The notes beneath the pieces were generated by a model, which was not told where the DNA came from, made no database searches, and worked only from the letters and a program-made list of their open reading frames with translations. This document shows, in pieces, positions 1 through 64,000 of a stretch of DNA of 64,000 nucleotides. The translations under genes and the position numbers were made by a program. This DNA comes from Aurelia coerulea (Eukaryota > Cnidaria > Scyphozoa > Semaeostomeae > Ulmaridae). Where the stretch lies: contig CM076943.1 in assembly GCA_039566865.1 (NCBI GenBank), forward strand, positions 12,696,001 to 12,760,000, in the 5' to 3' direction. The stretch's first letter is position 1; every line of letters starts with the position of its first letter.

Positions 1-148
1 TTGCTGACATCTAGCCAATAGTTCTCCTTTGTTTTCTATATTATAAACCTAGGCTTATGACATGCAAGTTAAATACCGGAAAGAGTAAACTGAGTGTGCC
101 TAAGCTATAGAACCAATTAAGGTTAGATGTCAAATGTGCATTTCTATC

Positions 149-782
149 TACCGGGTGAGTCAGAAAAAAGGATCCCCGCTTAGAAGGCCACTGCTCCATG
201 AATATCAAAGCAATAATATTGAAAAATGTCTTGTTTTATTGCCAACATGTTCAATTCGGTTCAGTAATTTACCCGGCCTTAATCGGCCATTCCTTCCCGT
301 GGATATGGGTGATTTTCTGCAGAAAGCCCCTTCAAAAATCCTGCAAAAACGAATGAAAACAATGAGCACATTTCCCTTCCTAAAATTGATGACACTCACA
401 TAAATTCATGTATTTTGTCCTCTTGGGAGAATGGAATCCTCCTGAATAGGTCATCGATACCAGGGGGAGGACTTATTCATCCTCCCAAGAGGATAGAACG
501 TGCTAAAACGTTCACAAGTTATTGCTGTAAGGCCATTGTAAGGCAGAAATGTTAGGGAAATCTGTTCATGATTTTGGGCACGTTTTGAAGGTTTTTTGAA
601 GAGGCTTTCTGGAGAAAATACCCCATAATTTCAGAATGGAGTGGCCGATTTCAGTCAGGTAAATTTTATAGTAGATTTGAACATTTCTACCATTAAACTA
701 TATATTTGCCGATATCATTGTCTTGATATCCAGGGAGCCGTGACCTTTCAAACGGGGATTCTTTTTTCTGACTCCCCCGGTA
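149..782 (+). mobile_element. MITE family A, copy 1
   Basis: A 634-bp non-coding element. It starts TACCGGGTGAGTCAG and ends in the near-complement CTGACTCCCCCGGTA, so it has about 27-bp terminal inverted repeats and TA at both edges. Closely related copies lie at 10199-10827 (inverted) and 55006-55622, with diverged copies at 2762-3339, 7190-8358 and 36158-38777. It sits in the intron after PPEF exon 4 and has no coding capacity. TA-flanked ends fit a Tc1/mariner-like mobiliser, but the superfamily is inferred. Confidence 0.8.
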
Positions 783-935
783 CATTTATTGCTGGGTTAA
801 TTGAGATAACAGAATTTGTAAATTAGGCTTTACATTGTAGTCTATTTGCACGCCCCCTGTAAAGCAGTCTTCACAGAATGCCGGGGCTACCGTGGTTAAA
901 CAATGAAAATGAAATGAGAAATAAGTTTCATTTAC

Positions 936-1135
936 CCTTCCATCTCTGAAATGATTCAGCAGTTCCTGTGTGTGTTCAAGTGTCAATGGGAGGCTTATAT
1001 GAGGTCCAGAATAAGCTAAAGGAACTGTAGTATCGACAATATCGTCTAAAACAACAGTTGATTCCCTTCGCTCGTCTGTATCAATGGTGGCTGCACCTTT
1101 CACTAATACCTCCCTGAATTTTGATACTTGATCAT
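936..1135 (-). CDS. PPEF: PPEF/RdgC-like phosphatase, exon 4 (pre-catalytic segment)
   Basis: Internal exon of 200 nt. The acceptor is a pyrimidine-rich tract ending in TAG just above 1135, and the donor is AGG|GTAAAT at 936/935. It encodes about 67 residues ending PLTLEHTQELLNHFRDGR, preceded by a Y-S-G-P-H motif. This resembles the stretch that leads into the catalytic core of serine/threonine phosphatases with EF-hands. The split codon shared with exon 3 (G plus AT gives Asp) keeps the frame, and the exon ends in phase 0. The following exons, with the metal-binding phosphatase motifs and EF-hands, would be left of the window. Open reading continues past the donor but loses family resemblance, which supports the splice call. 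Confidence 0.75.
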
Positions 1136-2426
1136 CTAGAAAACAAAAGACGAGACCTGTACGCAGGGCATGAAAAGCCACCTGGCCGTGCGACCGGGCG
1201 GTCGCAGGAAACTTTCATTTCATAATGTCCTGCAGAAAATTTGTCAAAGTAAGTCCTTTTCGTGTGTCGCTCTCATTTGTCAAAATAAGGGAAAAAACCT
1301 ACAAAATCAAGCAAAAGTTACCTAACATAACTTGTATCTTAAAATTTAAATTAAAAAATACAGGTAAAATTTGTATTCATATTGAATGCAACAAATACAA
1401 GATCAACCAGCATTGGATTTCCCTCGTGCTTCTTAGAAATCACAAATGGTTTGTTTTACGGGGTCCCAGCTCAATCGTTCCAAACTTCATAAAGATTGTG
1501 CAATTTTACACAGCACTGCACTGCTGTCTTTGGATCCTGTCCTCTTTTCAAGAAAGCTGGATATTTTCACTTTTCTCTTCCTTGCAGGAAATTTAAGCAT
1601 GATATTTTGTACGGTCGCAGGAAGAAAAACACTTTTGCACGAGAGACAACAATTTCTGCACGAGGAAAAACAAACTATGAATCTGCAAAAAATTCAGCTT
1701 CTCGCGTATGCTGGTCCACTATTAATCGTTTACCTTTCGAAAAATGACAACGAATCTGATTAAAAACGATCCATGGATTTCTCGGGATAGGAGCCGTAGA
1801 AATCTGCACCCCATGCAGGGACAAATTTTTTTTTGGAAGCTGATAAACGTCTTTTTCGTCATTCTAAAGATTTAAATTGAACGAATATGATTCTTGTCTT
1901 TCTATAAAGAACAGTCAAAGAAACTTCGCAGTAAAAGTGTCTAAATCTCTAGAATGGCAAGAGAAATTTAAATTAAATAAATTTCTACTCTTAGTCTATA
2001 TGCTACAGAATGATTTGCAGCATATCGAGAGCAGCCCATAATCATTCATTGTAAATTTTGGCAAATGGCGATACTGGATTTTGGAACAGCCGGGCTTTTG
2101 TCGAGGCACGAACTGTCTCCCTCTATAAGATAATAGAACAACTGGTGCTGCTTAACCCATGCTCTATTGTTGATTTAGTAAGCTAACTGTAAATTACATT
2201 ATTTTTATAATAGGCGCCTCGGTTGCTTGCAGGCAAATCTATGGATGAATGATGACTCTTCAAAAATATAGCACGACAATTTGCATGACAAACAATGCAA
2301 AAAAATGACTACACGACACACGAGACACGAAATTTGACCTCTATCATACCCTGTACTCCGTTAGTCAAAAATGATTAAGGGAGAAACAATATCCGAGAAA
2401 TTTTCAAGAGAAAAGTTTTGTCTTAC
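1136..2426. other. PPEF intron 3
   Basis: An AT-rich intron of 1291 bp. The phrase GTCGCAGGAA occurs near 1200 and again near 1613, so 1185-1650 may be a degraded repeat. The short ORFs here show no domain, start context or codon signal that I would trust. Confidence 0.6.
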
Positions 2427-2469
2427 CTGCATTCACTTTCTCTACCATTTCATTGAAGAAATTGTAAAG
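2427..2469 (-). CDS. PPEF: PPEF/RdgC-like phosphatase, exon 3 (43-nt micro-exon)
   Basis: A 43-nt exon bounded by an acceptor (CTTTTTTTAG) and a strong donor (GCAG|GTAAGA). It encodes LYNFFNEMVEKVNA plus one base. The LYNFF motif is the expected continuation of the IQ-proximal region in PPEF proteins. It starts in phase 0, as required by exon 2, and leaves one base for exon 4. It is too short for ORF-based gene finding. The call rests on exact phase agreement on both sides, both splice signals and the family motif. Confidence 0.75.
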
Positions 2470-2761
2470 CTAAAAAAAGTGAAACATATGTAGAAGGCAT
2501 ACTAGACTTACGACGTGATTCCTTGTATTCGTTCAACATTTTTAATCTGATATTTTATTTTCTCTCAGTATGAGCGATACCATCCAATTCAATATGAGCG
2601 GTGCTGAGACTTATGTAATGAGTATAGAAGGCATACTACCAACCTTAATGGTTATCGGCAGTGTGAGGTGTTTGGAAATCTATCTACCATGAAGGTCAAG
2701 GAAAATTTCGCCTTTTCATGAGACCGTAGAAGTTAATCTAATACAGCGATCTAAAAGATTG

Positions 2762-3339
2762 TACCTGGTGAGTCAATAAAAAGGCCTGGTGTTTGAAAAA
2801 ATGCTGCTCCCTCAACATCAAAGTAATAATATTGAGAACTGTCTTGTTTTATTCCCGATATGTCCAATTAGGTTCAGTAATCTACCCCCCATTCCAGAGA
2901 GATTTTCTACAGGAAGCCCCTTTCGAAAACCTGCAACAACGAAGGAAAATAGCAAACAAAATATCCCTTTGTTTTCCTTCCTAGCAATAATGACACTAAC
3001 ATGCATTCATGCACTTTGTCCTCTCGGGAGAATGGAATCCCCTGAATAAGTTATTCATACTAGGCGGAACACTTGTCCATTCCCACAAGAGGATAGCACG
3101 TGCTAAAGCGTTCTCAAGTCATTGCTGTAAGGTAAACACATTAAGGAACTTGCTAATGATTTTAGCACGTTTTCAAGGTTTCTCGAAGGGACATTTTTAA
3201 GAAAATCCCTTGTAAAATCTTAACGGAGTCAAAATAATTGAACATGTTGGCTATTCAACCGGATACTGCAAAATATCATTGCTTATATATTCAGGTAGCA
3301 GTAGCCTCTCAAACGCCGGGCCTTTTTTAACTCACCAAA
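2762..3339 (+). mobile_element. MITE family A, diverged copy
   Basis: It begins TACCTGGTGAGTCAATAAAAA and ends GGCCTTTTTTAACTCACCA. Internally it matches the copies at 149 and 36158; the phrase GTTTGAAAAAATGCTGCTCC is shared with the latter. Its terminal inverted repeat is less perfect than in copies 1 and 2, so this is probably an older subfamily. It lies in PPEF intron 2. Confidence 0.65.
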
Positions 3340-3649
3340 GCTGCAAGATGAGAGTTTGACTTGGAATTGGGACAAATGTAGGTACCGTTGCAAAATTTTA
3401 GACTACGTTTACACGATACCGGTAAAATTTGAAAACGGCATAAAAATGTAACGTATTTCATGAAAACTAGTAAGTATTAATGGCAGAAAGCGTCCGCATT
3501 TTGTGGAGCGAATATCTGGATTGAACTTAGCCACGAGGACAAGCAAGTTCACTTTTTGTTTTCAATTTCAAAGAGTCGTTAGTAGATTTATATTTTGCAA
3601 AGTATTTTGGCAGGACCCCCTGGAAATCATTCTAGCTGACTGACGGGGC

Positions 3650-5095
3650 TACCTTGATATGATATGATATAATTTTTTATACACGAAACTACCCTTCAGC
3701 TTAAATACAATAAATAAATTGGTTATTAACAAAAGATCAAATTACCTAAGATGCTGTTCTTCCAGGGGGTCGTGTTTTAAACTGATATTTTTAGTCAGCT
3801 CTTCAAATACTCCTTTAGTTCTTTTTTAAAGCGACTAATAGTCGGGAGTTCTCTAATATCAACTGGGATATTGTTCCAAACTTTCATAGCAGAATAGTAA
3901 TAACTCTTTTTCGCATATTCTGTATTTAGTCTAGGAATTTGTAGATCTCTACAGTACCTTGTTGCATAGTTTGACTGCGACGATCTTTGCTGAAATTTAT
4001 CCCAGAGGCTTTCAGGGCTTAATTTGTTCATAATCTTATATGTCATGACCGATCTATCAAATCAAATAATATTTTCAACGCTCAGCCAGTCACATGACCA
4101 GTTATCCTTGAATTTGGCGCTTTCGATTATTGACCGGGCCCTGTCCTGCAGACGTTGGAGGGTATCAAGTTTTGTTTTTGGAAGGCTGCCCCATATTTCA
4201 TTAGCATAACGTAGATGGCTCTCGACAATAGCGTAGTAGACACTACACAGCTTTGTTTGGGGAATTATATTTCTTAATTTCTTTAGTGACGCAAGTCCTC
4301 CAAAAACTTTACCCTTCACAGTTTTGTATTGCTCTTCCCACTTTAGGTTCTCGTCGACAGTTACACCTAGCGATTTCGTCTTCGTAATACGCTTAATATC
4401 TGAGCCATTTAACGTGAGTGCATTCGAGATATTCAGCGCATTTACTTTACGAGAATGGCCTATTATCATATATTTTTTCCTTTCGGGGTTAGGACTTAAC
4501 TTATTTATTCTCATCCACTCCGAGAGGTTGAGCAATTCCTGTTGCGCCTCTAAGACCAGTTTCTCAACATCATCCGATGCGATTGTTACATTTGTATCAT
4601 CGGCATAGATACTTGCTTGGGAAAATTTCAACACTTCTCGAAGTCGTTTAGATAAATGACAAAAAGGAGAGGACCTAGGCAGGAACCTTGAGGTATGCCA
4701 CACGTTACCTCACTTGTCATTGATCTCTGTCCATTTACAGAGCAAAATTGCTTCCTATGATCTAAATAGGACTGAAACCAGTTCCCAGCGTTGCCCCTTA
4801 TACCGTATCTGCACAATTTTTTGACCATTATTTTGTGATCGACCGTATCAAATGCTTTCTTCAGGTCAAGAAATATGGTCAAGTTCAATTTTTTACTGTC
4901 AATATTTTCATATCAAAAATCGGTACTGCATATCAAGGATGTTATTGTGGAGTATAGTTTACGAAAAGCTGACTGATTCTTGGTGATTACATTATTTTCA
5001 AGAAGGAAATCAAACATCTGATCGTGTACTATCCGCTCCAGGATCCTAGAAAAAATTGAAATAACTGAAATGGGCCTATAATTGAAATGGGCCTA
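3650..5095 (-). pseudogene. LINE 1: 5'-truncated CR1/L2-type reverse transcriptase relic
   Basis: Three consecutive minus-strand reading segments carry the C-terminal part of a non-LTR reverse transcriptase. About 4888-4628 has AFDTVDH and GIPQGSCLGPLLF; 4703-4062 has YADDTNV and the thumb region; 4046-3795 has the C-terminal tail ending KELKEYLKS. A frameshift separates the first two and an in-frame TGA near 4055 separates the last two. Weaker upstream codons (YRPISI near 5090) extend the homology to about 5095, where it stops, giving the 5' truncation usual for LINEs. A short TATCA-type repeat near 3653-3672 may be the 3' tail. Dead copy in PPEF intron 2. Confidence 0.8.
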
Positions 5096-5603
5096 TACCT
5101 TGAATAAATGATTTTAGAATAAAATAAAAATGAAAACCGTTTCACACGAAAAAGACACATTTTTTGCCAACACAATTTGAAAACGGCAGAATTTGAAAAT
5201 GGAGTCGTGTGAACCCTCGGAAACGATGAAAATGGTACATTTTTCAACGCTTTCCAAACAAGGCTGATTAATTCTTTAGGCCAAGATAAATGTCTCTTTC
5301 GTCGAAACCCAGCCTCTTTATTGCAGAGATTGCAAAGAGATCTACAAATTGTTTATCGTTTTCAAATTGTGCCGGTATCGTATGAATCCCAAGATTCTTG
5401 TGGTAATGTATCGATAAAAGTCTTACTTAAAATTTAGAGACCAAACTTTACCCCATGCAGGGTTATTTACAAAAGGGCTTACTATGAAAAATCTAAGCTT
5501 ACAGGCAGTCCAATCAACTTATGGACAATTCTTAGCTTTGTTCATGGTTTGATAAACCACCACTTGGTGTGCAAATAAGGTGCCATTAAGTGCAATTTTC
5601 CAT

Positions 5604-5793
5604 TGGTGAAGGTGAAGGTCAAGTTGCGTTTTTCAGCGCCAAGCGTCGGGATCGCAGAAATAGAGCAGACCTAATCGAGTCCGCGACCCCTGTCATGACG
5701 CTCAAGTGATGGGGTCCTACCGGGTATCGAACACACTCCGTCTGACTGTTCTGGCTGCAAAGTCAGAGGATTACACCACTGCGCCACAACACC
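5604..5793 (-). mobile_element. tRNA-derived SINE
   Basis: Read on the minus strand, the element begins GGTGTTGTGGCGCAGTGG, which contains a near-perfect RNA polymerase III A box (TGGCGCAGTGG). About 45 nt later comes a B-box-like GTTCGATACC. A non-tRNA body of about 100 bp follows, ending in short TTCACC repeats at 5604-5618. This order (tRNA-like head with internal promoter, unrelated body, simple-repeat tail) is that of a tRNA-related SINE. It is not an intact tRNA gene because no acceptor stem closes around the head. Confidence 0.65.
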
Positions 5794-6008
5794 TTCATTC
5801 AAACTCAGACAACAGAAAGCCACAGGAGAAGTCTATAATGCATGATGCTGTTTTGTGACCTACAATACATCTCAAAAGGGCATCTGCAAGCACAGTGTTA
5901 ATTGAGGTCCTTACGACACGAAACATAAGGAAATAATTAGCATTGGGATTGATGAACCAAGTTTCTAAATTTGCCGATGAGTTGAGTAAACAAACTTTAA
6001 AAACTTAC

Positions 6009-6136
6009 ATTCAATTGATCTTGCTCAGCAGAATATTCTATGCTTTCAAAGATCTTCCAAGTGCATCTTCTTCGAGCTTCGAGCCGAGCTTTATGTCGAC
6101 GATACCATTTTTGGATGATCACTGAGGACTTCATTG
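6009..6136 (-). CDS. PPEF: PPEF/RdgC-like phosphatase, exon 2 (IQ motif)
   Basis: A 128-nt exon. Its acceptor is TTTTCTCCTTGTAG and its donor AAT|GTAAGT. It encodes [20 protein letters not shown] and then ...[33 protein letters not shown] is a clear IQ calmodulin-binding motif, and the following [15 protein letters not shown] is characteristic of the PPEF/RdgC N-terminus, where calmodulin binding controls the phosphatase. The exon starts with two bases that complete the single G left by exon 1 (codon GCA, Ala) and ends in phase 0. Introns of about 7.7 kb and 3.5 kb flank it. Confidence 0.85.
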
Positions 6137-6239
6137 CTACAAGGAGAAAATCAGTGACAAAGGTCAGTCAGGAAGACAGCTCTTTCATGTAATTCCATGG
6201 GTGATTAGACGCTGCAGTAGTGCTTGATTGCCGCAAATG

Positions 6240-6480
6240 TATGCTTCTGCGGAGGAACCATTTATATCAAATTCTCCTCCGCAGAACGAAACAAGAGTTC
6301 CTCCGAAGAAGCATACAAGCTGAAGCATAACTACCCATGGTAATATTGATGTGGACTTGTCCAAGTCTCACTTTTTTTTCTCCACCCCCCCCCCCGCAGC
6401 GCCCTTTACCTTTTGCATTTTTGTGGCTTAATCGACTGATGAAAAAAAGTGAGACTTGGACAAGTCCAATATTGATGAGG
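6240..6480. repeat. Nested inverted repeats with C-tract
   Basis: Two stems lie next to each other. 6240-6258 pairs with 6297-6315 (GCTTCTGCGGAGGAAC type, one mismatch). The 26-base GGACTTGTCCAAGTCTCAC... arm at 6352 pairs with its complement at 6441-6467. Between the latter arms is a C13-14 tract and a segment that recurs near 26850-26975 (TTAATCGACTGATGAAA). It is likely a short foldback repeat and has no coding content. Confidence 0.6.
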
Positions 6481-7189
6481 CTCCGTCTACAAAATTTTTT
6501 GTCGAGACGTTCATTTTGCAATTTATTGAAAGGCAATATCACACAGACTTTTCATCTTTTTTTCAAAACGGAAGCGCCATTTTGAAGATCATTCTTCATA
6601 CTTCACAGAGGAACAAACCAAACTTTCACAACTCTTACGATTCTTCGGATATAAGTGAACTTTTGACGGTTACTTTTTGATGGCTTGGCTGAAAAACAGA
6701 AACAAACAAAAAATGCAGAAAACAATGGGCACGTGCCTCAAACAATGGTGTTTATAGATTTGTTTACAATTTGGCGACGGAGCCCCTTTAAAACACTTGA
6801 TACAAACTTGCATTCAAAATCTTTTTGCCATACATTTTCCTCAGAGTTTCTGATACAATGTTTATGATCTTTCTGTTTAATATCACCTGTGGAGGGATCA
6901 TTATGGAAACAAGATTGGTTGCATTGACCATGTTAATGCTATCCCCAGAATTTTGAACATATGGGTGTTTTTAGATTACTTTTTTAGGTCGTTATAAATT
7001 ATATTTCATTTCAGATGGTTGTAAATAGTTCTCTTTCTTTCCTAAATTTATGCTGATATTGAAACTACGACGATGTTTATGGTCTCATCTCATCTCAATT
7101 TACACTTATAGTCTGGCTCAAATTAGATGTCACCTGCAAATACAAGCGAATAACAACAATAGAAGCGTTTCGCAAAGGCATTTTGCATT
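6481..7189. other. PPEF intron 1 sequence without recognised feature
   Basis: AT-rich DNA with short ORFs only. I see no repeat ends, domains or splice-bounded exon here. Confidence 0.4.
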
Positions 7190-8358
7190 ATAAAAACAAT
7201 TGCCGTTCGAAAAGCCACTGCTCTCTCGATATCAAGCCGATAATATGGACAATTATATTTGTTAATGGTGGACAGGTTCGAATCTGTTTTAAAATTTATC
7301 TGAATGAAATCGGCCTCTCCGTTCTAAAATTGTGAAGGATTTTCTCGAGAAAGCACCTTGGTGAAACCTATAAAACGGGCCTAAAATGATGACCAAATTT
7401 CCCAAATATTCCTGCCTTACAGCGATACATCATAAGCTCCTTTCTATCAACTATATAAATGCAATAAAGAAACTCGAAAACATAGTACTTGAATCACGTT
7501 TCGCTGTCGCTTCATCAGAAATAAACTTTACAATAATTTGGTGCCTGCCTAGAAATCTAATTACAGCAATGACATATTTTAGCAAGTGTTCTCCTGTTGG
7601 GAGATGAAATCACTCGGATTAATGTTGTTATGCTGCCAGGGTGGGCACTTTCATCCTCGCACCAGTACCACGAAGGGATAACACGTGCTAATGCATGCAA
7701 AAGTCATTCCTGCAAGGCAGGAGGCTTGGTCGTGATTTTAGGCCATATTTCAAGGCTTCTTGAAGGGGCTATCTTGAGAAAATCCTTCATAATTTCAGAA
7801 CGAAGTACACGATTTTTTTTTATAAGAAACTTGGATCAGCACTTAGTACCAAAAGTTTCTTAATTTCGCATGAAAATTTCGGTGTTTTAGTAGTAAAAGT
7901 TTCTTAATTAGTTTCTTATTTTTGGGCCTAAAATTGGGGTATTGTTCGAAGTTGAGCCTTCTTCTCGAGAAAGGGCTTCCTTTTTGCATTGACATTGTCA
8001 TCAAGAAGAAGCCATGCACATCAAGGCAAAAATTTACCAATTTTGCAGTTAAAAGTCAAGAAAAAACGAATGTACCTTTGTTAGAGAGACATAGAATAAG
8101 AGAGACATAAAGAAATAAAGTTTTAGAGTTTCTTAACTGTTCTTGAGCGTAGTACTAGAGTTTCTTAAATTTTTGGTTATCGTAGTACTAGTTTCTTATA
8201 AACCAGTTTCTTATAAAAAAAACGTGTAGTCGATTTCAATCAGATGAATTCTGAAACATATTTGAACATGTCCACTTTTCAAGAATATACTTGCCAATAT
8301 TATTGCGTTAATGTCAAGGGAGGAGAGTGGCCTTTCAAATGGGGACTGTTTATTACTC
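7190..8358 (+). mobile_element. MITE family A, diverged copy with nested MITE
   Basis: The left side (CGTTCGAAAAGCCACTGCTC) and right side (GGCCTTTCAAATGGGGACTG) match the subterminal parts of family A, as do the internal landmarks GGATTTTCTCGAGAAAG and CACGTGCTAA. The copy is split by a family B MITE at 7806-8228. Outside the nested element the sequence can be followed across the insertion point. The ends are approximate because the terminal repeats are worn. Confidence 0.55.
7806..8228. mobile_element. MITE family B, copy 1
   Basis: A 423-bp element, nearly identical to 39061-39484. The ends are TACACGATTTTTTTTTATAAG and its complement ...TTATAAAAAAAACGTGTA. Interior AGTTTCTTA motifs point in both directions. 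TA flanks both ends. Removing the element plus one TA restores the family A sequence around it, so TA is the target duplication. It has no coding capacity. Confidence 0.8.
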
Positions 8359-9433
8359 AGCCGGTGGATCAGGCTCACATTACACGACTCATAAGCATTC
8401 CTTAGGCAGAAGCGCGAGGCTTATTTAGGCTGCGGCAATAAGACGCTTGAGGTGTTTGTTGAACTTGAAGAGTTATCTCTATTGAATTTCTACTGAAAAC
8501 CAGCAAACATGGCTGTGTACAGACTCTCAATAACAAGGATCAAGCACTATCATTTCATTCATGGTACAATCGCACCTGCTATCGAAATAACAACATTCAA
8601 TAATTGATTGGAGATCTCGTAATGATGAAGGAGTTGTTTAGACTGGCACAATGCTGGATATGATTAACTTTGAATATAAGGATGCAAAAAGGGTTTGCTG
8701 CAATATTGATAAAGCCATCATGCCCCAGCGGTGTCTGCTTTGTAGATTGAAGACCCAGACATGTGCCTGCCAATAGGATGGATATGTAAATGGCACTAAC
8801 TTATTCCTTGACCGGTCGAAAATGTTCAGAAGACATTAAGAGAATGACACGGGCCTAGCTAATTGTCTGGATCTGATCCCAGGACTACACTCTTTCTTTT
8901 TACAAAGAAAGTTGGCAAGAGGTGGTCAAGGTCTAGCCTCACTGGGGCCCCACTCCATAAAGACCATCAAGTTAAGCTCATCTAATTGAGTTAAATTGTT
9001 GTCGTTGTGGTCGCTCCACTGAGGGCCTTATGTAGGAAAACTAAAATGAATCTGAACTGTAACTTATTTATAAAAAAAGACTACATGAAGACGACTTGTC
9101 CTTAAAACTTTGAGCGAAGACTTAGCAGAGCGTTGATTTCACAATAAAGTTGCGACGGCCTAAATCTATCGTAGCTGCGGTCGTAAATTTTGGTAGCTAT
9201 GCGGTGTTGTTGCTGGAGGGCATATTCCTATCATGCATTGCGTGAAATGAGGTCCGCCATCTTTTCCGGAATCGTCTATTGGCGCTAATATATTGACGTA
9301 TTGTAAATACAGGCGATATAGAAAATCCGAGGAAAACGTAAAACTGGTCGAGTTATCGAAGAACTTCAATTAAACCGTATTCAAGTTATCGAGCTTTAAC
9401 TGTACATACAATTTCTTGGTTGGCAGTAGCACA
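8359..9433. other. PPEF intron 1 sequence without recognised feature
   Basis: No gene, repeat boundary or RNA signature recognised over about 1.1 kb. The only sizeable ORF (9166-9369, minus) shows no domain or exon signals. Confidence 0.4.
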
Positions 9434-10198
9434 TACACTCATTTTTTTCAAGGAACGCAAGGCTGGCTCAATGCCTCGATCATTCGAAACTTAAGAAGCT
9501 AACCTACCTGAATTAAAATAGCTAAGAAACTTTAAATCTGCACTCAAGAATGTTTCGACACTGTACAATAATAGCTACACCCTGGAGAACGTCTGTGCAG
9601 TAGTGTAGAGGCTGCTCAGTAAAGCAGCGGTTGTCCAGTGCGATACAGGGATCGCATGATGTCATTGGAGGGATCACATCAGTAAGGGTGAGGCTATTCA
9701 GTTAATTACAGGGATAACAAGCAGTACCATACAGGGATAACATCGTGTCGTTGCAATGATGACATTAGTAAAGTAGCGGTTATTCAGTATTCTGATGTGA
9801 GCCCTCCAACGACATCACGTAAGCCATATAATTTACTGAATAACCTCAAAATTACTGATGCAATCCCTCCAATGACACTATGTTCCCCTCTCATTTACTG
9901 TATGTTATCCCTGTAAATAACTGAATAGCTTCAAATTTACTGCATGTGATCCCTCCAATGACATCATGTGATCCCTGTATCGCTCTGGGCAACCTCTGCC
10001 TTACTGAACAGCCTCTACACTACTGCACAGACGTTCTGCAGGGTGAGCTAAACTGCTTTGATGTTGTTTGAGTGCAAATAACATTCGTTGTTTTGAGATC
10101 TTAATAAGTAATTTGGGAGCTCTTCTAACAAAACGACATTAACTCTACAACTTCATTTCCACCATAAAAAACATAAGACGTTCATTGAAAAAATTTGG
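9434..10198. mobile_element. Family B-related MITE, split by a foldback element
   Basis: The left end TACACTCATTTTTTTC matches the complement of the right end of the element at 24276-24657. The arms at 9480-9577 and 10046-10195 match the interior of that element in reverse order (for example TAATTTGGGAGCTC and TTAACTCTACA). The host MITE is therefore interrupted by 9578-10045, and its right end is cut off at the family A copy that starts at 10199. Confidence 0.6.
9578..10045. mobile_element. Foldback element with 5-bp target duplication
   Basis: A 468-bp inverted-repeat element whose two halves are imperfect complements along most of their length. It starts CACCCTGGAGAACGTCTG and ends CAGACGTTCTGCAGGGTG. 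AGCTA is present on both sides (9573-9577 and 10046-10050). The arms contain repeated phrases such as ACAGGGATAACA and GGAGGGATCACAT. It is non-coding and inserted in a family B-related MITE, whose uninterrupted form at 24276-24657 shows the empty site. Confidence 0.8.
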
Positions 10199-10827
10199 TA
10201 CCGGGTGAGTCAGAAAAAAGAATCCTCGTTTGAAAGGTCATGGCCCCTGGATATCAAGACAATGATATCAGCAAATATATAGTTTAATGGTAGAAATGTT
10301 CAAATCTACTATAAAATTTACCTGACTGAGATCGGCCACTCCATTCCGAAATTATGAGGGACTTTCTCGAGAAAGCCTCTTCAAAAAACCTTCAAAGCGT
10401 CCCAAAAATCATGAACAAATTTCCTTATTTCTGCCTTACAATGGCCTTACAGCAATGACTTGTGGACACTTTAGCACGTGCTATCCTCTTGATAGAATGA
10501 ACAAGTCCTCCCCCTGGTATTGATGACCAATTCCAGGGGATTCCATTCTCCCAAGAGGACAAAATACATGAATTTATGTGAGTGTCATCAATTTTAGGAA
10601 GGAAATTTGATCATTGTTTTCATTCGTTTTTGCAGCTTTTTGGAAGGGGCTTTCTGCAGAAAATCGCCCATATCAACGGGAAGGAATGGGCGACCAAGGC
10701 CGGGTAAATTACTGAACTTAATTGAACATATTGGCAATAAAACAAGACAGTTTTAAATATCATTACTATGATATTCATGGAGCAGTGGCCTTCCAAGCGG
10801 GGATTCTTTTTTCTGACTCACCCGGTA
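10199..10827 (-). mobile_element. MITE family A, copy 2 (inverted)
   Basis: A 629-bp element with TACCGGGTGAGTCAG at the left and CTGACTCACCCGGTA at the right. The interior is the reverse complement of the copy at 149-782. This is the best-preserved copy, with both terminal repeats intact and TA at both edges. Non-coding. Confidence 0.85.
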
Positions 10828-11355
10828 GCTAAAGTGTTTTGAAATTAAAAAACCGGGACGGGACCTTAGTTTCTATCAAAAGAATGAGTGCTGTCCATTC
10901 CTTTAAAACACACCGAAAATTGTGGACTTATCCTAGGGTGCGAAATGTACAGTATTTCTAAGATGTTATACAGAGTTTCCAATTAAAGACATGAGGCATA
11001 TAGTTCTTCCAGATGCAATAAATCTTATATGAATATTTGTAATGTTTGGTTTACATAAGCCCAACCAGCTGCTCTGAAAAACATATTTCTTCTTTACAAT
11101 CAAGAAGTTGAAAACTATTTTACTTTCTTTGTTGGGACGAAATAAATCAATTTCAAATTGAGAAATGCCTACAATGGTCTCATTGCTGCAACCACTGAAT
11201 AATGCAAAGCTATATACAGATCGATTTCTAAACATCAAAATGGTGAATCGTTAACTGTTGGATAGGAAGATAGGACTGCCTTAAAATGTGCCCAATACCA
11301 CAAAACTTTAGTGCACCACAGGTAGTCCATAACATTACCCAGGAAACAATATTGT
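10828..11355. other. PPEF intron 1 sequence without recognised feature
   Basis: AT-rich; nothing recognised. The minus ORF at 10966-11238 is not supported by splice sites or a domain. Confidence 0.35.
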
Positions 11356-11822
11356 GTTTGCTGTAGCCATGAGGGGTACTCACCCCCGGGGGGGGGATAC
11401 TCATATATTTTTCCGTACGGGGACTTGCCACCCAACAGGGTATCATTTTCAGGATTCCTACTCCGGGACAGGGTATCACTTTTGTATGGTCGGCTCCATG
11501 ACAGGGTCCATATTTTGTATAATTGACTACGTATCGTCGCTGTAAGCTATTTGCACTCCGCGAATATGATTTAAATCGTTTGGATGGCAACATTTCCGCA
11601 TTTTCTGATAGATTTCTATCAAATTTCTATCAAATTCCCAGGGCAGCCTACATTTTTTACGAAGAAACCCAAGAACAGGGTATCGTTTTTACAGTTTTAC
11701 TCCGGGACAGGGTATCATTTTCGGGAATTTTACTCCGGGACAGGGTGCCTTTTCAGATTTTCCAGCGGCACGTCCCCGTATTTTCGTAAATCAAGTACCC
11801 CCCCCCCCCGGGTACTCACCTC
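11356..11822. repeat. G/C-tract-ended inverted repeat with internal ACAGGGTATC repeats
   Basis: The ends are complementary. The left runs CCCGGGGGGGGGATACTC and then TACGGGGACTTGCC; the right runs GGCACGTCCCCGTATT and then a C11 tract with GGGTACTCACC. The interior holds five copies of ACAGGGTATC or a close variant (near 11437, 11468, 11503, 11683, 11705), several preceded by ACTCCGGG. It looks like a non-autonomous element. ORFs read through it on both strands only because the repeats lack stops. Confidence 0.6.
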
Positions 11823-11954
11823 ACTTCTATTCACTGACAGGTATGTGCCCTGGTTGTAAGGCTGGATTTTGCAACCCTGAAATTCTTGGAAACTGGTTGT
11901 CATGTTGGTAAATGTTTTGTTAAAATTGACCTAAATATGAACTTTTTTGAAAGA

Positions 11955-12330
11955 GGGCACACAGAATTTTAAAAGAAACTAAGAATTTAAGTCATTACTG
12001 AAAGTTTCTTAAAATCATCAGAGTTTGAGATATCAGAGTTTCTTAATCCAAGTTTCTTAGAAGTCCCATAACAATCTTCATGTCTACTACCAATGCCCTG
12101 TGAACATTTCAAAACAAAGTGTTTGAAGCCTTTTCCAATGTTCAGACATTTTTTGAGTAGCATGATACATGAAATACCCACAAATGAAATAGATTAAAAT
12201 ATGCTAATGATTTCCTTTACTAAAATAAATAGTTTCTTAACTTCTATTTTCCTAGTACTAGAGTTTCTCAAATTTTTAGCAATCTGAAAATTGAGTTTCT
12301 TAGTGGTTCACATAATGAAAAAGACATGTA
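11955..12330. mobile_element. Family B MITE relic
   Basis: It contains the recurrent GTTTCTTAA phrase in both orientations and ends ...GAGTTTCTTAGTGG... with GACATGTA at 12323-12330, a worn form of the ACGTGTA end. The left edge near 11955 is approximate. Confidence 0.5.
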
Positions 12331-13274
12331 TAGTCACAATAGACAATGGAGAACAATTAAAGAAAGATACTCTGCAAACTGAATATCATATCAGCTACTT
12401 CACTTGTATCATTGAAGTAAAACATTCTTCCTGATGGTCCAAATCAAATGCATCATTTAATCTTCAAATCTGGATATTTGCTTCAAAGAAACATGATCTT
12501 GATGCTCCTCCTCAGAACAATCCCTCCTCAGAACAATATTTTTCTGTGATGATAAAATGGGGATGGCAGGACGATTAGCGGCTCTGATGGAATGCTGGGA
12601 CCTTGCAAATCACCATTGTTTTGGGGGCGAAGGGGGTGTTTAAAACTACTTGCTATGGTTAGAACTATAGATTATCAAGAATGGCTTAGTGTTCAAAGGA
12701 CTTTTGGCAGGCACTGTTGGTCCCTCGATAAAATAAAGTTGTTTGCAAATATTTGAACTTCTTTTATGGTAGCATTGCTACTGTATTTAAGTTGAGAAAA
12801 CATGTTTTGAACTTTTCAATAAAGGTCATTAAGAATTAGCCAACATTGTACATAAATGTCATGACATTTCAATTTACCAGGTGGCATCAGAATTAAAACA
12901 CAAATTGGACTGTTGATAAACAAAAAATGCTTCACTACAAGGCCTTGCCTGTCCAAGAATTAGTAAATAATTATTAAAAATTCTCCACAACCAGTCAAGA
13001 ATTAGATGACTATGAAAAAAAAGTGCAGAGGGACATTTTTACCAAGATAAGCAGCATCTCAACATCATCTCTTTCATGATCATCTGGTCTCAGGTGGTGG
13101 TATGGAAGCATTGATAAAGAATCCTTAACAAAAATTCTAAAAAATTTTATAAGAATTTTCAGATCAGAAAAAAATATAGCAATGCCTCTGCATCTATTCT
13201 TTCTGCACATGCTTTTGCCTGCAAAATAAAACCTAATGATGGACAGATTACCATGATTTAATAGCAAATAGCTT
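12331..13274. other. PPEF intron 1 sequence without recognised feature
   Basis: No recognised gene or repeat. The minus ORF at 13010-13330 overlaps the start of the next repeat and is not convincing. Confidence 0.35.
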
Positions 13275-13634
13275 GAGATGTGCAAAATCAATAATATGAC
13301 ATGGCCGGTTGAGAAGAAAAATCCATGCAAAAAGCCTGCTCACCCACCACCCTTTCCTTAAAAAATGTATCTGCCCCCCCTGTTCATGAACAACACATCT
13401 TGTCTAGTACCACCGACACAATAACCAAAGACCATAAGAAAATCAATTCTTGTCCTTCTAAAAGAGTCTTTTTCAGGGTTTTTTCAACGAAAAAGATGAC
13501 TTCGAAAGTCATATTTGCTTTATAAACTCTCCCACTTTTTATGGGTGGTCTGCTGCTCTGTACAAGCTCAAAAAAGTAGTTGCCCCGTTACCTTTTGCAC
13601 CAGCTATGTTATAAAACAAACTTTGCACTGTCCC
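13275..13634. repeat. MITE family G, copy 1
   Basis: An inverted relative of 42090-42480. It shares GTGCAAAA, ACATGGCCGGT, CACCCTTTCCTTAAAAAATGTATCTG and the right end TTTGCACTGTCCC. The complementary ends (GTGCAAAATCAATAATATGACATGGCC against GCACCAGCTATGTTATAAAACAAACTTTGCAC) give about 40-bp terminal inverted repeats. Non-coding, in PPEF intron 1. Confidence 0.6.
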
Positions 13635-13839
13635 TTATGAACTGTGTATTGATGCAAAAATTTATGTTGTGGTGCTCGTACCAAACAAAACATGCGAAAT
13701 CAATAACACTGAAATGGTATGGATGGTACAATCATTGACCCGAAGATATGCTTCAATTTGCCTAACGTGGATGCAACCATTCTATCCTTCAAAGTAGCTA
13801 TAAAAACAATGAAATATGGCAAATTCAAAGCTTAAATAC

Positions 13840-13903
13840 CCTTTTGAAATTGAGCTTTAGTCATCTTTTGACCACTTAATGAACTTGAGTTAGTGCACCC
13901 CAT
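13840..13903 (-). CDS. PPEF: PPEF/RdgC-like phosphatase, exon 1 with start codon
   Basis: First coding exon of a protein phosphatase with EF-hands. The ATG at 13903 opens MGCTNSSSLSGQKMTKAQFQK; Gly2-Cys3 is a classic N-myristoylation plus palmitoylation start and suggests membrane attachment. After 21 codons and one base comes the donor G|GTATTTAAG. The overhanging G pairs with the CA at the start of exon 2, so the frame runs directly into the IQ motif. The gene product dephosphorylates Ser/Thr substrates; in flies RdgC acts on rhodopsin under calmodulin control. Only about 145 residues are in the window. A P transposon ends its left terminus 290 bp upstream of this ATG. Confidence 0.75.
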
Positions 13904-14192
13904 CTCGATCTCTAATTAAATTTAGGCCACCAGAGACCAATCACCTTCGACTTGCAGTCACCACGCAGAGCTTTGTTTACATCAGTTTGCTACAAAATAA
14001 AATCCCACGTCGGCTGCATCTTGTGAATAAATAAGTTCATGTCTCTATGGAAGGTCATTTAAAAATCAGCCTTTCAAAGTGTATCCAAAAGCAAGGCCAG
14101 GTCAAAGTGTGAATCTTCTGCTCATAAAAAGTGGACTCCCCAAATCTGTTGACAGCGAATTTTAGAAGTCATCGCTCTCAAGTAGTTTTAAG
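13904..14192 (-). promoter_or_regulatory. PPEF 5' flank / probable promoter region
   Basis: These 289 bp lie between the PPEF start codon and the P element. On the gene's strand they include an ATTGG (inverted CCAAT) box about 25 bp before the ATG and no clear TATA box. The transcription start cannot be located by eye. The last 8 bp (GTTTTAAG) are one copy of the P-element target duplication. Any promoter parts further upstream are now beyond 23549, more than 9 kb away. Confidence 0.4.
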
Positions 14193-14253
14193 CAGGGAGA
14201 TATACACGGGAGAGGAAACGCGCACTGAGTTGCATTCTGCGATGTGATATGCG
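14193..14253 (+). repeat. P element left terminal inverted repeat
   Basis: A 31-bp outer block identical to the complement of 23511-23541, a short diverged spacer, then an 18-bp inner block (14236-14253) identical to the complement of 23483-23500. The two-block arrangement recalls the terminal plus internal inverted repeats that P transposase needs. Confidence 0.9.
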
Positions 14254-14922
14254 CCTCCTTCGCAGCAGATCGCGCATTTTGCAGTGAAAACAAGATGGAA
14301 GCTGTCGTTTGGGCGGACAAGTGCATCTCATTTTTGGATTGAATTTCAACAACAATGGTAAGCATTTTAGGATATGTTAGACATTCCTTTTAACCCTTAG
14401 TGTTTTACCTTTGCATAGTGAGACTCGCTAAGCCATTTTATATCAGGAATTGGCTATAGCGATTAAGTTTCTTCAGCGGTAGCTTAGGCCAGTTCATCTT
14501 TTGCATCACGCTCCAAGCACGCACTTGTGAAAATTTCACCCTGCCCAACCCCGCCCAACTCTCAGAAATTTAAGATATTTGTGGATGGCTTTTGGCAATA
14601 AATCTAGTGAAAAATCTTTTTGAGATAGTATGAGACTCACGAGATATCTTAGTTTTCTTTGGGGGTACTTGCACTGATTGTGCCTTCGTCCTATTCTCAT
14701 GCTTCAGCAACATTCCGAGATTCCAATCGACTCGAAATTTACGCAGTTTTGGGTCATTTCAATCAATCGAATGAGGGTTGGGCAGTTTTTAAAAAAGCGA
14801 GGCAAGTCGAAATGTTGTGCAACATTCGTTTACAAGATGACCATGTTGAAGTTTTGCCCTATAATTTTCTAAAATTGGTCACTAATAAACTTTGATGAGG
14901 ATGTTGCAAAGGTTTTGTTAAA
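14254..14922 (+). promoter_or_regulatory. 5' region of the transposase gene
   Basis: These 669 bp lie between the left terminal repeat and the transposase ATG. They are mostly non-coding. A possible first-exon donor (ACAATG|GTAAGC, GT at 14358-14359) and a possible acceptor near 14705 (CTCATGCTTCAG) would make a 5'UTR intron. There is no convincing additional coding exon and no THAP motif in this stretch. Confidence 0.35.
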
Positions 14923-17649
14923 ATGGAACAAGAAGAAACGCCACCACAGACAAGCTTAAAAAAAGTATCAAATAAGAGGACACTAGAAGACATCACCAAC
15001 ACTGTTATTCCAAAGAAGAGGTTGTTTTGTGATGAGTCAAATAATATCACCAATCTATTTTACAAAGGATGCCCTCTTTTACCAGAAGAACTACTTATCT
15101 ATGCCTGCTTAAAGATATTGTTTCCAGAGGCTCCTTTTCAATCATATTCTGAAGAAAAATATGGATTGATCACATCGCTCATCCACAAAATTTTCCAAAC
15201 TGAATTGAAAAACAAGGATGTCTACAACTACATTTACAGATCCAAAAATAATGTGATCAAGAATCTAGGAAAGACTGAAAGGGGGAGGTTAAGGTGGAAA
15301 GTTTTTGATGAAAATGTTGACACGCTTTTGCTGAAGCATGAGGATAAGATTTTGGAATTATTATTTCAAGAGGACTCTGCTCTTAACCCTGAACTGAAGA
15401 GGGCCATGGAAGAAGCAATTGCTAATGAATGCAAGAGTCAACCAAAAGATGAAAAAGTGAATTTAGAGGAGTTAGAAAAATTTGATCTAAGTGAAAAGTT
15501 TCCTGGTTGGAATTATGCTTATGACCATCAGCAATTTAATGGACACTTTTATTATTATGTGTCAAAAGGTCATCCACAAATTGAAATAATGATATCTAAA
15601 GAGCATGCATGGACTATGTATTTTGAAGGAAAAGAGCGTGATGTAGATTTCAGCTGGTGTAATATGCCAAAGAGGATAGAAACTATTTCTGACATTCAAA
15701 ACTTGCTTACTAACATTCAGTCATTGAAACCATGCCCTGCCATAGATTTTGATAAATTTGCAAGCATTGTTTCAGTTTGTGACAATGATGTAGCATTTAG
15801 AACGAAAAAGAAGGAGCCGGCAGCATTCATTGAGACACAACCATCACTGTTTCACAAGAAAGTAATAAGATCAGCAACTTGCATGATACTCTTGCCAGAT
15901 ATTGACACAATTAGCTCTGTCCCTTGTGACTGTTGCAGAAAAGCTGGGCAATATTTGAGAACTCTACGGTCCATCCAGAGCAACAAAGACAGCAAGGACT
16001 TCAAGCAAAAAAAATTTTGTAGGCTAGATCAGCTGGAACATGAAGAACTATTAAGGCTTGCCAGAGAAAACAGTAAAAAATTGAGAGTAATGAATGAAAG
16101 GATGAAGTACTTGGAAACTTTCAAGAAGAAAATGACATCAGTAGGGAAGAAGACCAATGATGACCTCTCTGTAATATTTGATGATTTGAAAAAAGGGATT
16201 ATAGGGAAACAAAGTTGCTACCAATCACCAGTCTGCAGATGGTCGTCTTGTAACGAAGAGCTCAATAGCTGTGAAGAATTATTTCAACACACGAGAGAAC
16301 ATATTGCAGTTCAAGCTGATGTTGCTCCCTGCTTAAGAAAGTATGAATGTAAATGGGAAAAGTGTACAAAAACCTTTCAGAAAAAAAAGTTACTTGAGAA
16401 TCATTTAGTAAAACACACAGGAGATGCAAAGATTCAGTTTTTTGAGATTCTTTTGAAAGACCAAGCAAAAGCTTTGAACACTGAGGCCCGCCAAATGCGT
16501 TGGCATCCTCTTATCATCAGATGGTGTCTGAGGTTGTATAATAAGTCACATTCTGCTTATAATTCTTTGCAAGGCTCTGGGTTCTTACGATTACCAACTG
16601 GCCGAACATTATCTGACTATAAGAACTTCAACAGACCAGGAGGAGGATGGAATGAACAACAATTGACAGAGATGAGGAAGCGATTTGTAGAGAAGAAATT
16701 AGAGGACAGGGCAAGATGGGGAGGTCTTTTCTTTGATGAGGTTAAGGTGAAGGAGGGCTTGGTGTTTGATCCATCTACATGGGAATTAGTTGGTTTCACT
16801 GACCTTGGTTCTGAAGAGATTGATTTAGAAGGTCTTCTTAGTGAGGATAATAGTGCTTCTGGCAAGAAATGTGCAGATGGATTAGCTACACATGTAATGC
16901 AATTTTTTTTCAAGAGCGTGTTTGCTAATTTTGAGTATCCTTGTGCATATTTTTTGACAAAAGGTATAAAATCCCCGAAATTGAATCATTTGTTTTGGCA
17001 AGGTGTATCAATGCTGCATAGTCATGGTTTTGAGGTGTTGCTGGTTTGTTGTGATGGGGCTTCATCAAATAGAGCATTTATGAAGATGAATACGGAAAAG
17101 GGTGATGCCTTGAGTGTTGGGTACAATTTTTTCAGTCGGCATCCATTGTTCTTGATGTCTGATCCACCACATATCATAAAAAAGTTGCGAAATAATTTAA
17201 GTAGTAGTGGTTTGGGGAAAAAATGCTCTAGAGTTCTAAAGAGGAATGGATCTCTCATTATTTGGAAACATGTTGAAGCTGTCAATGGAAGAGAAAAGGC
17301 CAGAAGGGCAAGATATACAAAGCTTACCGATGCACACATCAACATTGATAATCTCAGTAAGATGCGAGTAAAGTTAGCGGTAGAAACCCTTTCAAGAGAA
17401 GTTGCAAATGACATGGCTATGAATGACCACTATGCGACATCTGAGACTCAACAGTACATCAATATTTGCAGTGACATGTTTCATGCCTTTAATAGCAGAA
17501 GTCCACTATCCTCACCACAAGATGAACGAATAAATATTTTACAAGGAGCAATGGGCTATTTTGAATCATGGAAAGCTAGTTTAAGTACAGAGGATAAGAA
17601 AATTCAAGAAAAGAGTTTTATAACACGGGAAACAATGTTTGATTTACAA
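14923..17649 (+). CDS. P/THAP9-like transposase, exon 1 (909 codons)
   Basis: Cut-and-paste transposase of the P superfamily, the enzyme expected to mobilise this element in the nucleus. The start ATG has A at -3 (AAAATGG). Residues ~438-463 and ~476-499 form two C2H2 zinc fingers (C-x4-C spacing in both). The RNase H-like core follows. Asp605 lies in GLFFDEVKVKEGLVFD, Asp711 in LLVCCDGASSNRAF, and DPPHIIKKLRNNL starts at 747; all are P/THAP9 signatures. A segment resembling KLTDAHIN...KMRVKLAVETLS comes next. No N-terminal THAP zinc motif is visible, so DNA recognition may rely on the C2H2 pair. The exon ends FDLQ at a perfect donor (CAA|GTAAGT). Reading on gives only seven more residues before a stop. 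No frameshift or internal stop. Confidence 0.9.
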
Positions 17650-18534
17650 GTAAGTATTCTGACCTCAATCTGAACATTTATAGAATGAAAGGAACAGATT
17701 AGTTTTAACCCAGGGTAATAAAAAGCCAGCCTGGTTTTTGTTAAAGTTAATGGAAACTGCTTATTTGTTACTTTAAAAGCTCTATTAAGCCATTTAGGGC
17801 TTGTTTAATTTCGGGAAAATCCAGAGGTTCGGTTGGGCTTATTAGGGAGGGGGTGTTTTTTCACAAAATCAAAGTGCTGGGAGCTTAATAGAGAGGGGAG
17901 ATTATTTAAGATTGTGGCTCCGGTGTCGGGGCTTATTTGAGAGGGGTTTTATAGAGAGGAGTGCTAAAAGAGCTTTTACGGTAGTTAGTGGGAAATTTTT
18001 CCTTTTTAGTGACACCTGTTTTTACAAACTGTTGGTCTGTTTGCAGGATTTTTTTAACAGTACAGTAGTATCCGGGATACAGTATAAGAAACAACTCTTT
18101 CAATTTCAGGTCTGACGTGTTTCTAATAATATAAGATAAACGTCAAATCAGGATAAAGTTTCTTATTAGAAAAATCATGTACTATCGATCAACTACTCAG
18201 ACGAGCTTTATGATTGTGGTGCAACACATATTATTTTGATTTGTATATGTATAAATTTTCACTCATATAGGAAATCATACGATTATTCCAAGAAGGTGCT
18301 TTTTGCTTCATTTGCATACAAAATTCTTGTTTTTATTTGAACAGCTACAGTTCAATTCAACTGGAGATTTTGAATGTGAAACAAGCTTTTTTCAGACCTG
18401 GGCCAGTTTCTTATAAAATAGGGTATTATTTTGAAAATCAGGGTGTGTGTTTCTTTAATTTGCGTTTCCTATATGTGGGACACTACTGCATTTTTCTGAG
18501 AAAATTCTTAGTGTCTCTCTCTGCATTATTGTAG
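17650..18534 (+). other. Transposase intron
   Basis: 885 bp with donor GTAAGT and acceptor CTCTCTGCATTATTGTAG. It is phase 0. The interior carries AGTTTCTTA-type phrases (near 18085, 18160 and 18405), so it has absorbed family B MITE remnants. Retention would truncate the protein seven residues after the donor. Confidence 0.8.
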
Positions 18535-18885
18535 GTTGCAATCCATGGGTTCACAGAGTTGGTGAAGTATATCAGTGGTAGCAGGTTCAAAGAGGTTCAA
18601 GGTGACTGTTATGTTATACCCAAGCGTATAAGCCAAGATTGTGTGGAGTCCTTCTTCTCAGTTCAACGTCAGATGTGTGGAGGAAATACCAACATGACAG
18701 CCTACAGTTATGGATACAATCTAAATGGGATTTTGTCTTATAAATCATCTAGTCTTCTGAAGGGTGTGCAAACAAGTTATACGGTAAATTCTAATGAGAT
18801 AGATTCTCTTGCTGTTGATACACTTCCCAAGCGGACAGCAAGAGATTCTATCAAACAAGACACTGAATGGACATTGTTTGTTTGA
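18535..18885 (+). CDS. P/THAP9-like transposase, exon 2 (C-terminal 116 aa)
   Basis: The exon starts VAIHGFTELVKYIS, which joins FDLQ in the manner expected for P-type transposases. It then has PKRISQDCVESFFSVQRQ, the conserved segment that holds the last acidic residue (Glu) in the P/THAP9 fold by family analogy. The stop is at 18883-18885. Together with exon 1 the protein is 1025 aa, longer than Drosophila P transposase (about 750 aa). Without this exon the enzyme would lack the likely third catalytic residue, so correct splicing is probably needed for activity. Confidence 0.85.
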   Translation, partial: VAIHGFTELVKYISGSRFKEVQGDCYVIPKRISQDCVESFFSVQRQMCGGNTNMTAYSYGYNLNGILSYKSSSLLKGVQTSYTVNSNEIDSLAVDTLPKRTARDSIKQDTEWTLFV

Positions 18886-18982
18886 TGCATAAACACCTGT
18901 TGTCCCAGAAAAGGTAGGCAGATTTGGTTGGCAACAGCAATGTGAATTTAGTTTTGATCAATATGGCTATTACTCCCAAAAT

Positions 18983-19395
18983 ATTTTTTCTTGATAGTTA
19001 ACTTTAACTTACTGTACATGTACAATAGATACATTGTTTGTTGATATTGGTGCTTTACTATCGAAATTAAACACTGGGATTAAAGCAAAATTAAGAAACT
19101 ACGCAATTGGACCAGCAAACAGAATATGATATGATGTTCCAGCAATGTTCAAATTTTATCAAAGGTTATTGTTGATTTATTTGCTGTGCTTCAAATTTTT
19201 TGGCCAAAACGCCAAATCTCTGATTTGGAGATGGATGTAAATTTGAGCTTTCAATGTTAATATTTCTAGTCTCAAAGTACCAATTCTAGCAAACAAAGTA
19301 TCTGTGCTCAAGTTGACTATTAAAGAAATTTTTGAAAGAGATTAGCCATTGATTAAAGCTAAATTCACATCACTGGATCCAAACAAATCTGTATT
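18983..19395. repeat. Inverted-repeat block 1 inside the P element
   Basis: The left arm (TTGATAGTTAACTTTAACTT... to about 19070) is complementary to the right arm at 19245-19350 (...GCTCAAGTTGACTATTAAAG). The same arrangement, including the trailing AAATTCACATCACTGGA, recurs at 20568-20830 in direct orientation, so the block is duplicated about 1.58 kb apart. Confidence 0.6.
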
Positions 19396-20372
19396 CTTTT
19401 TTCCTGAGAGACCCAGTGAAATATGTACTGAATGAGACAAAACTTTTCTACGTAACAGTAAGCAGCTACCTTTGAAAACTACAGTAAAGGGAATAAACTA
19501 CATATATGCTTTTGAAGTGGACACATCAAATGCTGCGCTTATTTTAAAACATGTCCATTGCATGCAAATTTGTGAAGATTTTGAAAGGTGTAAGCTTCAC
19601 TAGGTATTGTGACATTTGCATTGTTTGTTGTCATGCTTTCACAAGAAGTTGGAAAGCACCATTTTATGTACAGTAAGTGTCTTGTGTAAAGTGTCTTATT
19701 CTAACAAATATTGTCCATTCAGCCGTTTTTAAATTTGTTGAGGAACAGAGGACTGCCCCTTTTGTCTAAGACTTTTGTTATGCTGGTAAAGTTCAAAGCA
19801 GATCAACAGCTGCAAAACCTATTTCACCATGCACGAGAATCTCTTTGTTTCTTTGCTAATCCTTGTTTGGATTGTGGTTCGGAGCTTCCTATGATATTAT
19901 GACTTTACTATCTCTGTGGCATTTTCAATACAGTATTCTACTGTATCTACTGCAGTAAAAGCATTTTCACACAAATGCAGATGGCCCCCATGTTTAAACA
20001 AAAAGTTGTGTTTTGTTTGATATGAAATTCATATTGTGTTATGAAGCTTGAAATGATACTTTGTTACTGTATGTACAATCAAGGAGTTGGGCAATTCATA
20101 AACACAAGGTACTGTATAGTCTGCTAAGTTAGCTCCTGTTCATTTACTGGTTCTGTACCCTAATATATAAAACAGCTTGCAAACAGCTTTTCAATTTAAT
20201 ACAACAAAAATAGCAATTACAGGTGGCCCAAAAAGTTTACCAATTTGAAATGTTTATGATGTACCGTATAACTGTGTTTATAGCAACACTGTCACTTAAT
20301 TTTAGGGCCTGGTTACAGGGAGTTTTTACCAAAGGGCTGGGATTTCAGCCCTCTTACTCAAGGTTAATCAAA

Positions 20373-20487
20373 CCTGGTTTTCATTAAATCGTAATTCATC
20401 GCTGATCATTGTCTTACAGCATTGGCAATGATACCGGATGTTCTAAGACAATGATCAGCGATGAATTGCGGTTCAGTGAAAACCAGG
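20373..20487. repeat. Short palindromic repeat inside the P element
   Basis: CCTGGTTTTCATTAAATCG... at 20373 pairs with ...CGGTTCAGTGAAAACCAGG at 20487. The arms are about 45 bp with an unpaired centre. A likely small MITE; no clear target duplication. Confidence 0.6.
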
Positions 20488-20567
20488 CTTTAGCGCTTAG
20501 CTACTTCTGTGATTCCAGCGCCTGGCATTAAAAAATCGCAATTTCACTTCACAATCACTCTCAAAGT

Positions 20568-20830
20568 GTTCCTTGATAGTTACTTGAACATAGATACCTT
20601 GTTTGTTGATATTGATACTTTGAGAGCAGACATGTTAGCTTGAAAGCCCAACTTTGCCTCGTCCTGCCGGATGATGCCAAAGGTCTGGTTTGCAAGTAGA
20701 CGCAAATTTGAGCTTTCAAGATTGATATCTCTGTTCTCAAAGCACCAACACCAACGAACAAGGTATCTATGTTCAAGTTAACTATTAAGGAAGATTTTGA
20801 GATTGCTTAGCCATTAAATTCACATCACTG
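20568..20830. repeat. Inverted-repeat block 2 inside the P element
   Basis: The arm at 20568-20660 (CTTGAACATAGATACCTTG) is complementary to the arm at 20722-20806 (CAAGGTATCTATGTTCAAG is an exact 19-bp match). It is homologous to block 1 in the same orientation. Confidence 0.65.
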
Positions 20831-21876
20831 GAGTCAACCAAATTTGTATATATTTTTGGGACACCCGGTAGGAGTGTGGCAACCAGAAAGAAAAGCCTTC
20901 ATCGTATTCAAATCGGTAAACTTTTTAAGACCTCAAGTACAGTCCATGGAACTGATATTTGCAGTACATTATCTTTTACTTTCTTTGACCTTCACTTCTG
21001 TTCATCAACTGAAAGAAAGAACATTGACTTAGGCACCTGTGAAAGTGTAAGAGGGAATAGAAATTCTACCAAAACACACAAAAGCAATTTTACAGCATAT
21101 GGTTGTACAATTAATGAAAATTATTGTTTTACACAAACTTTTTATCTTCGATGTGATATTGAAAGTGGTATATGATAATTATTTTTATTAATTCTGAAAC
21201 CATATGCTGTATTCTGTAATGAGGAGAGTAGATATCACATAAATGTATTATCTACTGTATGTAAATACATACTACTGTATGTACTGTACAATATGTACTA
21301 TATATTAAATTTGTTTTATATATTTGGTGAACTGTTGTGACCCTGTGAAAGAATATACTGTATATTATATGGTTTAACAATGAATGAGACAAGGAATACT
21401 TTAAAGCAAAGCATCTTATTGAAGTGAATAATGATAAAATGACTGTGCAGCAAGTTGTTTTTATTCTTGTCCTTCTTCTGATGATAACATTTAAAATAAG
21501 AAGGTCAGATTTTTATTGTTTAAGCACCATTCACATACTCAACATTAGCTGTTCAAAGAAATGCCATTGACAACAAATTTCTGTGATATTTTTTAGAAAA
21601 TATAACATTTCATAAAGCTCCATTTTACCAAATTTTTGTTTGCATTAAGATTTTACATGCAGAAGTTTTGTCTAACTTAGGTTATTTCTCCGAGCAGCTA
21701 CGCAATCTACAGGCATGCTATTCTGGCTAACTGTTGAAGATGAAAGCAAAGCTTGGTAATCTAGCACTTTAGTGACAGGCAATACACATGTTACATTTTA
21801 GCTTAGTTGCGCAGTCTTTATATTTTGTAAACAAAGCTGTTTCATTTGGTCATTTTTGAACTGAGAGGGATCTGCA

Positions 21877-21909
21877 TTCATTCATTCATTCATTCATTCA
21901 TTCATTCAT
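21877..21909. repeat. (ATTC)n microsatellite
   Basis: About eight copies of TCAT/ATTC immediately 3' of the stop codon of the 503-aa gene. Confidence 0.9.
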
Positions 21910-23420
21910 TACAAAATTATTTCATTTTTTATTAGAATTACCTCATCTGGTTTAACAATTGCAATAGGCTCTGTTTTGATAGCCAAGATGAACTTGGGCA
22001 CGAGAACTGTTTTTCCCTTTCCACTGTAGCTTGGTTTTCCTAGTGCTTTCAATAGCTTGGTAAGTTCTTTACCATTAAGCTCCATGCAAATTTCTTCCAC
22101 CCTTTCATGCTGCCCTAACTCCACTAGAATTCTCCTTAAGCTCTCACTTTCTGTGTAGCTGTTTCTTAGTTCTGCAATTATTTCTTCTTTTTCAGTTAAT
22201 TTTCTTTTCTTTGCTGCTTTGTTTCCATTGCCTTTCAGAGCCTGACGCAAGGCAACACTTTTCTTTGCAGGTGCAACATTTATTTTTTTGCACATTGAAT
22301 TCTGCTTTGACTTCAAGAAAAAGAATACTGTGCTCTTCAGTATGATCACAGAAGCTCCTATCATTGATAGATCAGAGCATTCTTCCAGTCCTAATGCACT
22401 ACTCCAAAGTGCTCTGATCTCCTTATCTTTTGCCATTTGAGCGAAGCACTGATTGACAGTATCTTTCATGTGTTGCTCGATACCATATTTGATAAAAACT
22501 GATGCCTTATTATGAAGGACTTTAAAAAACTCTAGGAAGTGTTCATTTACGGCAAATTTGTAGCCTTCATTTCCACATAAAACATCTTGCCCTATTTCTC
22601 TAAATATGCTTTCTAGTTTAATCTTCTGCACTTCAATCCTTTCCTCCGATCCCAACTCTACCCTCAGTTCAACAACAGCAGGCAAGTCTCTGGTGTCATC
22701 TCTTGCTCTCTTTATGCACCATCCCCCATGGTGAAGAATGCCCGCATTCTCTAACTCGTCTTCCTGTGGTTCATTGATCTTCACTCTGGCGGGGAGAGGG
22801 ACTGCTGGTATTTCAGGGGTCATTGCAGAAGTTGTTGTCCAGAAATGCTGTAAAATATGCTGCAAACAGCAAGAACTACCATCACAACTGTCAACACCAC
22901 AAGCATCAAGAACAGAATGCCAAGCTTCTGAATTTTCAACGGCTGACCTAAAATCCTTAAACTTTCTCTCTTTCAAAACGAACGAATTTAATTGAGGGTT
23001 CTTTTTCCCAACGTGAAGGCAGTTGTTTAACCCATTGCAACAAAAATGAATGAATCTGCAGGCTGCAGCCGTAAAACGTATGTTGAAAATTTTTTCAAAT
23101 ATCATAACTTCATTTTCAACACAATGTGCTGGATTAGTGAGCCTCGCTAACACCTCTTCAAACTTAAACTGTAACTCTTCTACACTAAAAACACTAAAAC
23201 TTCCACCACTAACTCCACTACCACCACTGCGACTACTAACAACTTCGACTTCTACCTGATGCAACTCATCACCATCTAAACTCTCCTCTTCATCTGCACT
23301 ACCTCCACCACTTAACTGACTATTACTGACACCGACCTCCTCACCTTCTCCGCTTCCATTTCCAAAAATCCAGCTCAAATCCATTTCGTCTTCTTCCCGG
23401 TCGATCTCCACAGCAAACAT
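21909..23420 (-). CDS. Second gene of the P element: 503-aa protein of unknown function
   Basis: I do not recognise the family. The start at 23420 lies about 120 bp inside the right end of the transposon; a second Met is 12 codons on. Residues ~1-85 are acidic and Ser/Gly-rich (EEDEMDLSWIF, ADEEESLDGDE). The middle is globular-looking with Cys clusters (AACRFIHFCCNG near 117; CGVDSCDGSSCC near 174) and the phrase GILHHGGWCIKRARDD. Residues ~385-450 are Lys-rich with a probable nuclear signal (AAKKRKLTEKEE) and a coiled-coil-like stretch. Residues ~446-478 (ELTKLLKALGKPSYSGKGK...LVPKF) resemble a SAP-type DNA-binding helix pair, weakly. No introns or breaks. Its place inside the terminal repeats implies a role in transposition or its control, but that is inference. 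Confidence 0.8.
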   Translation of the reverse strand: MFAVEIDREEDEMDLSWIFGNGSGEGEEVGVSNSQLSGGGSADEEESLDGDELHQVEVEVVSSRSGGSGVSGGSFSVFSVEELQFKFEEVLARLTNPAHCVENEVMIFEKIFNIRFTAAACRFIHFCCNGLNNCLHVGKKNPQLNSFVLKERKFKDFRSAVENSEAWHSVLDACGVDSCDGSSCCLQHILQHFWTTTSAMTPEIPAVPLPARVKINEPQEDELENAGILHHGGWCIKRARDDTRDLPAVVELRVELGSEERIEVQKIKLESIFREIGQDVLCGNEGYKFAVNEHFLEFFKVLHNKASVFIKYGIEQHMKDTVNQCFAQMAKDKEIRALWSSALGLEECSDLSMIGASVIILKSTVFFFLKSKQNSMCKKINVAPAKKSVALRQALKGNGNKAAKKRKLTEKEEIIAELRNSYTESESLRRILVELGQHERVEEICMELNGKELTKLLKALGKPSYSGKGKTVLVPKFILAIKTEPIAIVKPDEVILIKNEIIL

Positions 23421-23482
23421 CCTTCGTTGCTACGCAAGCCAATTGTCGTTGCTCCGTTGCTACGTCAACACGCGAACGAGGT
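23421..23482 (-). promoter_or_regulatory. Right subterminal region / promoter of the 503-aa gene
   Basis: These 62 bp contain two copies of CGTTGCTACG (23425-23434 and 23455-23464), a CCAAT box (near 23438) and TACGTCA. They sit between the start codon and the inner terminal block. The repeats could serve transcription or transposase binding; the sequence does not say which. Confidence 0.4.
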
Positions 23483-23541
23483 CGCATATCACATCGCAGA
23501 CAGCGCCAGCGCGCGTTTCCTCTCCCGTGTATATCTCCCTG
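23483..23541 (-). repeat. P element right terminal inverted repeat
   Basis: The inner 18-bp block 23483-23500 and the outer 31-bp block 23511-23541 are exact complements of the left-end blocks. GTTTTAAG follows at 23542-23549. Confidence 0.9.
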
Positions 23542-23549
23542 GTTTTAAG

Positions 23550-23922
23550 CCACAGGTGCACCATCAACGAACTCAGACAGCCAAAAAAGATCAATGTCAC
23601 ATCGACTTGCAACAAGGGGGGGGGGGCAACTCCTACTATTCTGGGAATCCAGGGGGGAACCCATAACAAGGGCAATATTTCGAAAATATAACCCAATAAC
23701 CAGGCAGAGCCGTAGGCAGCAACTCAACCTTAGGGGCACGACACGTGAAGGGCACTTACAATAAATGGTACAGGTTGCAGGGCTCTACTTGTTTAATTTC
23801 AGACCAGACAACTCTTACAGCACGTCTTTTTATGAATTTGAGCCAGTAATTGAAGTTTCTTAAAATATTGTCACAGAATTTGCATACTCAGGGTTTCTTA
23901 AAAGTTTATTACAGGCTCCAAA
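23550..23922. other. Flank right of the P element
   Basis: Before the insertion this DNA adjoined the PPEF 5' flank. It contains a G11 tract near 23619 and an AGTTTCTTAAA family B phrase near 23850. No gene seen. Confidence 0.4.
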
Positions 23923-24053
23923 TAGCCTGCGTGCAGACTCGGGCCCAGGCAAAAATATGAAAGGAAGGGAAAAACTCGAGCCCAGGCAAAAAATGAAAGG
24001 AAGGGCCTTCCTTTCATTTTTTTTTGCCTGTGCCCGAGTCTGCACGCAGGCTA
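23923..24053. mobile_element. TAGCCTG-type MITE, 131 bp
   Basis: Inverted repeats TAGCCTGCGTGCAGACTCGG and its complement (31 bp or more) enclose a mirror-like GAAAGGAAGG core. GCTCCAAA is duplicated at both sides (23915-23922 and 24054-24061). The 7-bp terminus TAGCCTG is shared with the element at 36377-36892. Confidence 0.8.
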
Positions 24054-24094
24054 GCTCCAAAAGGACCTTCATGCTTACTTCCTGTGCCATCCTG

Positions 24095-24254
24095 AAATAG
24101 ACGATTGCGTTAAAGATGGCCGCGACGAATTTTTTACCGAGATGCACTGCGTTCTTTAACCGAATTCTTATAGAATCGTTAAAGAATCTTAATTAGAATG
24201 CAATGCATCTTGGTAAAAATTTCTCGCCACCATCTTTAGCGCAATCGTCTATTT
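24095..24254. mobile_element. 160-bp palindromic MITE
   Basis: AAATAGACGATTGCGTTAAAG at the left pairs with CTTTAGCGCAATCGTCTATTT at the right, and the pairing continues towards the centre (ATGCACTGCG / ATGCAATGCAT, TTCTTTAACCGA / TCGTTAAAGAA). Non-coding. Confidence 0.7.
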
Positions 24255-24275
24255 GAAACGTTGAAGCCTTTCCGA

Positions 24276-24657
24276 TACACCCATTTTTTTTATAAGACAC
24301 TAAGGTCCGGGGCTGGTAGGCAGTTTCTTAAATTTTTGGGCCATTTTGCTACCAAAAGTTTCTTACATGTTTCTTGTATTTTTAATGCCATAAGTGTAGA
24401 GTTAATTTTGTTTGTCTAAAGGGCTCCCAAATTACTTAGTAAGATCTCAAAACAAGTAACACAATTCGCACTCAAAATAATGTCCAAACAGTTGCTATAA
24501 CTGTACAGTGTCAAACAATTTTGAGTGCGATAGGAAAATTAGAACTGTAAATTACAAAATTTTCTTAGCTTTTTCAGTTCAGGTAGGGTTGTTTCTAACT
24601 TTCGAAAAATTAAGCCTACCGTTTCTTATAAGCAGTTTCTTACAAAAAATGAGTGTA
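24276..24657. mobile_element. Family B-related MITE (uninterrupted form)
   Basis: The ends are TACACCCATTTTTTTTATAAG and ...CTTACAAAAAATGAGTGTA, each with TA. The interior matches, reversed, the broken copy at 9434-10198 and shows that copy's site before the foldback insertion. Confidence 0.7.
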
Positions 24658-24666
24658 TTTGGACAT

Positions 24667-25046
24667 TACACATATTTTTTTCTGTAAGAAACTGCCCATA
24701 AGAAACTCAACTCTCAGATCGCCAAAAAATTAAGAAACTCCAGTACTGGCAAAATAAACTATTTATTTGATAAAGGAAATACTTGACATATTTTTACTTT
24801 ATTCTCACTTGTTTCCTGTTCATATTACTCGTAAGGTACTTGAGTAAGTAAACATTGGAAAGGCTTGAAAAACCTTGTTTTAAAACCTTCACCAGGGCAC
24901 AGGTAGAGAACATGAAGATTGTTATGGAACCTCTAAGAGACTCCAAAGAAACTCTGAGTACTCAAAATCTGACAGGGATCTGATAATTCTGAGAAACTTT
25001 CAGTACTGGCCCAAGTTCTTAGTTTCTTATCAAAAAAATACGTGTA
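24667..25046. mobile_element. Family B MITE
   Basis: The ends are TACACATATTTTTTTCTGTAAG and ...CTTATCAAAAAAATACGTGTA. It starts nine bases after the preceding element. A partial inverted third copy (about 25047-25240) follows, so 24276-25240 is a MITE cluster. Confidence 0.7.
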
Positions 25047-25280
25047 CTACTCAAGTACCTTACGAGTAACGTGATGGGGGGAGCAAGTGAACATAAAGTA
25101 AAAATATGTCAATGATTTGATTTCTTTTATTAAAATAGGCTTCTTAATCTATAATATCCCAGTGCTGGAATTTCTTAACTTTTTGGCAATCTGCAAGTTG
25201 AATTTCTTACATCAGCAGTTTCTTGGGAGAAAATACGTGTTTGTCTGTTCCTTCGCCTTTCCCTCTCCCTTTCCTTTCCA

Positions 25281-26842
25281 CAGGGGGGGGGGGACTTGGT
25301 AGTTCAAGGTGACGTACCCGTTGCAAAATGTTGTAAAACCCCAATCTCGTCCCCAGAGTGAGTTCGTTGCTCTACCTCTACTCTGGGAGACAAGAGGCCG
25401 TTCGGCAATTTGATTGGCTATTCGAAAACGACAGCAAAATCAGATTATTACTGGCTCCTATTCAAAAATGGCCTCTATTGAATCGCTAATTTCACAAAAT
25501 AAATGGGGTGTATGGGGCAAGTGAGGAGTTTAAGAGGGACAATGAACCACGGCGCATCCGAATTTCGGGGTTTCAGGTAATTTTGGTGTCATTATGACGT
25601 CATAACAGGGGGTTGAAAAATAAATGTTGCGATTTTCCGACCCGAGGTTACGTTTGGAGTCGATGCTCCATGGTTACAAGCCCGATTTCAAAACGGAAAA
25701 AAGTTTTCAAGAGACCATTCGTCTGCAAGTCTAATAACGTAATTTGGGGTTCAATATTGCCCTCAGAAGCGGAGCGCGCGCCCCCCAAAAATGAGGAATA
25801 ATTTCGGCCTACCCCATTTTACGCCGTAACTCCGTTTTGCGAGAAGTAGACGGCCCCGGCATGTCAAAAATCGACGGAAAACTGTATTCTTTCGCTAAAA
25901 CACTTTTAATCTTCAATTTATCTCTAAAATTCGCCGAATAACGAGCCATTCTATTTTCAAAGCTGTGGGGGAAATTCTCGAAAATTTCAACTTAGGCCCT
26001 TTTTCCACCCAAATGGATCGTGCTCGTTTTCCTACTAAATGCACTTGCTAACCCCGGATTAATCATTAAATACCTTAAAAAGGGCTAAAATAGGGTTCTC
26101 AAAGTGTTTGTTTTTAATTTCTCAATTTATATACTTCAGAATTAGCGCTAGAGCAACGACCATTTTTCATCGATTATCGTTGCCTAGCAAACTGCAAATC
26201 CATAATGGGGCGCATCTTGCCATATATTGGCAAGATTGATGCCAAGTGTACCAGGGTGTTCATTCGGCTTCGCGATCAGCTTATGACGTCAGAACACCCT
26301 GGGAACGAGGTTGGTAAAACCCTAAACCCTTAGCGGTAGTAGCTTTTAGCCTAAGCGGTAGTACCTTGTAGCCTTAGCGGTAGTAACTTTTTCCTTAAGC
26401 AGCAATAACAATAGGTCAATTGTTCCAGAAACAATTTAAGAGCATGATTTCTGTGATTATTAATAACAAAACCAAAAGTAGGCAAGTTTAATACTGTAGA
26501 AGTAAAGGTGGGATTTGGAGAACTTTCTCCAACTCTGTGGGCATATGGCAGTGTGGTCAATCGTAGATCATTGATAAAAATTAATTGCAATAACCTGAGG
26601 TGCTGCTGAAGATAGTGAATAACTGGATAACTGGTTGATTTCTGTTGTTACAGAGTCTTACTAACAAAAATTCAATTCATCAAACTTTGTTAAAACTCCG
26701 CGAGCTAATCATATCGATTTTCACAACCCTAAGCGATAGTAAATTTGAAAATTTTCTACCCTAAAGGGTAGTAAATTGCAAAATTCAGGACCCTAAATTT
26801 TGCAACGGGTACGTCACCTTGCACTACCAAGTCCCCCCCCTG
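25281..26842. mobile_element. G-tract-ended element with ~45-bp inverted repeats
   Basis: CAGGGGGGGGGGGACTTGGT at the left and ...ACCAAGTCCCCCCCCTG at the right are complementary. The pairing continues through GGTGACGTACCCGTTGCAAAAT. The interior has no credible ORF. It includes CTTAGCGGTAGTA-type tandem phrases near 26320-26395 and a segment (about 25420-26110) that recurs inverted at about 46730-47610. Probably a non-autonomous DNA element of 1.56 kb; no clear target duplication found. Confidence 0.6.
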
Positions 26843-26849
26843 GGTTCCT

Positions 26850-26975
26850 TTCCTATCTCCTTCTTCTCCGCCTTTTCCTTCTCCACTCCCCCCCCCCTCC
26901 AGAGCATTTTACCTTTCGTTGCGTTTTATGGCTCAATCGACTGATGAAAGAAAGTGAGACCTGGACAAATTTACA
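26850..26975. repeat. C-tract repeat related to 6352-6480
   Basis: It shares CATTTTACCTTT, GGCTCAATCGACTGATGAAA and AAGTGAGACCTGGACAA with the repeat at 6376-6460. Fragmentary. Confidence 0.5.
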
Positions 26976-28231
26976 AGTCTCTCTCTTGTCAGCACAAGAC
27001 ACAAAAGATCAATGCAGGGCAGAAAGAGGGCGAAAAGACAGGCCCTTGTCGTCAGAGAAACTTTGTAGGAAGTGCACTACCGCCAGGGGCTCAATAGAAG
27101 CATAGAAGCTATTGACTATGATAGAAGCACCAGCTTAAAATCCATGACACATAAGAGATTCAAATTCCCCAAAGAGAAAATATTTGTATATTGAATATAT
27201 GGCCTACCTGTTGAGAATTCGAATTCGGCATAATTTGGTTGTTATGGCTACTTTTAACACAGGTCAAACATTGATCAAGGCTAGCAAATAAATATCAACT
27301 GGCAGACAGGTTTTATTCGTGTTCTAAATAATACTGACATTTAATTAAAGTCAGCTTTTTAGTCAGTATAGGCATCAAATGTTGAAAAAAACATCATACC
27401 ATCGGTTAAAGCAAGTTGAATTACTTGAACTTGAATTATTGCGTCATCAGTTGTCCGATTGTGACGTCATCAAATTGCTAAATCGTGAACCAGTAAAGCT
27501 ACAGATTTCTCCTTACCACCATATTATACCACATTAAAAGAAATCTGTGACTCTTCCTCTCGCTTTTTCAACGTTTCGATTTGAATGGGGTATTTTAGAA
27601 TTTTCTGCTCTCTGCAAATGCAAGCTTTTAACCTTGCACAAACCCTTCAATTTGCAATTAAATTCTAGGATTTCCATTGTCATAAGTCACGTGACCAGCC
27701 GATGCCCTTTTTTGGAAACTGGTCACAAAAATCACAAAAAGAATTATAATTCCTTTGCTCTACCTTCAATTAAGTCGTGCTAAGTGCCAAATTATTCCCC
27801 TTGCAAAGTGCTTTCGTTCGACATATACATTATCTATATTTGCTGACATCAGCAAGTTGCAGATTCTTTGACGTCATATTTCTAACAAAGAAGGTCCAAA
27901 ATTAAAAATGTTGATATAAATCGATATAAAATTGTATTTTCTTCACTTTTTAAGTAGTTTGTCGAGGCTGCAATCCTTAAAATGTGAAATAATTAGCATT
28001 TGCTATTTTTCAGTACAGAAGCTTATAAGTGGTATTGTTTGGTTGTTTGGCAACAAATCACATGACCAATTAGCACCAAAATTTAAAATTCGACTTCTAA
28101 CAGATGTAATTACTATTGTACGAAGTTACAAAGTCATACTGTTCATGGAATTGGAGATAACTATGGGGCATTTTTGCCCCTCCGCCCTGGCAGAGCTCTA
28201 ACCCAAAGAGCCCGAGGTAGAATAGGTTCGG
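26976..28231. other. Intergenic, no feature recognised
   Basis: AT-rich DNA before the gypsy element. The short plus-strand ORFs (27547-27783, 27932-28201) have no domain, signal peptide or splice support. GTCACGTGACCAG near 27687 is a palindrome-like CACGTG site. Confidence 0.4.
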
Positions 28232-28371
28232 TGTAAAGGTTTCCAGCAAGTAAATATAAACAAACAAGTTTCATTTCATAAGTTCTCCATCTTTCCAGTC
28301 TCGTGCTCCCAAACAATAACAACAAGGGCGCATGCCCAACAGAACACCCAAACGAGGCTAATAATGTTACA
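28232..28371 (-). repeat. Gypsy 3' LTR
   Basis: 140 bp, one mismatch (CTCCCAAAC against CTCCAAAAC) to 32789-32928. Confidence 0.9.
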
Positions 28372-28444
28372 CCTTTCCTCCAACAAAAACAAACAAAGGA
28401 ACTGTAATAAAGAGAAATTAATTGTCTTTAAAGTTTGTTAATCA

Positions 28445-31336
28445 TTAGTGTCCAGCAAGGTAGTCAGGCCGAATTACTCTTCTGCCACTTCTTGTCGTTA
28501 CTGGTTGGTAAAAGTTCAATTGCCTGTGATCGAATCTTGTCTCAGCAGGTCCGTTGGCGGCTGTCTCTGCGTCAACATCATCAGGTCGTAAGTGAGGTGC
28601 CTCTTGTGGATCCAATGGCTCCACTTCCGGTTGGTGGTCCTTAAGAGGTTGAGTCATCGCTCCTTGTTCTCTTCTTGGGAAAACGATTGAATCTTCTTCA
28701 TCAGCGTTGAATGGCTCTTTGGTATGGCGTAGAAACTTTCGATTTCGTCTAAAGATCTTTCCATCTTCTGTTTTTACATTATAAGATCTTACACCAACTT
28801 GCTCTGTGACACAGCCTTTGGTCAAGCGGCCTGTTCTGTCATTATTGCTTGGTTTCATCCGAACCACATCATCCTTCCTTAATGTGCTCAGCTCCTTTGT
28901 GCCTCTGTTATAATACTTTGACTGTATCTCTTTCCTCTGACGAATTTTTTCTTGAACACCTGTGACTACCTTTGGTTTGAGGAGCTTCTTGGAAATGGGA
29001 AGCAGAGTTTTGGCTCTTCTGCTGAAAATACGCTGAGAAGGAGAGCTGTCCATCCCCTCAGAGGGCGTGTTTCGCCATTCAAGCAGCACAAGATAGAAAT
29101 CATTGCCAGATTCAGCTGCTTTTTTCATCAGAATCTTTGCAGTTTTGACCGCATTTTCTGCTTTGCCATTGCTTTGAACATACCCTGGCGAGCTTGGCTC
29201 GGTGGTAAATTCATATTCCTTGGCGAAATCCTGGAATTCTTTGGAAGAGAATGGTACATTGTCACTCATGAACTTATCTGGTATGCCATGCGTAGAGAAG
29301 TGTCTCTTGAGCTTCTTCTTAACTTCCCCAGCAGTTTTGTAGAATAGACGATCTATCTCGAAGTAGTTGGAGTAGCAATCCACAGTACAGAGGAAGTCTT
29401 TGTTGTTGACTGTGAAAATGTCGGCAGCAATGATTTGCCAGGGGCGGCTTGGGATTTCACGGGGAATGAGGGGTTCTTTGGCCTGGTCGTTGTGAAATAT
29501 GTTACAAATTTCACATTTTGAAATGAAGTCGGTCAGATCTTTGTTCATGCCAGGCCAATAGACTGCTTCTCTTGCTCTTCTGAGGCAACTCTGTATTCCC
29601 GTGTGTGCCACGTGCAGTTTCTCTCGAATCTTTTGGCGTAGTGTCTCTGGAATTACTGCTCGCTGACCCTTGAATATTACGTCATCTTGTGTTGCTAGCT
29701 CATCTCGAACTGAGAAGTATGGATGAATGCATTGAGGGAGGGTCTCTTTGCTTTCTGGCCATCCATTCAAAATTGTTGCCTTCAGTGATTGCAAAGTATT
29801 GTCACATCTGGTTTCTCTTTGGATTTCTTTCAGCTGTGGCTCAGATATTGGGAGATGATTTATCATATGGATAGTTTCGACTTCTTCTTCAGTTTCTGAC
29901 TTCTGTCTCTCACTTGTCGGTAGGTATGCTCGAGAGAGTGTATCTGCTAGAACCATTTCTTTGCCAGGTTTATAGCAGATTTTAACATCGTAGGACTGCA
30001 ATCTTAACAATAGTCTTTGCAGTCTCTTTGGAGCAGATGCGAGTGGGTTGCTGATGATTGAGACAAGTGGTTTGTGATCTGTCCAAAGTGTGATCTCTCT
30101 GCCATATACGTAGGTATGATGATGTTCTACTCCAAATACTTGTGCAAGCAGCTCTTTCTCTATTTGGCTGTAATTTTGCTCTGCAGGGGTGAGTGCTCTG
30201 CTTGCATAGGAGACTGGACGCCCCTCTTGCATGAGCACAAAACCAAGCCCCTTCGATGATGCGTCACCTTGGCCTTCTGTTGCTACTCTATGGTCAAAAT
30301 ACTTTAGAACTGGTGCCTCGCATATTGCTTTTTGTATGTCTGTGAATGCTTTTTCGTGAGCTTTTCCCCATACCCATGGTGCATCTTTGTGGGTCAAACT
30401 TCTCAGAGGTTCGCATACTTCTGACAGTCTGGGGAGAAACTTGGCCAGGTATTTTACCATGCCAATGAACCTTTGTACGCCTGCAACATCTTGAGGTTTG
30501 TCCATCTTTGTGATGGCCTCCACTTTGGCGGGGTCTATTTTCAGACCGTTCTGTGTTAGGGTGTGACCAATGAAGGAAACTTCATTGCATTTAAACTTGA
30601 ATTTGTCTTTGTTCAGCTTGATGTTCTTTTCTTGGCATCGTTTCAAAAGTGCTAGCATGTTCTCATCATGGTTTTTAACAGCTTCTTCGTATGTTTCCCC
30701 TCTTCCGGTAATGAGTGCATCATCAGCGACTGCATATACGCCAGATAGGCCTTCAATGCACTGATCAAATCTGTGCTGGAAATGCTCTGAGGCTGGTTTA
30801 TCCCAAAGGGCATCCTGAGGTACCTCCAACGCCCCCATGGTGTTTGGAACTTTGTAAGCATGCTTGATTCGTCATCGAGCTCTATTTGAAGATACCCTTC
30901 CTTCAGGTCAATTTTGCTGAATACCTTGACACCTTCTAGCTCTGGCAACACGTCGTCAATGAGCGGTAAAGGGTAATGGCTTCGTTTCAGTGCTTTGTTG
31001 AGGTGTTGTGGATCGATGCATAACCTCAGTTTCCCATTTGGCTATTCTGCAATGACAAGGTTTGATACCCAATCTGTTGGGCCTGTAACTTTCTGAATGA
31101 CATGAAGATCTTCCAACCTTTCCAACTCAGCCTTGAGCTTTGCTTTGAGAGCGATGGGGACTCTGCGGGGTGGCATGACAACAGGGGTTTGTGATTCATC
31201 AACGTCTAAGTGCAACTTGCCGGGCATATTACCAAGTCCTTCAAAGACAGATCCAAAGTGGTTCTCTATATCTGCTGCACTGAGTGGAGCCTCTGCGGTG
31301 GCTGACAAAAATGTTTCTGGGACAGCATGTTGTTGT
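28445..31336 (-). pseudogene. Gypsy pol: reverse transcriptase, RNase H, integrase (broken)
   Basis: The reverse transcriptase starts near 31180 (ELERLEDLHVIQKV, WVSNLVIAE). An in-frame TAG at 31039-31041 follows. FSKIDLKEGYLQIEL lies near 30920, and a frameshift near 30800 comes just after RMPFGI. The catalytic box reads VADDALI (near 30740). RNase H follows with DASSKGLGFVLMQ, IEKE and WTDHKPL. The integrase has an HHCC zinc region (HVAHTG...C-x2-C near 29520) and catalytic D (AADIF), D (SDNVPF) and E (NGKAENAVK), all present. The 797-codon segment from the shift to the stop at 28445 is otherwise open. Nearest in look to K02A2.6-type gypsy elements of invertebrates. Confidence 0.85.
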
Positions 31337-32082
31337 GCTTGTTGACATGGGCTGTGTGAAGCAATGCTATTAGAGCTAAAATTGTCTATATTTGAATGAA
31401 AAATATTATCATAATTTACAGTCAATAGGCCCATCTTTTGCGCAGCATTAGCTCCTAATAATGGTACATAATCCCCTTTCACAATAATAAATCTGACCGT
31501 GTACTCAGTCTGGGTCTTGGGGTTTACTACCTTAAGCTTACAAATGCCATTTATGGGTAATAGAGCTTTACTGTACAGGCGCAAAGAGTGATCAGATTTT
31601 TCAACAATTGTGCCTGAAGGAACAAAATGTTCGGGAAGAACATTACAGGTAGCACCTGAGTCAAGTTGGAAGGAAAATTGCCTGCCTTGTATAATCATAG
31701 AGGCAAAGAGTTTATTCTTAGGAGGAGATTGGGACACAGCATTGATTTCCAAATTGTTTTGGGATGAAATTTCAACAATAAGAATTTCTTCATCACTAGA
31801 AGTGGTTTCTTCTTTCACTGCATGTATCTTGGCTTTAGAAAATGTATCTCTCTTACCTGGTGAGTTCTGCACGCTGCATTTTTCAACAAAATGGTTTCTC
31901 TTACCACAACCAGAACAAAATTTACCATAGGCTGGGCAATAATCTTTGTTTTCTCTATGGCTACGTCCACAAAATTTGCAATCTGATATAAAAGCTCTGG
32001 TGTCTCCTGTGGCTCTTCTTGGGGTGCTTTGCTTCCTAACATAATTTGCCATAAGATCATGATTATCAGCTTGGCCTGCCAT
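31042..32082 (-). pseudogene. Gypsy gag C-terminus and protease
   Basis: This open segment begins in the nucleocapsid with two zinc knuckles; the second is CSGCGKRNHFVEKC (C-x2-C-x4-H-x4-C). It continues into an aspartic protease with the active-site triad in FQLDSGATCNVLP. It then runs in frame into the start of the reverse transcriptase and stops at the TAG at 31039-31041. Upstream codons (about 32240-32083) continue the same frame but contain a TGA near 32148. Confidence 0.8.
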
Positions 32083-32216
32083 TGCTTTTACTTGAGCGGT
32101 AGTTGTTTCTGTTGCCCTGCATAAATCGATGCATCTAGATAATGATCATTTTGGTTCCTGCAGCAGCTTACGTCGTACAGCATTATTATGAATTCCACAA
32201 ACAATTCGGTCACGTA

Positions 32217-32750
32217 TCAACTCATCATCAAGAGCTCCAACCGCCAAGTTACTGCAAGGGCACGCAAAGAAGCAGCATAAGTTTCAATTGATTCTGTAGG
32301 TTCTTGATTACGATTATTGAATTTATAGCGTTCGTAAATTACATTTGTTTCACCAATGCAGTAAGTATTCCATAATTCAAAAATTCTCTCAATGTTTTGA
32401 CGTTCATCCTCATCCTCGTACGGAAGTGAATTGTGTATACTGAGAGATTCCGGTCCTATACAGGTGATGAAAGCAGCAACTCGAAAATTATCAGGTTTAG
32501 ACTTCAAATTCGTAACGGTTTCATAGGCATCATATATTTGTTTCCACTGTTTCCAATTCTCTGATAAATTGCCTCCTAAATGTAATCTTGGGGGTAATGG
32601 CACGTTAGATATAAACGAAGATGTTGCTCCATTTCCTTCAGGAGAAGCACTGGGCCCAGACGCATTTTGATCTGGACTTGTCATCACTACTGTAAGTCGA
32701 GACGCTGTACAGCTTGAACAGAAACAAAGATCAGCAAGGCAATCTTCCAC
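32217..32750 (-). pseudogene. Gypsy gag N-terminal part
   Basis: Capsid-like segment with LSENWKQWKQIYDAYE and ...YKFNNRNQEPTESIETYAASLRAL, typical of retroelement gag proteins. The first Met is at 32750; a second at 32684 (MTSPDQNASG) may be the true start. A frameshift near 32250 moves reading into the frame that continues to the zinc knuckles. Confidence 0.75.
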
Positions 32751-32788
32751 TTGCTACACATCAAAGATGGGTGTTTCACCTGACACCA

Positions 32789-32928
32789 TGTAAAGGTTTC
32801 CAGCAAGTAAATATAAACAAACAAGTTTCATTTCATAAGTTCTCCATCTTTCCAGTCTCGTGCTCCAAAACAATAACAACAAGGGCGCATGCCCAACAGA
32901 ACACCCAAACGAGGCTAATAATGTTACA
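32789..32928 (-). repeat. Gypsy 5' LTR
   Basis: 140 bp. On the minus strand it precedes the primer-binding-type site at about 32771-32788 and gag. Confidence 0.9.
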
Positions 32929-33602
32929 GTCGGTGTTTTTCTGAAAATGTCCCTCATCCTATGTATCTTTTCTAAATATATCCATGTTCCTCCTTTTCTA
33001 TTTCAAACATCCCTTGATGAAGCATCATATCGTAATGGTCTCCCAAAACAAATTTGAGTTGGCATATTTTGTTCCCCAACCACGAAAATGAATATAAGAT
33101 GAACATGGCAAGACCTTTTAGGAACTGAAGGGGTTATCAACAGTTTCAAAACATAAAACAAAAGACATCCAAAAGCAGAGGACGATTTACGATTTACGAA
33201 ACACTGTTGAGCCTGGGTACAGAGCTTCCTCCCTGTGTCGGTTTAGCTAAAGTACCTCCACAATTATGTAAAATAAACACGCTTGTGTACGGTGCCTCAA
33301 AGTCATAAGGGCAGACCCTTGGCCTGTGCAAAAGTTTCGTTTGTACCTCTTCTTTGATGCCCAAAATGAGCTGATTTCGCAAACGGTTGAGCGTTTTTTG
33401 AGCAAGAATTTTGTTTTTCGAGCAACAAACTCATTTTTCTTGGTAGGAATTCATTTTTCGCCCAAGGCTGTACTGCAAATATCCCTGCAAAGTAGTGAAA
33501 TCATCCATCCGCAATACTGAAGTTATCCGCCCTTCCTTCCCCAGAGTATTGAAAGTATCCATCGTGTACTGAATACACTCCACAGTACTGCACAGATGTA
33601 AT
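32929..33602. other. Intergenic, no feature recognised
   Basis: AT-rich with no credible exon. A run of short GTACTGAA-type phrases lies near 33500-33600 before the (TAA)n tail of LINE 2. Confidence 0.4.
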
Positions 33603-34200
33603 AATAGTAATAATAATAATAATAATTCATTTATTTACAGTTGGTGAAATATCTAGTTAATACAAACTAATAAAAACCAACTATCTAATTACAAACCCTA
33701 TTTACAAATGTTGCATCGGCATTGTTCTCCCTTCCAATTTTTGATCATTGTTTTAAACTGTTTTGTATTTTGTGCGGATTTTATGTTGTCTGACAAAGTG
33801 TTCCAAAGTATACTACCTCTGAACGATAGGGAACTTTGTCCATATGACGATGTCTTAACTTTTGGCACCTGGAGTAGATTCTTTATTCTTAGGTCATATG
33901 TGATTTCTTTCGTTGCGAAAAACTCTGACAAAATAGAAGGACTAATGAAATTGGTGCATTCGTATATTTCGACCATTAGCTTTTGCAGATTGCTACAATG
34001 GATCGTTATCTCTTCCGACCTTGCCAGTAGTTCTTCAAAGGTAGATGTATAATCGCCATGGAGAACTCTCAAGGCACGCTTATGTAGCCGGTTTATTCTT
34101 TTGTTAGTTGTTTTACCACAAAACATCCATATCAGTGGACAATAGTTAAAGGCTGACTTTATGAAAGTTTTGTATAGTATGTTTGCTTTATCCTTTTATT
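33603..34200 (-). pseudogene. LINE 2: C-terminal fragment of a CR1/L2-type element
   Basis: Minus-strand codons from about 34195 give FNYCPLIWMFCG, RLHKRALRVLHGDY and ...SFRGSILWNTLSDNIK, ending CRCNICK with a stop at 33698. This is the conserved region after the reverse transcriptase in CR1/L2/jockey-type LINEs. The rest is missing through 5' truncation. A (TTA)n tail (33603-33630) marks the 3' end. AT-only repeats (34195-34250) adjoin the truncation. Confidence 0.75.
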
Positions 34201-34264
34201 ATTTTCTTATTATTTTTTATTATTATTTTATTATATTATTTTTATTATATGTGTGGCGGCAGGA

Positions 34265-34470
34265 TGACAGTACGAGTTTGTTTGGTAGCAAATTCTATTT
34301 CTGAAACTGGCAATTGCATAGAATTTGAATTTCAATGGTAAGTAATAAATGATTGACCAGAATCGTACGCAGAATTTTCACTCCGATACAAACCCCTTAC
34401 CAGCATTGTCCTTATTTATGGGTCTATAATATGAGTGATTCTACCAAACGTCTTTTAACCCTGTCTCACC
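34265..34470. repeat. Repeat F, copy 1
   Basis: It shares about 200 bp with 45110-45320 in the same orientation (landmarks CCAGCATT, GGGTCTA.AA, ATGAGTGATT). A partial interspersed repeat of unknown class. Confidence 0.5.
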
Positions 34471-34640
34471 TGGGACTTCTGAAGCGGTCAACACCTGGGG
34501 GGAATTCATTCCACCCCCCTTTTTCTTCACTGTTATAGATAGTATAGTGGACTTTGATGCAAACAATCAAAATCACGTGATTAAATCAAAATATCATCAA
34601 ATACATGTGTAAGCATAATTTGGCATATATTTGAGATTAC

Positions 34641-35248
34641 TACCGGGTGCGCCAAAATAAACTATGCACGTTTGGCAGGCCACAATAAATCGTACACTGG
34701 GCCGATTTTGAAGATTTAAGATTTAATCTTTAGCAGAAAGCCTGAATTGGATTCTAGGACTTTTTTGCAAACTTTTCCGTTTTCAGTTTTTAGAGCTAGA
34801 AGCGAGTTTCTTAAAATGTTCTTTTTCGAAAACATGGAAAACGATCAAAAAACGTCGATCAAATTTTAAAAGATTCAACATGAATGAACAAAGAAAAAAC
34901 GTTTTCAGGGGGATTTGGAGGTTTAGTACGAACTCTCATATAGCAGATTACAATTAATCGATTTCTAAATCGCAAATCACGACAAACAAGTTGTCTCTTT
35001 GTCTATTCATGTCGATTATTTAGAAAACTTGATCGATGTTTTTTGATCATTTTCAGTGTTTTCGAAAACTAAAATTTTAGGAAACTCACTTCTAGCTCTA
35101 AAACCTGAAAAGGAAAAAATTGCAAAAAATCCCAGTATCTAATTTAGGCTTTCTGCTAACGATTAAGTCATAAATCCTCAAAATCGGTCCGGTGCACGAT
35201 TTATTGTGGCCTGCCAAACGTGCATAGTTTATTTTGGCACACCCGGTA
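34641..35248. mobile_element. MITE family C, copy 1
   Basis: A 608-bp palindromic element. TACCGGGTGCGCCAAAATAA at the left pairs with ...TTATTTTGGCACACCCGGTA at the right, and most of the two halves are complementary (AAACTATGCACGTTTGGC..., GAGTTTCTTAAAATG..., AAAACGTCGATC). TA at both edges. The second copy is 45525-46120. Confidence 0.85.
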
Positions 35249-35875
35249 TCTGCAGCAATTAAAAAAAGTATACAGATTTTCTTGTCAACACAATAAAACA
35301 TTGGGTGTCATATTTAGAATCTTGAAATTTTCATCATTCGATACAGTATGGATATAAAGTCAAAGTAGCAGAATCTTGGCATCCTGCTTTGCATATTTTA
35401 GCATTGGCGAATAAAAGTTTGGTTATGACATGAATTTGGTATTGTCTCAAAATATAAGCAGTCCTTATCATTGTGCTGATATTAGGTCAAAAGTTGATGT
35501 TTTAAAGTAATTCACTTTGCTATTAATATATAAATAAAGTCAATATAATCTGCGCTAAAGATAAAAAGCTCACGAATTAGTTTAAATTTATCTAATGATC
35601 GATTTTTTTATCTATCCTCTAAATCCATAGCCTATTTTGCAGGTATGGATTATATGCAGTAAATTATAACAGATGATTCATCACACGTGCAAGCTTGATT
35701 TACTTTTTGATCCGCGGAATGGAAACGCCTGGATTTAAGGATACAGTTACTTTCAAATCTGCTCAAAAAATTCCATTCATTTTCATCAGCAAAAGGTAGC
35801 AACATCAAATTCATGCAGGTTGTCCCAAGAAATTGTGCCCCGTTTTTGGCTGCTGTGGAGGAGCTGTAGCTCTAA
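35249..35875. other. Intergenic, no feature recognised
   Basis: AT-rich; nothing identified. Confidence 0.35.
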
Positions 35876-36142
35876 TCATCTCAGTTTGTACACAGTTGGA
35901 TAGGCTTCAACTTTTAGGGTTGGAGTCTTTTTTAAGTCAATCTGACTGTCTAGTGGTTGCTGATTTATGGCAATGAATATACAAAATGTGTTTGCTTCAA
36001 AAACAGCAACTCTTTTGTTCCCCAGCAAGGACATATTTGGTAAGACCATAACACGAATTGGTTTTGATTGACACCACAATTCAAAGCGATTTTTGATCGC
36101 AGACAAAGGAAATTCTTTCAACCAGTAATTCAAGAAGTTAAG
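35876..36142 (-). CDS. Candidate terminal coding exon, unknown protein
   Basis: From an acceptor-like CTCCTTCGCAG (AG at 36144-36143) an 88-codon frame runs to TGA at 35876 with no ATG at its start, as expected for an internal or last exon. It reads LNFLNYWLKEFPLSAIKNRF at the start, ELWCQSKPIRVMVLPNMSLL in the middle and ends VEAYPTVYKLR. The composition looks protein-like and shows no match to the transposon families here, but I do not recognise it. A MITE (36158 onward) begins 15 bp upstream, so the rest of the gene, if real, is separated by nested repeats. Confidence 0.35.
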   Translation of the reverse strand, partial: LNFLNYWLKEFPLSAIKNRFELWCQSKPIRVMVLPNMSLLGNKRVAVFEANTFCIFIAINQQPLDSQIDLKKTPTLKVEAYPTVYKLR

Positions 36143-36376
36143 CTGCGAAGGAGCGTGGTATGAGTCAATAAAAATGCAAGGCGTTTGAAAAAATGCTGCT
36201 CCCTAAATGCTAAAGCAATGATATTGAAAACTGGCTTGTCTTATTTCCGATAAGTCCAATTAGGTTCAGTCACTTATGCGGCTTTAATCAGCCATTCCTC
36301 AGGGTTGATATGGGGAATTTTCTGCAGAATGCCTCTTTCGAAAGCCAGCAAAAACGAATGAAAACAACAACGAGCG

Positions 36377-36892
36377 TAGCCTGATAACCAGACCCAATTT
36401 CAAAAGAAATAAGTGGTCTGTTAAACACCGCCGTAAAGCTTGTTCAAGCCTCGTTTCAATATTGCTCAGAATCCAAGGTTTTGAAGGAAATTTATGCAAA
36501 TAATTTGCTGATTTTTGTAAACAAACCATTTATCCATGTAGTCCTTTGACAGTTACGATTTAATTACTCTTTGTTCTGCCTTGCATAGAAAGTTAATCTC
36601 TGACCCAAGGGTATGCAATCCTGTCGAGATTAGATTTGCCGAAATTAGATTTCTATGCAAGGCGGAACAACAAGTAATCAAGTCGTATTCAAACTGCAAT
36701 ATTCCTTTTTCAGAAAATTTCCAAAGAACTACATGGATAACTGGTTTGTTTACAAATATCAGTAAATTATTCGCATAAATTTCCATCAAAACCTTGGATT
36801 CTGAACAATATTAAAGCGAGGCTTGAACAAGCTTTTCGGCGGTGTTTAACAGACCACTATTTCTTTTGAAATCGGGTCTGGTTATCAGGCTA
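36377..36892. mobile_element. TAGCCTG-type foldback MITE with 9-bp duplication
   Basis: TAGCCTGATAACCAGACCC at the left pairs with GGGTCTGGTTATCAGGCTA at the right. The arms are about 200 bp and include AACACCGCCG, AGCTTGTTCAAGCCTCG and CTTGCATAGAAA. CAACGAGCG is duplicated (36368-36376 and 36893-36901). It is nested in a family A copy. The opposing ORFs across it are palindrome artefacts. Confidence 0.85.
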
Positions 36893-36955
36893 CAACGAGC
36901 GAAATTTCGCTTTGTTTTCCTTACTAGTAATAAGTGAATAAGTTATTCATACTAA

Positions 36956-37812
36956 GGCCTAGGTTAAACGTCGCTCTTCTCATGCGCCGAACCTAATACA
37001 ATTAGGAGCGACTGCAGAGCGACGGTAGAGCGACACTGAATTATACGTCGCTCCTAATGTGTCGCTCCTAATATAAAGACAATTGAATTTCTGATATCCT
37101 TTGTAGCCTAGCAACAAAATCATTGGTACAGGTCCTTCAGCTTTTGTTCTCAAAGTAACAACGAACAAAAGCATATTGAAAAAACTGACGCAACTAATTT
37201 TGAGAAAGCAAAACACATCATGGCAAGCAAAATAATGTTTAAACTCTGTCATGGACATCATTTTACAGTGTTTTATCGTGTAAAACAAAGAATAATCAAC
37301 AACATCTCAGTCATAAGTTATACTTAGTAGATAGCCGGGGATGTGCCACTTTTGCAATGTCAAACGTCTGCGTTCAGAGTTGAGTTTGTGTCCATCATGC
37401 GGAAATCAAGCTATACTATTATCTGAAAGTTCTGTTTTTGTTTCGCTCGATTGAAGATTAGAAACAATCCCCAATATTCTGTCTCAGTCACAACAGAATC
37501 AAGAACATCAATGCCCTTTTAGTCACTTCCGGCAAATTCCCGTTATTCGAAGATATACGCATGCTCCGCCTCGCTTTAAAACGACAAATTATGAGGAATA
37601 ATTTATGCATTAAGTTCGGCGCATGAGAAGAGCGACGTCTAACTTGAAGTCGCTCCAGAGTCGCATAGTGCGACAGGACCAGTCGCTCCAAGTACATTCT
37701 GCTGCACCTAGTTAAATTTGCCGAACTTAATCAAGTTAAACGTCGCTCTTCTCATGCGCCTAATTCAACTATTAGGTTCGGCGCATGAGAAGAGCAACGT
37801 TTAACCTAGGCC
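36956..37812. mobile_element. Harbinger-like MITE with TAA duplication
   Basis: 857 bp. GGCCTAGGTTAAACGTCGCT at the left is complementary to AGCAACGTTTAACCTAGGCC at the right, and the pairing continues through TTCTCATGCGCCGAACCTAAT. TAA flanks both ends (36953-36955, 37813-37815). AGCGAC / GTCGCT motifs are repeated many times inside, especially 37010-37075 and 37640-37700. The 3-bp TAA duplication and GG start fit PIF/Harbinger. Confidence 0.7.
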
Positions 37813-37914
37813 TAAGGGGAATGCTTTTTCGTTCCCCCAAGGGGTAGCACGTGGTAAAGCGTGCTCAAGTCATTGCTGTAAGGAAACATATTTGGGAAAC
37901 TTGCTCATGATTCC

Positions 37915-38093
37915 TTAAAGGGAATAGACATAGCTATATCGACAAGCTGCTAAAGATAGGCTCAAGAAACGCCCACAAACCCATTGTTTCCTTCGCCACA
38001 CAATAAAACCGCAGGCGTCAAAGTTGTTGAATACAATAGATTATATTTGTAACTTGGTCCGGGCCAGCTTTTAACTATGTCGATTCCCTTTAA
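37915..38093. mobile_element. TTAA-flanked MITE, 179 bp
   Basis: It starts TTAAAGGGAATAGACATAG and ends CTATGTCGATTCCCTTTAA. TTAA at both edges is the target preference of piggyBac- and Kolobok-type transposases. Nested in the family A copy. Confidence 0.6.
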
Positions 38094-39060
38094 TTTTGAG
38101 GCAGTGGTACCCAGGGTAGTGATTTTAGCACGTTTTTAAAGGTTCCTAGAGGGGAGCTTTTTAGAAAATCCCTAGTAAAATGTGATCGGAGTGACCGATT
38201 TGAGCCATAAAAAATCCTAAAAACAATTGAATATGTTAGCTATTGAATCAGATATTGAAAAATTCCATTGCCATTCGAATGTGTTGTGGTGCAGCAGTGG
38301 AACAAGGACCATGACCTCAAATAAACAAAAGAATCGACAGGAGAGAATACCCCAACATTTGGCTCGTCGTGCAAGCGAAAATAAGATCAATTCTGGAAAA
38401 ATTTATATTTTTCAACGCAGTACTAATATCTTTAAGTTTTCCTCGCGGCTTTTTCTAAAAGAACGCAAAAAGCACCTTGCACAGCGGTCGAAACATATCT
38501 GCTCTTTGCTCGCTTACTGCAGGAAATTTCCTTCATATCCACGAGTACTCTGGGTTCATATCCACGAGTACCCTGGGTAATTTTCAATTTCTTTGTAATT
38601 TTGAGGCTCTAGTACCCAGGGTAATCCACGAGAAGGAATGACCAATTAAAGCTAGGTACATTTTTCAATCTAATTGAAAGTATTGGAAATGAAACAAGAC
38701 AGTGTTCAGTATTATTGCTGTGATATTCAGGGAGCAGCATTTTTTCAAATACTCATCATTTCTTTTCTCACCAGGTAGTTTATCCAATCTGAAACCCCGA
38801 ATGATTATTTCGTAACTATTACTGACTCACTAGGTTTTACGGAGCACAGTGAGATTATAGTTAGTACAGAAGGTGCCTCAGATTCTGCAGAAAGGGCTCT
38901 AATTAAATATTCCAACCACCCAAGCATAAGGAAAATTCGCAGCTTTGCTCAACACGACGATTTCTTTAAGGTCCAAAGGTTTCCTTAGAACAGATGCACT
39001 CTGAAATGGGGAGACTTAATCCTAAGAAGGCAACAACCTATAAAACTGTACCTGCAAAAG

Positions 39061-39484
39061 TACACGTTTTTTTATATAAGAAACTTGGATCAGCACTTAG
39101 TACTAAAAGTTTCTTAATTTCGCATGAAAATTTCGGTGTTTTAGTAGTAAAAGTTTCTTAATCAGTTTCTTATTTTTTTGGGCCTAAAATTGCGGTATTG
39201 TTCGAAGTTGAGCCTTCTTCTCGAGAAAGGGCTTCGATTTTGCATTGACATTGTCATCAAGAAGAAGCCATGCACATCAAGGCAAAAATTTACCAATTTT
39301 GCAGTTAAAAGGCAGGAAAAGACGAATATACCTTTGTTAGAGAGACATAGAATAAGAGAGACATACAGAAATAAAGTTTTAGAGTTTCTTAACTGTTCTT
39401 GAGCGTAGTACTAAAGTTTCTTAAATTTTTGGTCATCGTAGTACTAGTTTCTTATAAACCAGTTTCTTATAAAAAAAACGTGTA
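39061..39484. mobile_element. MITE family B, copy 2, inside LINE 3
   Basis: A 424-bp element with ends TACACGTTTTTTTATATAAG and ...CTTATAAAAAAAACGTGTA. It is nearly identical to 7806-8228. Deleting it with one TA gives ...GCAAAAG-TA-TTGAAAAGC, which reads on in the LINE frame. This proves insertion into the LINE with TA duplication. Confidence 0.9.
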
Positions 39485-40378
39485 TTGAAAAGCAACGCTG
39501 ACATTTGCTCCGAATCGTTACAGCTTATTTTCAATGATTGCGTAGAAAATGGTTTGTTTCCGGACTTATTGAAACTAGCAAATGTCACTTCTCTTCATAA
39601 AATGGAAGAGAAAACCAAACTGTTTCTAAGGTTTTTGAAATACTGCTGGACCAACAAATTATTGATTATATGGGGCCTTATTTATCGGCACTTCTTTGCG
39701 GTTTTCGTAAGGGGTATAATGTGCAGCACGCGTTAGTTCGAATGCTTGAAAAATGGAAAGCAAGCTTAGACAATGGAGAAAATATTGGCGCAATCCTGAT
39801 GGACTTATCCAAAGCGTTCGATTGTATTAAACATGACCTCCTTTTAGCAAAACTAGATGCTTACGGTTTCAGCTGTGAAGCACTGTATCTCGTCAACAGC
39901 TTCTTGGAAAATAGGCACCAAAGAGTTAAGATTAATGGGTCTTTTAGTGGCTACAAACAACTCTCCCTTGGAGTTCCACAAGGATCGGTTCTTGGTCCCC
40001 TGTTCTTTAACATATACATAAATGATTTGTTGCTCTCCATAGACGAAACTGATATCTGCAATTACGCAGATGATACAACCATATATGCATGCGGTAAGAA
40101 TTTGATAATGTAATTGCAAGGTTGGAGAATGATTCAAGTACAATTATTCAATGGTTCGCTGATAACTTTATGAAATTGAATACAGATAAATGTCATTTAC
40201 TCATACTTGGTAGAAATTCTAACCAGCAGGTCACAGTTAATGTAGGAGATTCTGTCGTAGCAAATACGGAAGAGGAAAAGCTACTTGGCGTTGTGATCGA
40301 AAAAAAACTCAATTTTGAGACGCATATCAATAAGTTGTGTAAGAAGGCTGGTAGCAAGCTCTTCGCCCTCGCTCGCAT

Positions 40379-41466
40379 ATCTGGTTACATGGACTCTAAC
40401 AAACTAAGAATCTTAATGAGAGCCTTTGTGATTAGCCAGTTTCAATACTGTCCATTAGTATGGATGTTTCACAGTAGGCACATGAATAATAAGATTAATA
40501 GAATACACGAAAGAGCCTCGAGAATCGCATACAAGGATTATGAATCTAGCTTCAACACCCTGCTAGGAAAAGATGACTCGGTTAATATTCATGCAAGGTG
40601 CCTGCAAACGCTTATGATCGAAATGTTTAAAACTAAGGAGAACATCAACCCCCCTTTTATGAGGGAAATTTTCTGCGAGCGTCGTGCGAGCGTGTTAATT
40701 ATAATCTGAGAAACGATAATGAATTTGTGCTACCAAGGGTAAGAATTACAAGTTAGGGATCCGAGACTATCAAATATAGATATGAAATGAAATATGATAA
40801 TGAAGAGGTAAGATATGAAAATAAGAAGAAAGCAGGTTTAGCAATGACAAGAGCACATGTTAATGTCATGGTTGATTGAATTTAAAATGTGACACGATAA
40901 TTCTGAAATTCTTATCTGGTTACATGGACATATCTGGTTACATGGACTCTAACAAACTAAGGATCTTAACGAGAGCCTTTGTAATTAGCCAGTTTCAATA
41001 CTGTCCATTAGTATGGATGTTTCACAGTAGGCACATGAATAATAAGATTAATAGAATACACGAAAGAGCCTCGAGAATCGCATACAAGGATTGTGAATCT
41101 AGCTTCAACACCCTGCTAGGAAAAGATGACTCGGTTAATATTCATGCAAGGAGCCTGCAAACGCTTATGATCGAAATTTTTAAAACTAAGGAGAACATCA
41201 ACCCCCCTTTTATGAGCGAAATTTTCTGCGAGCGTCGTGCGAGCGTGTTAATTATAATCTGAGAAACGATAATGAATTTGTGCTACCAAGGGTAAGAATT
41301 ACAAGTTAGGGATCCGAGACTATCAAATATAGATATGAAATGAAATATGATAATGAAAAGATAAGATATGAAAATAAGAAGAAAGCAGGTTTAGCAATGA
41401 CAAGAGCACATGTTATTGTCATGGTTGATTGAATTTAAAATGTGCCACGATAATCCTGAAATTCTT
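40379..41466 (+). repeat. Tandem duplication of the LINE 3 3' part
   Basis: 40379-40912 and 40932-41466 are about 98% identical (period 553). Both encode GYMDSNKLRIL through ...FCERRASVLIII and share downstream sequence to GATAATCCTGAAATTCTT. A 19-bp partial third start (ATCTGGTTACATGGACA) sits at the junction (40913-40931). Confidence 0.9.
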
Positions 41467-41470
41467 CTGT

Positions 41471-42089
41471 TAGTGGAAACTGTGTTAAAGGATTATAACT
41501 TTCTCATGGAGGTCAGCATTTTAGCGGTGCAACTAATAGACAAAGGTAGACGTTTTCAATGTATTTCTGAAGAGAAAAATCAATTTTCATCTCCACGATG
41601 ATAAAGCAGCTTCTAAAAGATGAAGCAGGTAGCTGACGGGCAAGTGCCAGAAAGGACATACACTTTCTTTGCAAAAAAAACGTAGGTCTTGGGTTGGTCC
41701 AAAGCTGTTTGCATTGGAGGACATTTTTCCAAACGAAAGTTTCTTATCTGGTCTCTCAAAATTTCTCAAGCTCTGATTTTGTAAATTTTACAATTTCATA
41801 TCGAGAACTCAAATTTTGACTTTTGGAACTCAGTATTTTACAGCAAAACATCAAAAAGTTTGGACAGTTTTGTACGGGAAGAAAAAGTTTCTATTCTCAA
41901 ACCGGTAACAGAATGATTTTACAACTGTTGTAGCCCATATACCTTTTAGCTGTTCTATACAAAGGCTGGATCGAGCGAAATTTCTAAACAACATTTTTGT
42001 ACGAAAGTTTCTATTAAGTGGCGTAAGAGCTTCTATCACTAGTGTGCACATTCAAAAATTCTATAAAATGTATTAACATATATGTATAA
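41471..42089. other. Intergenic with degraded family B phrases
   Basis: No gene. GCAAAAAAAACGTAGG and AAAGTTTCTTAT phrases near 41670-41750 and GTACGAAAGTTTCTAT near 42000 suggest worn family B relatives. Confidence 0.4.
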
Positions 42090-42480
42090 GGGACAGTACG
42101 AAGTGTATTTTATAACATGGCCGGTGCAAAACGTAAAAGGGCAACTATTTTTTTTCTAGCTTGCACAGAACTGGGTCAACACTTGTTACAAAGCAAATAA
42201 GAACGGCGTAGTAACTTTTTATCAACTTCAAAGTCGATTTTTTCGTTGACAGAGACTCGTAAGGGCAAGAATTGATTATGCTATGGTCTTTGGCTAATTC
42301 ATCTGTGGTACCATTAATGCAACGTATGTTGCTCATGAATACGGGACAGATACATTTTTTAAGGAAAGGGTGACGGGGCAGTTGGCTTTTTGCAATAATT
42401 TCATACAGGGTGAGCAGACGTTTTTGCAAGAATTTTTTATCTCCACTGGCAATGTAATATAATAAATTTTGCACTGTCCC
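42090..42480. mobile_element. MITE family G, copy 2
   Basis: GGGACAGTACGAAGTGTATTTTATAACATGG at the left is complementary to ...ATGTAATATAATAAATTTTGCACTGTCCC at the right. It shares the interior with 13275-13634 in reverse orientation. No target duplication evident. Confidence 0.65.
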
Positions 42481-42548
42481 CAAGGTCTTACGAGAAAAAA
42501 TAACCCCGTGTCATGCAATGCCTTATGATTCGACATCATTATTATCGT

Positions 42549-43088
42549 TGTAACAAAGCATAGGTTCCAAATCTTTAAAAAGGCTGGTGTAAAATTGAGT
42601 GACCTATTTCTTTGAACTGAATGACTTCAAAGAAACTTTACCTAATTCTCTATAATTCTACCGTTGGAATTTTCTGAAATCTACAATATTTTCAGAATTA
42701 GAGCATTTTTCTTCTTTTGCAAGAATTCAAGAAAAATTTTCAAAAAAATTAAAATCATCGTAATTTCTAAACTGTTTGACGCAACATGAAATAATTTCGA
42801 AGAAAACCATAATTTATGAATGCCTACAATATGGTATCAAGCAAAAGTCTGTCACTCATCTGGTTTATGATTTAGAAATTTGATGACGTCACATCCTCAA
42901 ATGAGTTGAAATGTAAGATACGCTGTAATTTCCAAAAACATTCCAAATTTCTGAAAAGTCCAACGGTAGAATTATAGATAAGTATCTAAAGTTTCTTTCA
43001 AGCCATTTAATCAGGAGAAATAGGTCATTGAATTTTACACCCATCTTTTTACGCCGAGATAAAGATTTGGAACTTATGCTTTGTGACA
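42549..43088. mobile_element. 540-bp palindromic MITE
   Basis: The GTAACAAAGCATAGGTTCCAAATCTTT arm at the left pairs with AAAGATTTGGAACTTATGCTTTGTGAC at the right. Further paired blocks are TAGAATTATAGA/TCTATAATTCTA with CCAACGG/CCGTTGG. Non-coding. Confidence 0.65.
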
Positions 43089-43760
43089 ATTATTATTTCC
43101 AGTGAACATCAATGCAAGGAGATTGATATCGTGACTCCAAATGATACTTATGAGAGATGATATTCAATTCAAGTTCACAAACTTTAGCCAGGGCCTCAAA
43201 CTCGTAACATAAATGACAAATACAAGGACTGCTCGTTGAAAAATAATCATGATAAACTTAAGAGCACGCCTTGTGATTTCACTGAGAATTAAAAGAGCTA
43301 CCAACGAATTAAGAAAAACGCAGTTTTGTTGTATGTATGAAATTGTGGGCGAATCATCTTCGATAATTCTCAACTGCTTGCACAATTAGTAGCAGATGAA
43401 ATATCACTTTTTGGTGCCAGAATCTCTTACGTGCGTCTTTCGCAGATTGAAGAGCTTATCTTTAATGTCTACCTCATTAAGCATATTTAGGATCCGTAAG
43501 TGCTTTACAGTCTGTGATTCTTTCAAGCTAGTTCTTATTGCATACCAATATTATATCGTATCACGAAAATATTCGAGCAGGTGTTACAACCTTTAAATCG
43601 ACCCCCCTGGACTGTATTTAAAGCATATGCCGTATAACTTTTAAAGAATCAAATGGACAACACAGTCAGCATATGTCTACGATAGAAGAAGCAAGAAAAG
43701 CCAAGCTGATATTTTGATATTGGATAGAGGGATACAGATCTTCAAAAGATAGATTGTAAG
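43089..43760. other. Intergenic, no feature recognised
   Basis: No domain-bearing ORF or repeat end identified. Confidence 0.35.
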
Positions 43761-44125
43761 TACACTCTTTTTTTTATAAGAATACTATAAGTTTTTTTCA
43801 CCCTCAATATTCTTAAGAAATTTTTCATTTTGAGCCTTAACATATTCTTTAAGTATTCTTATTTTTTCAAATCTGATATGGTTTCATGGGGAACATAGTT
43901 CAAAGAAGTGTCATATCATTATGAAGAAATGGTCGAACGAAAGACAAATTTAAGCAGTTGTAACAATAAGAATGTTATGAACATCGCAAAACAGGCAACT
44001 GCTGGAAAATGAGACACAAATATACGAGCTGAGGCTGAGCAATATTCTTATAATATTCTTAAAATTTGGATGATTCTGAGCCTGAATATTCTTATAAACA
44101 ATATTCTTATAAAAAAAAGAGTGTA
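43761..44125. mobile_element. Family B variant MITE (ATTCTTA type)
   Basis: 365 bp. TACACTCTTTTTTTTATAAG at the left and ...TTATAAAAAAAAGAGTGTA at the right. The interior uses ATTCTTA in place of GTTTCTTA. TA at both ends. Confidence 0.75.
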
Positions 44126-45524
44126 CACAAGTATCTGTTTGACAAGGATATCTTAACAAGAAACTCCACTATCAGATCATCTACAATTAAGAAAGTCGAG
44201 CAAGGAAAGAACAACTTCTCTTTCTTTCCTAGGAATATTAAGCATATGCTAATTCTTCTTGTTTTTTGTACTTTATTACTCGCTATGTATTACTTGAATA
44301 ATGTCAAGACAGAGGCATAAACGTTGTGCATTTCAACATAAACGTTGCTGAGAGAAGTTTCAAAAAGGCACATGAAATTCTTCACTGATAAAGATATCGA
44401 GAATTTAACGTCCCTTCTGAAAAATGTCAAGAACTTTCAACTTGCACTCAAAATCAAATAATTTTACGAATACGAAGGTTTTAGCACTGCTTTCACCTCT
44501 TAGATTCCCATAAAGATAATACGTTTTTCTGTATCCAATTTTTAAGGCGAGTCGGAAGAAGTTTCAATTTTGAAAGCCAGTAAATGATACCGTATTAGCC
44601 AGAAAAGTTGCCACATTTCAAAATTGACAGCACCAAGAGTACAAGATTGAACAATTTGTTTTTCTTGCTTTCTGTGAGCAGAGGAAGTATAGGTAAATCT
44701 CACTGTACAAAAATGTCATGATTGTGAACTGATTCAACCAATAGAACATTACAAGAAGTACAATTTTTCATGAGTGAGACATATCGTCTGCACATTTATT
44801 GCCACAGGACTGAAAATCTTCGGTATTTGTTAAAAGATATATTTTCATGTATTATCCTGAGAGAGGTGAATGCACTTGTGTGACATTAATAACGATTCCA
44901 TCCAGTGTTTTAGGCCCATTTTCAGGCATTTGGCAGCCAGCAAATTTTCGTAAAGTCAAATTTACCTATATTCTCAGCGCTGCGCCCATAAAACGCGATA
45001 CAACCACGAAAACTTTGGGCTTTTAACTAGAATTTGAATAATTCAAATCCGCCTAGTACTCTAGCTGCTATGAATTTTCAAAGGCAGATACTTTTTTGAT
45101 TCGTCCAGTAGTTCTGCTACCAATCTTTCAACTTTCTTTTTTGCTGCAATTAAAATTCAATACAAAAATTGCTGCTTTCAGAAATAAAATTGGAGTTCCA
45201 ATGGCAAGTAAATCGTGGACTACAATCGAACATGGAGTTCTCCTTCCCATACAAATCCCTTGCCAGCATTTTCCTAGTTTCCGGGTCTAAAAGATGAGTG
45301 ATTTCACAAAGCAAAATATTCACATCTAAGGTAGCCTTTGAATGATAGATAAAAATTTCAGTTTTGAATATTAGCAGCGCACTTTTCATTTCATAGCCCG
45401 CCAAACGTGTAACTTATTTTCAACTCACCCATACAGTTCAGCAAACGCCGTAAAAACAATTAGATCTTCTGATAACTACCTTAACCCAAATTACGCATTC
45501 GAGTATGCAGACATGGAAATATGA
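44126..45524. other. Intergenic with repeat F copy 2
   Basis: An open frame to 44320 has one hydrophobic stretch (MLILLVFCTLLLAMYY) but neither a start nor a convincing acceptor. 45110-45320 is repeat F (see 34265-34470). Nothing else recognised. Confidence 0.4.
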
Positions 45525-46120
45525 TACCGGGTGTGCCAAAATAAACTATGCACTTTTGGCAGGCCATTATAAATCGTTGAAGATTCATGACTTAATCTTT
45601 AGCTGAAAACCTGAATTAGATACGGGGATTTTTTGCAATTTTTTTCGTTTTCAGTTTTTAGAGCTGGAAGCGAGTTTCTTGAAATTTTAGTTTTCGAAAA
45701 CACTGAAAACGATGAAAAAACATCGATATCAAGTTTTGTAAAGAATCGACATGAATGGACAGAGAGAGAATTTGTTCGTGGTGCTTTGGGATTCAGAAAT
45801 TGAATAATTGTAATCTGATGTACGAGAGATCGTACTAAATCCCCAAATCACCCTGAAAAACGTTTTCTCTTTGTTCATTCATGTTGGGTCTTTTAAAATT
45901 TGATCGACGTTTTTTGATCGTTTTCAGTGTTTTCGAAAACGAAAATTTTTAGAAACTCGCTTCTAGCTCTAAAAATTGGAAACGGAAAAATTTGCAAAAA
46001 GTTCTAGAATCTCATTCAGGCTTTTTGCTAAAGATTAAGTCATAAATCTTCAAAATCCGTCCGGTGGACGATTTATTGTGGCTTGCCAAACGTGCATAGT
46101 TTATTTTGGCGCTCCCGGTA
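45525..46120. mobile_element. MITE family C, copy 2
   Basis: A 596-bp palindromic element with TACCGGGTGTGCCAAAATAA at the left and ...TTTATTTTGGCGCTCCCGGTA at the right. It is homologous along its length to 34641-35248. Confidence 0.85.
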
Positions 46121-46729
46121 GGAAACTTCAAATGACGGGAACAATCAATTGAATGAAAAATTGCAAGCTGCAGGCAATCTTCAAATAGTTCAATTAAGAT
46201 GAAAGAGCCTTTTTGACTTACCAGCTTCAGGTTAACTTTGCATCTGCTCTCTTCCTTTGAGTTGAAAAATAGGTATCGGAAATTAAAATAAAGGATTTTG
46301 GTATCAATAGAAATCCAATGAATAATTCCATTTTGAAGAAAAAAATATGAGAAAAAGACGACGCACGCGGGCAGAAGTAGAATGTCAAGGAATCCAATTC
46401 GCCCAGTTGTGATGACATCACAAAAACAATTTCAAAGCTAAGACAAAACCCTGCTTTGTGGCAATTAATGTTGGGAATATCAAATGACTTTGGCAGGAAA
46501 TGTGCAAACAGCTGCATGAATGCATGGAATCACTTGTATATTTTCAGTGAGCAGAGAAAGGATAGGTAGTAATGGTAAATTAGAGCATGGTAGGCTATGC
46601 AGGTGTAAGAGTGGTAGCGTTGATTGCTGCCTAATAGTAGGTTAGACTATTCAATAATCATATGCAATGTCATGGAAGGAGCATGCCATGGTTGTGGCTA
46701 GATAAAATCTGCAAATCAAGATTTTTATG
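46121..46729. other. Intergenic, no feature recognised
   Basis: A weak exon-like segment on the minus strand ends at a CTG|GTAAGT donor near 46222. No acceptor or family match supports it. Confidence 0.3.
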
Positions 46730-47610
46730 AAACCAACACTTTGAGGATCTTTGTTCAACCCTTTTTAAGGCATTTAAACATTAATCTGGGGTTAGCAAGC
46801 GCATTTAATGGGAAAATGAGCACGATTTGTTTGGGGCGAAATGGGTCTTAGTCGAAATTTTTCGAAAATTTCACCACAGCTTCGAAAATGAAGTGTCTCG
46901 TAATTCTGCGAATTCCAGAGATAAATAGCAAATTAAAGTTGAATTAGGTAAAGAATGTGGTTTCCCGTCGAATTTGGACATTCTGGGGCCCTTTGCCCGG
47001 CGCAAATGAGAGTTACCGCGCAAAATGCGGTGGGCCAAAATTTAGCCCCACCTTCAAGGTACCCATGCAGAGCCCCTAAGAGTAGTATCCAACCCCAAAT
47101 TGCGTTATAAGATTTGCAGATGCGTTGGCTCTTGTACATATTTTTTCGTTCTGAAATTGGTTAAGCAACGATGGAGCACCGACTCCAAACGTAGCCTCGG
47201 GTCGAAAAATCGAAAATTTTTTTCAACCCCCTTTTATGACGTCATAATGACATCCAAATTTCTTGAAACCCTGAAATGCGGATGCACCTTACCCTTTCCC
47301 TTACCCTTAGTGAGCCCTCTCCTTCCCCATGATTGCTACTGATATTTGACAAAAACGATCCGATGGAGGCCCTTTTTGAATGGGGAATCAATAGGAATGG
47401 CCCCCAAAATGACCAAATATGGCTAATTTATCTCACATGCGCAGATGGATAGGGTTTAAACCCCCATCAACTGGGGCAGATTATGGCTTTTACGGTATAC
47501 CAGCAATCCGTTTTACAACAGCAACCCAAAGTTGATCGATTTTCCGCAAAGCAATAAGTCTTTCGAATGATTAATGAGCCCTTTGTTATCGAATAGCCAA
47601 TCAAATTGTG
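46730..47610 (-). repeat. Second copy of the interior of the 25281-26842 element
   Basis: Reverse-complement match to about 25420-26110. Landmarks are TTATGACGTCATAATGAC, GACCCGAGG.TACGTTTGGAGTCG and TAACG.AATTTGGGGTT. Its terminal inverted repeats were not found here, so it is a partial copy or differs at the ends. Confidence 0.6.
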
Positions 47611-48439
47611 AATTTGACCTGACGTAGGAAGCTGGCCTTAGGAACCAGGTTGGGTTGAAACTAATCTGTGTTCAAAATGAGTCGATGAAAACGCTATTTT
47701 ACTGTGAATTCGTTTTTATTCGATTTCTCAGGAATCCTCCCTTCCAGAAACTTTTAAGCTGCTCTGGAACCAATTGATCTGTCGAAATTCTGTTAAAAAT
47801 ATGGTGTTACTCATTGTCTTCGCAATCGAAAGATGTATTAAACAAAATTGTTTGTTTTCACGGATTTGGAGAAGGGCCATTTCAAAATGATTTATTTGTT
47901 TCAGAAGAACTCGATTTTCCACTTTGGTGATGTAAAGATTTTAATCAAACTTTCTTACCACTCATACTGGAGGAGAATCGCCTTATATGGTCAATAAAAA
48001 TGGTCGGCTAACGTTTTTCATCATATCTGACCGCGCTGCAAAAACTTCTTTTCAAAAGGAGCTGAGGCCTGGGTTTTGCAGGAAAGCGCGTGAAAATTAT
48101 TTGTTGATGCCATTTCTGAAATTCTGTCGTTTTTACTACCGATCCTTTTTGTGAAGGATGTTTTGAAAGCACTTACCTGAAATTGATAAAAGTGAGAGTA
48201 TTCGATGTCCTTGCTGTTTTTCAAGCTTTACAGACAATTCTAATTGCAATGAGTGTAGAAGCCGGGCGGTTTATCTCGGTAGTGATCAGACTGGCCTACA
48301 TGCGCCCCTATTGGTCGGCCTGTGGATGCAGTCAATTTCATCATTCTATCTACCAATATTTTGAAATGCAATCATACTTCTTGCAAACCCCTCCTCCACT
48401 TGCAAGATTTTCAACAATATCCCGTGGGGCTCCTTATTT
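47611..48439. other. Intergenic, no feature recognised
   Basis: No gene recognised. The plus ORF 48183-48539 overlaps the LINE 4 3' end and lacks support. Confidence 0.35.
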
Positions 48440-48599
48440 CATTTCATGCAGTTTTTATTTATTTCAACAGGGTTTAATACATTCAGATTCAAATACACTG
48501 ATTTTCAATGTGCCCTGCTTGAAAACACAACTAGTCTAACTTAATTACCAATTAACTTGAAGATCCTATATAAAAGAAAGGAAAACATCTGATAAGAAA

Positions 48600-49860
48600 G
48601 GCATGTTCTATCTACCGGACCCTCTGGACCATTGGACCATTGGACCATTGGACCATTGGACCATTGGACCATTGGACCATTGGACCATTGGACCATGCAG
48701 CAGACCCTGGCCGCAATTTTGCATCGCACTGTTTCTCTTGCTGTAAATTCTTTCTATTATTTTCTCAGGGACGCCTTTAACCCTTGTTTTTATTATCAAT
48801 TGCGCTTTTCCTGAGAAAATGAATAAATTTCGCCATTCTAATTGTTGTCTGCTGGATTCAACATTCTCAGTGTTGCGTATGATCAAACTGGTCAGAAATC
48901 TTTTGCTTTCAGAGGGGCTCTGCGGCATGTAGAATTGCACTGAAAGCACAAGCACATTGAAAATGCATTTGTCTGACTTTGCAACCATGGTCTATTGTTG
49001 TAAACCTTACCCCATGGGAGCCCATCCAAATACTTAGCTAACTTTTGGACCTGCATTTTTGGGAAAAATACGAATTTCAGCGTCCCTGAAATGGTGACGA
49101 GGGGCATTTTCCTCTTTCAAAAAGCAAACCAGACGAGACCTTTCAGAATGAAAGGATTTTTTACGAATTTTTGGTGGATTTCCTTCAAAAGAAAAGGATT
49201 TTGGTCAAAGATGTACAAGATGTTTTGGTAATGAAATGCCCCTCACATTGTGAATTGCTTGGTCTTACCCTCAAATCATTGTACGGTATTATTGTAAATC
49301 ACTGTACTCAAATGTTTTTGAGATCCTTTGCCTGTGTTACAGCGCCTTCTCTCGGTGGTGATAGCACAGGCAGCACAGTAAGAGTGTGCAGAATACGCGA
49401 ATGACTTCACATCCACGTATTACTTCAGCAAAACAACAATTTGCATCCATTCTTTGTCTGGTAAAAGGTCTTAGACTTGTTCTTGCATCAGAGTCAATTC
49501 TTGCATGCATTTGATTTCAACTTCAGCTTTGTATGACCAAATTCAAGCCAACTTTCTATTCTGGGGTATTGCTGCTTATTGTGTTGTAAACATTGACATT
49601 CTAAGGTTGTAAATCTCTCCTTGTTTCCTCGTTTCTTTTCGAACAAAAGGGTTGTCTGCATGACTGAGACCATAGGAAGTTTCATTCAGCATAATTTCAT
49701 TTTTACTCATATGCAAAAGAGACAGCAATATAACTTTATTTCTATGAATATAACAGCGAGAATATCTTGGCGGCCAGCGGGTCGGGGTCTGCGGCATGGT
49801 CCAATGGTCCAATGGTCCAATGGTCCAATGGTCCAGAGGGTCCGGTAGATAGAACATGCC
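48600..49860. mobile_element. Foldback-like element with minisatellite-bearing terminal repeats
   Basis: A 1261-bp element. Both ends begin with a perfect inverted repeat of at least 36 bp (GGCATGTTCTATCTACCGGA, then CCCTCTGGACCATT). This runs into a tandem array of the 8-mer GGACCATT: about nine copies at the left (48628-48695) and about four in complement at the right (49796-49838). Homology continues inward through GCAGACCC and CTGGCCGC. GATAAGAAAG is present at 48591-48600 and 49861-49870, a 9- to 10-bp target duplication. Removing the element restores the LINE 4 C-terminal frame. No transposase is encoded. Long repeats with internal tandem arrays and ~9-bp duplications recall Drosophila FB elements and Mutator-like elements. 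Confidence 0.9.
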
Positions 49861-50736
49861 GATAAGAAAGGGACTCAGAAGTCAAACGTATGTGCTGAAC
49901 GCTAATTTTAGAATATCTATTTGATCTTTCAAAAACGCTTTTAGTCTCGTTTTGAAAGTAGCTAGCGCAGGAGCACTTTGATCTCATAGCTCAACTGGTT
50001 GCAAACAGTAACTCCTCCATACGAAAAGCTCCGTTGCCCATTTGAGGTCTTGCACAGTGGAATCCTAAGGTTAGTACCGGTATTACTTTAGGTCCGATTA
50101 AATGAATCGGACGATTTGTGAAACATTGACTGCATGTAGGGAGGTGCATGCCCATTCAAAGATTTATGTACTATAGAAGCTGTCTCGAAATCAATCATTT
50201 CTTTGACTGTTAACCACACAAGCTGTGATATTAATGGCAACGATATGCTTTATCGAAGGGACCATTTATAACAACACGAGCTGCCCGATTTTCCAGCTTT
50301 TGCAATTTCCTTAGAGTGGTATCTCCAGCACATCCCCAGACTGAGCAGCAATATCTAAAATGCGGGTCAACTTTACTGAAATACATCCTTTGGATGGTTA
50401 CCAACCGAAGATATTTCTTAGAATACTTGAGCATTCCCTATTCCTCGTGCAATCTTACGAATAGCAACATTGACTTGCTCTTTCCAATTTAGTAATGGAT
50501 CAATTTGTACCCCCAAGATATTTGATATTACAAATAGATTCAATCTTTTCGTCATTTGGAAGACGGGGAAATTGGCTGAATCATTGCAGTCTAGTTTTCT
50601 GAGGCTAGGTGCAGTACCAAGGATCATCCTTTGTGTCTTTGCGACATAAAGGGACGGTTTATTTCCCTGTAGCCATAAAACAAAGATTCTGAAGATCTGA
50701 GTTGATAGCATCGCTCATGTCAGAGATAGATTTCGA

Positions 50737-51200
50737 CAGGAACGCCGGAGAGGGGGGGGCGCGGGGGGGCAAGCGCCCCTCCTGCCCTTTCCTAACGGGG
50801 GCAAGGGGGGCAAAAGTGCCCTTTCAATGAAAAACAATAATTTACTTTGAAACTTGATAGAAAAGCCGCCATAGCTTCATTCCCTTATCAGAAACACACC
50901 AGTAACGAAAAATGACTGGCAATTGCAACTTCAAAATAAGCAATATGCGATTTTATGCGATTCGGAATGAGGACATGTGGAGAAATAGAAGAAAAATTTT
51001 TGTGAAAGAACATTATTAATGTTCGTTAAAACGTTTTTGATAGCATTTTAAGCCAATCTAAAGGGCGTGGTCACAAAAATTTTCCCGGGGGAGTACCCCC
51101 GGACCCCCTAATTTTTAGGCTCGCTTCGCTCGCCTTCGGTCTCGATTGCCCTTACGTTCCTAGTCGCCCCCCTTGCCCTACCATCGCTCCGGCGTCCCTG
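50737..51200. mobile_element. hAT-like MITE with 8-bp duplication
   Basis: 464 bp. CAGGAACGCCGGAG at the left is complementary to CTCCGGCGTCCCTG at the right, each followed by a G/C-rich GGGGGGCAAG-type stretch. GATTTCGA is duplicated (50729-50736 and 51201-51208). The 8-bp duplication and CAGG start fit hAT. It interrupts LINE 4 shortly after the YADD box. Confidence 0.8.
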
Positions 51201-51435
51201 GATTTCGAGCAATAGGAAGTGCTTGCTTGTGTCATCTGCATACATCGAGAATTTAGTTTTTTGTAAGGAAAACGGCAAATCATTGATATAGATCAAAATT
51301 GGGAATGGGCCGAGGCAGGAGCCCTGAGGCACCCCACATTTGATGTCCAGTTTACCTTACAACATAGTGCTTCCTGTTACTTAGGTATGTATGATATGAA
51401 CCAGTCAAGTTCCACGCCTTCAACTCCATAGAAAC

Positions 51436-52385
51436 TTGCATTTTCCAACAATCTGTAGGGCATTGACTCGGAATTTTTCTTCTGGTCGTGAAGGTCCTAG
51501 ACATCTCAACAACATAGCTTGTGGAAGATCTAAGTCAAGATCCTTTTTCACAAACCAAATGAGGAGAAAGTAGTTGCGTATAGGATGGGTAGTAGGGTAC
51601 GATTCTTTCGGAGAAATTATGTGAAGTGACTGGGAGAGTCGTTCTAAGCCAATGTATAGGTTGGATTTTTGAAAAAATCTCCGAGACAAACTATCACAGA
51701 ATTGTCAAGTTTCAATTTTCTGGCCAGGCAAATTGGATTGTGAGAGCCGTTCTGGGACAAATTATAGTGTGTTTGCGCAAAAAATTTCCTCTGGTGGTGA
51801 TTCATAAAAATACTATTACCTAATTATGAAAGTTTTCAAATGGGCACTGGTAAAGATGTGATGCATTCTAAACCAAAGAATATCATATTTTTACAAAAAT
51901 AGTTTCCTGGGGATGCTAATTTAAACAACTATTACCAAATTGTCATCAATTCTATTTCACCACCAGGTAACATTTCATCGGTAGGAGTGTTCTATCTAAG
52001 CCAAAGTAAAGGACGAGTCCCCGAAAATTTTCCTGGGGGCTTTGCCCCCAGCCCCCTCATACTGGACTTTGAAGCTTCTGCTGATCCCGATGCCCTCTTT
52101 TCACAAACCATATACTTCAGATTTCTACTTGACACGTAATAGATCGGTTGCGGGAAATTTTTGTAAATCCGAAGGCGTCGCTGGTGGGACGTCATTTTCT
52201 AATTGTGGTACCCTACTTGTGTTATTTCGACAGATTCATTTATCTTTATGTCAACCTATAAAAAGGGCGTTGGTTGCATTTACAGCCAAAGTAGAGGGCG
52301 TTGTCGAAGAAGATTTTTCTGGCGCTCCGCCCCAGACCCCATTCTATTTGGCCCCCCCCAATAAAAAATCCTGGCGGCGCCACTG
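51436..52385. mobile_element. Insertion in LINE 4, possibly hAT-related
   Basis: CATAGAAAC occurs at 51427-51435 and 52386-52394, and LINE coding jumps across the interval, so about 950 bp were inserted with an 8- or 9-bp duplication. The right end (GCGGCGCCACTG) is hAT-like (CAGTGGCG in complement). The left end (TTGCATTTTCC) does not match it. The interior has TTTGCCCCCAGCCCCCTC-type G/C-rich phrases shared with the 62.3-63.1 kb region. Confidence 0.6.
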
Positions 52386-52811
52386 CATAGAAACGCAGCT
52401 TAACTGTAAAAATATCGTGGTCAACAGTGTCAAAGGCTTTCTCTAAGTCGATGAAAGCGACCCCGGAAAAGAGCCCTTTGTCAAAGTGTAGGAAATAGTC
52501 ATTGGTACACTTTAGTAGCATGTGGATACGGAGTGGAAGAGCCTGAAACCAGATTGGTCTGGGTAGAAAATTCATTCTCAGCAAAATAATTAGATACCTG
52601 GTCAAAGACTATCCTTCAAATAATCGTCAAACTACAGGAAGCATAGAAATAGGTCTATAGTTAGATCCATTCCTAGTGGAGCCATCTTTGTAAACAGGTG
52701 AGACTCTCGCAATCTTCCAATTTTCTTTGAATCGACCTTGGATAGAGGACAACGAGACCTTTCGATTGATAGATAATTTTTTGGATTTTGACGAGACTAG
52801 CAAACTTTTGA

Positions 52812-53172
52812 ATGACGTCATCAATCATATGACATCATAATTCAACTTCTTTTAGAATCATTTCAGTTGAAATTTTTTGGTCATCTTAGCTAAATTTGCC
52901 ATGTAACTTCCGAATTTGATGTCGATAAACGGTTATTTTACCAAGAAATATCGTTTTAGTATAATTGGACATTTTCGCATATCACTCTTCCTCTGAGAGA
53001 ATCACATTGTTTGACACGCTATTTCTGGACAAAACACCTGTTCATTGACATCAGATTCGGAATCTACATGGCCAGACTAGCAATGATGAAATTAAAAAAA
53101 CTCAATTTCAATAAATTTCATTATGAAAAATTCAATTATGACGTCATAGGAATGATGGATTGATGACGTCAT
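52812..53172. mobile_element. 361-bp palindromic MITE
   Basis: ATGACGTCATCAATCATATG at the left pairs with ...GATTGATGACGTCAT at the right. Inner paired blocks are ATTCAACTT/AATTCAATT and CCATGTAACTTCCGAATTTGATGTC against GACATCAGATTCGGAATCTACATGG. It abuts the 5' limit of LINE 4. Confidence 0.7.
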
Positions 53173-53409
53173 ACAAAATTTTGCTACTTTCTTCAAAATT
53201 TACAGAGATTTTGATCTGAAGGTCTGTTGATCATTCTTCCAAAAATCAGTCTGTATCTAGATAAAGAAATCTCCTGTTGAATTGAGCTAATTAAATCAAT
53301 TTCTTCTTTCAAAAATACGAAATTTGATGCACCACCTTGAATTTGTTTACATATTTCTTATCCTTGTTGGGGATACGAACAGGCTAGTTGTGAGCTTCAA
53401 GGAATCAAC

Positions 53410-54240
53410 GGATATGTCTAGAAAATGTTTGGTATGTTTGAACAGAGGGAGTCCTATTTGGAAAAAGAGATCGGTAGGGAAATACCTTGTACATCAGACT
53501 GAGCAGAGAATGACATATTTAAAAAAATGTATAAATCGCAATCGTGTGACCGCAAACACCGCAAAACAACGCGGAAAGAAAGTACGCCAATTTTTGATTA
53601 AACATTGATTATATACCGTATATGTGATAAACAAGTAAATGAAGTAAAATGTAAGCACTTTGATGCGAATTGAAATGAAATAATTTTGATCTTATTTCAA
53701 TTCGCATCAAAGTGCTTACATTTTACTTTATTTACTTATTTATTATTGTACAATTGCACTACACCAAACAAGAAGATTTTTTTGGATCATTATACCGTAT
53801 ATGCGCTGATATTAATTTGTTGGAACCGAATATAATGTGTTTAGAGAAAGCTTTGTCCAGCTTGAGCAGAAAAGGACATATTTAGAGAAATGCATGATTC
53901 GTTCAAACAGCAAAGGATGTGTTTGGAGAATTGTTTCATAGGTTTCAAAGGGGTCTGGAACACAGGCTAAAGTTTGGACAGAGCAGGAAATGTTTAATGG
54001 AGCAGAACATGTTCGGGTAAATGTTTACCAAGCGTGACAGAGCAGAAAAGAACATGCTTAGAGAAATTGTTGATTCAATTAAACAGAAAAGGTTTTTTTA
54101 GAGAAATGCTTGATTTATTCAAACAGAACAAGATGCGTTTGCAGAATGGTTTTATAGGTATGGAATGTTTAACAGAGCAGAACATGTTCAGGGAAATGTT
54201 TACCAAGCGTGAATGAGCAGAAAAGAACGAGCTTTGGGAA
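53410..54240 (+). repeat. Degenerate ~185-bp tandem repeats
   Basis: 53856-54041 and 54042-54225 align (AGCAGAAAAGRACATRYTTAGAGAAAT... to ...GTTTACCAAGCGTGA), and a third unit starts at 54226. Each unit contains shorter AACAGA/GAGAAATG sub-repeats. Earlier, more worn units reach back to about 53410. The ORFs at 53324-53608 and 54034-54216 are mostly repeat translation. Confidence 0.6.
53633..53737. repeat. Near-perfect hairpin (44-bp stem, 17-nt loop)
   Basis: The arms 53633-53676 and 53694-53737 pair with a single G-T wobble across 44 positions (AAAATGTAAGCACTTTGATG in the left arm). The loop is GAAATAATTTTGATCTT. ATACCGTATATG occurs on both sides, near 53612 and 53795. It may be a very young small MITE or a source of hairpin RNA. 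Confidence 0.8.
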
Positions 54241-54256
54241 ATTATTGCAGTACATA

Positions 54257-55005
54257 TACAGGGTGTCCCAGGAAAATTGTTCAATGTTTGATTAGATATT
54301 AAAAAGTAACGATAAAAATACAGACTCCTGGTTCAATAACCCTGTTCTTAAGATTTTCAATTTATTTTTGATGCCAGAATATTGCGAATCTGCGAAATAT
54401 TCACGGAGTTACAAGCTTTTGAAGTTCTAGTTTGTTCTGAAGCTGAAACCAGACGCCCCTAACTGACTTGTTTTTCAAAAATACATCCCAAAATCGAGGT
54501 AAACGAAGACTGTCCAATGTTTTACCTCTCCTTGATATCAGATCAAACCAAATAGAACTTCAACAGTAAATTTTTTCCTGTAATCGTTGCCAAAATTTAC
54601 TTACGAATGCAAGTATCCAAAAACATTGAATGAAAACTTAATCAATGAGAGACAGGGCCATTCCAAATTAAGCTCAACAGGATTCCTCAAAGCACCCATA
54701 ACCTCGATTGAATGCTGAAGAAAGGTAGTTTATCGAAAGTGTTTTTACATTCCTTTGATTTGAATAAACAAAATTCTACTTTCACAAAATATGCAATTTA
54801 GGGGCGTCTGGTTTCAGCTTTTGCACAAACTTGAACTTCAAAAGCTCCTAGCTCCATGAATATCTAGCCAATTTGCTAGCTTCTGGTGTCTAAAATTAAT
54901 TCAAAGTCTCAGCAATATGGTTATCTTAACATGGAGCCCGTTCATTACTTCGTTATCTTTTTATATTCAATCAAACGTCGAACAATTTTTTTGGGACACC
55001 CTGTA
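54257..55005. mobile_element. MITE family D
   Basis: 749 bp. TACAGGGTGTCCCAGGAAAATTGTTC at the left is complementary to ...GAACAATTTTTTTGGGACACCCTGTA at the right. Inner blocks also pair (AGGGGCGTCTGGTTTCAGCTT against AAGCTGAAACCAGACGCCCCT). TA at the edges. A related end (TTTTGGGACACCCGGTA) stands alone near 20857. Its right edge lies directly against a family A copy that has lost its own first ~14 bp. Confidence 0.8.
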
Positions 55006-55622
55006 GAAAAGGATCCTCGCTTGGAATGCCACTGCTCCATGAATATCAATCCAATAATATTGAAAAATGTCTTGTTTTATTGCCAATATGTTCAATTAGA
55101 TTCAGTAATTTACCCGGCCTTAATCGGCCATTCCTTCCCATGGATATGGGTGACTTTCTGCAGAAAGCCCCTTCAAAAAACCTGCAAAAACGAATGAAAA
55201 CAATGAGCACATTTTCCTTCCTAAAATTGATGACACTCATATAAATTCATGTATTTTTTCCTCTTGGGAGAATGGAATACCCCTGAATAGGTCATCGATA
55301 CCAGGGGAGGACTTGTTCATCCTCCCAAGAGGATAGCACGTGCTAAAGCGTCCATTAGTCATTGCTGTAAGGCCATTGTAAGGCAGAAATGTTAGGGAAA
55401 TCTGTTCACGATTTTGGGCACGTTTTGAAGGTTTTTTGAAGAGGCTTTCTGGGGAAAATCCCCCATAATTTCAGAATGGAGTGGCCGATTTCAGTCAGAT
55501 AAATTTTATAGTAGATTTGAACATTTCTGCCATTAAACTATATATTTGCCGATATTATTGTCTTGATATCCAGGGAGCCGTGACCTTTCAAACGGGGATT
55601 CTTTTTTCTGACTCACCCGGTA
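55006..55622 (+). mobile_element. MITE family A, copy 3 (left terminus missing)
   Basis: Very similar to 149-782 throughout and ends TTTTCTGACTCACCCGGTA. The left starts at GAAAAGGATCC, so the outer TACCGGGTGAGTCA is absent and the family D terminus takes its place. Confidence 0.8.
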
Positions 55623-55864
55623 GAATGTTGCGTTTTTGGAGCAGACTTTTCAACTCTTATCTTGTGGCTCAATTTATCTCATCTTTATACTTTCAATGCA
55701 GGTAACCTAGAACAAGGAATCTGCGTAATATGTGATGGTCAACAAATGTGGGTTAATCTTCTGGACAAAAAGGCTAGCTAACGTCCTGATAAATGTATTT
55801 CTCATTCTCAACGGCAGGATGCATGGTAGTGGGATTGAATTCACACACAGACACCTTGCAGTTC
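55623..55864. other. Short spacer, no feature recognised
   Basis: Nothing identified. Confidence 0.4.
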
Positions 55865-56318
55865 AATCCACCTTTTCAAGATAAGAAGCGTGAAAGCGGA
55901 AGTATTTTGCTGTTTGAGATTTTGCATTTTAGAGGCTAAAATCTTGTTCTGCGCACAATGTTTAGCAAGGATGCAAATGTTCACATTCATACATGCCTTC
56001 TTTTCGAAATTATTGTAAGTTTAAGAATTTTAAAGTCATAAAGGCTTTGACCCTGAAATCGAAACTTTAGACAAATTTTGTCCAAACTTCGATTTCACGG
56101 TGAAAGCCCTTATGAATTCAAATTCTTTATATCGCCATAATTTCGAAATAAAGACAGATATGAATTTGAAAATGTGTCTCAACACTAGACTTTGTACGCA
56201 GAATAAGAATTTAGCCTAAAAACTTTGTACGCAGAATAAGAGTTTAGCCTAAAAAATGCACAATCTCAAACAACAAAATACTTCCGCTTTCGCGCCTCTT
56301 ATCTTGAAAAGGTGGATT
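55865..56318. mobile_element. 454-bp palindromic MITE
   Basis: The AATCCACCTTTTCAAGATAAG arm (about 75 bp, also GAAAGCGGAAGTATTTTG) pairs with CTTATCTTGAAAAGGTGGATT at the right. An internal 31-bp phrase with ACTTTGTACGCAGAATAAGA is duplicated near 56190 and 56222. Confidence 0.75.
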
Positions 56319-56550
56319 CATTAAATATTCCCTTTCACAATTAAGGTTGCAAATTTTAGAAGCAAGATCAGTCGCCTATCAAATGAAATAAGTAAATTTG
56401 ATTAAAAAATAGAAAAACATTCGAAGATCAAACAGAAAAATCTAGACAGATGTAATATATGCTTTTTGGGAAATACTAAAAAGTCTCATCTTATCGTAGA
56501 TCATTAGAGAAGTTGGAGAATAGAAGCCAAGAGAGATCAGCCAGAGAAAA

Positions 56551-56783
56551 ATGCATTCAGTGTCAAAATTAGGAATAACAATTCTGCTTCATTTACTTGT
56601 CCAGTTGAAGTGTCTTCAGATCGAAGATGAAATAACAGGCTTGAGTTTTACTTGTAACAATAAATGTTTCATCAAAATGGGATACTGTTTGCATCAATTG
56701 CGAAATCATAAAGCTTGTGAAGATTATCGGCAATCTTGTGCTGCTAGCTGCAGAAAAGAACAACCGAGAAGTATATTCAACAG
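56551..56783 (+). CDS. Secreted cysteine-rich small protein, first exon
   Basis: The ATG at 56551 opens a hydrophobic signal peptide (MHSVSKLGITILLHLLVQLK), likely cleaved near residue 21-24. A mature part of about 55 residues follows with six cysteines in the symmetric pattern C-x3-C-x6-C-x9-C-x6-C-x3-C. The twin C-x3-C motifs suggest a disulfide-stapled helical hairpin. At the end, CAG|GTAACA is a good donor (GT at 56784), while reading on gives only Arg and a stop, so either a 78-aa protein or a spliced product is possible. The family is not recognised. Similar layouts occur in secreted peptides of many roles, so no function is assigned. Confidence 0.5.
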
Positions 56784-56952
56784 GTAACAATTTTCTATTT
56801 GAACTAAAGCCTGTCTGAAATTTGATGTCACGCGAAAATCTTCTCGAATGAAAGCAATTGAGGCATATGATTGAGGTGCTTGCATGAGTATTTTTGCGTT
56901 GTCGCAAACCTCAGGTGACACCTTATGCAAGCCGGACTTAGTTAAATGCTTC
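56784..56952. other. Spacer between the cysteine-rich exon and the Ngaro element
   Basis: No matching second exon or acceptor was found before the retroelement. Confidence 0.4.
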
Positions 56953-57444
56953 TTATTTTCTAATTCATTGCATTCAACCGAAAATAACTTTATTTATTAA
57001 CTAAACTACAATACACAGATAGTAGTGAGGTCAGTCTAGCAAGATTGTATATAGGTGTGCCAAAGTAGAGCAAACACGGAAAGCACATTATTCCTATCAC
57101 TCGTACATTCATTTGATACATGTAACCTGAAACTAACCTGAATCTCTGCAAACAGGGAGGGGATGGGCGGGAGGGATCCTATCTTACATAAAAGTACTTG
57201 CTATCGACCTGTGATTCTCCACGCCTTGAAGAGCTTTTTATATTTGCCTACTAAGCACGCCTCACGGAGAGCGTGCAACAGTATTCCCTTAAGAGCTTAA
57301 CAATGCTGCTACAAAATAGTTTCCTATTGTACTGTTAATAAATTCCTTTATTTTCTAATTCATTGCATTCAACCGAAAATAACTTTATTTATTAACTAAA
57401 CTACAATACACAGATAGTAGTGAGGTCAGTCTAGCAAGATTGTA
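56953..57444 (-). repeat. Right-hand split repeats B2, A2, B1 of the Ngaro element
   Basis: B2 56953-57049, A2 57178-57345, B1 57348-57444. B1 and A2 are contiguous, as expected of the sequence that templates the circular junction. Confidence 0.85.
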
Positions 57445-57613
57445 ATTTGTCAAGAGGGGGCACTCCCGGGGGGCACTTTTTCTGAGCCTATAATCAAACG
57501 CAAAACCTAAATTAATGACTAACACAACTTTGTTAGCAAAATCATGAAAAGATGGAATTTCTAACTATTTGTTAATTTCTAACACAACATATCTCAACTG
57601 ATGATTGTATATA
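57445..57613. other. Ngaro 3' untranslated segment
   Basis: Between B1 and the recombinase stop. It contains a GGGGGCACTCCCGGGGGGCAC motif of a type also common in unrelated repeats. Confidence 0.5.
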
Positions 57614-58644
57614 CTAAAGACCAAGTCCAAGTGACACTGAAAGTAGATCATCTAAACTGTCCTTCACATAGCCATCCTTTGCGCGTTCGGACTTCCATCG
57701 TCCATGCCTTTTTTGAAGAGTCTATCTGTAATACCATTATTCGCCGCTGCTGAAGCGCCTCCAGAGCGCAAACTATGTAATCCGAATTGTTTTGGGTTCA
57801 GTCCTATATCTCCAAGTAACTTCATGACGGCCTCTCTGGCTGTTGTATAGGATACGGGGTGATTATTTTTCCTAAGTATGTAACACTTGTGGGTCTTCAG
57901 ATAAGATACTGAACGAAACAAGTAGTCTTCAGATTCATCGCCAATTCCTACCATAACAAAATATCGCTGCAATGTTTCAACCGGGCAAAGAGAAGTATTT
58001 GTCTTTGCAATGAATGAATAATTGCCATCTCGGTAAATGTCAGTCTTGCTCTTTTCAATGAAAATGGTCATATGTGTACTGTTAAATGTAATATCACAGC
58101 GGCGTAGATTCGCCACTTCGCTAAATCTGAAGAAACCAGCTAAACTCAGTAAAACAATAACAAAGTTACGCAACTGTAGTAAGTTAGCTGATGTACCGCC
58201 AATATGATCATAAATAAGATGTAAGTGCAATGATGATATAGGCTCTTTCTTTTGAACGACTTTCTTTGACGATCGTTTCGCTGCCTCGAGCATGTTCTTA
58301 CAAAGGTCTGAGCTGGTTGGGTCGTCAAGACAGGCCATCTTGTGGAAATGCTTGATGGCATAAAACGCACTTTCAATTACACTAAGTGACTCCTTTGACT
58401 GGAGCAGCTTTGTCAGATATAATGCAACGTGAATTGGATTTGCAGGAAAGTTTGATATCTCAGGAAATATTTCGGACCAAGACAACCATTTGTTAAAGCC
58501 GGATTTATATCTATCTTGCGTGTTCTTAGACCTTGATTTTGACAAAAAAGTAGGAATATCCATGGCTAGCTGTTTCAGTCGTTCATCTTGAACTTGATGT
58601 TTGATTGCTGTTTCAATTGATAGAGGTGAAAAAGGACAATTCAA
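57614..58644 (-). pseudogene. Ngaro tyrosine recombinase (frameshifted near the active Tyr)
   Basis: This enzyme would integrate the circular DNA intermediate. From Met at 58644 the ORF shows the Arg of box I (AGFFRFSEVANLRRCDI, near residue 185) and box II HSLRSGGASAAA (H-x2-R). It then falls out of frame at an A6 run (57709-57714 on the plus strand) and stops at 57664. In the next frame the expected RHGRW and the catalytic Tyr (GYVKD) follow, with a stop at 57614-57616. A one-base indel thus removes the nucleophile, or it is a sequencing error in a homopolymer. Confidence 0.85.
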
Positions 58645-58739
58645 TCTTAATTACGATGAAAAGTCTGTGACTGCTGCCATACAAGAGACAGACTTCTCTC
58701 CTATGCTTATTATGAATACAAGAAACAATTAGCCATGCA

Positions 58740-58930
58740 TATCTTGCTGCCCTCTAAGGCACAGCAGAGGTGTTTTAGCCTCCAAGGCATTAGTTATTTA
58801 AAATTTGACGAAAAATTAAGCGTATTACTAGCCTCCAAGGCAGATTACTAGCCTCCAAGGCAGATTACTCGCCTCCAAGGCACTTACAGTTACTCTAGAT
58901 AGCTATCACTGACCTCCAAGGCTCAGCAGA
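58740..58930. repeat. CCTCCAAGGC repeat cluster in the Ngaro spacer
   Basis: CCTCCAAGGC occurs six times (near 58781, 58831, 58851, 58871, 58912 and variant CCTCTAAGGC near 58753). Three of them lie in a 20-bp tandem ATTACTAGCCTCCAAGGCAG. The core GCCT...AGGC is an inverted repeat. It lies between the RNase H and recombinase ORFs. Confidence 0.75.
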
Positions 58931-58953
58931 ACAATTAGCATAATTAAGATTAC

Positions 58954-60132
58954 TTATGATTCGATTTTAAGTACTATAATTCCTCCTTTCATACAAGTCA
59001 AACCAATGACAGAAAATGGGCAAGAGCCAAGTATTATAACATTATCCATATCTCTAAATATCATGTAATCTTTAACAAAGTAACGAAAAGTGTTATTTTC
59101 TGCACATAGCATTGGCCAGTAGACAGCTGATTCCCAGAACGGTATTACCATGGTACCACGTACCTTCCTTTCAGTAATATATCTAACAACTTTCGGAATA
59201 TCCTCAACAGGAGGAACAAGTAAGTTATTTTCGCATTCCCAATTTTGTAAAAAAGCATCAACTGCCTCTGATCCTGGGCAGAAAAATTTAGAGTTAAATC
59301 GATGAAGTTTCCTGTTTTGCAAGTTTGCAAATCTGTCTATAGTAAATGGACCCCATTTTGAGTTTAGAAAGGCGAAAAAGATGGGCGTTATCTGCCAATC
59401 TCCGACATCGGTGTACTTAGAAAGTTTGTCAGCATCAGCATTCAATATTCTAGGAATCCAAGAGACCTGTAGCAATATGCCATTTTCTCTACAAATTGAA
59501 TCAATTTCTAAAGCAATGGAATGCAGCTCATGAATTCTGCTCCCAACGTGGACTATTCTCGATGCTGCATAATTATCAACTTCCAAAATAACTCTCCTCG
59601 ATTTAATTTTGGGGAGGAAACTTTTTAGGGAAAAAAGTACAGCAGTCAATTCACACCAAGTAGAACTTTTGATTGTTTCTTCAAATGACAACCTCCTATG
59701 GGCTTTAAAACAATTATCGAGTACCGCTCCTACTCCTGTAGCGCTAGCATCTGAAGATATACCTACCGATGTTAGATTAGAGACTCTTATGTTTCGGAAA
59801 TTTAACGATTTTATATTATTTTGCCAAAAAAGAATTTCTAAATGAGCACCCGCAAAGTTAAGTATGTTTAGGGCAGCATCCCAGGAGGATCGACCTTCAA
59901 TTACAGCATATAAGTATCTTGATTTGAGACTTACGATATTTCCTAAAACATATTTTGTTGACAATAATTTACCTGCGAATTGAGCTAACTTTCTTGAAGT
60001 TGTATTGGGCTTTTGCAAAAGTATATTAGTTTGATTCAATATTGAATCTATCCGAGTTTGTGGTATGAATAGAAAATTGTTATTAAAATCCATGGAAACC
60101 CAATCCATGTTAATAATTTTGTTGGCTCCCAA
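58954..60132 (-). CDS. Ngaro RNase H and C-terminal pol region
   Basis: The frame from about 60095 carries the end of the reverse transcriptase connection (NNNFLFIPQTRIDSIL) and RNase H with DASATGVGAVL, a Glu in STWCELTAV, Asp in LEVDNYAASR and Asp in NADADKLSK. A conserved DIRS-type C-terminal block follows (WGPFTIDRFANLQNRK, PGSEAVDAFLQNWE, IPFWESAVYWPML). The stop is at 58954. The upstream reverse transcriptase is in another frame, with the switch near 60090. Confidence 0.8.
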   Translation of the reverse strand: MGANKIINMDWVSMDFNNNFLFIPQTRIDSILNQTNILLQKPNTTSRKLAQFAGKLLSTKYVLGNIVSLKSRYLYAVIEGRSSWDAALNILNFAGAHLEILFWQNNIKSLNFRNIRVSNLTSVGISSDASATGVGAVLDNCFKAHRRLSFEETIKSSTWCELTAVLFSLKSFLPKIKSRRVILEVDNYAASRIVHVGSRIHELHSIALEIDSICRENGILLQVSWIPRILNADADKLSKYTDVGDWQITPIFFAFLNSKWGPFTIDRFANLQNRKLHRFNSKFFCPGSEAVDAFLQNWECENNLLVPPVEDIPKVVRYITERKVRGTMVIPFWESAVYWPMLCAENNTFRYFVKDYMIFRDMDNVIILGSCPFSVIGLTCMKGGIIVLKIES

Positions 60133-61190
60133 ACAGATTTTTCATCATTTGCAACAAAACCCGCCTTCGCAAGGGTATCTTTAACATTATTAGAGTGCAG
60201 TTGAGCCTTAGGTTTGGAGTCAGCAATAGCAATACCATCATCAAGATAAACACATATTCTAATTCCTTGAGAACGCCAATGTTTTACCAAAGGTCTTAGA
60301 AGCTTTGTAAAAATATACGGAGCGGAGCACATGCCAAAAGGTAGAACGGTAAAAACAAAAAAATTTTCAACTCCATCGAATATCCAGGAAAAACCGAGAA
60401 AGGTTTGATGATCAGGAAAAATATCAACATGATGATAACCTTGTTTCAAATCAAATTTAAAAACAAAAGAATCTGGTTGTAAATAGTTCTCAAAGGAACG
60501 CCAATCATCAAAACGAATATTCTCTTTAAAGATATGTTTGTTTACATATCGTAAATCAATAATCAATCTCAATTTTCCTGAAGAATTCGCAGCAACAGAT
60601 AGGGGACTCACAACATGTGGGGTAAAACTGACTTCCACCGCTGAGCCACGCCTTAACAGTTCTAAAATGCTTTCAGAAACAAAATCTTGATTCAAATAAG
60701 AAGATTTGTTATTTTTAAACAAAGCCTGCTTCGGTGTATTTATGAGAGGTATTCTGTAACCAAATTTAATCAATTCAATAACACTCTCTGGTGCCTTAAT
60801 ATGTTCCCAGAAGGCAACATTTTTAGCCAAATTTCCTTTCACACGTGTTTCAGTGGACATATCCAAATCAAAATCAAGACAACAATCTTTTTCAAAACGA
60901 AAATCAATTTCATTGATAAATAAACCATTAAAATACTCATCTTGGTTTTTGCTGGAGTTGAAGTCTCCCAAAAGAGGCTGGGTTACTGGTGATTGGGCAA
61001 TTGCGGCGCCAGTGTCCGAACTGTCCGCAGGCCAGGCAAATGTCGGTTGGTTTTGCTTGCATCCTGAAGGCTGGACGCTGAAACTGGGGCGTATTGTTGA
61101 AGTAGCCTGGTCTTCCGGCCGCGGGGAAACGAAATGGCTGTGGCTGGGGAAAGCACGCTTGTGGTTGCAAAATTTGCTGTCTTCCGGCAA
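60048..61190 (-). CDS. Ngaro reverse transcriptase
   Basis: Copies the element RNA into DNA. Motifs are LRLIIDLRYVN, FKFDLKQGYHHVDIFPDHQ, VLPFGMCSAPYIFTKLLRPL and the catalytic VYLDDGIAIAD (YxDD). The N-terminal part overlaps the gag-like ORF in a different frame, a common DIRS arrangement. The family frame is lost near 60090 just after LLTWIGF; the reading that ends at 60048 after that point is off-frame. Confidence 0.85.
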   Translation of the reverse strand: MPEDSKFCNHKRAFPSHSHFVSPRPEDQATSTIRPSFSVQPSGCKQNQPTFAWPADSSDTGAAIAQSPVTQPLLGDFNSSKNQDEYFNGLFINEIDFRFEKDCCLDFDLDMSTETRVKGNLAKNVAFWEHIKAPESVIELIKFGYRIPLINTPKQALFKNNKSSYLNQDFVSESILELLRRGSAVEVSFTPHVVSPLSVAANSSGKLRLIIDLRYVNKHIFKENIRFDDWRSFENYLQPDSFVFKFDLKQGYHHVDIFPDHQTFLGFSWIFDGVENFFVFTVLPFGMCSAPYIFTKLLRPLVKHWRSQGIRICVYLDDGIAIADSKPKAQLHSNNVKDTLAKAGFVANDEKSVWEPTKLLTWIGFPWILITIFYSYHKLG

Positions 61191-61749
61191 GAAATGGCTG
61201 CATAGGACTGTTGTGAAATTTCTGCCTGGTTGCGGTCTTTCTTTTAATCATTGCTCTGGACTCCGCTGCAAGAAGCTTTTTCTCATCCTCGCTGTCGCTC
61301 GCTATCTCATCTGACACGTATTCTTCCACCGTTGACCAGCCAGCTGGGGATCTGTCAGCAATCTTAATCAATTTGTTGCGTTTGTGTAGCTCCTTACAAA
61401 TCGAATTTAACCGCTTCTTGGGCCTTGTCTTCGCTCCTGTTTCCAAAAGTTTAGTTACTTCTTCTATTCGATCGATTATTCCATCGTTGAACTCAAATTG
61501 CATCTTGTTGGATTTGAATTTGAATTCTCTGTGCTGGCAAGATTTTTTCTTTGAATCGTCATCTGACTCGTGCGTTAGCTCACGTTTCAAACTCTTAAAC
61601 TTGCTATCGAAGTACGACTGCATCAGGGACAATGCCTCGCTGTTATCCAAGGTGTCCTGGCCATTTTGCGAAGGTGTTTCTCTGATTTCCATTTCATCGT
61701 CTAACGTTTGTCTTGTTCCACTCTCAGAGTTTCTTTCGGTCGCAGACAT
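60937..61749 (-). CDS. Ngaro gag-like protein with zinc knuckle
   Basis: A 270-aa ORF starting 16 bp downstream of repeat A1. It has an acidic N-terminus, a Lys-rich middle (residues ~55-190) and a Gln/Phe/Pro-rich stretch (FPQPQPFRFP). A CCHC knuckle CLACGQFGHWRRNC (C-x2-C-x4-H-x4-C) follows near residue 240. Presumed nucleocapsid of the particle. Complete. Confidence 0.8.
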   Translation of the reverse strand: MSATERNSESGTRQTLDDEMEIRETPSQNGQDTLDNSEALSLMQSYFDSKFKSLKRELTHESDDDSKKKSCQHREFKFKSNKMQFEFNDGIIDRIEEVTKLLETGAKTRPKKRLNSICKELHKRNKLIKIADRSPAGWSTVEEYVSDEIASDSEDEKKLLAAESRAMIKRKTATRQKFHNSPMQPFLAGRQQILQPQACFPQPQPFRFPAAGRPGYFNNTPQFQRPAFRMQAKPTDICLACGQFGHWRRNCPITSNPASFGRLQLQQKPR

Positions 61750-61764
61750 AACGCAAACAGCACA

Positions 61765-61932
61765 CCTATCTTACATAAAAGTACTTGCTATCGACCTGTG
61801 ATTCTCCACGCCTTGAAGAGCTTTTTATATTTGCCTACTAAGCACGCCTCACGGAGAGCGTGCAACAGTATTCCCTTAAGAGCTTAACAATGCTGCTACA
61901 AAATAGTTTCCTATTGTACTGTTAATAAATTC
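61765..61932 (-). repeat. Ngaro split repeat A1
   Basis: 168 bp, identical by eye to 57178-57345. Confidence 0.9.
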
Positions 61933-63530
61933 ATTTGTACTGTACTTTTGCAAGTTTTAAAACATACGGGAGCGGTCATTTTTAATCCTGGGTACCAGTG
62001 CGGAGGATAATTTCACACAGCAGGGCACTTTCTTGAAATTTTATATTAAAGTTTTACATGTTTTGCCACAAAAAATCTTCAGACAGGATGGATCGGAAAG
62101 ACGACATAGGAATATAAGCAGGGTACTTTCTGGAAACTAGCCGGAGAGCTGATGCGTTATTTTAAAACCAGACCAGTATACACAGATAATCTGAGAAGCT
62201 GTCAAAATAAATGCGTGGTTTGAAGCTACTTTGAAAGGAATTCTTGTGATTTTTGCGCGTATTCTTTTGGGCATCTTCTGAAGACGGCAGAGTTGGCAGG
62301 AGCTAATAAAATCCCAACTAACTCACGCCGAGGGCGCAAAGACTGTGGGGGTCTGGAGGCGAAGCCCCTGGAAAGTTTTTCGGTCAATGCCCTGTTTTAT
62401 GCTCGGAGGTCCTGGAGAAAAAAAATTTACGAATCCAAAAATTTTTCAAACAGGCTAGCTAAAATCAAACTAAGACATGATAAGGATACTTCGTCGAGAG
62501 CATTGTGTAAGATTTACTTGATATTTGATTTACAAAAGTCATCACGAGATTTCATGGGGTCCGACAAAAGTCATGGCGTGGTCACAGTAAATTAGCTGGG
62601 GCATTGAAAAGAGGCGGTCTTAGGGCGAAGCCCCCAGGAAAGTTTTTGGGGCCACGCCGTTTATTTTGGCTTAGAATGCATTTCCCAATATCATGCTTGC
62701 CATTAGCGACAAAGGAACCTTGGATAGTTTGTGAGCTATCCTATAAATTGGAGCACGCGGAAATTTTTTGAAGAAACAGCTTTGACTATGGCTTAGAATG
62801 CATCTCCAAATATCATGCTTGCCATTAGCGACAAGGAAACTTTGATAGTTTTGTGACAGTTATCTTATAAGCTGGAGCATGAGGAAAACTTTTGCAGAAA
62901 AATCCTTTACTTTGGCTTAGAGTGCATCCCCTGATTCCATATTTGCCAGTGCTAAAGTGGAAGATTTAAAATTTCACGGAAAGTTCTTATCCAACCTATA
63001 CCCAGCTTTTTCTATTCGGTTTTCGAGGGATCTCGAGGAGCATCTTTCCACAAAAATGGGGGCAATGGCCCCCCTTACCCCCCCCATGGCCACGCCACTG
63101 CCCTTGAGTCTAGATATGAATATTGAAGTCTGGGTATTTTTCGTCTCACTTGACGAAGTGCTTCTGATGTCAAAAGGGCTGAGCATTCCAAAATAAAATT
63201 TTCTTGCATCGGAATCTCCAACAAATTCGTTTACAATGCTGACAAGGTTGAGTCTGTTATTGTGCACATGTTGCACCATAAGGTGCTTGAGGCAGTTGTT
63301 TGCTGTTATTTACCTTAGATATAGGTCTGACTCGCTTCAGGGCTAAGGGCCTGTCACTGATGATCAGTTTACTACGTTATTATGAAGAGAAAGAATATTC
63401 AACTTTTGGAAATTATTGGGGTGGGGGGGGGGGGCGGGCCTGACCGGCCCCAATAGCTGCTACTGGCCTGTTCATTATGAAAGCCCATTCCGTTTTTTTT
63501 TTGGTAGACTTCAGTGTCTTCAGAGAGATT
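61933..63530. repeat. G/C-rich hAT-like repeat region
   Basis: Non-coding. GCGAAGCCCC(T/C)(G)GGAAAGTTTTT occurs near 62360 and 62626. CAGTGGCGTGGCCATGGG in complement ends a unit near 63103, a typical hAT-like terminus. TATTCTTTTGGGC...GGTAGAGTT..GGTAGGAGCTAA occurs near 62260-62310 and again near 63538-63590, as if an insertion separates two copies. Boundaries could not be fixed. Confidence 0.45.
62663..62950. repeat. ~125-bp tandem repeat (2.3 copies)
   Basis: TTGGCTTAGAATGCATYTCC, ATATCATGCTTGCCATTAGCG and TATAARYTGGAGCA recur at about 62668, 62793 and 62919. Confidence 0.7.
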
Positions 63531-63684
63531 TTTGTCGTATTCTTTTGGGCCCTTCTAGAAACGGTAGAGTTTTGGTAGGAGCTAAAATCCAATTCTGTTT
63601 TCTACCGAAAAAGATCGACTTCGCAGACTTCAGATAGTTTTTTGCGTAAGCCCATTGGTTTGGTCATTCTGTCTCCGTTAGGAC

Positions 63685-63976
63685 CTGTTCATATGGAGGC
63701 GAGCCAGCCCGCCTACCGGGCTGGCCCGCTAAGTGAGCTGATTTCGCATTCTGTTCATGTGGCAAAATCCATCCCGCCTACTGGGCTGGAATTGGTCACG
63801 TGCCATCGTTGGTGGTATTGTTTTGCATGCCCACCCATGCGCAGTAGAGACCTTTTCGTCTCGGCAGGCGGGCTGGAGTGTTCATATGGGAAAATTTTGA
63901 TCTCGCCAAGCGGGATCCCGGCAGTACTTGAGTGAGATCTCGCCTACCGGGCCAGCCCGCCTGCTCATATGAACAG
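63685..63976. mobile_element. 292-bp palindromic MITE (CATATG type)
   Basis: CTGTTCATATG at the left pairs with CATATGAACAG at the right. The inverted blocks (GAGCCAGCCCGCCTACCGGG; CGCCTACCGGGCCAGCCCGCC) and two further TTCATATGG/TTCATGTGG phrases make four-fold symmetry. Non-coding. Confidence 0.75.
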
Positions 63977-64000
63977 ACAACAAACTTTGAATGGGAAACA

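Follow-up and report, generated by a model that had tools for sequence, protein, structure and literature searches.

Positions 14193-23541 of the window, the whole 64,000-nucleotide stretch of Aurelia coerulea DNA analysed here, hold a 9,349-bp element with two convergent genes. Its 31-bp terminal inverted repeats, at 14193-14223 on the + strand (CAGGGAGATATACACGGGAGAGGAAACGCGC) and 23511-23541 on the - strand, match at 31 of 31 positions and are flanked by two identical copies of the 8-bp target-site duplication GTTTTAAG (14185-14192 and 23542-23549; 8/8), so that the original prediction of a perfect repeat and a perfect duplication at both edges was borne out. The 18-bp inverted block that had been placed at matching depth was likewise located, at 14236-14253 (+) and 23483-23500 (-), 44-61 bp from the left edge and 42-59 bp from the right one, and thus beginning 12 bp (left) and 10 bp (right) inside the 31-bp repeats. 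With up to three mismatches allowed, this block occurs twice in the window (shuffle mean 0.05), as do the first 23 bp of the element (0 in 100 shuffles). According to PMC7776569, the P-element transposase has its sites 9 and 21 bp farther in than the 31-bp repeats, and because its depth resembles theirs, the 18-bp block is a candidate transposase binding site. The CA...TG ends of the terminal repeats, together with subterminal repeats, are those expected of the P superfamily.

Gene 1 is encoded on the + strand, with exon 1 at 14923-17649 (909 codons), an intron at 17650-18534 (GTAAGT...TAG) and exon 2, including the stop codon, at 18535-18885; the spliced product has 1,025 residues. Both genes had been predicted to be open along their length. 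Frames of 924 and 506 codons are indeed present, as compared with at most 182 codons for the longest open frame in 200 Markov-shuffled elements, but gene 1 requires one intron, because its last catalytic residue is reached only by splicing. The intron-donor sequence is found in 46 of 114 gene 1 relatives, and 43 of these 46 stop no more than 45 residues beyond it, as would be expected if the intron position were old.

Pfam recognised the three TNP-like parts in gene 1: the N-terminal part of the RNase H domain (PF21787, E 8.4e-20) and the GTP-binding insertion domain (PF21788, 7.2e-13), both in exon 1, and the C-terminal part of the RNase H domain (PF21789, 4.8e-7) in exon 2. The solved P transposase 6p5a aligns to residues 696-862 (E 7.1e-9), its D303 standing opposite D711. 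D605, invariant in 12 aligned proteins, was taken as the first catalytic Asp by its position, and the third acidic residue, E947 in exon 2, was assigned by motif. Gene 1 has both the transposase core and the three acidic catalytic residues of the P superfamily. Eight GTP-contact residues of the P transposase are named in section 8 of PMC7776569; six of those eight are identical in gene 1 (K385, V401, S409, F443, N447 and D528, in P-element numbering), while K400 is replaced by Arg and D444 by His. Seven of the contacts were placed from the 6p5a alignment, and D528 by a motif beside E947.

Where the canonical P transposase has a THAP domain, gene 1 has C2H2 fingers of the GLI/ZIC type, encoded in exon 1. 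No THAP family of Pfam was found over exon 1 (E up to 1) or over the first 302 residues (E up to 10), in a scan that started with exon 1, 730 bp inside the left edge of the element. The C-terminal domain of the P element is absent as well, gene 1 stopping 78 residues past the catalytic Glu; 50-79 residues follow this Glu in gene 1 and in 21 of 22 motif-bearing relatives, the remaining one (P0117) having 266. In a tree of 86 proteins, gene 1 clustered with P0005-P0008 (support 100/100), and the named relatives include one from Oculina (P0059).

Gene 2 occupies 21909-23384 on the - strand, including its stop codon, and is separated from gene 1 by a 3-kb spacer (18886-21908) in which inverted and direct repeats resemble nested MITEs and which holds a third, internal copy of CGATGTGATAT at 21149-21159. 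The second open gene had been predicted at 503 residues. Its frame does reach an upstream Met at 23420 that gives this length, but the start is most likely Met13 (23384, an internal MDL), giving 491 residues, because the relatives P0001 and P0002 begin there. Four relatives, 27-76% identical, were found in the protein database. In Pfam, the sole family library searched, gene 2 matched no family above the cut-off, and for gene 2 and its four relatives neither PF12596 nor PF22824 was listed at E up to 10. Its C-terminal part (ELTKLLKALGKPSYSGKGK) looked SAP-like by eye, an assignment that was dropped as this piece had no Pfam match. Sequence search found no relative among solved structures. The middle domain (residues 216-385, counted from the Met at 23420) contains a GW-IKRARD motif, and its model, built from five sequences (pLDDT 89.5, pTM 0.84), has two beta hairpins; it had no match at E ≤ 0.001 among solved or viral structures, nor did the low-confidence model of the whole protein (pLDDT 65) have one among solved structures, and VIA-align Z was below 8 throughout for both models. 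Gene 2 is a well-defined orphan protein family.

Copies were sought in the same assembly (574 Mb, 294 contigs, in which the window is C1:12696001-12760000). The 68-bp left end gave 40 scored matches among 147 candidates and the right end 40 among 142, and these counts are therefore lower bounds. At least 26 times a left and a right end were found no more than 20 kb from each other; the distance is 818-824 bp in 16 of these pairs and ranges from 554 bp to 15.3 kb in the others, and 23 of the 26 span at most 3.4 kb, too little for both genes. For one right end (C1:11417494, + strand), no left end was found in the 20 kb on either side. Both ends are present in 20 distinct elements, counting the one in the window and setting aside three loci with one end each (L031, L016, L020) and the copy at C6, whose left end is missing. 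Perfect 8-bp duplications, all different, flank 18 of the 20, with a weak palindromic preference near GTTWAAAC; the exceptions are L009 (7/8) and L027 (no match at all). Ten of the ~820-bp copies with nearly the same ends have a mean mutual identity of 98.5% (96.7-99.8%). The ~820-bp copies probably derive from a close sister of the window element rather than from the window copy, since the one compared, L024, is 88% identical to the left 645 bp of the window copy and 93% to its right 152 bp.

Three long copies were also found. The one at C14 (9,492 bp, duplication ATACACAG) is 98.8-99.7% identical to the window element over the main aligned blocks, with gene 2 open and gene 1 disrupted where the frame shifts, near residues 721-744. 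The C6 copy (99.4-99.7% identical) has both genes open and lacks the left 159 bp. The C12 copy (ATTAGTAG, 94-97% identical) is 15.3 kb long and has nested insertions, and both its genes are broken. All of these share the same two genes with the window element, and a sequencing or assembly error as the source of the two-gene form is excluded by its presence in four copies. Recent movement of the family is supported by the near-identity of the ~820-bp derivatives and by the closely matching C14 copy with a duplication of its own.

We then considered the association of the two genes across the wider family. The gene 2 search of this genome gave at least 90 matches (87 of 99 candidates scored), which clustered into 61 loci, and the gene 1 search at least 51 (50 of 446 candidates scored), at 42 loci. 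At 13 of the 42 scored gene 1 loci, gene 2 is no more than 15 kb away, with 0.16 expected by chance; this count used 63 of the 90 gene 2 matches, the other 27 being extra pieces of loci already included. The genes are convergent at 11 of these 13 loci and on the same strand, with gene 2 downstream, at C17 and C2. Gene 2 is near 12 of the 13 gene 1 loci of at least 52% identity (the exception being C9:8.51M) and, below 52%, near C2 (43%), with no match at four loci of 46-49% or at 24 of 42% or less. No scored gene 1 match lies within 15 kb of 48 of the 61 gene 2 loci, as judged from the 50 of 446 gene 1 candidates scored; many of these unlinked loci are short or interrupted pieces, and long open frames occur at C3:12.97M and C10:4.69M.

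Six two-gene elements have perfect 8-bp duplications: those of the window, C14 and C12, and three diverged ones, at C22:3929611-3939938 (CTTTGGAC), C22:11735483-11745667 (GTAAAAAC) and C1:35555245-35564436 (CCCCCAAC). Compared with the window element, the diverged elements are 63% or 56% identical in gene 1 and 50% or 38-40% in gene 2. Two diverged subfamilies hold both genes between perfect 8-bp duplications, with related ends; in the C22 pair the end on the gene 1 side is shorter and partially matches the opposite end. A further locus (C1:45.67M) has both ends present and mismatching flanks. These arrangements indicate that several branches of the family have retained the two genes as a pair. 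It had been predicted that further copies would carry the same two genes between different 8-bp duplications, as C14, C12 and the diverged subfamilies do. Elements with these ends that never contained gene 2 would have spoken against the prediction; this is not what was observed, though short copies of gene-less size are common.

Substitution patterns indicate that both genes are under purifying selection. In the comparison with the older C12 copy, gene 2 had 15 synonymous changes and 18 others, a pooled uncorrected dN/dS of 0.31 (Fisher p 0.0015), and gene 1 had 18 and 27, a ratio of 0.37 (p 0.0019); both values are biased upward by the decay of C12 after its insertion. Comparison with C6 and C14 yielded 10 and 5 differences in exon 1 of gene 1 (ratio 0.98) and 2 and 8 in gene 2 (ratio 0.26), too few to judge in either case. 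In three comparisons of gene 2 between subfamilies, dN was 0.45-0.61 and dS was saturated (1.9 or more).

At 34-38% gene 1 identity there are 21 loci, none of which has a gene 2 match. The two of them examined, copies of a more distant family at C19 and C4 that are 99.5% identical to each other over 4.9 kb, have an 817-codon transposase frame and a convergent frame of 425 codons, which is open at C19 but interrupted at C4; the ends and duplication of this element were not found there. The 425-codon frame matches the family Tnp_P_element_C (PF12596) at E 0.0025, with 18.8 bits against a curated cut-off of 22.6. The 817-codon frame has a weak match to the C-terminal part of RNase H at residues 743-771 (E 0.057) and ends soon after, and a scan of it for the catalytic-Glu motif gave no match. 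In this family too, a transposase frame that lacks the fused C-terminal domain seems to be paired with a convergent second frame. By sequence, homology of gene 2 itself to the P C-terminal domain was not significant, nor was the comparison of its family with the second frame of the distant family. A short motif is common to P0003 (YDAGWCIKRA), P0117 (YLAGYIAFKL) and the distant frame (YLGGYVIRKL), 3 of 119 proteins; it was selected after the sequences had been viewed and counts for little.

The P element, a classic among eukaryotic transposons, relies on a single gene for its transposase. The Drosophila P element (PMC7776569) has in common with the window element the perfect 31-bp terminal repeats, the 8-bp duplications, the subterminal sites, an RNase H domain with a GTP-binding insertion and DDE catalysis, the last two being read from sequence in the present case. 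It is a 2.9-kb element with a THAP domain and a C-terminal domain fused to the transposase, whereas the window element measures 9.3 kb and has two convergent genes, C2H2 fingers and no fused C-terminal domain. The zebrafish Pdre2/THAP9 element (PMC10983969) shares the 8-bp duplications, CA...TG ends, subterminal repeats and internally deleted copies, and differs in its 13-bp terminal repeats and its THAP9 gene with a C-terminal domain. Lacking the THAP and fused C-terminal domains of both, and the single gene of canonical P, the window element is a member of the P superfamily but not a canonical P/THAP9 element. RAG-like transposons (PMC7204232) also have convergent catalytic and accessory genes between terminal repeats, the accessory protein being the less conserved, but have a RAG1-like/Transib transposase, 5-bp duplications and a kelch/PHD accessory protein. 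The window element, with its P-type Pfam families and 8-bp duplications, is not one of them, and gene 2 had no kelch or PHD match in Pfam. Transposases closer in architecture are P-like proteins of molluscs and other invertebrates (P0080-P0099) that lack the C-terminal domain. They share the TNP-like RNase H and GTP-binding domains, and 11 motif-bearing members stop 62-71 residues past the catalytic Glu, but they are only ~30% identical to gene 1; in the two copies of a family of similar identity in the Aurelia genome (L077, L078), the second open reading frame could not be aligned to gene 2. The literature search, which covered titles and abstract openings of open-licence PMC papers, listed no two-gene P element.

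The core domains, ends, duplications and copies support the original prediction of a complete two-gene P-superfamily transposon. We propose that it moves by cut-and-paste with machinery encoded by the two convergent genes. The gene 1 protein, with C2H2 fingers in place of THAP, an RNase H DDE core and a GTP-binding insertion domain, would be the catalytic subunit that binds the ends, cuts them and inserts them with an 8-bp stagger, and the gene 2 protein would serve the same transpososome as an accessory subunit that is inherited along with gene 1. We regard this two-gene machinery as reasonably probable, and a general accessory role of gene 2 in transposition as equally so. More specifically, gene 2 may stand in for the P C-terminal domain in gripping the transposon ends and touching target DNA. 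According to PMC7776569, that domain is tethered to the RNase H domain by a flexible linker and makes contacts to transposon DNA as well as to target DNA, and could for these reasons plausibly act in trans; it is also all-helical, and the specific role is weakened by the beta hairpins of the gene 2 model and by the lack of detectable homology. It is the likeliest specific reading, though a tentative one, and the general role is likelier. Bolder, and rather doubtful, is the idea that the transposase is split throughout one branch of the P superfamily, its target-contacting C-terminal domain being made separately from a convergent gene, in parallel to and independently of RAG1/RAG2, with gene 2 as the most diverged form.

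We considered the possibility that gene 2 encodes a regulator or self-protection protein, such as a repressor or an antagonist of host silencing, rather than a transpososome subunit. Its lower conservation relative to gene 1 in both subfamilies (50% vs 63%, 38-40% vs 56%) and its lack of detected homology to transposase domains would fit such a role. Yet gene 2 has been retained with gene 1 across the subfamilies under purifying selection, and the second frame of the distant family weakly resembles a transposase domain and no regulator, so that we hold this explanation to be unlikely. Still less probable is that gene 2 was captured from the host, or is cargo, and has no part in transposition, as might be suggested by its having only four relatives in the protein database and by the 48 loci without a scored gene 1 nearby. 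Such a capture would have to be older than the subfamilies, and gene 2 adjoins gene 1 at 13 loci, convergently at 11. Moreover, a gene 2 relative (P0002) and a gene 1 relative (P0005) are both assigned to contigs 478,765 bases long, and the simplest reading is that this is one and the same contig from another genome; none of the listed gene 1 relatives is on a contig whose length matches that of P0001's contig. The MITE-like inverted repeats of the spacer might point to gene 2 being part of another transposon, inserted into the P element. This is very improbable, as the convergent order is seen again in subfamilies whose ends and duplications differ, and as none of the 25 longest inverted pairs, out of 75, forms terminal repeats around gene 2.

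With gene 2 taken as an accessory subunit, a recently mobile branch with a conserved second protein would suggest that two-subunit P-type transposition is possible. If true, this would offer a tractable second case, beside RAG1/RAG2, of a transposase gaining or splitting off a subunit, and would give the orphan family of gene 2 a testable role.

Collections beyond the Aurelia genome were searched as well. Viral and phage contigs contained no copies of the element, and the genome contig collection yielded one 3,981-bp contig (L001), titled as an archaeal metagenome-assembled genome, whose genes are interrupted and look eukaryotic.

Around window position 19877 (element position ~5685), in the spacer (window 18886-21908) between the transposase gene (gene 1) and the second gene (gene 2) of the window element, about 140 bp are missing that C14, C6 and C12, three copies from the same genome with both genes, all contain; the window copy therefore seems to have lost a short piece of its spacer. 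The spacer also contains inverted and direct repeats (window 18909-19402, 20220-20926 and 21091-21211), which look like nested MITEs. Since the aligned blocks of the older C12 copy also cover this spacer, the MITE-like repeats probably predate the split between the window and C12 copies.

The C6 copy (L023, C6:6088565-6098164) has lost its left 159 bp, and both of its genes are open. At its left junction, the right-flank sequence GGCACCATCTTACAATGGTA is repeated and the join to the element lies at a common ACAATGGTA, a pattern suggestive of microhomology or template-switch repair. The gene order differed at C2:7967219-7973072 and C17:6777983-6784687, where both genes are on the same strand, with gene 2 downstream of gene 1, rather than convergent.

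A convergent second ORF was also observed in the more distant P family, in L077 (600-1874) and in L078. It matches PF12596, the P-element C-terminal domain, weakly, and it possibly contains a C2H2 finger, CETCGASYQTVAGIRRHTNMKH.

Two further sets of frames were present in the window. Those at 28232-32928, between 140-bp direct repeats of 99% identity, look like a Gypsy-type retroelement, and those at 57178-61947, between 183-bp repeats of 97% identity, resemble a DIRS-type retroelement. Finally, contig L001 (JACERO010000093.1), catalogued as part of a Nitrosopumilus MAG, carries a P-like transposase gene that is interrupted and has an exon-intron appearance; the contig is probably eukaryotic contamination.
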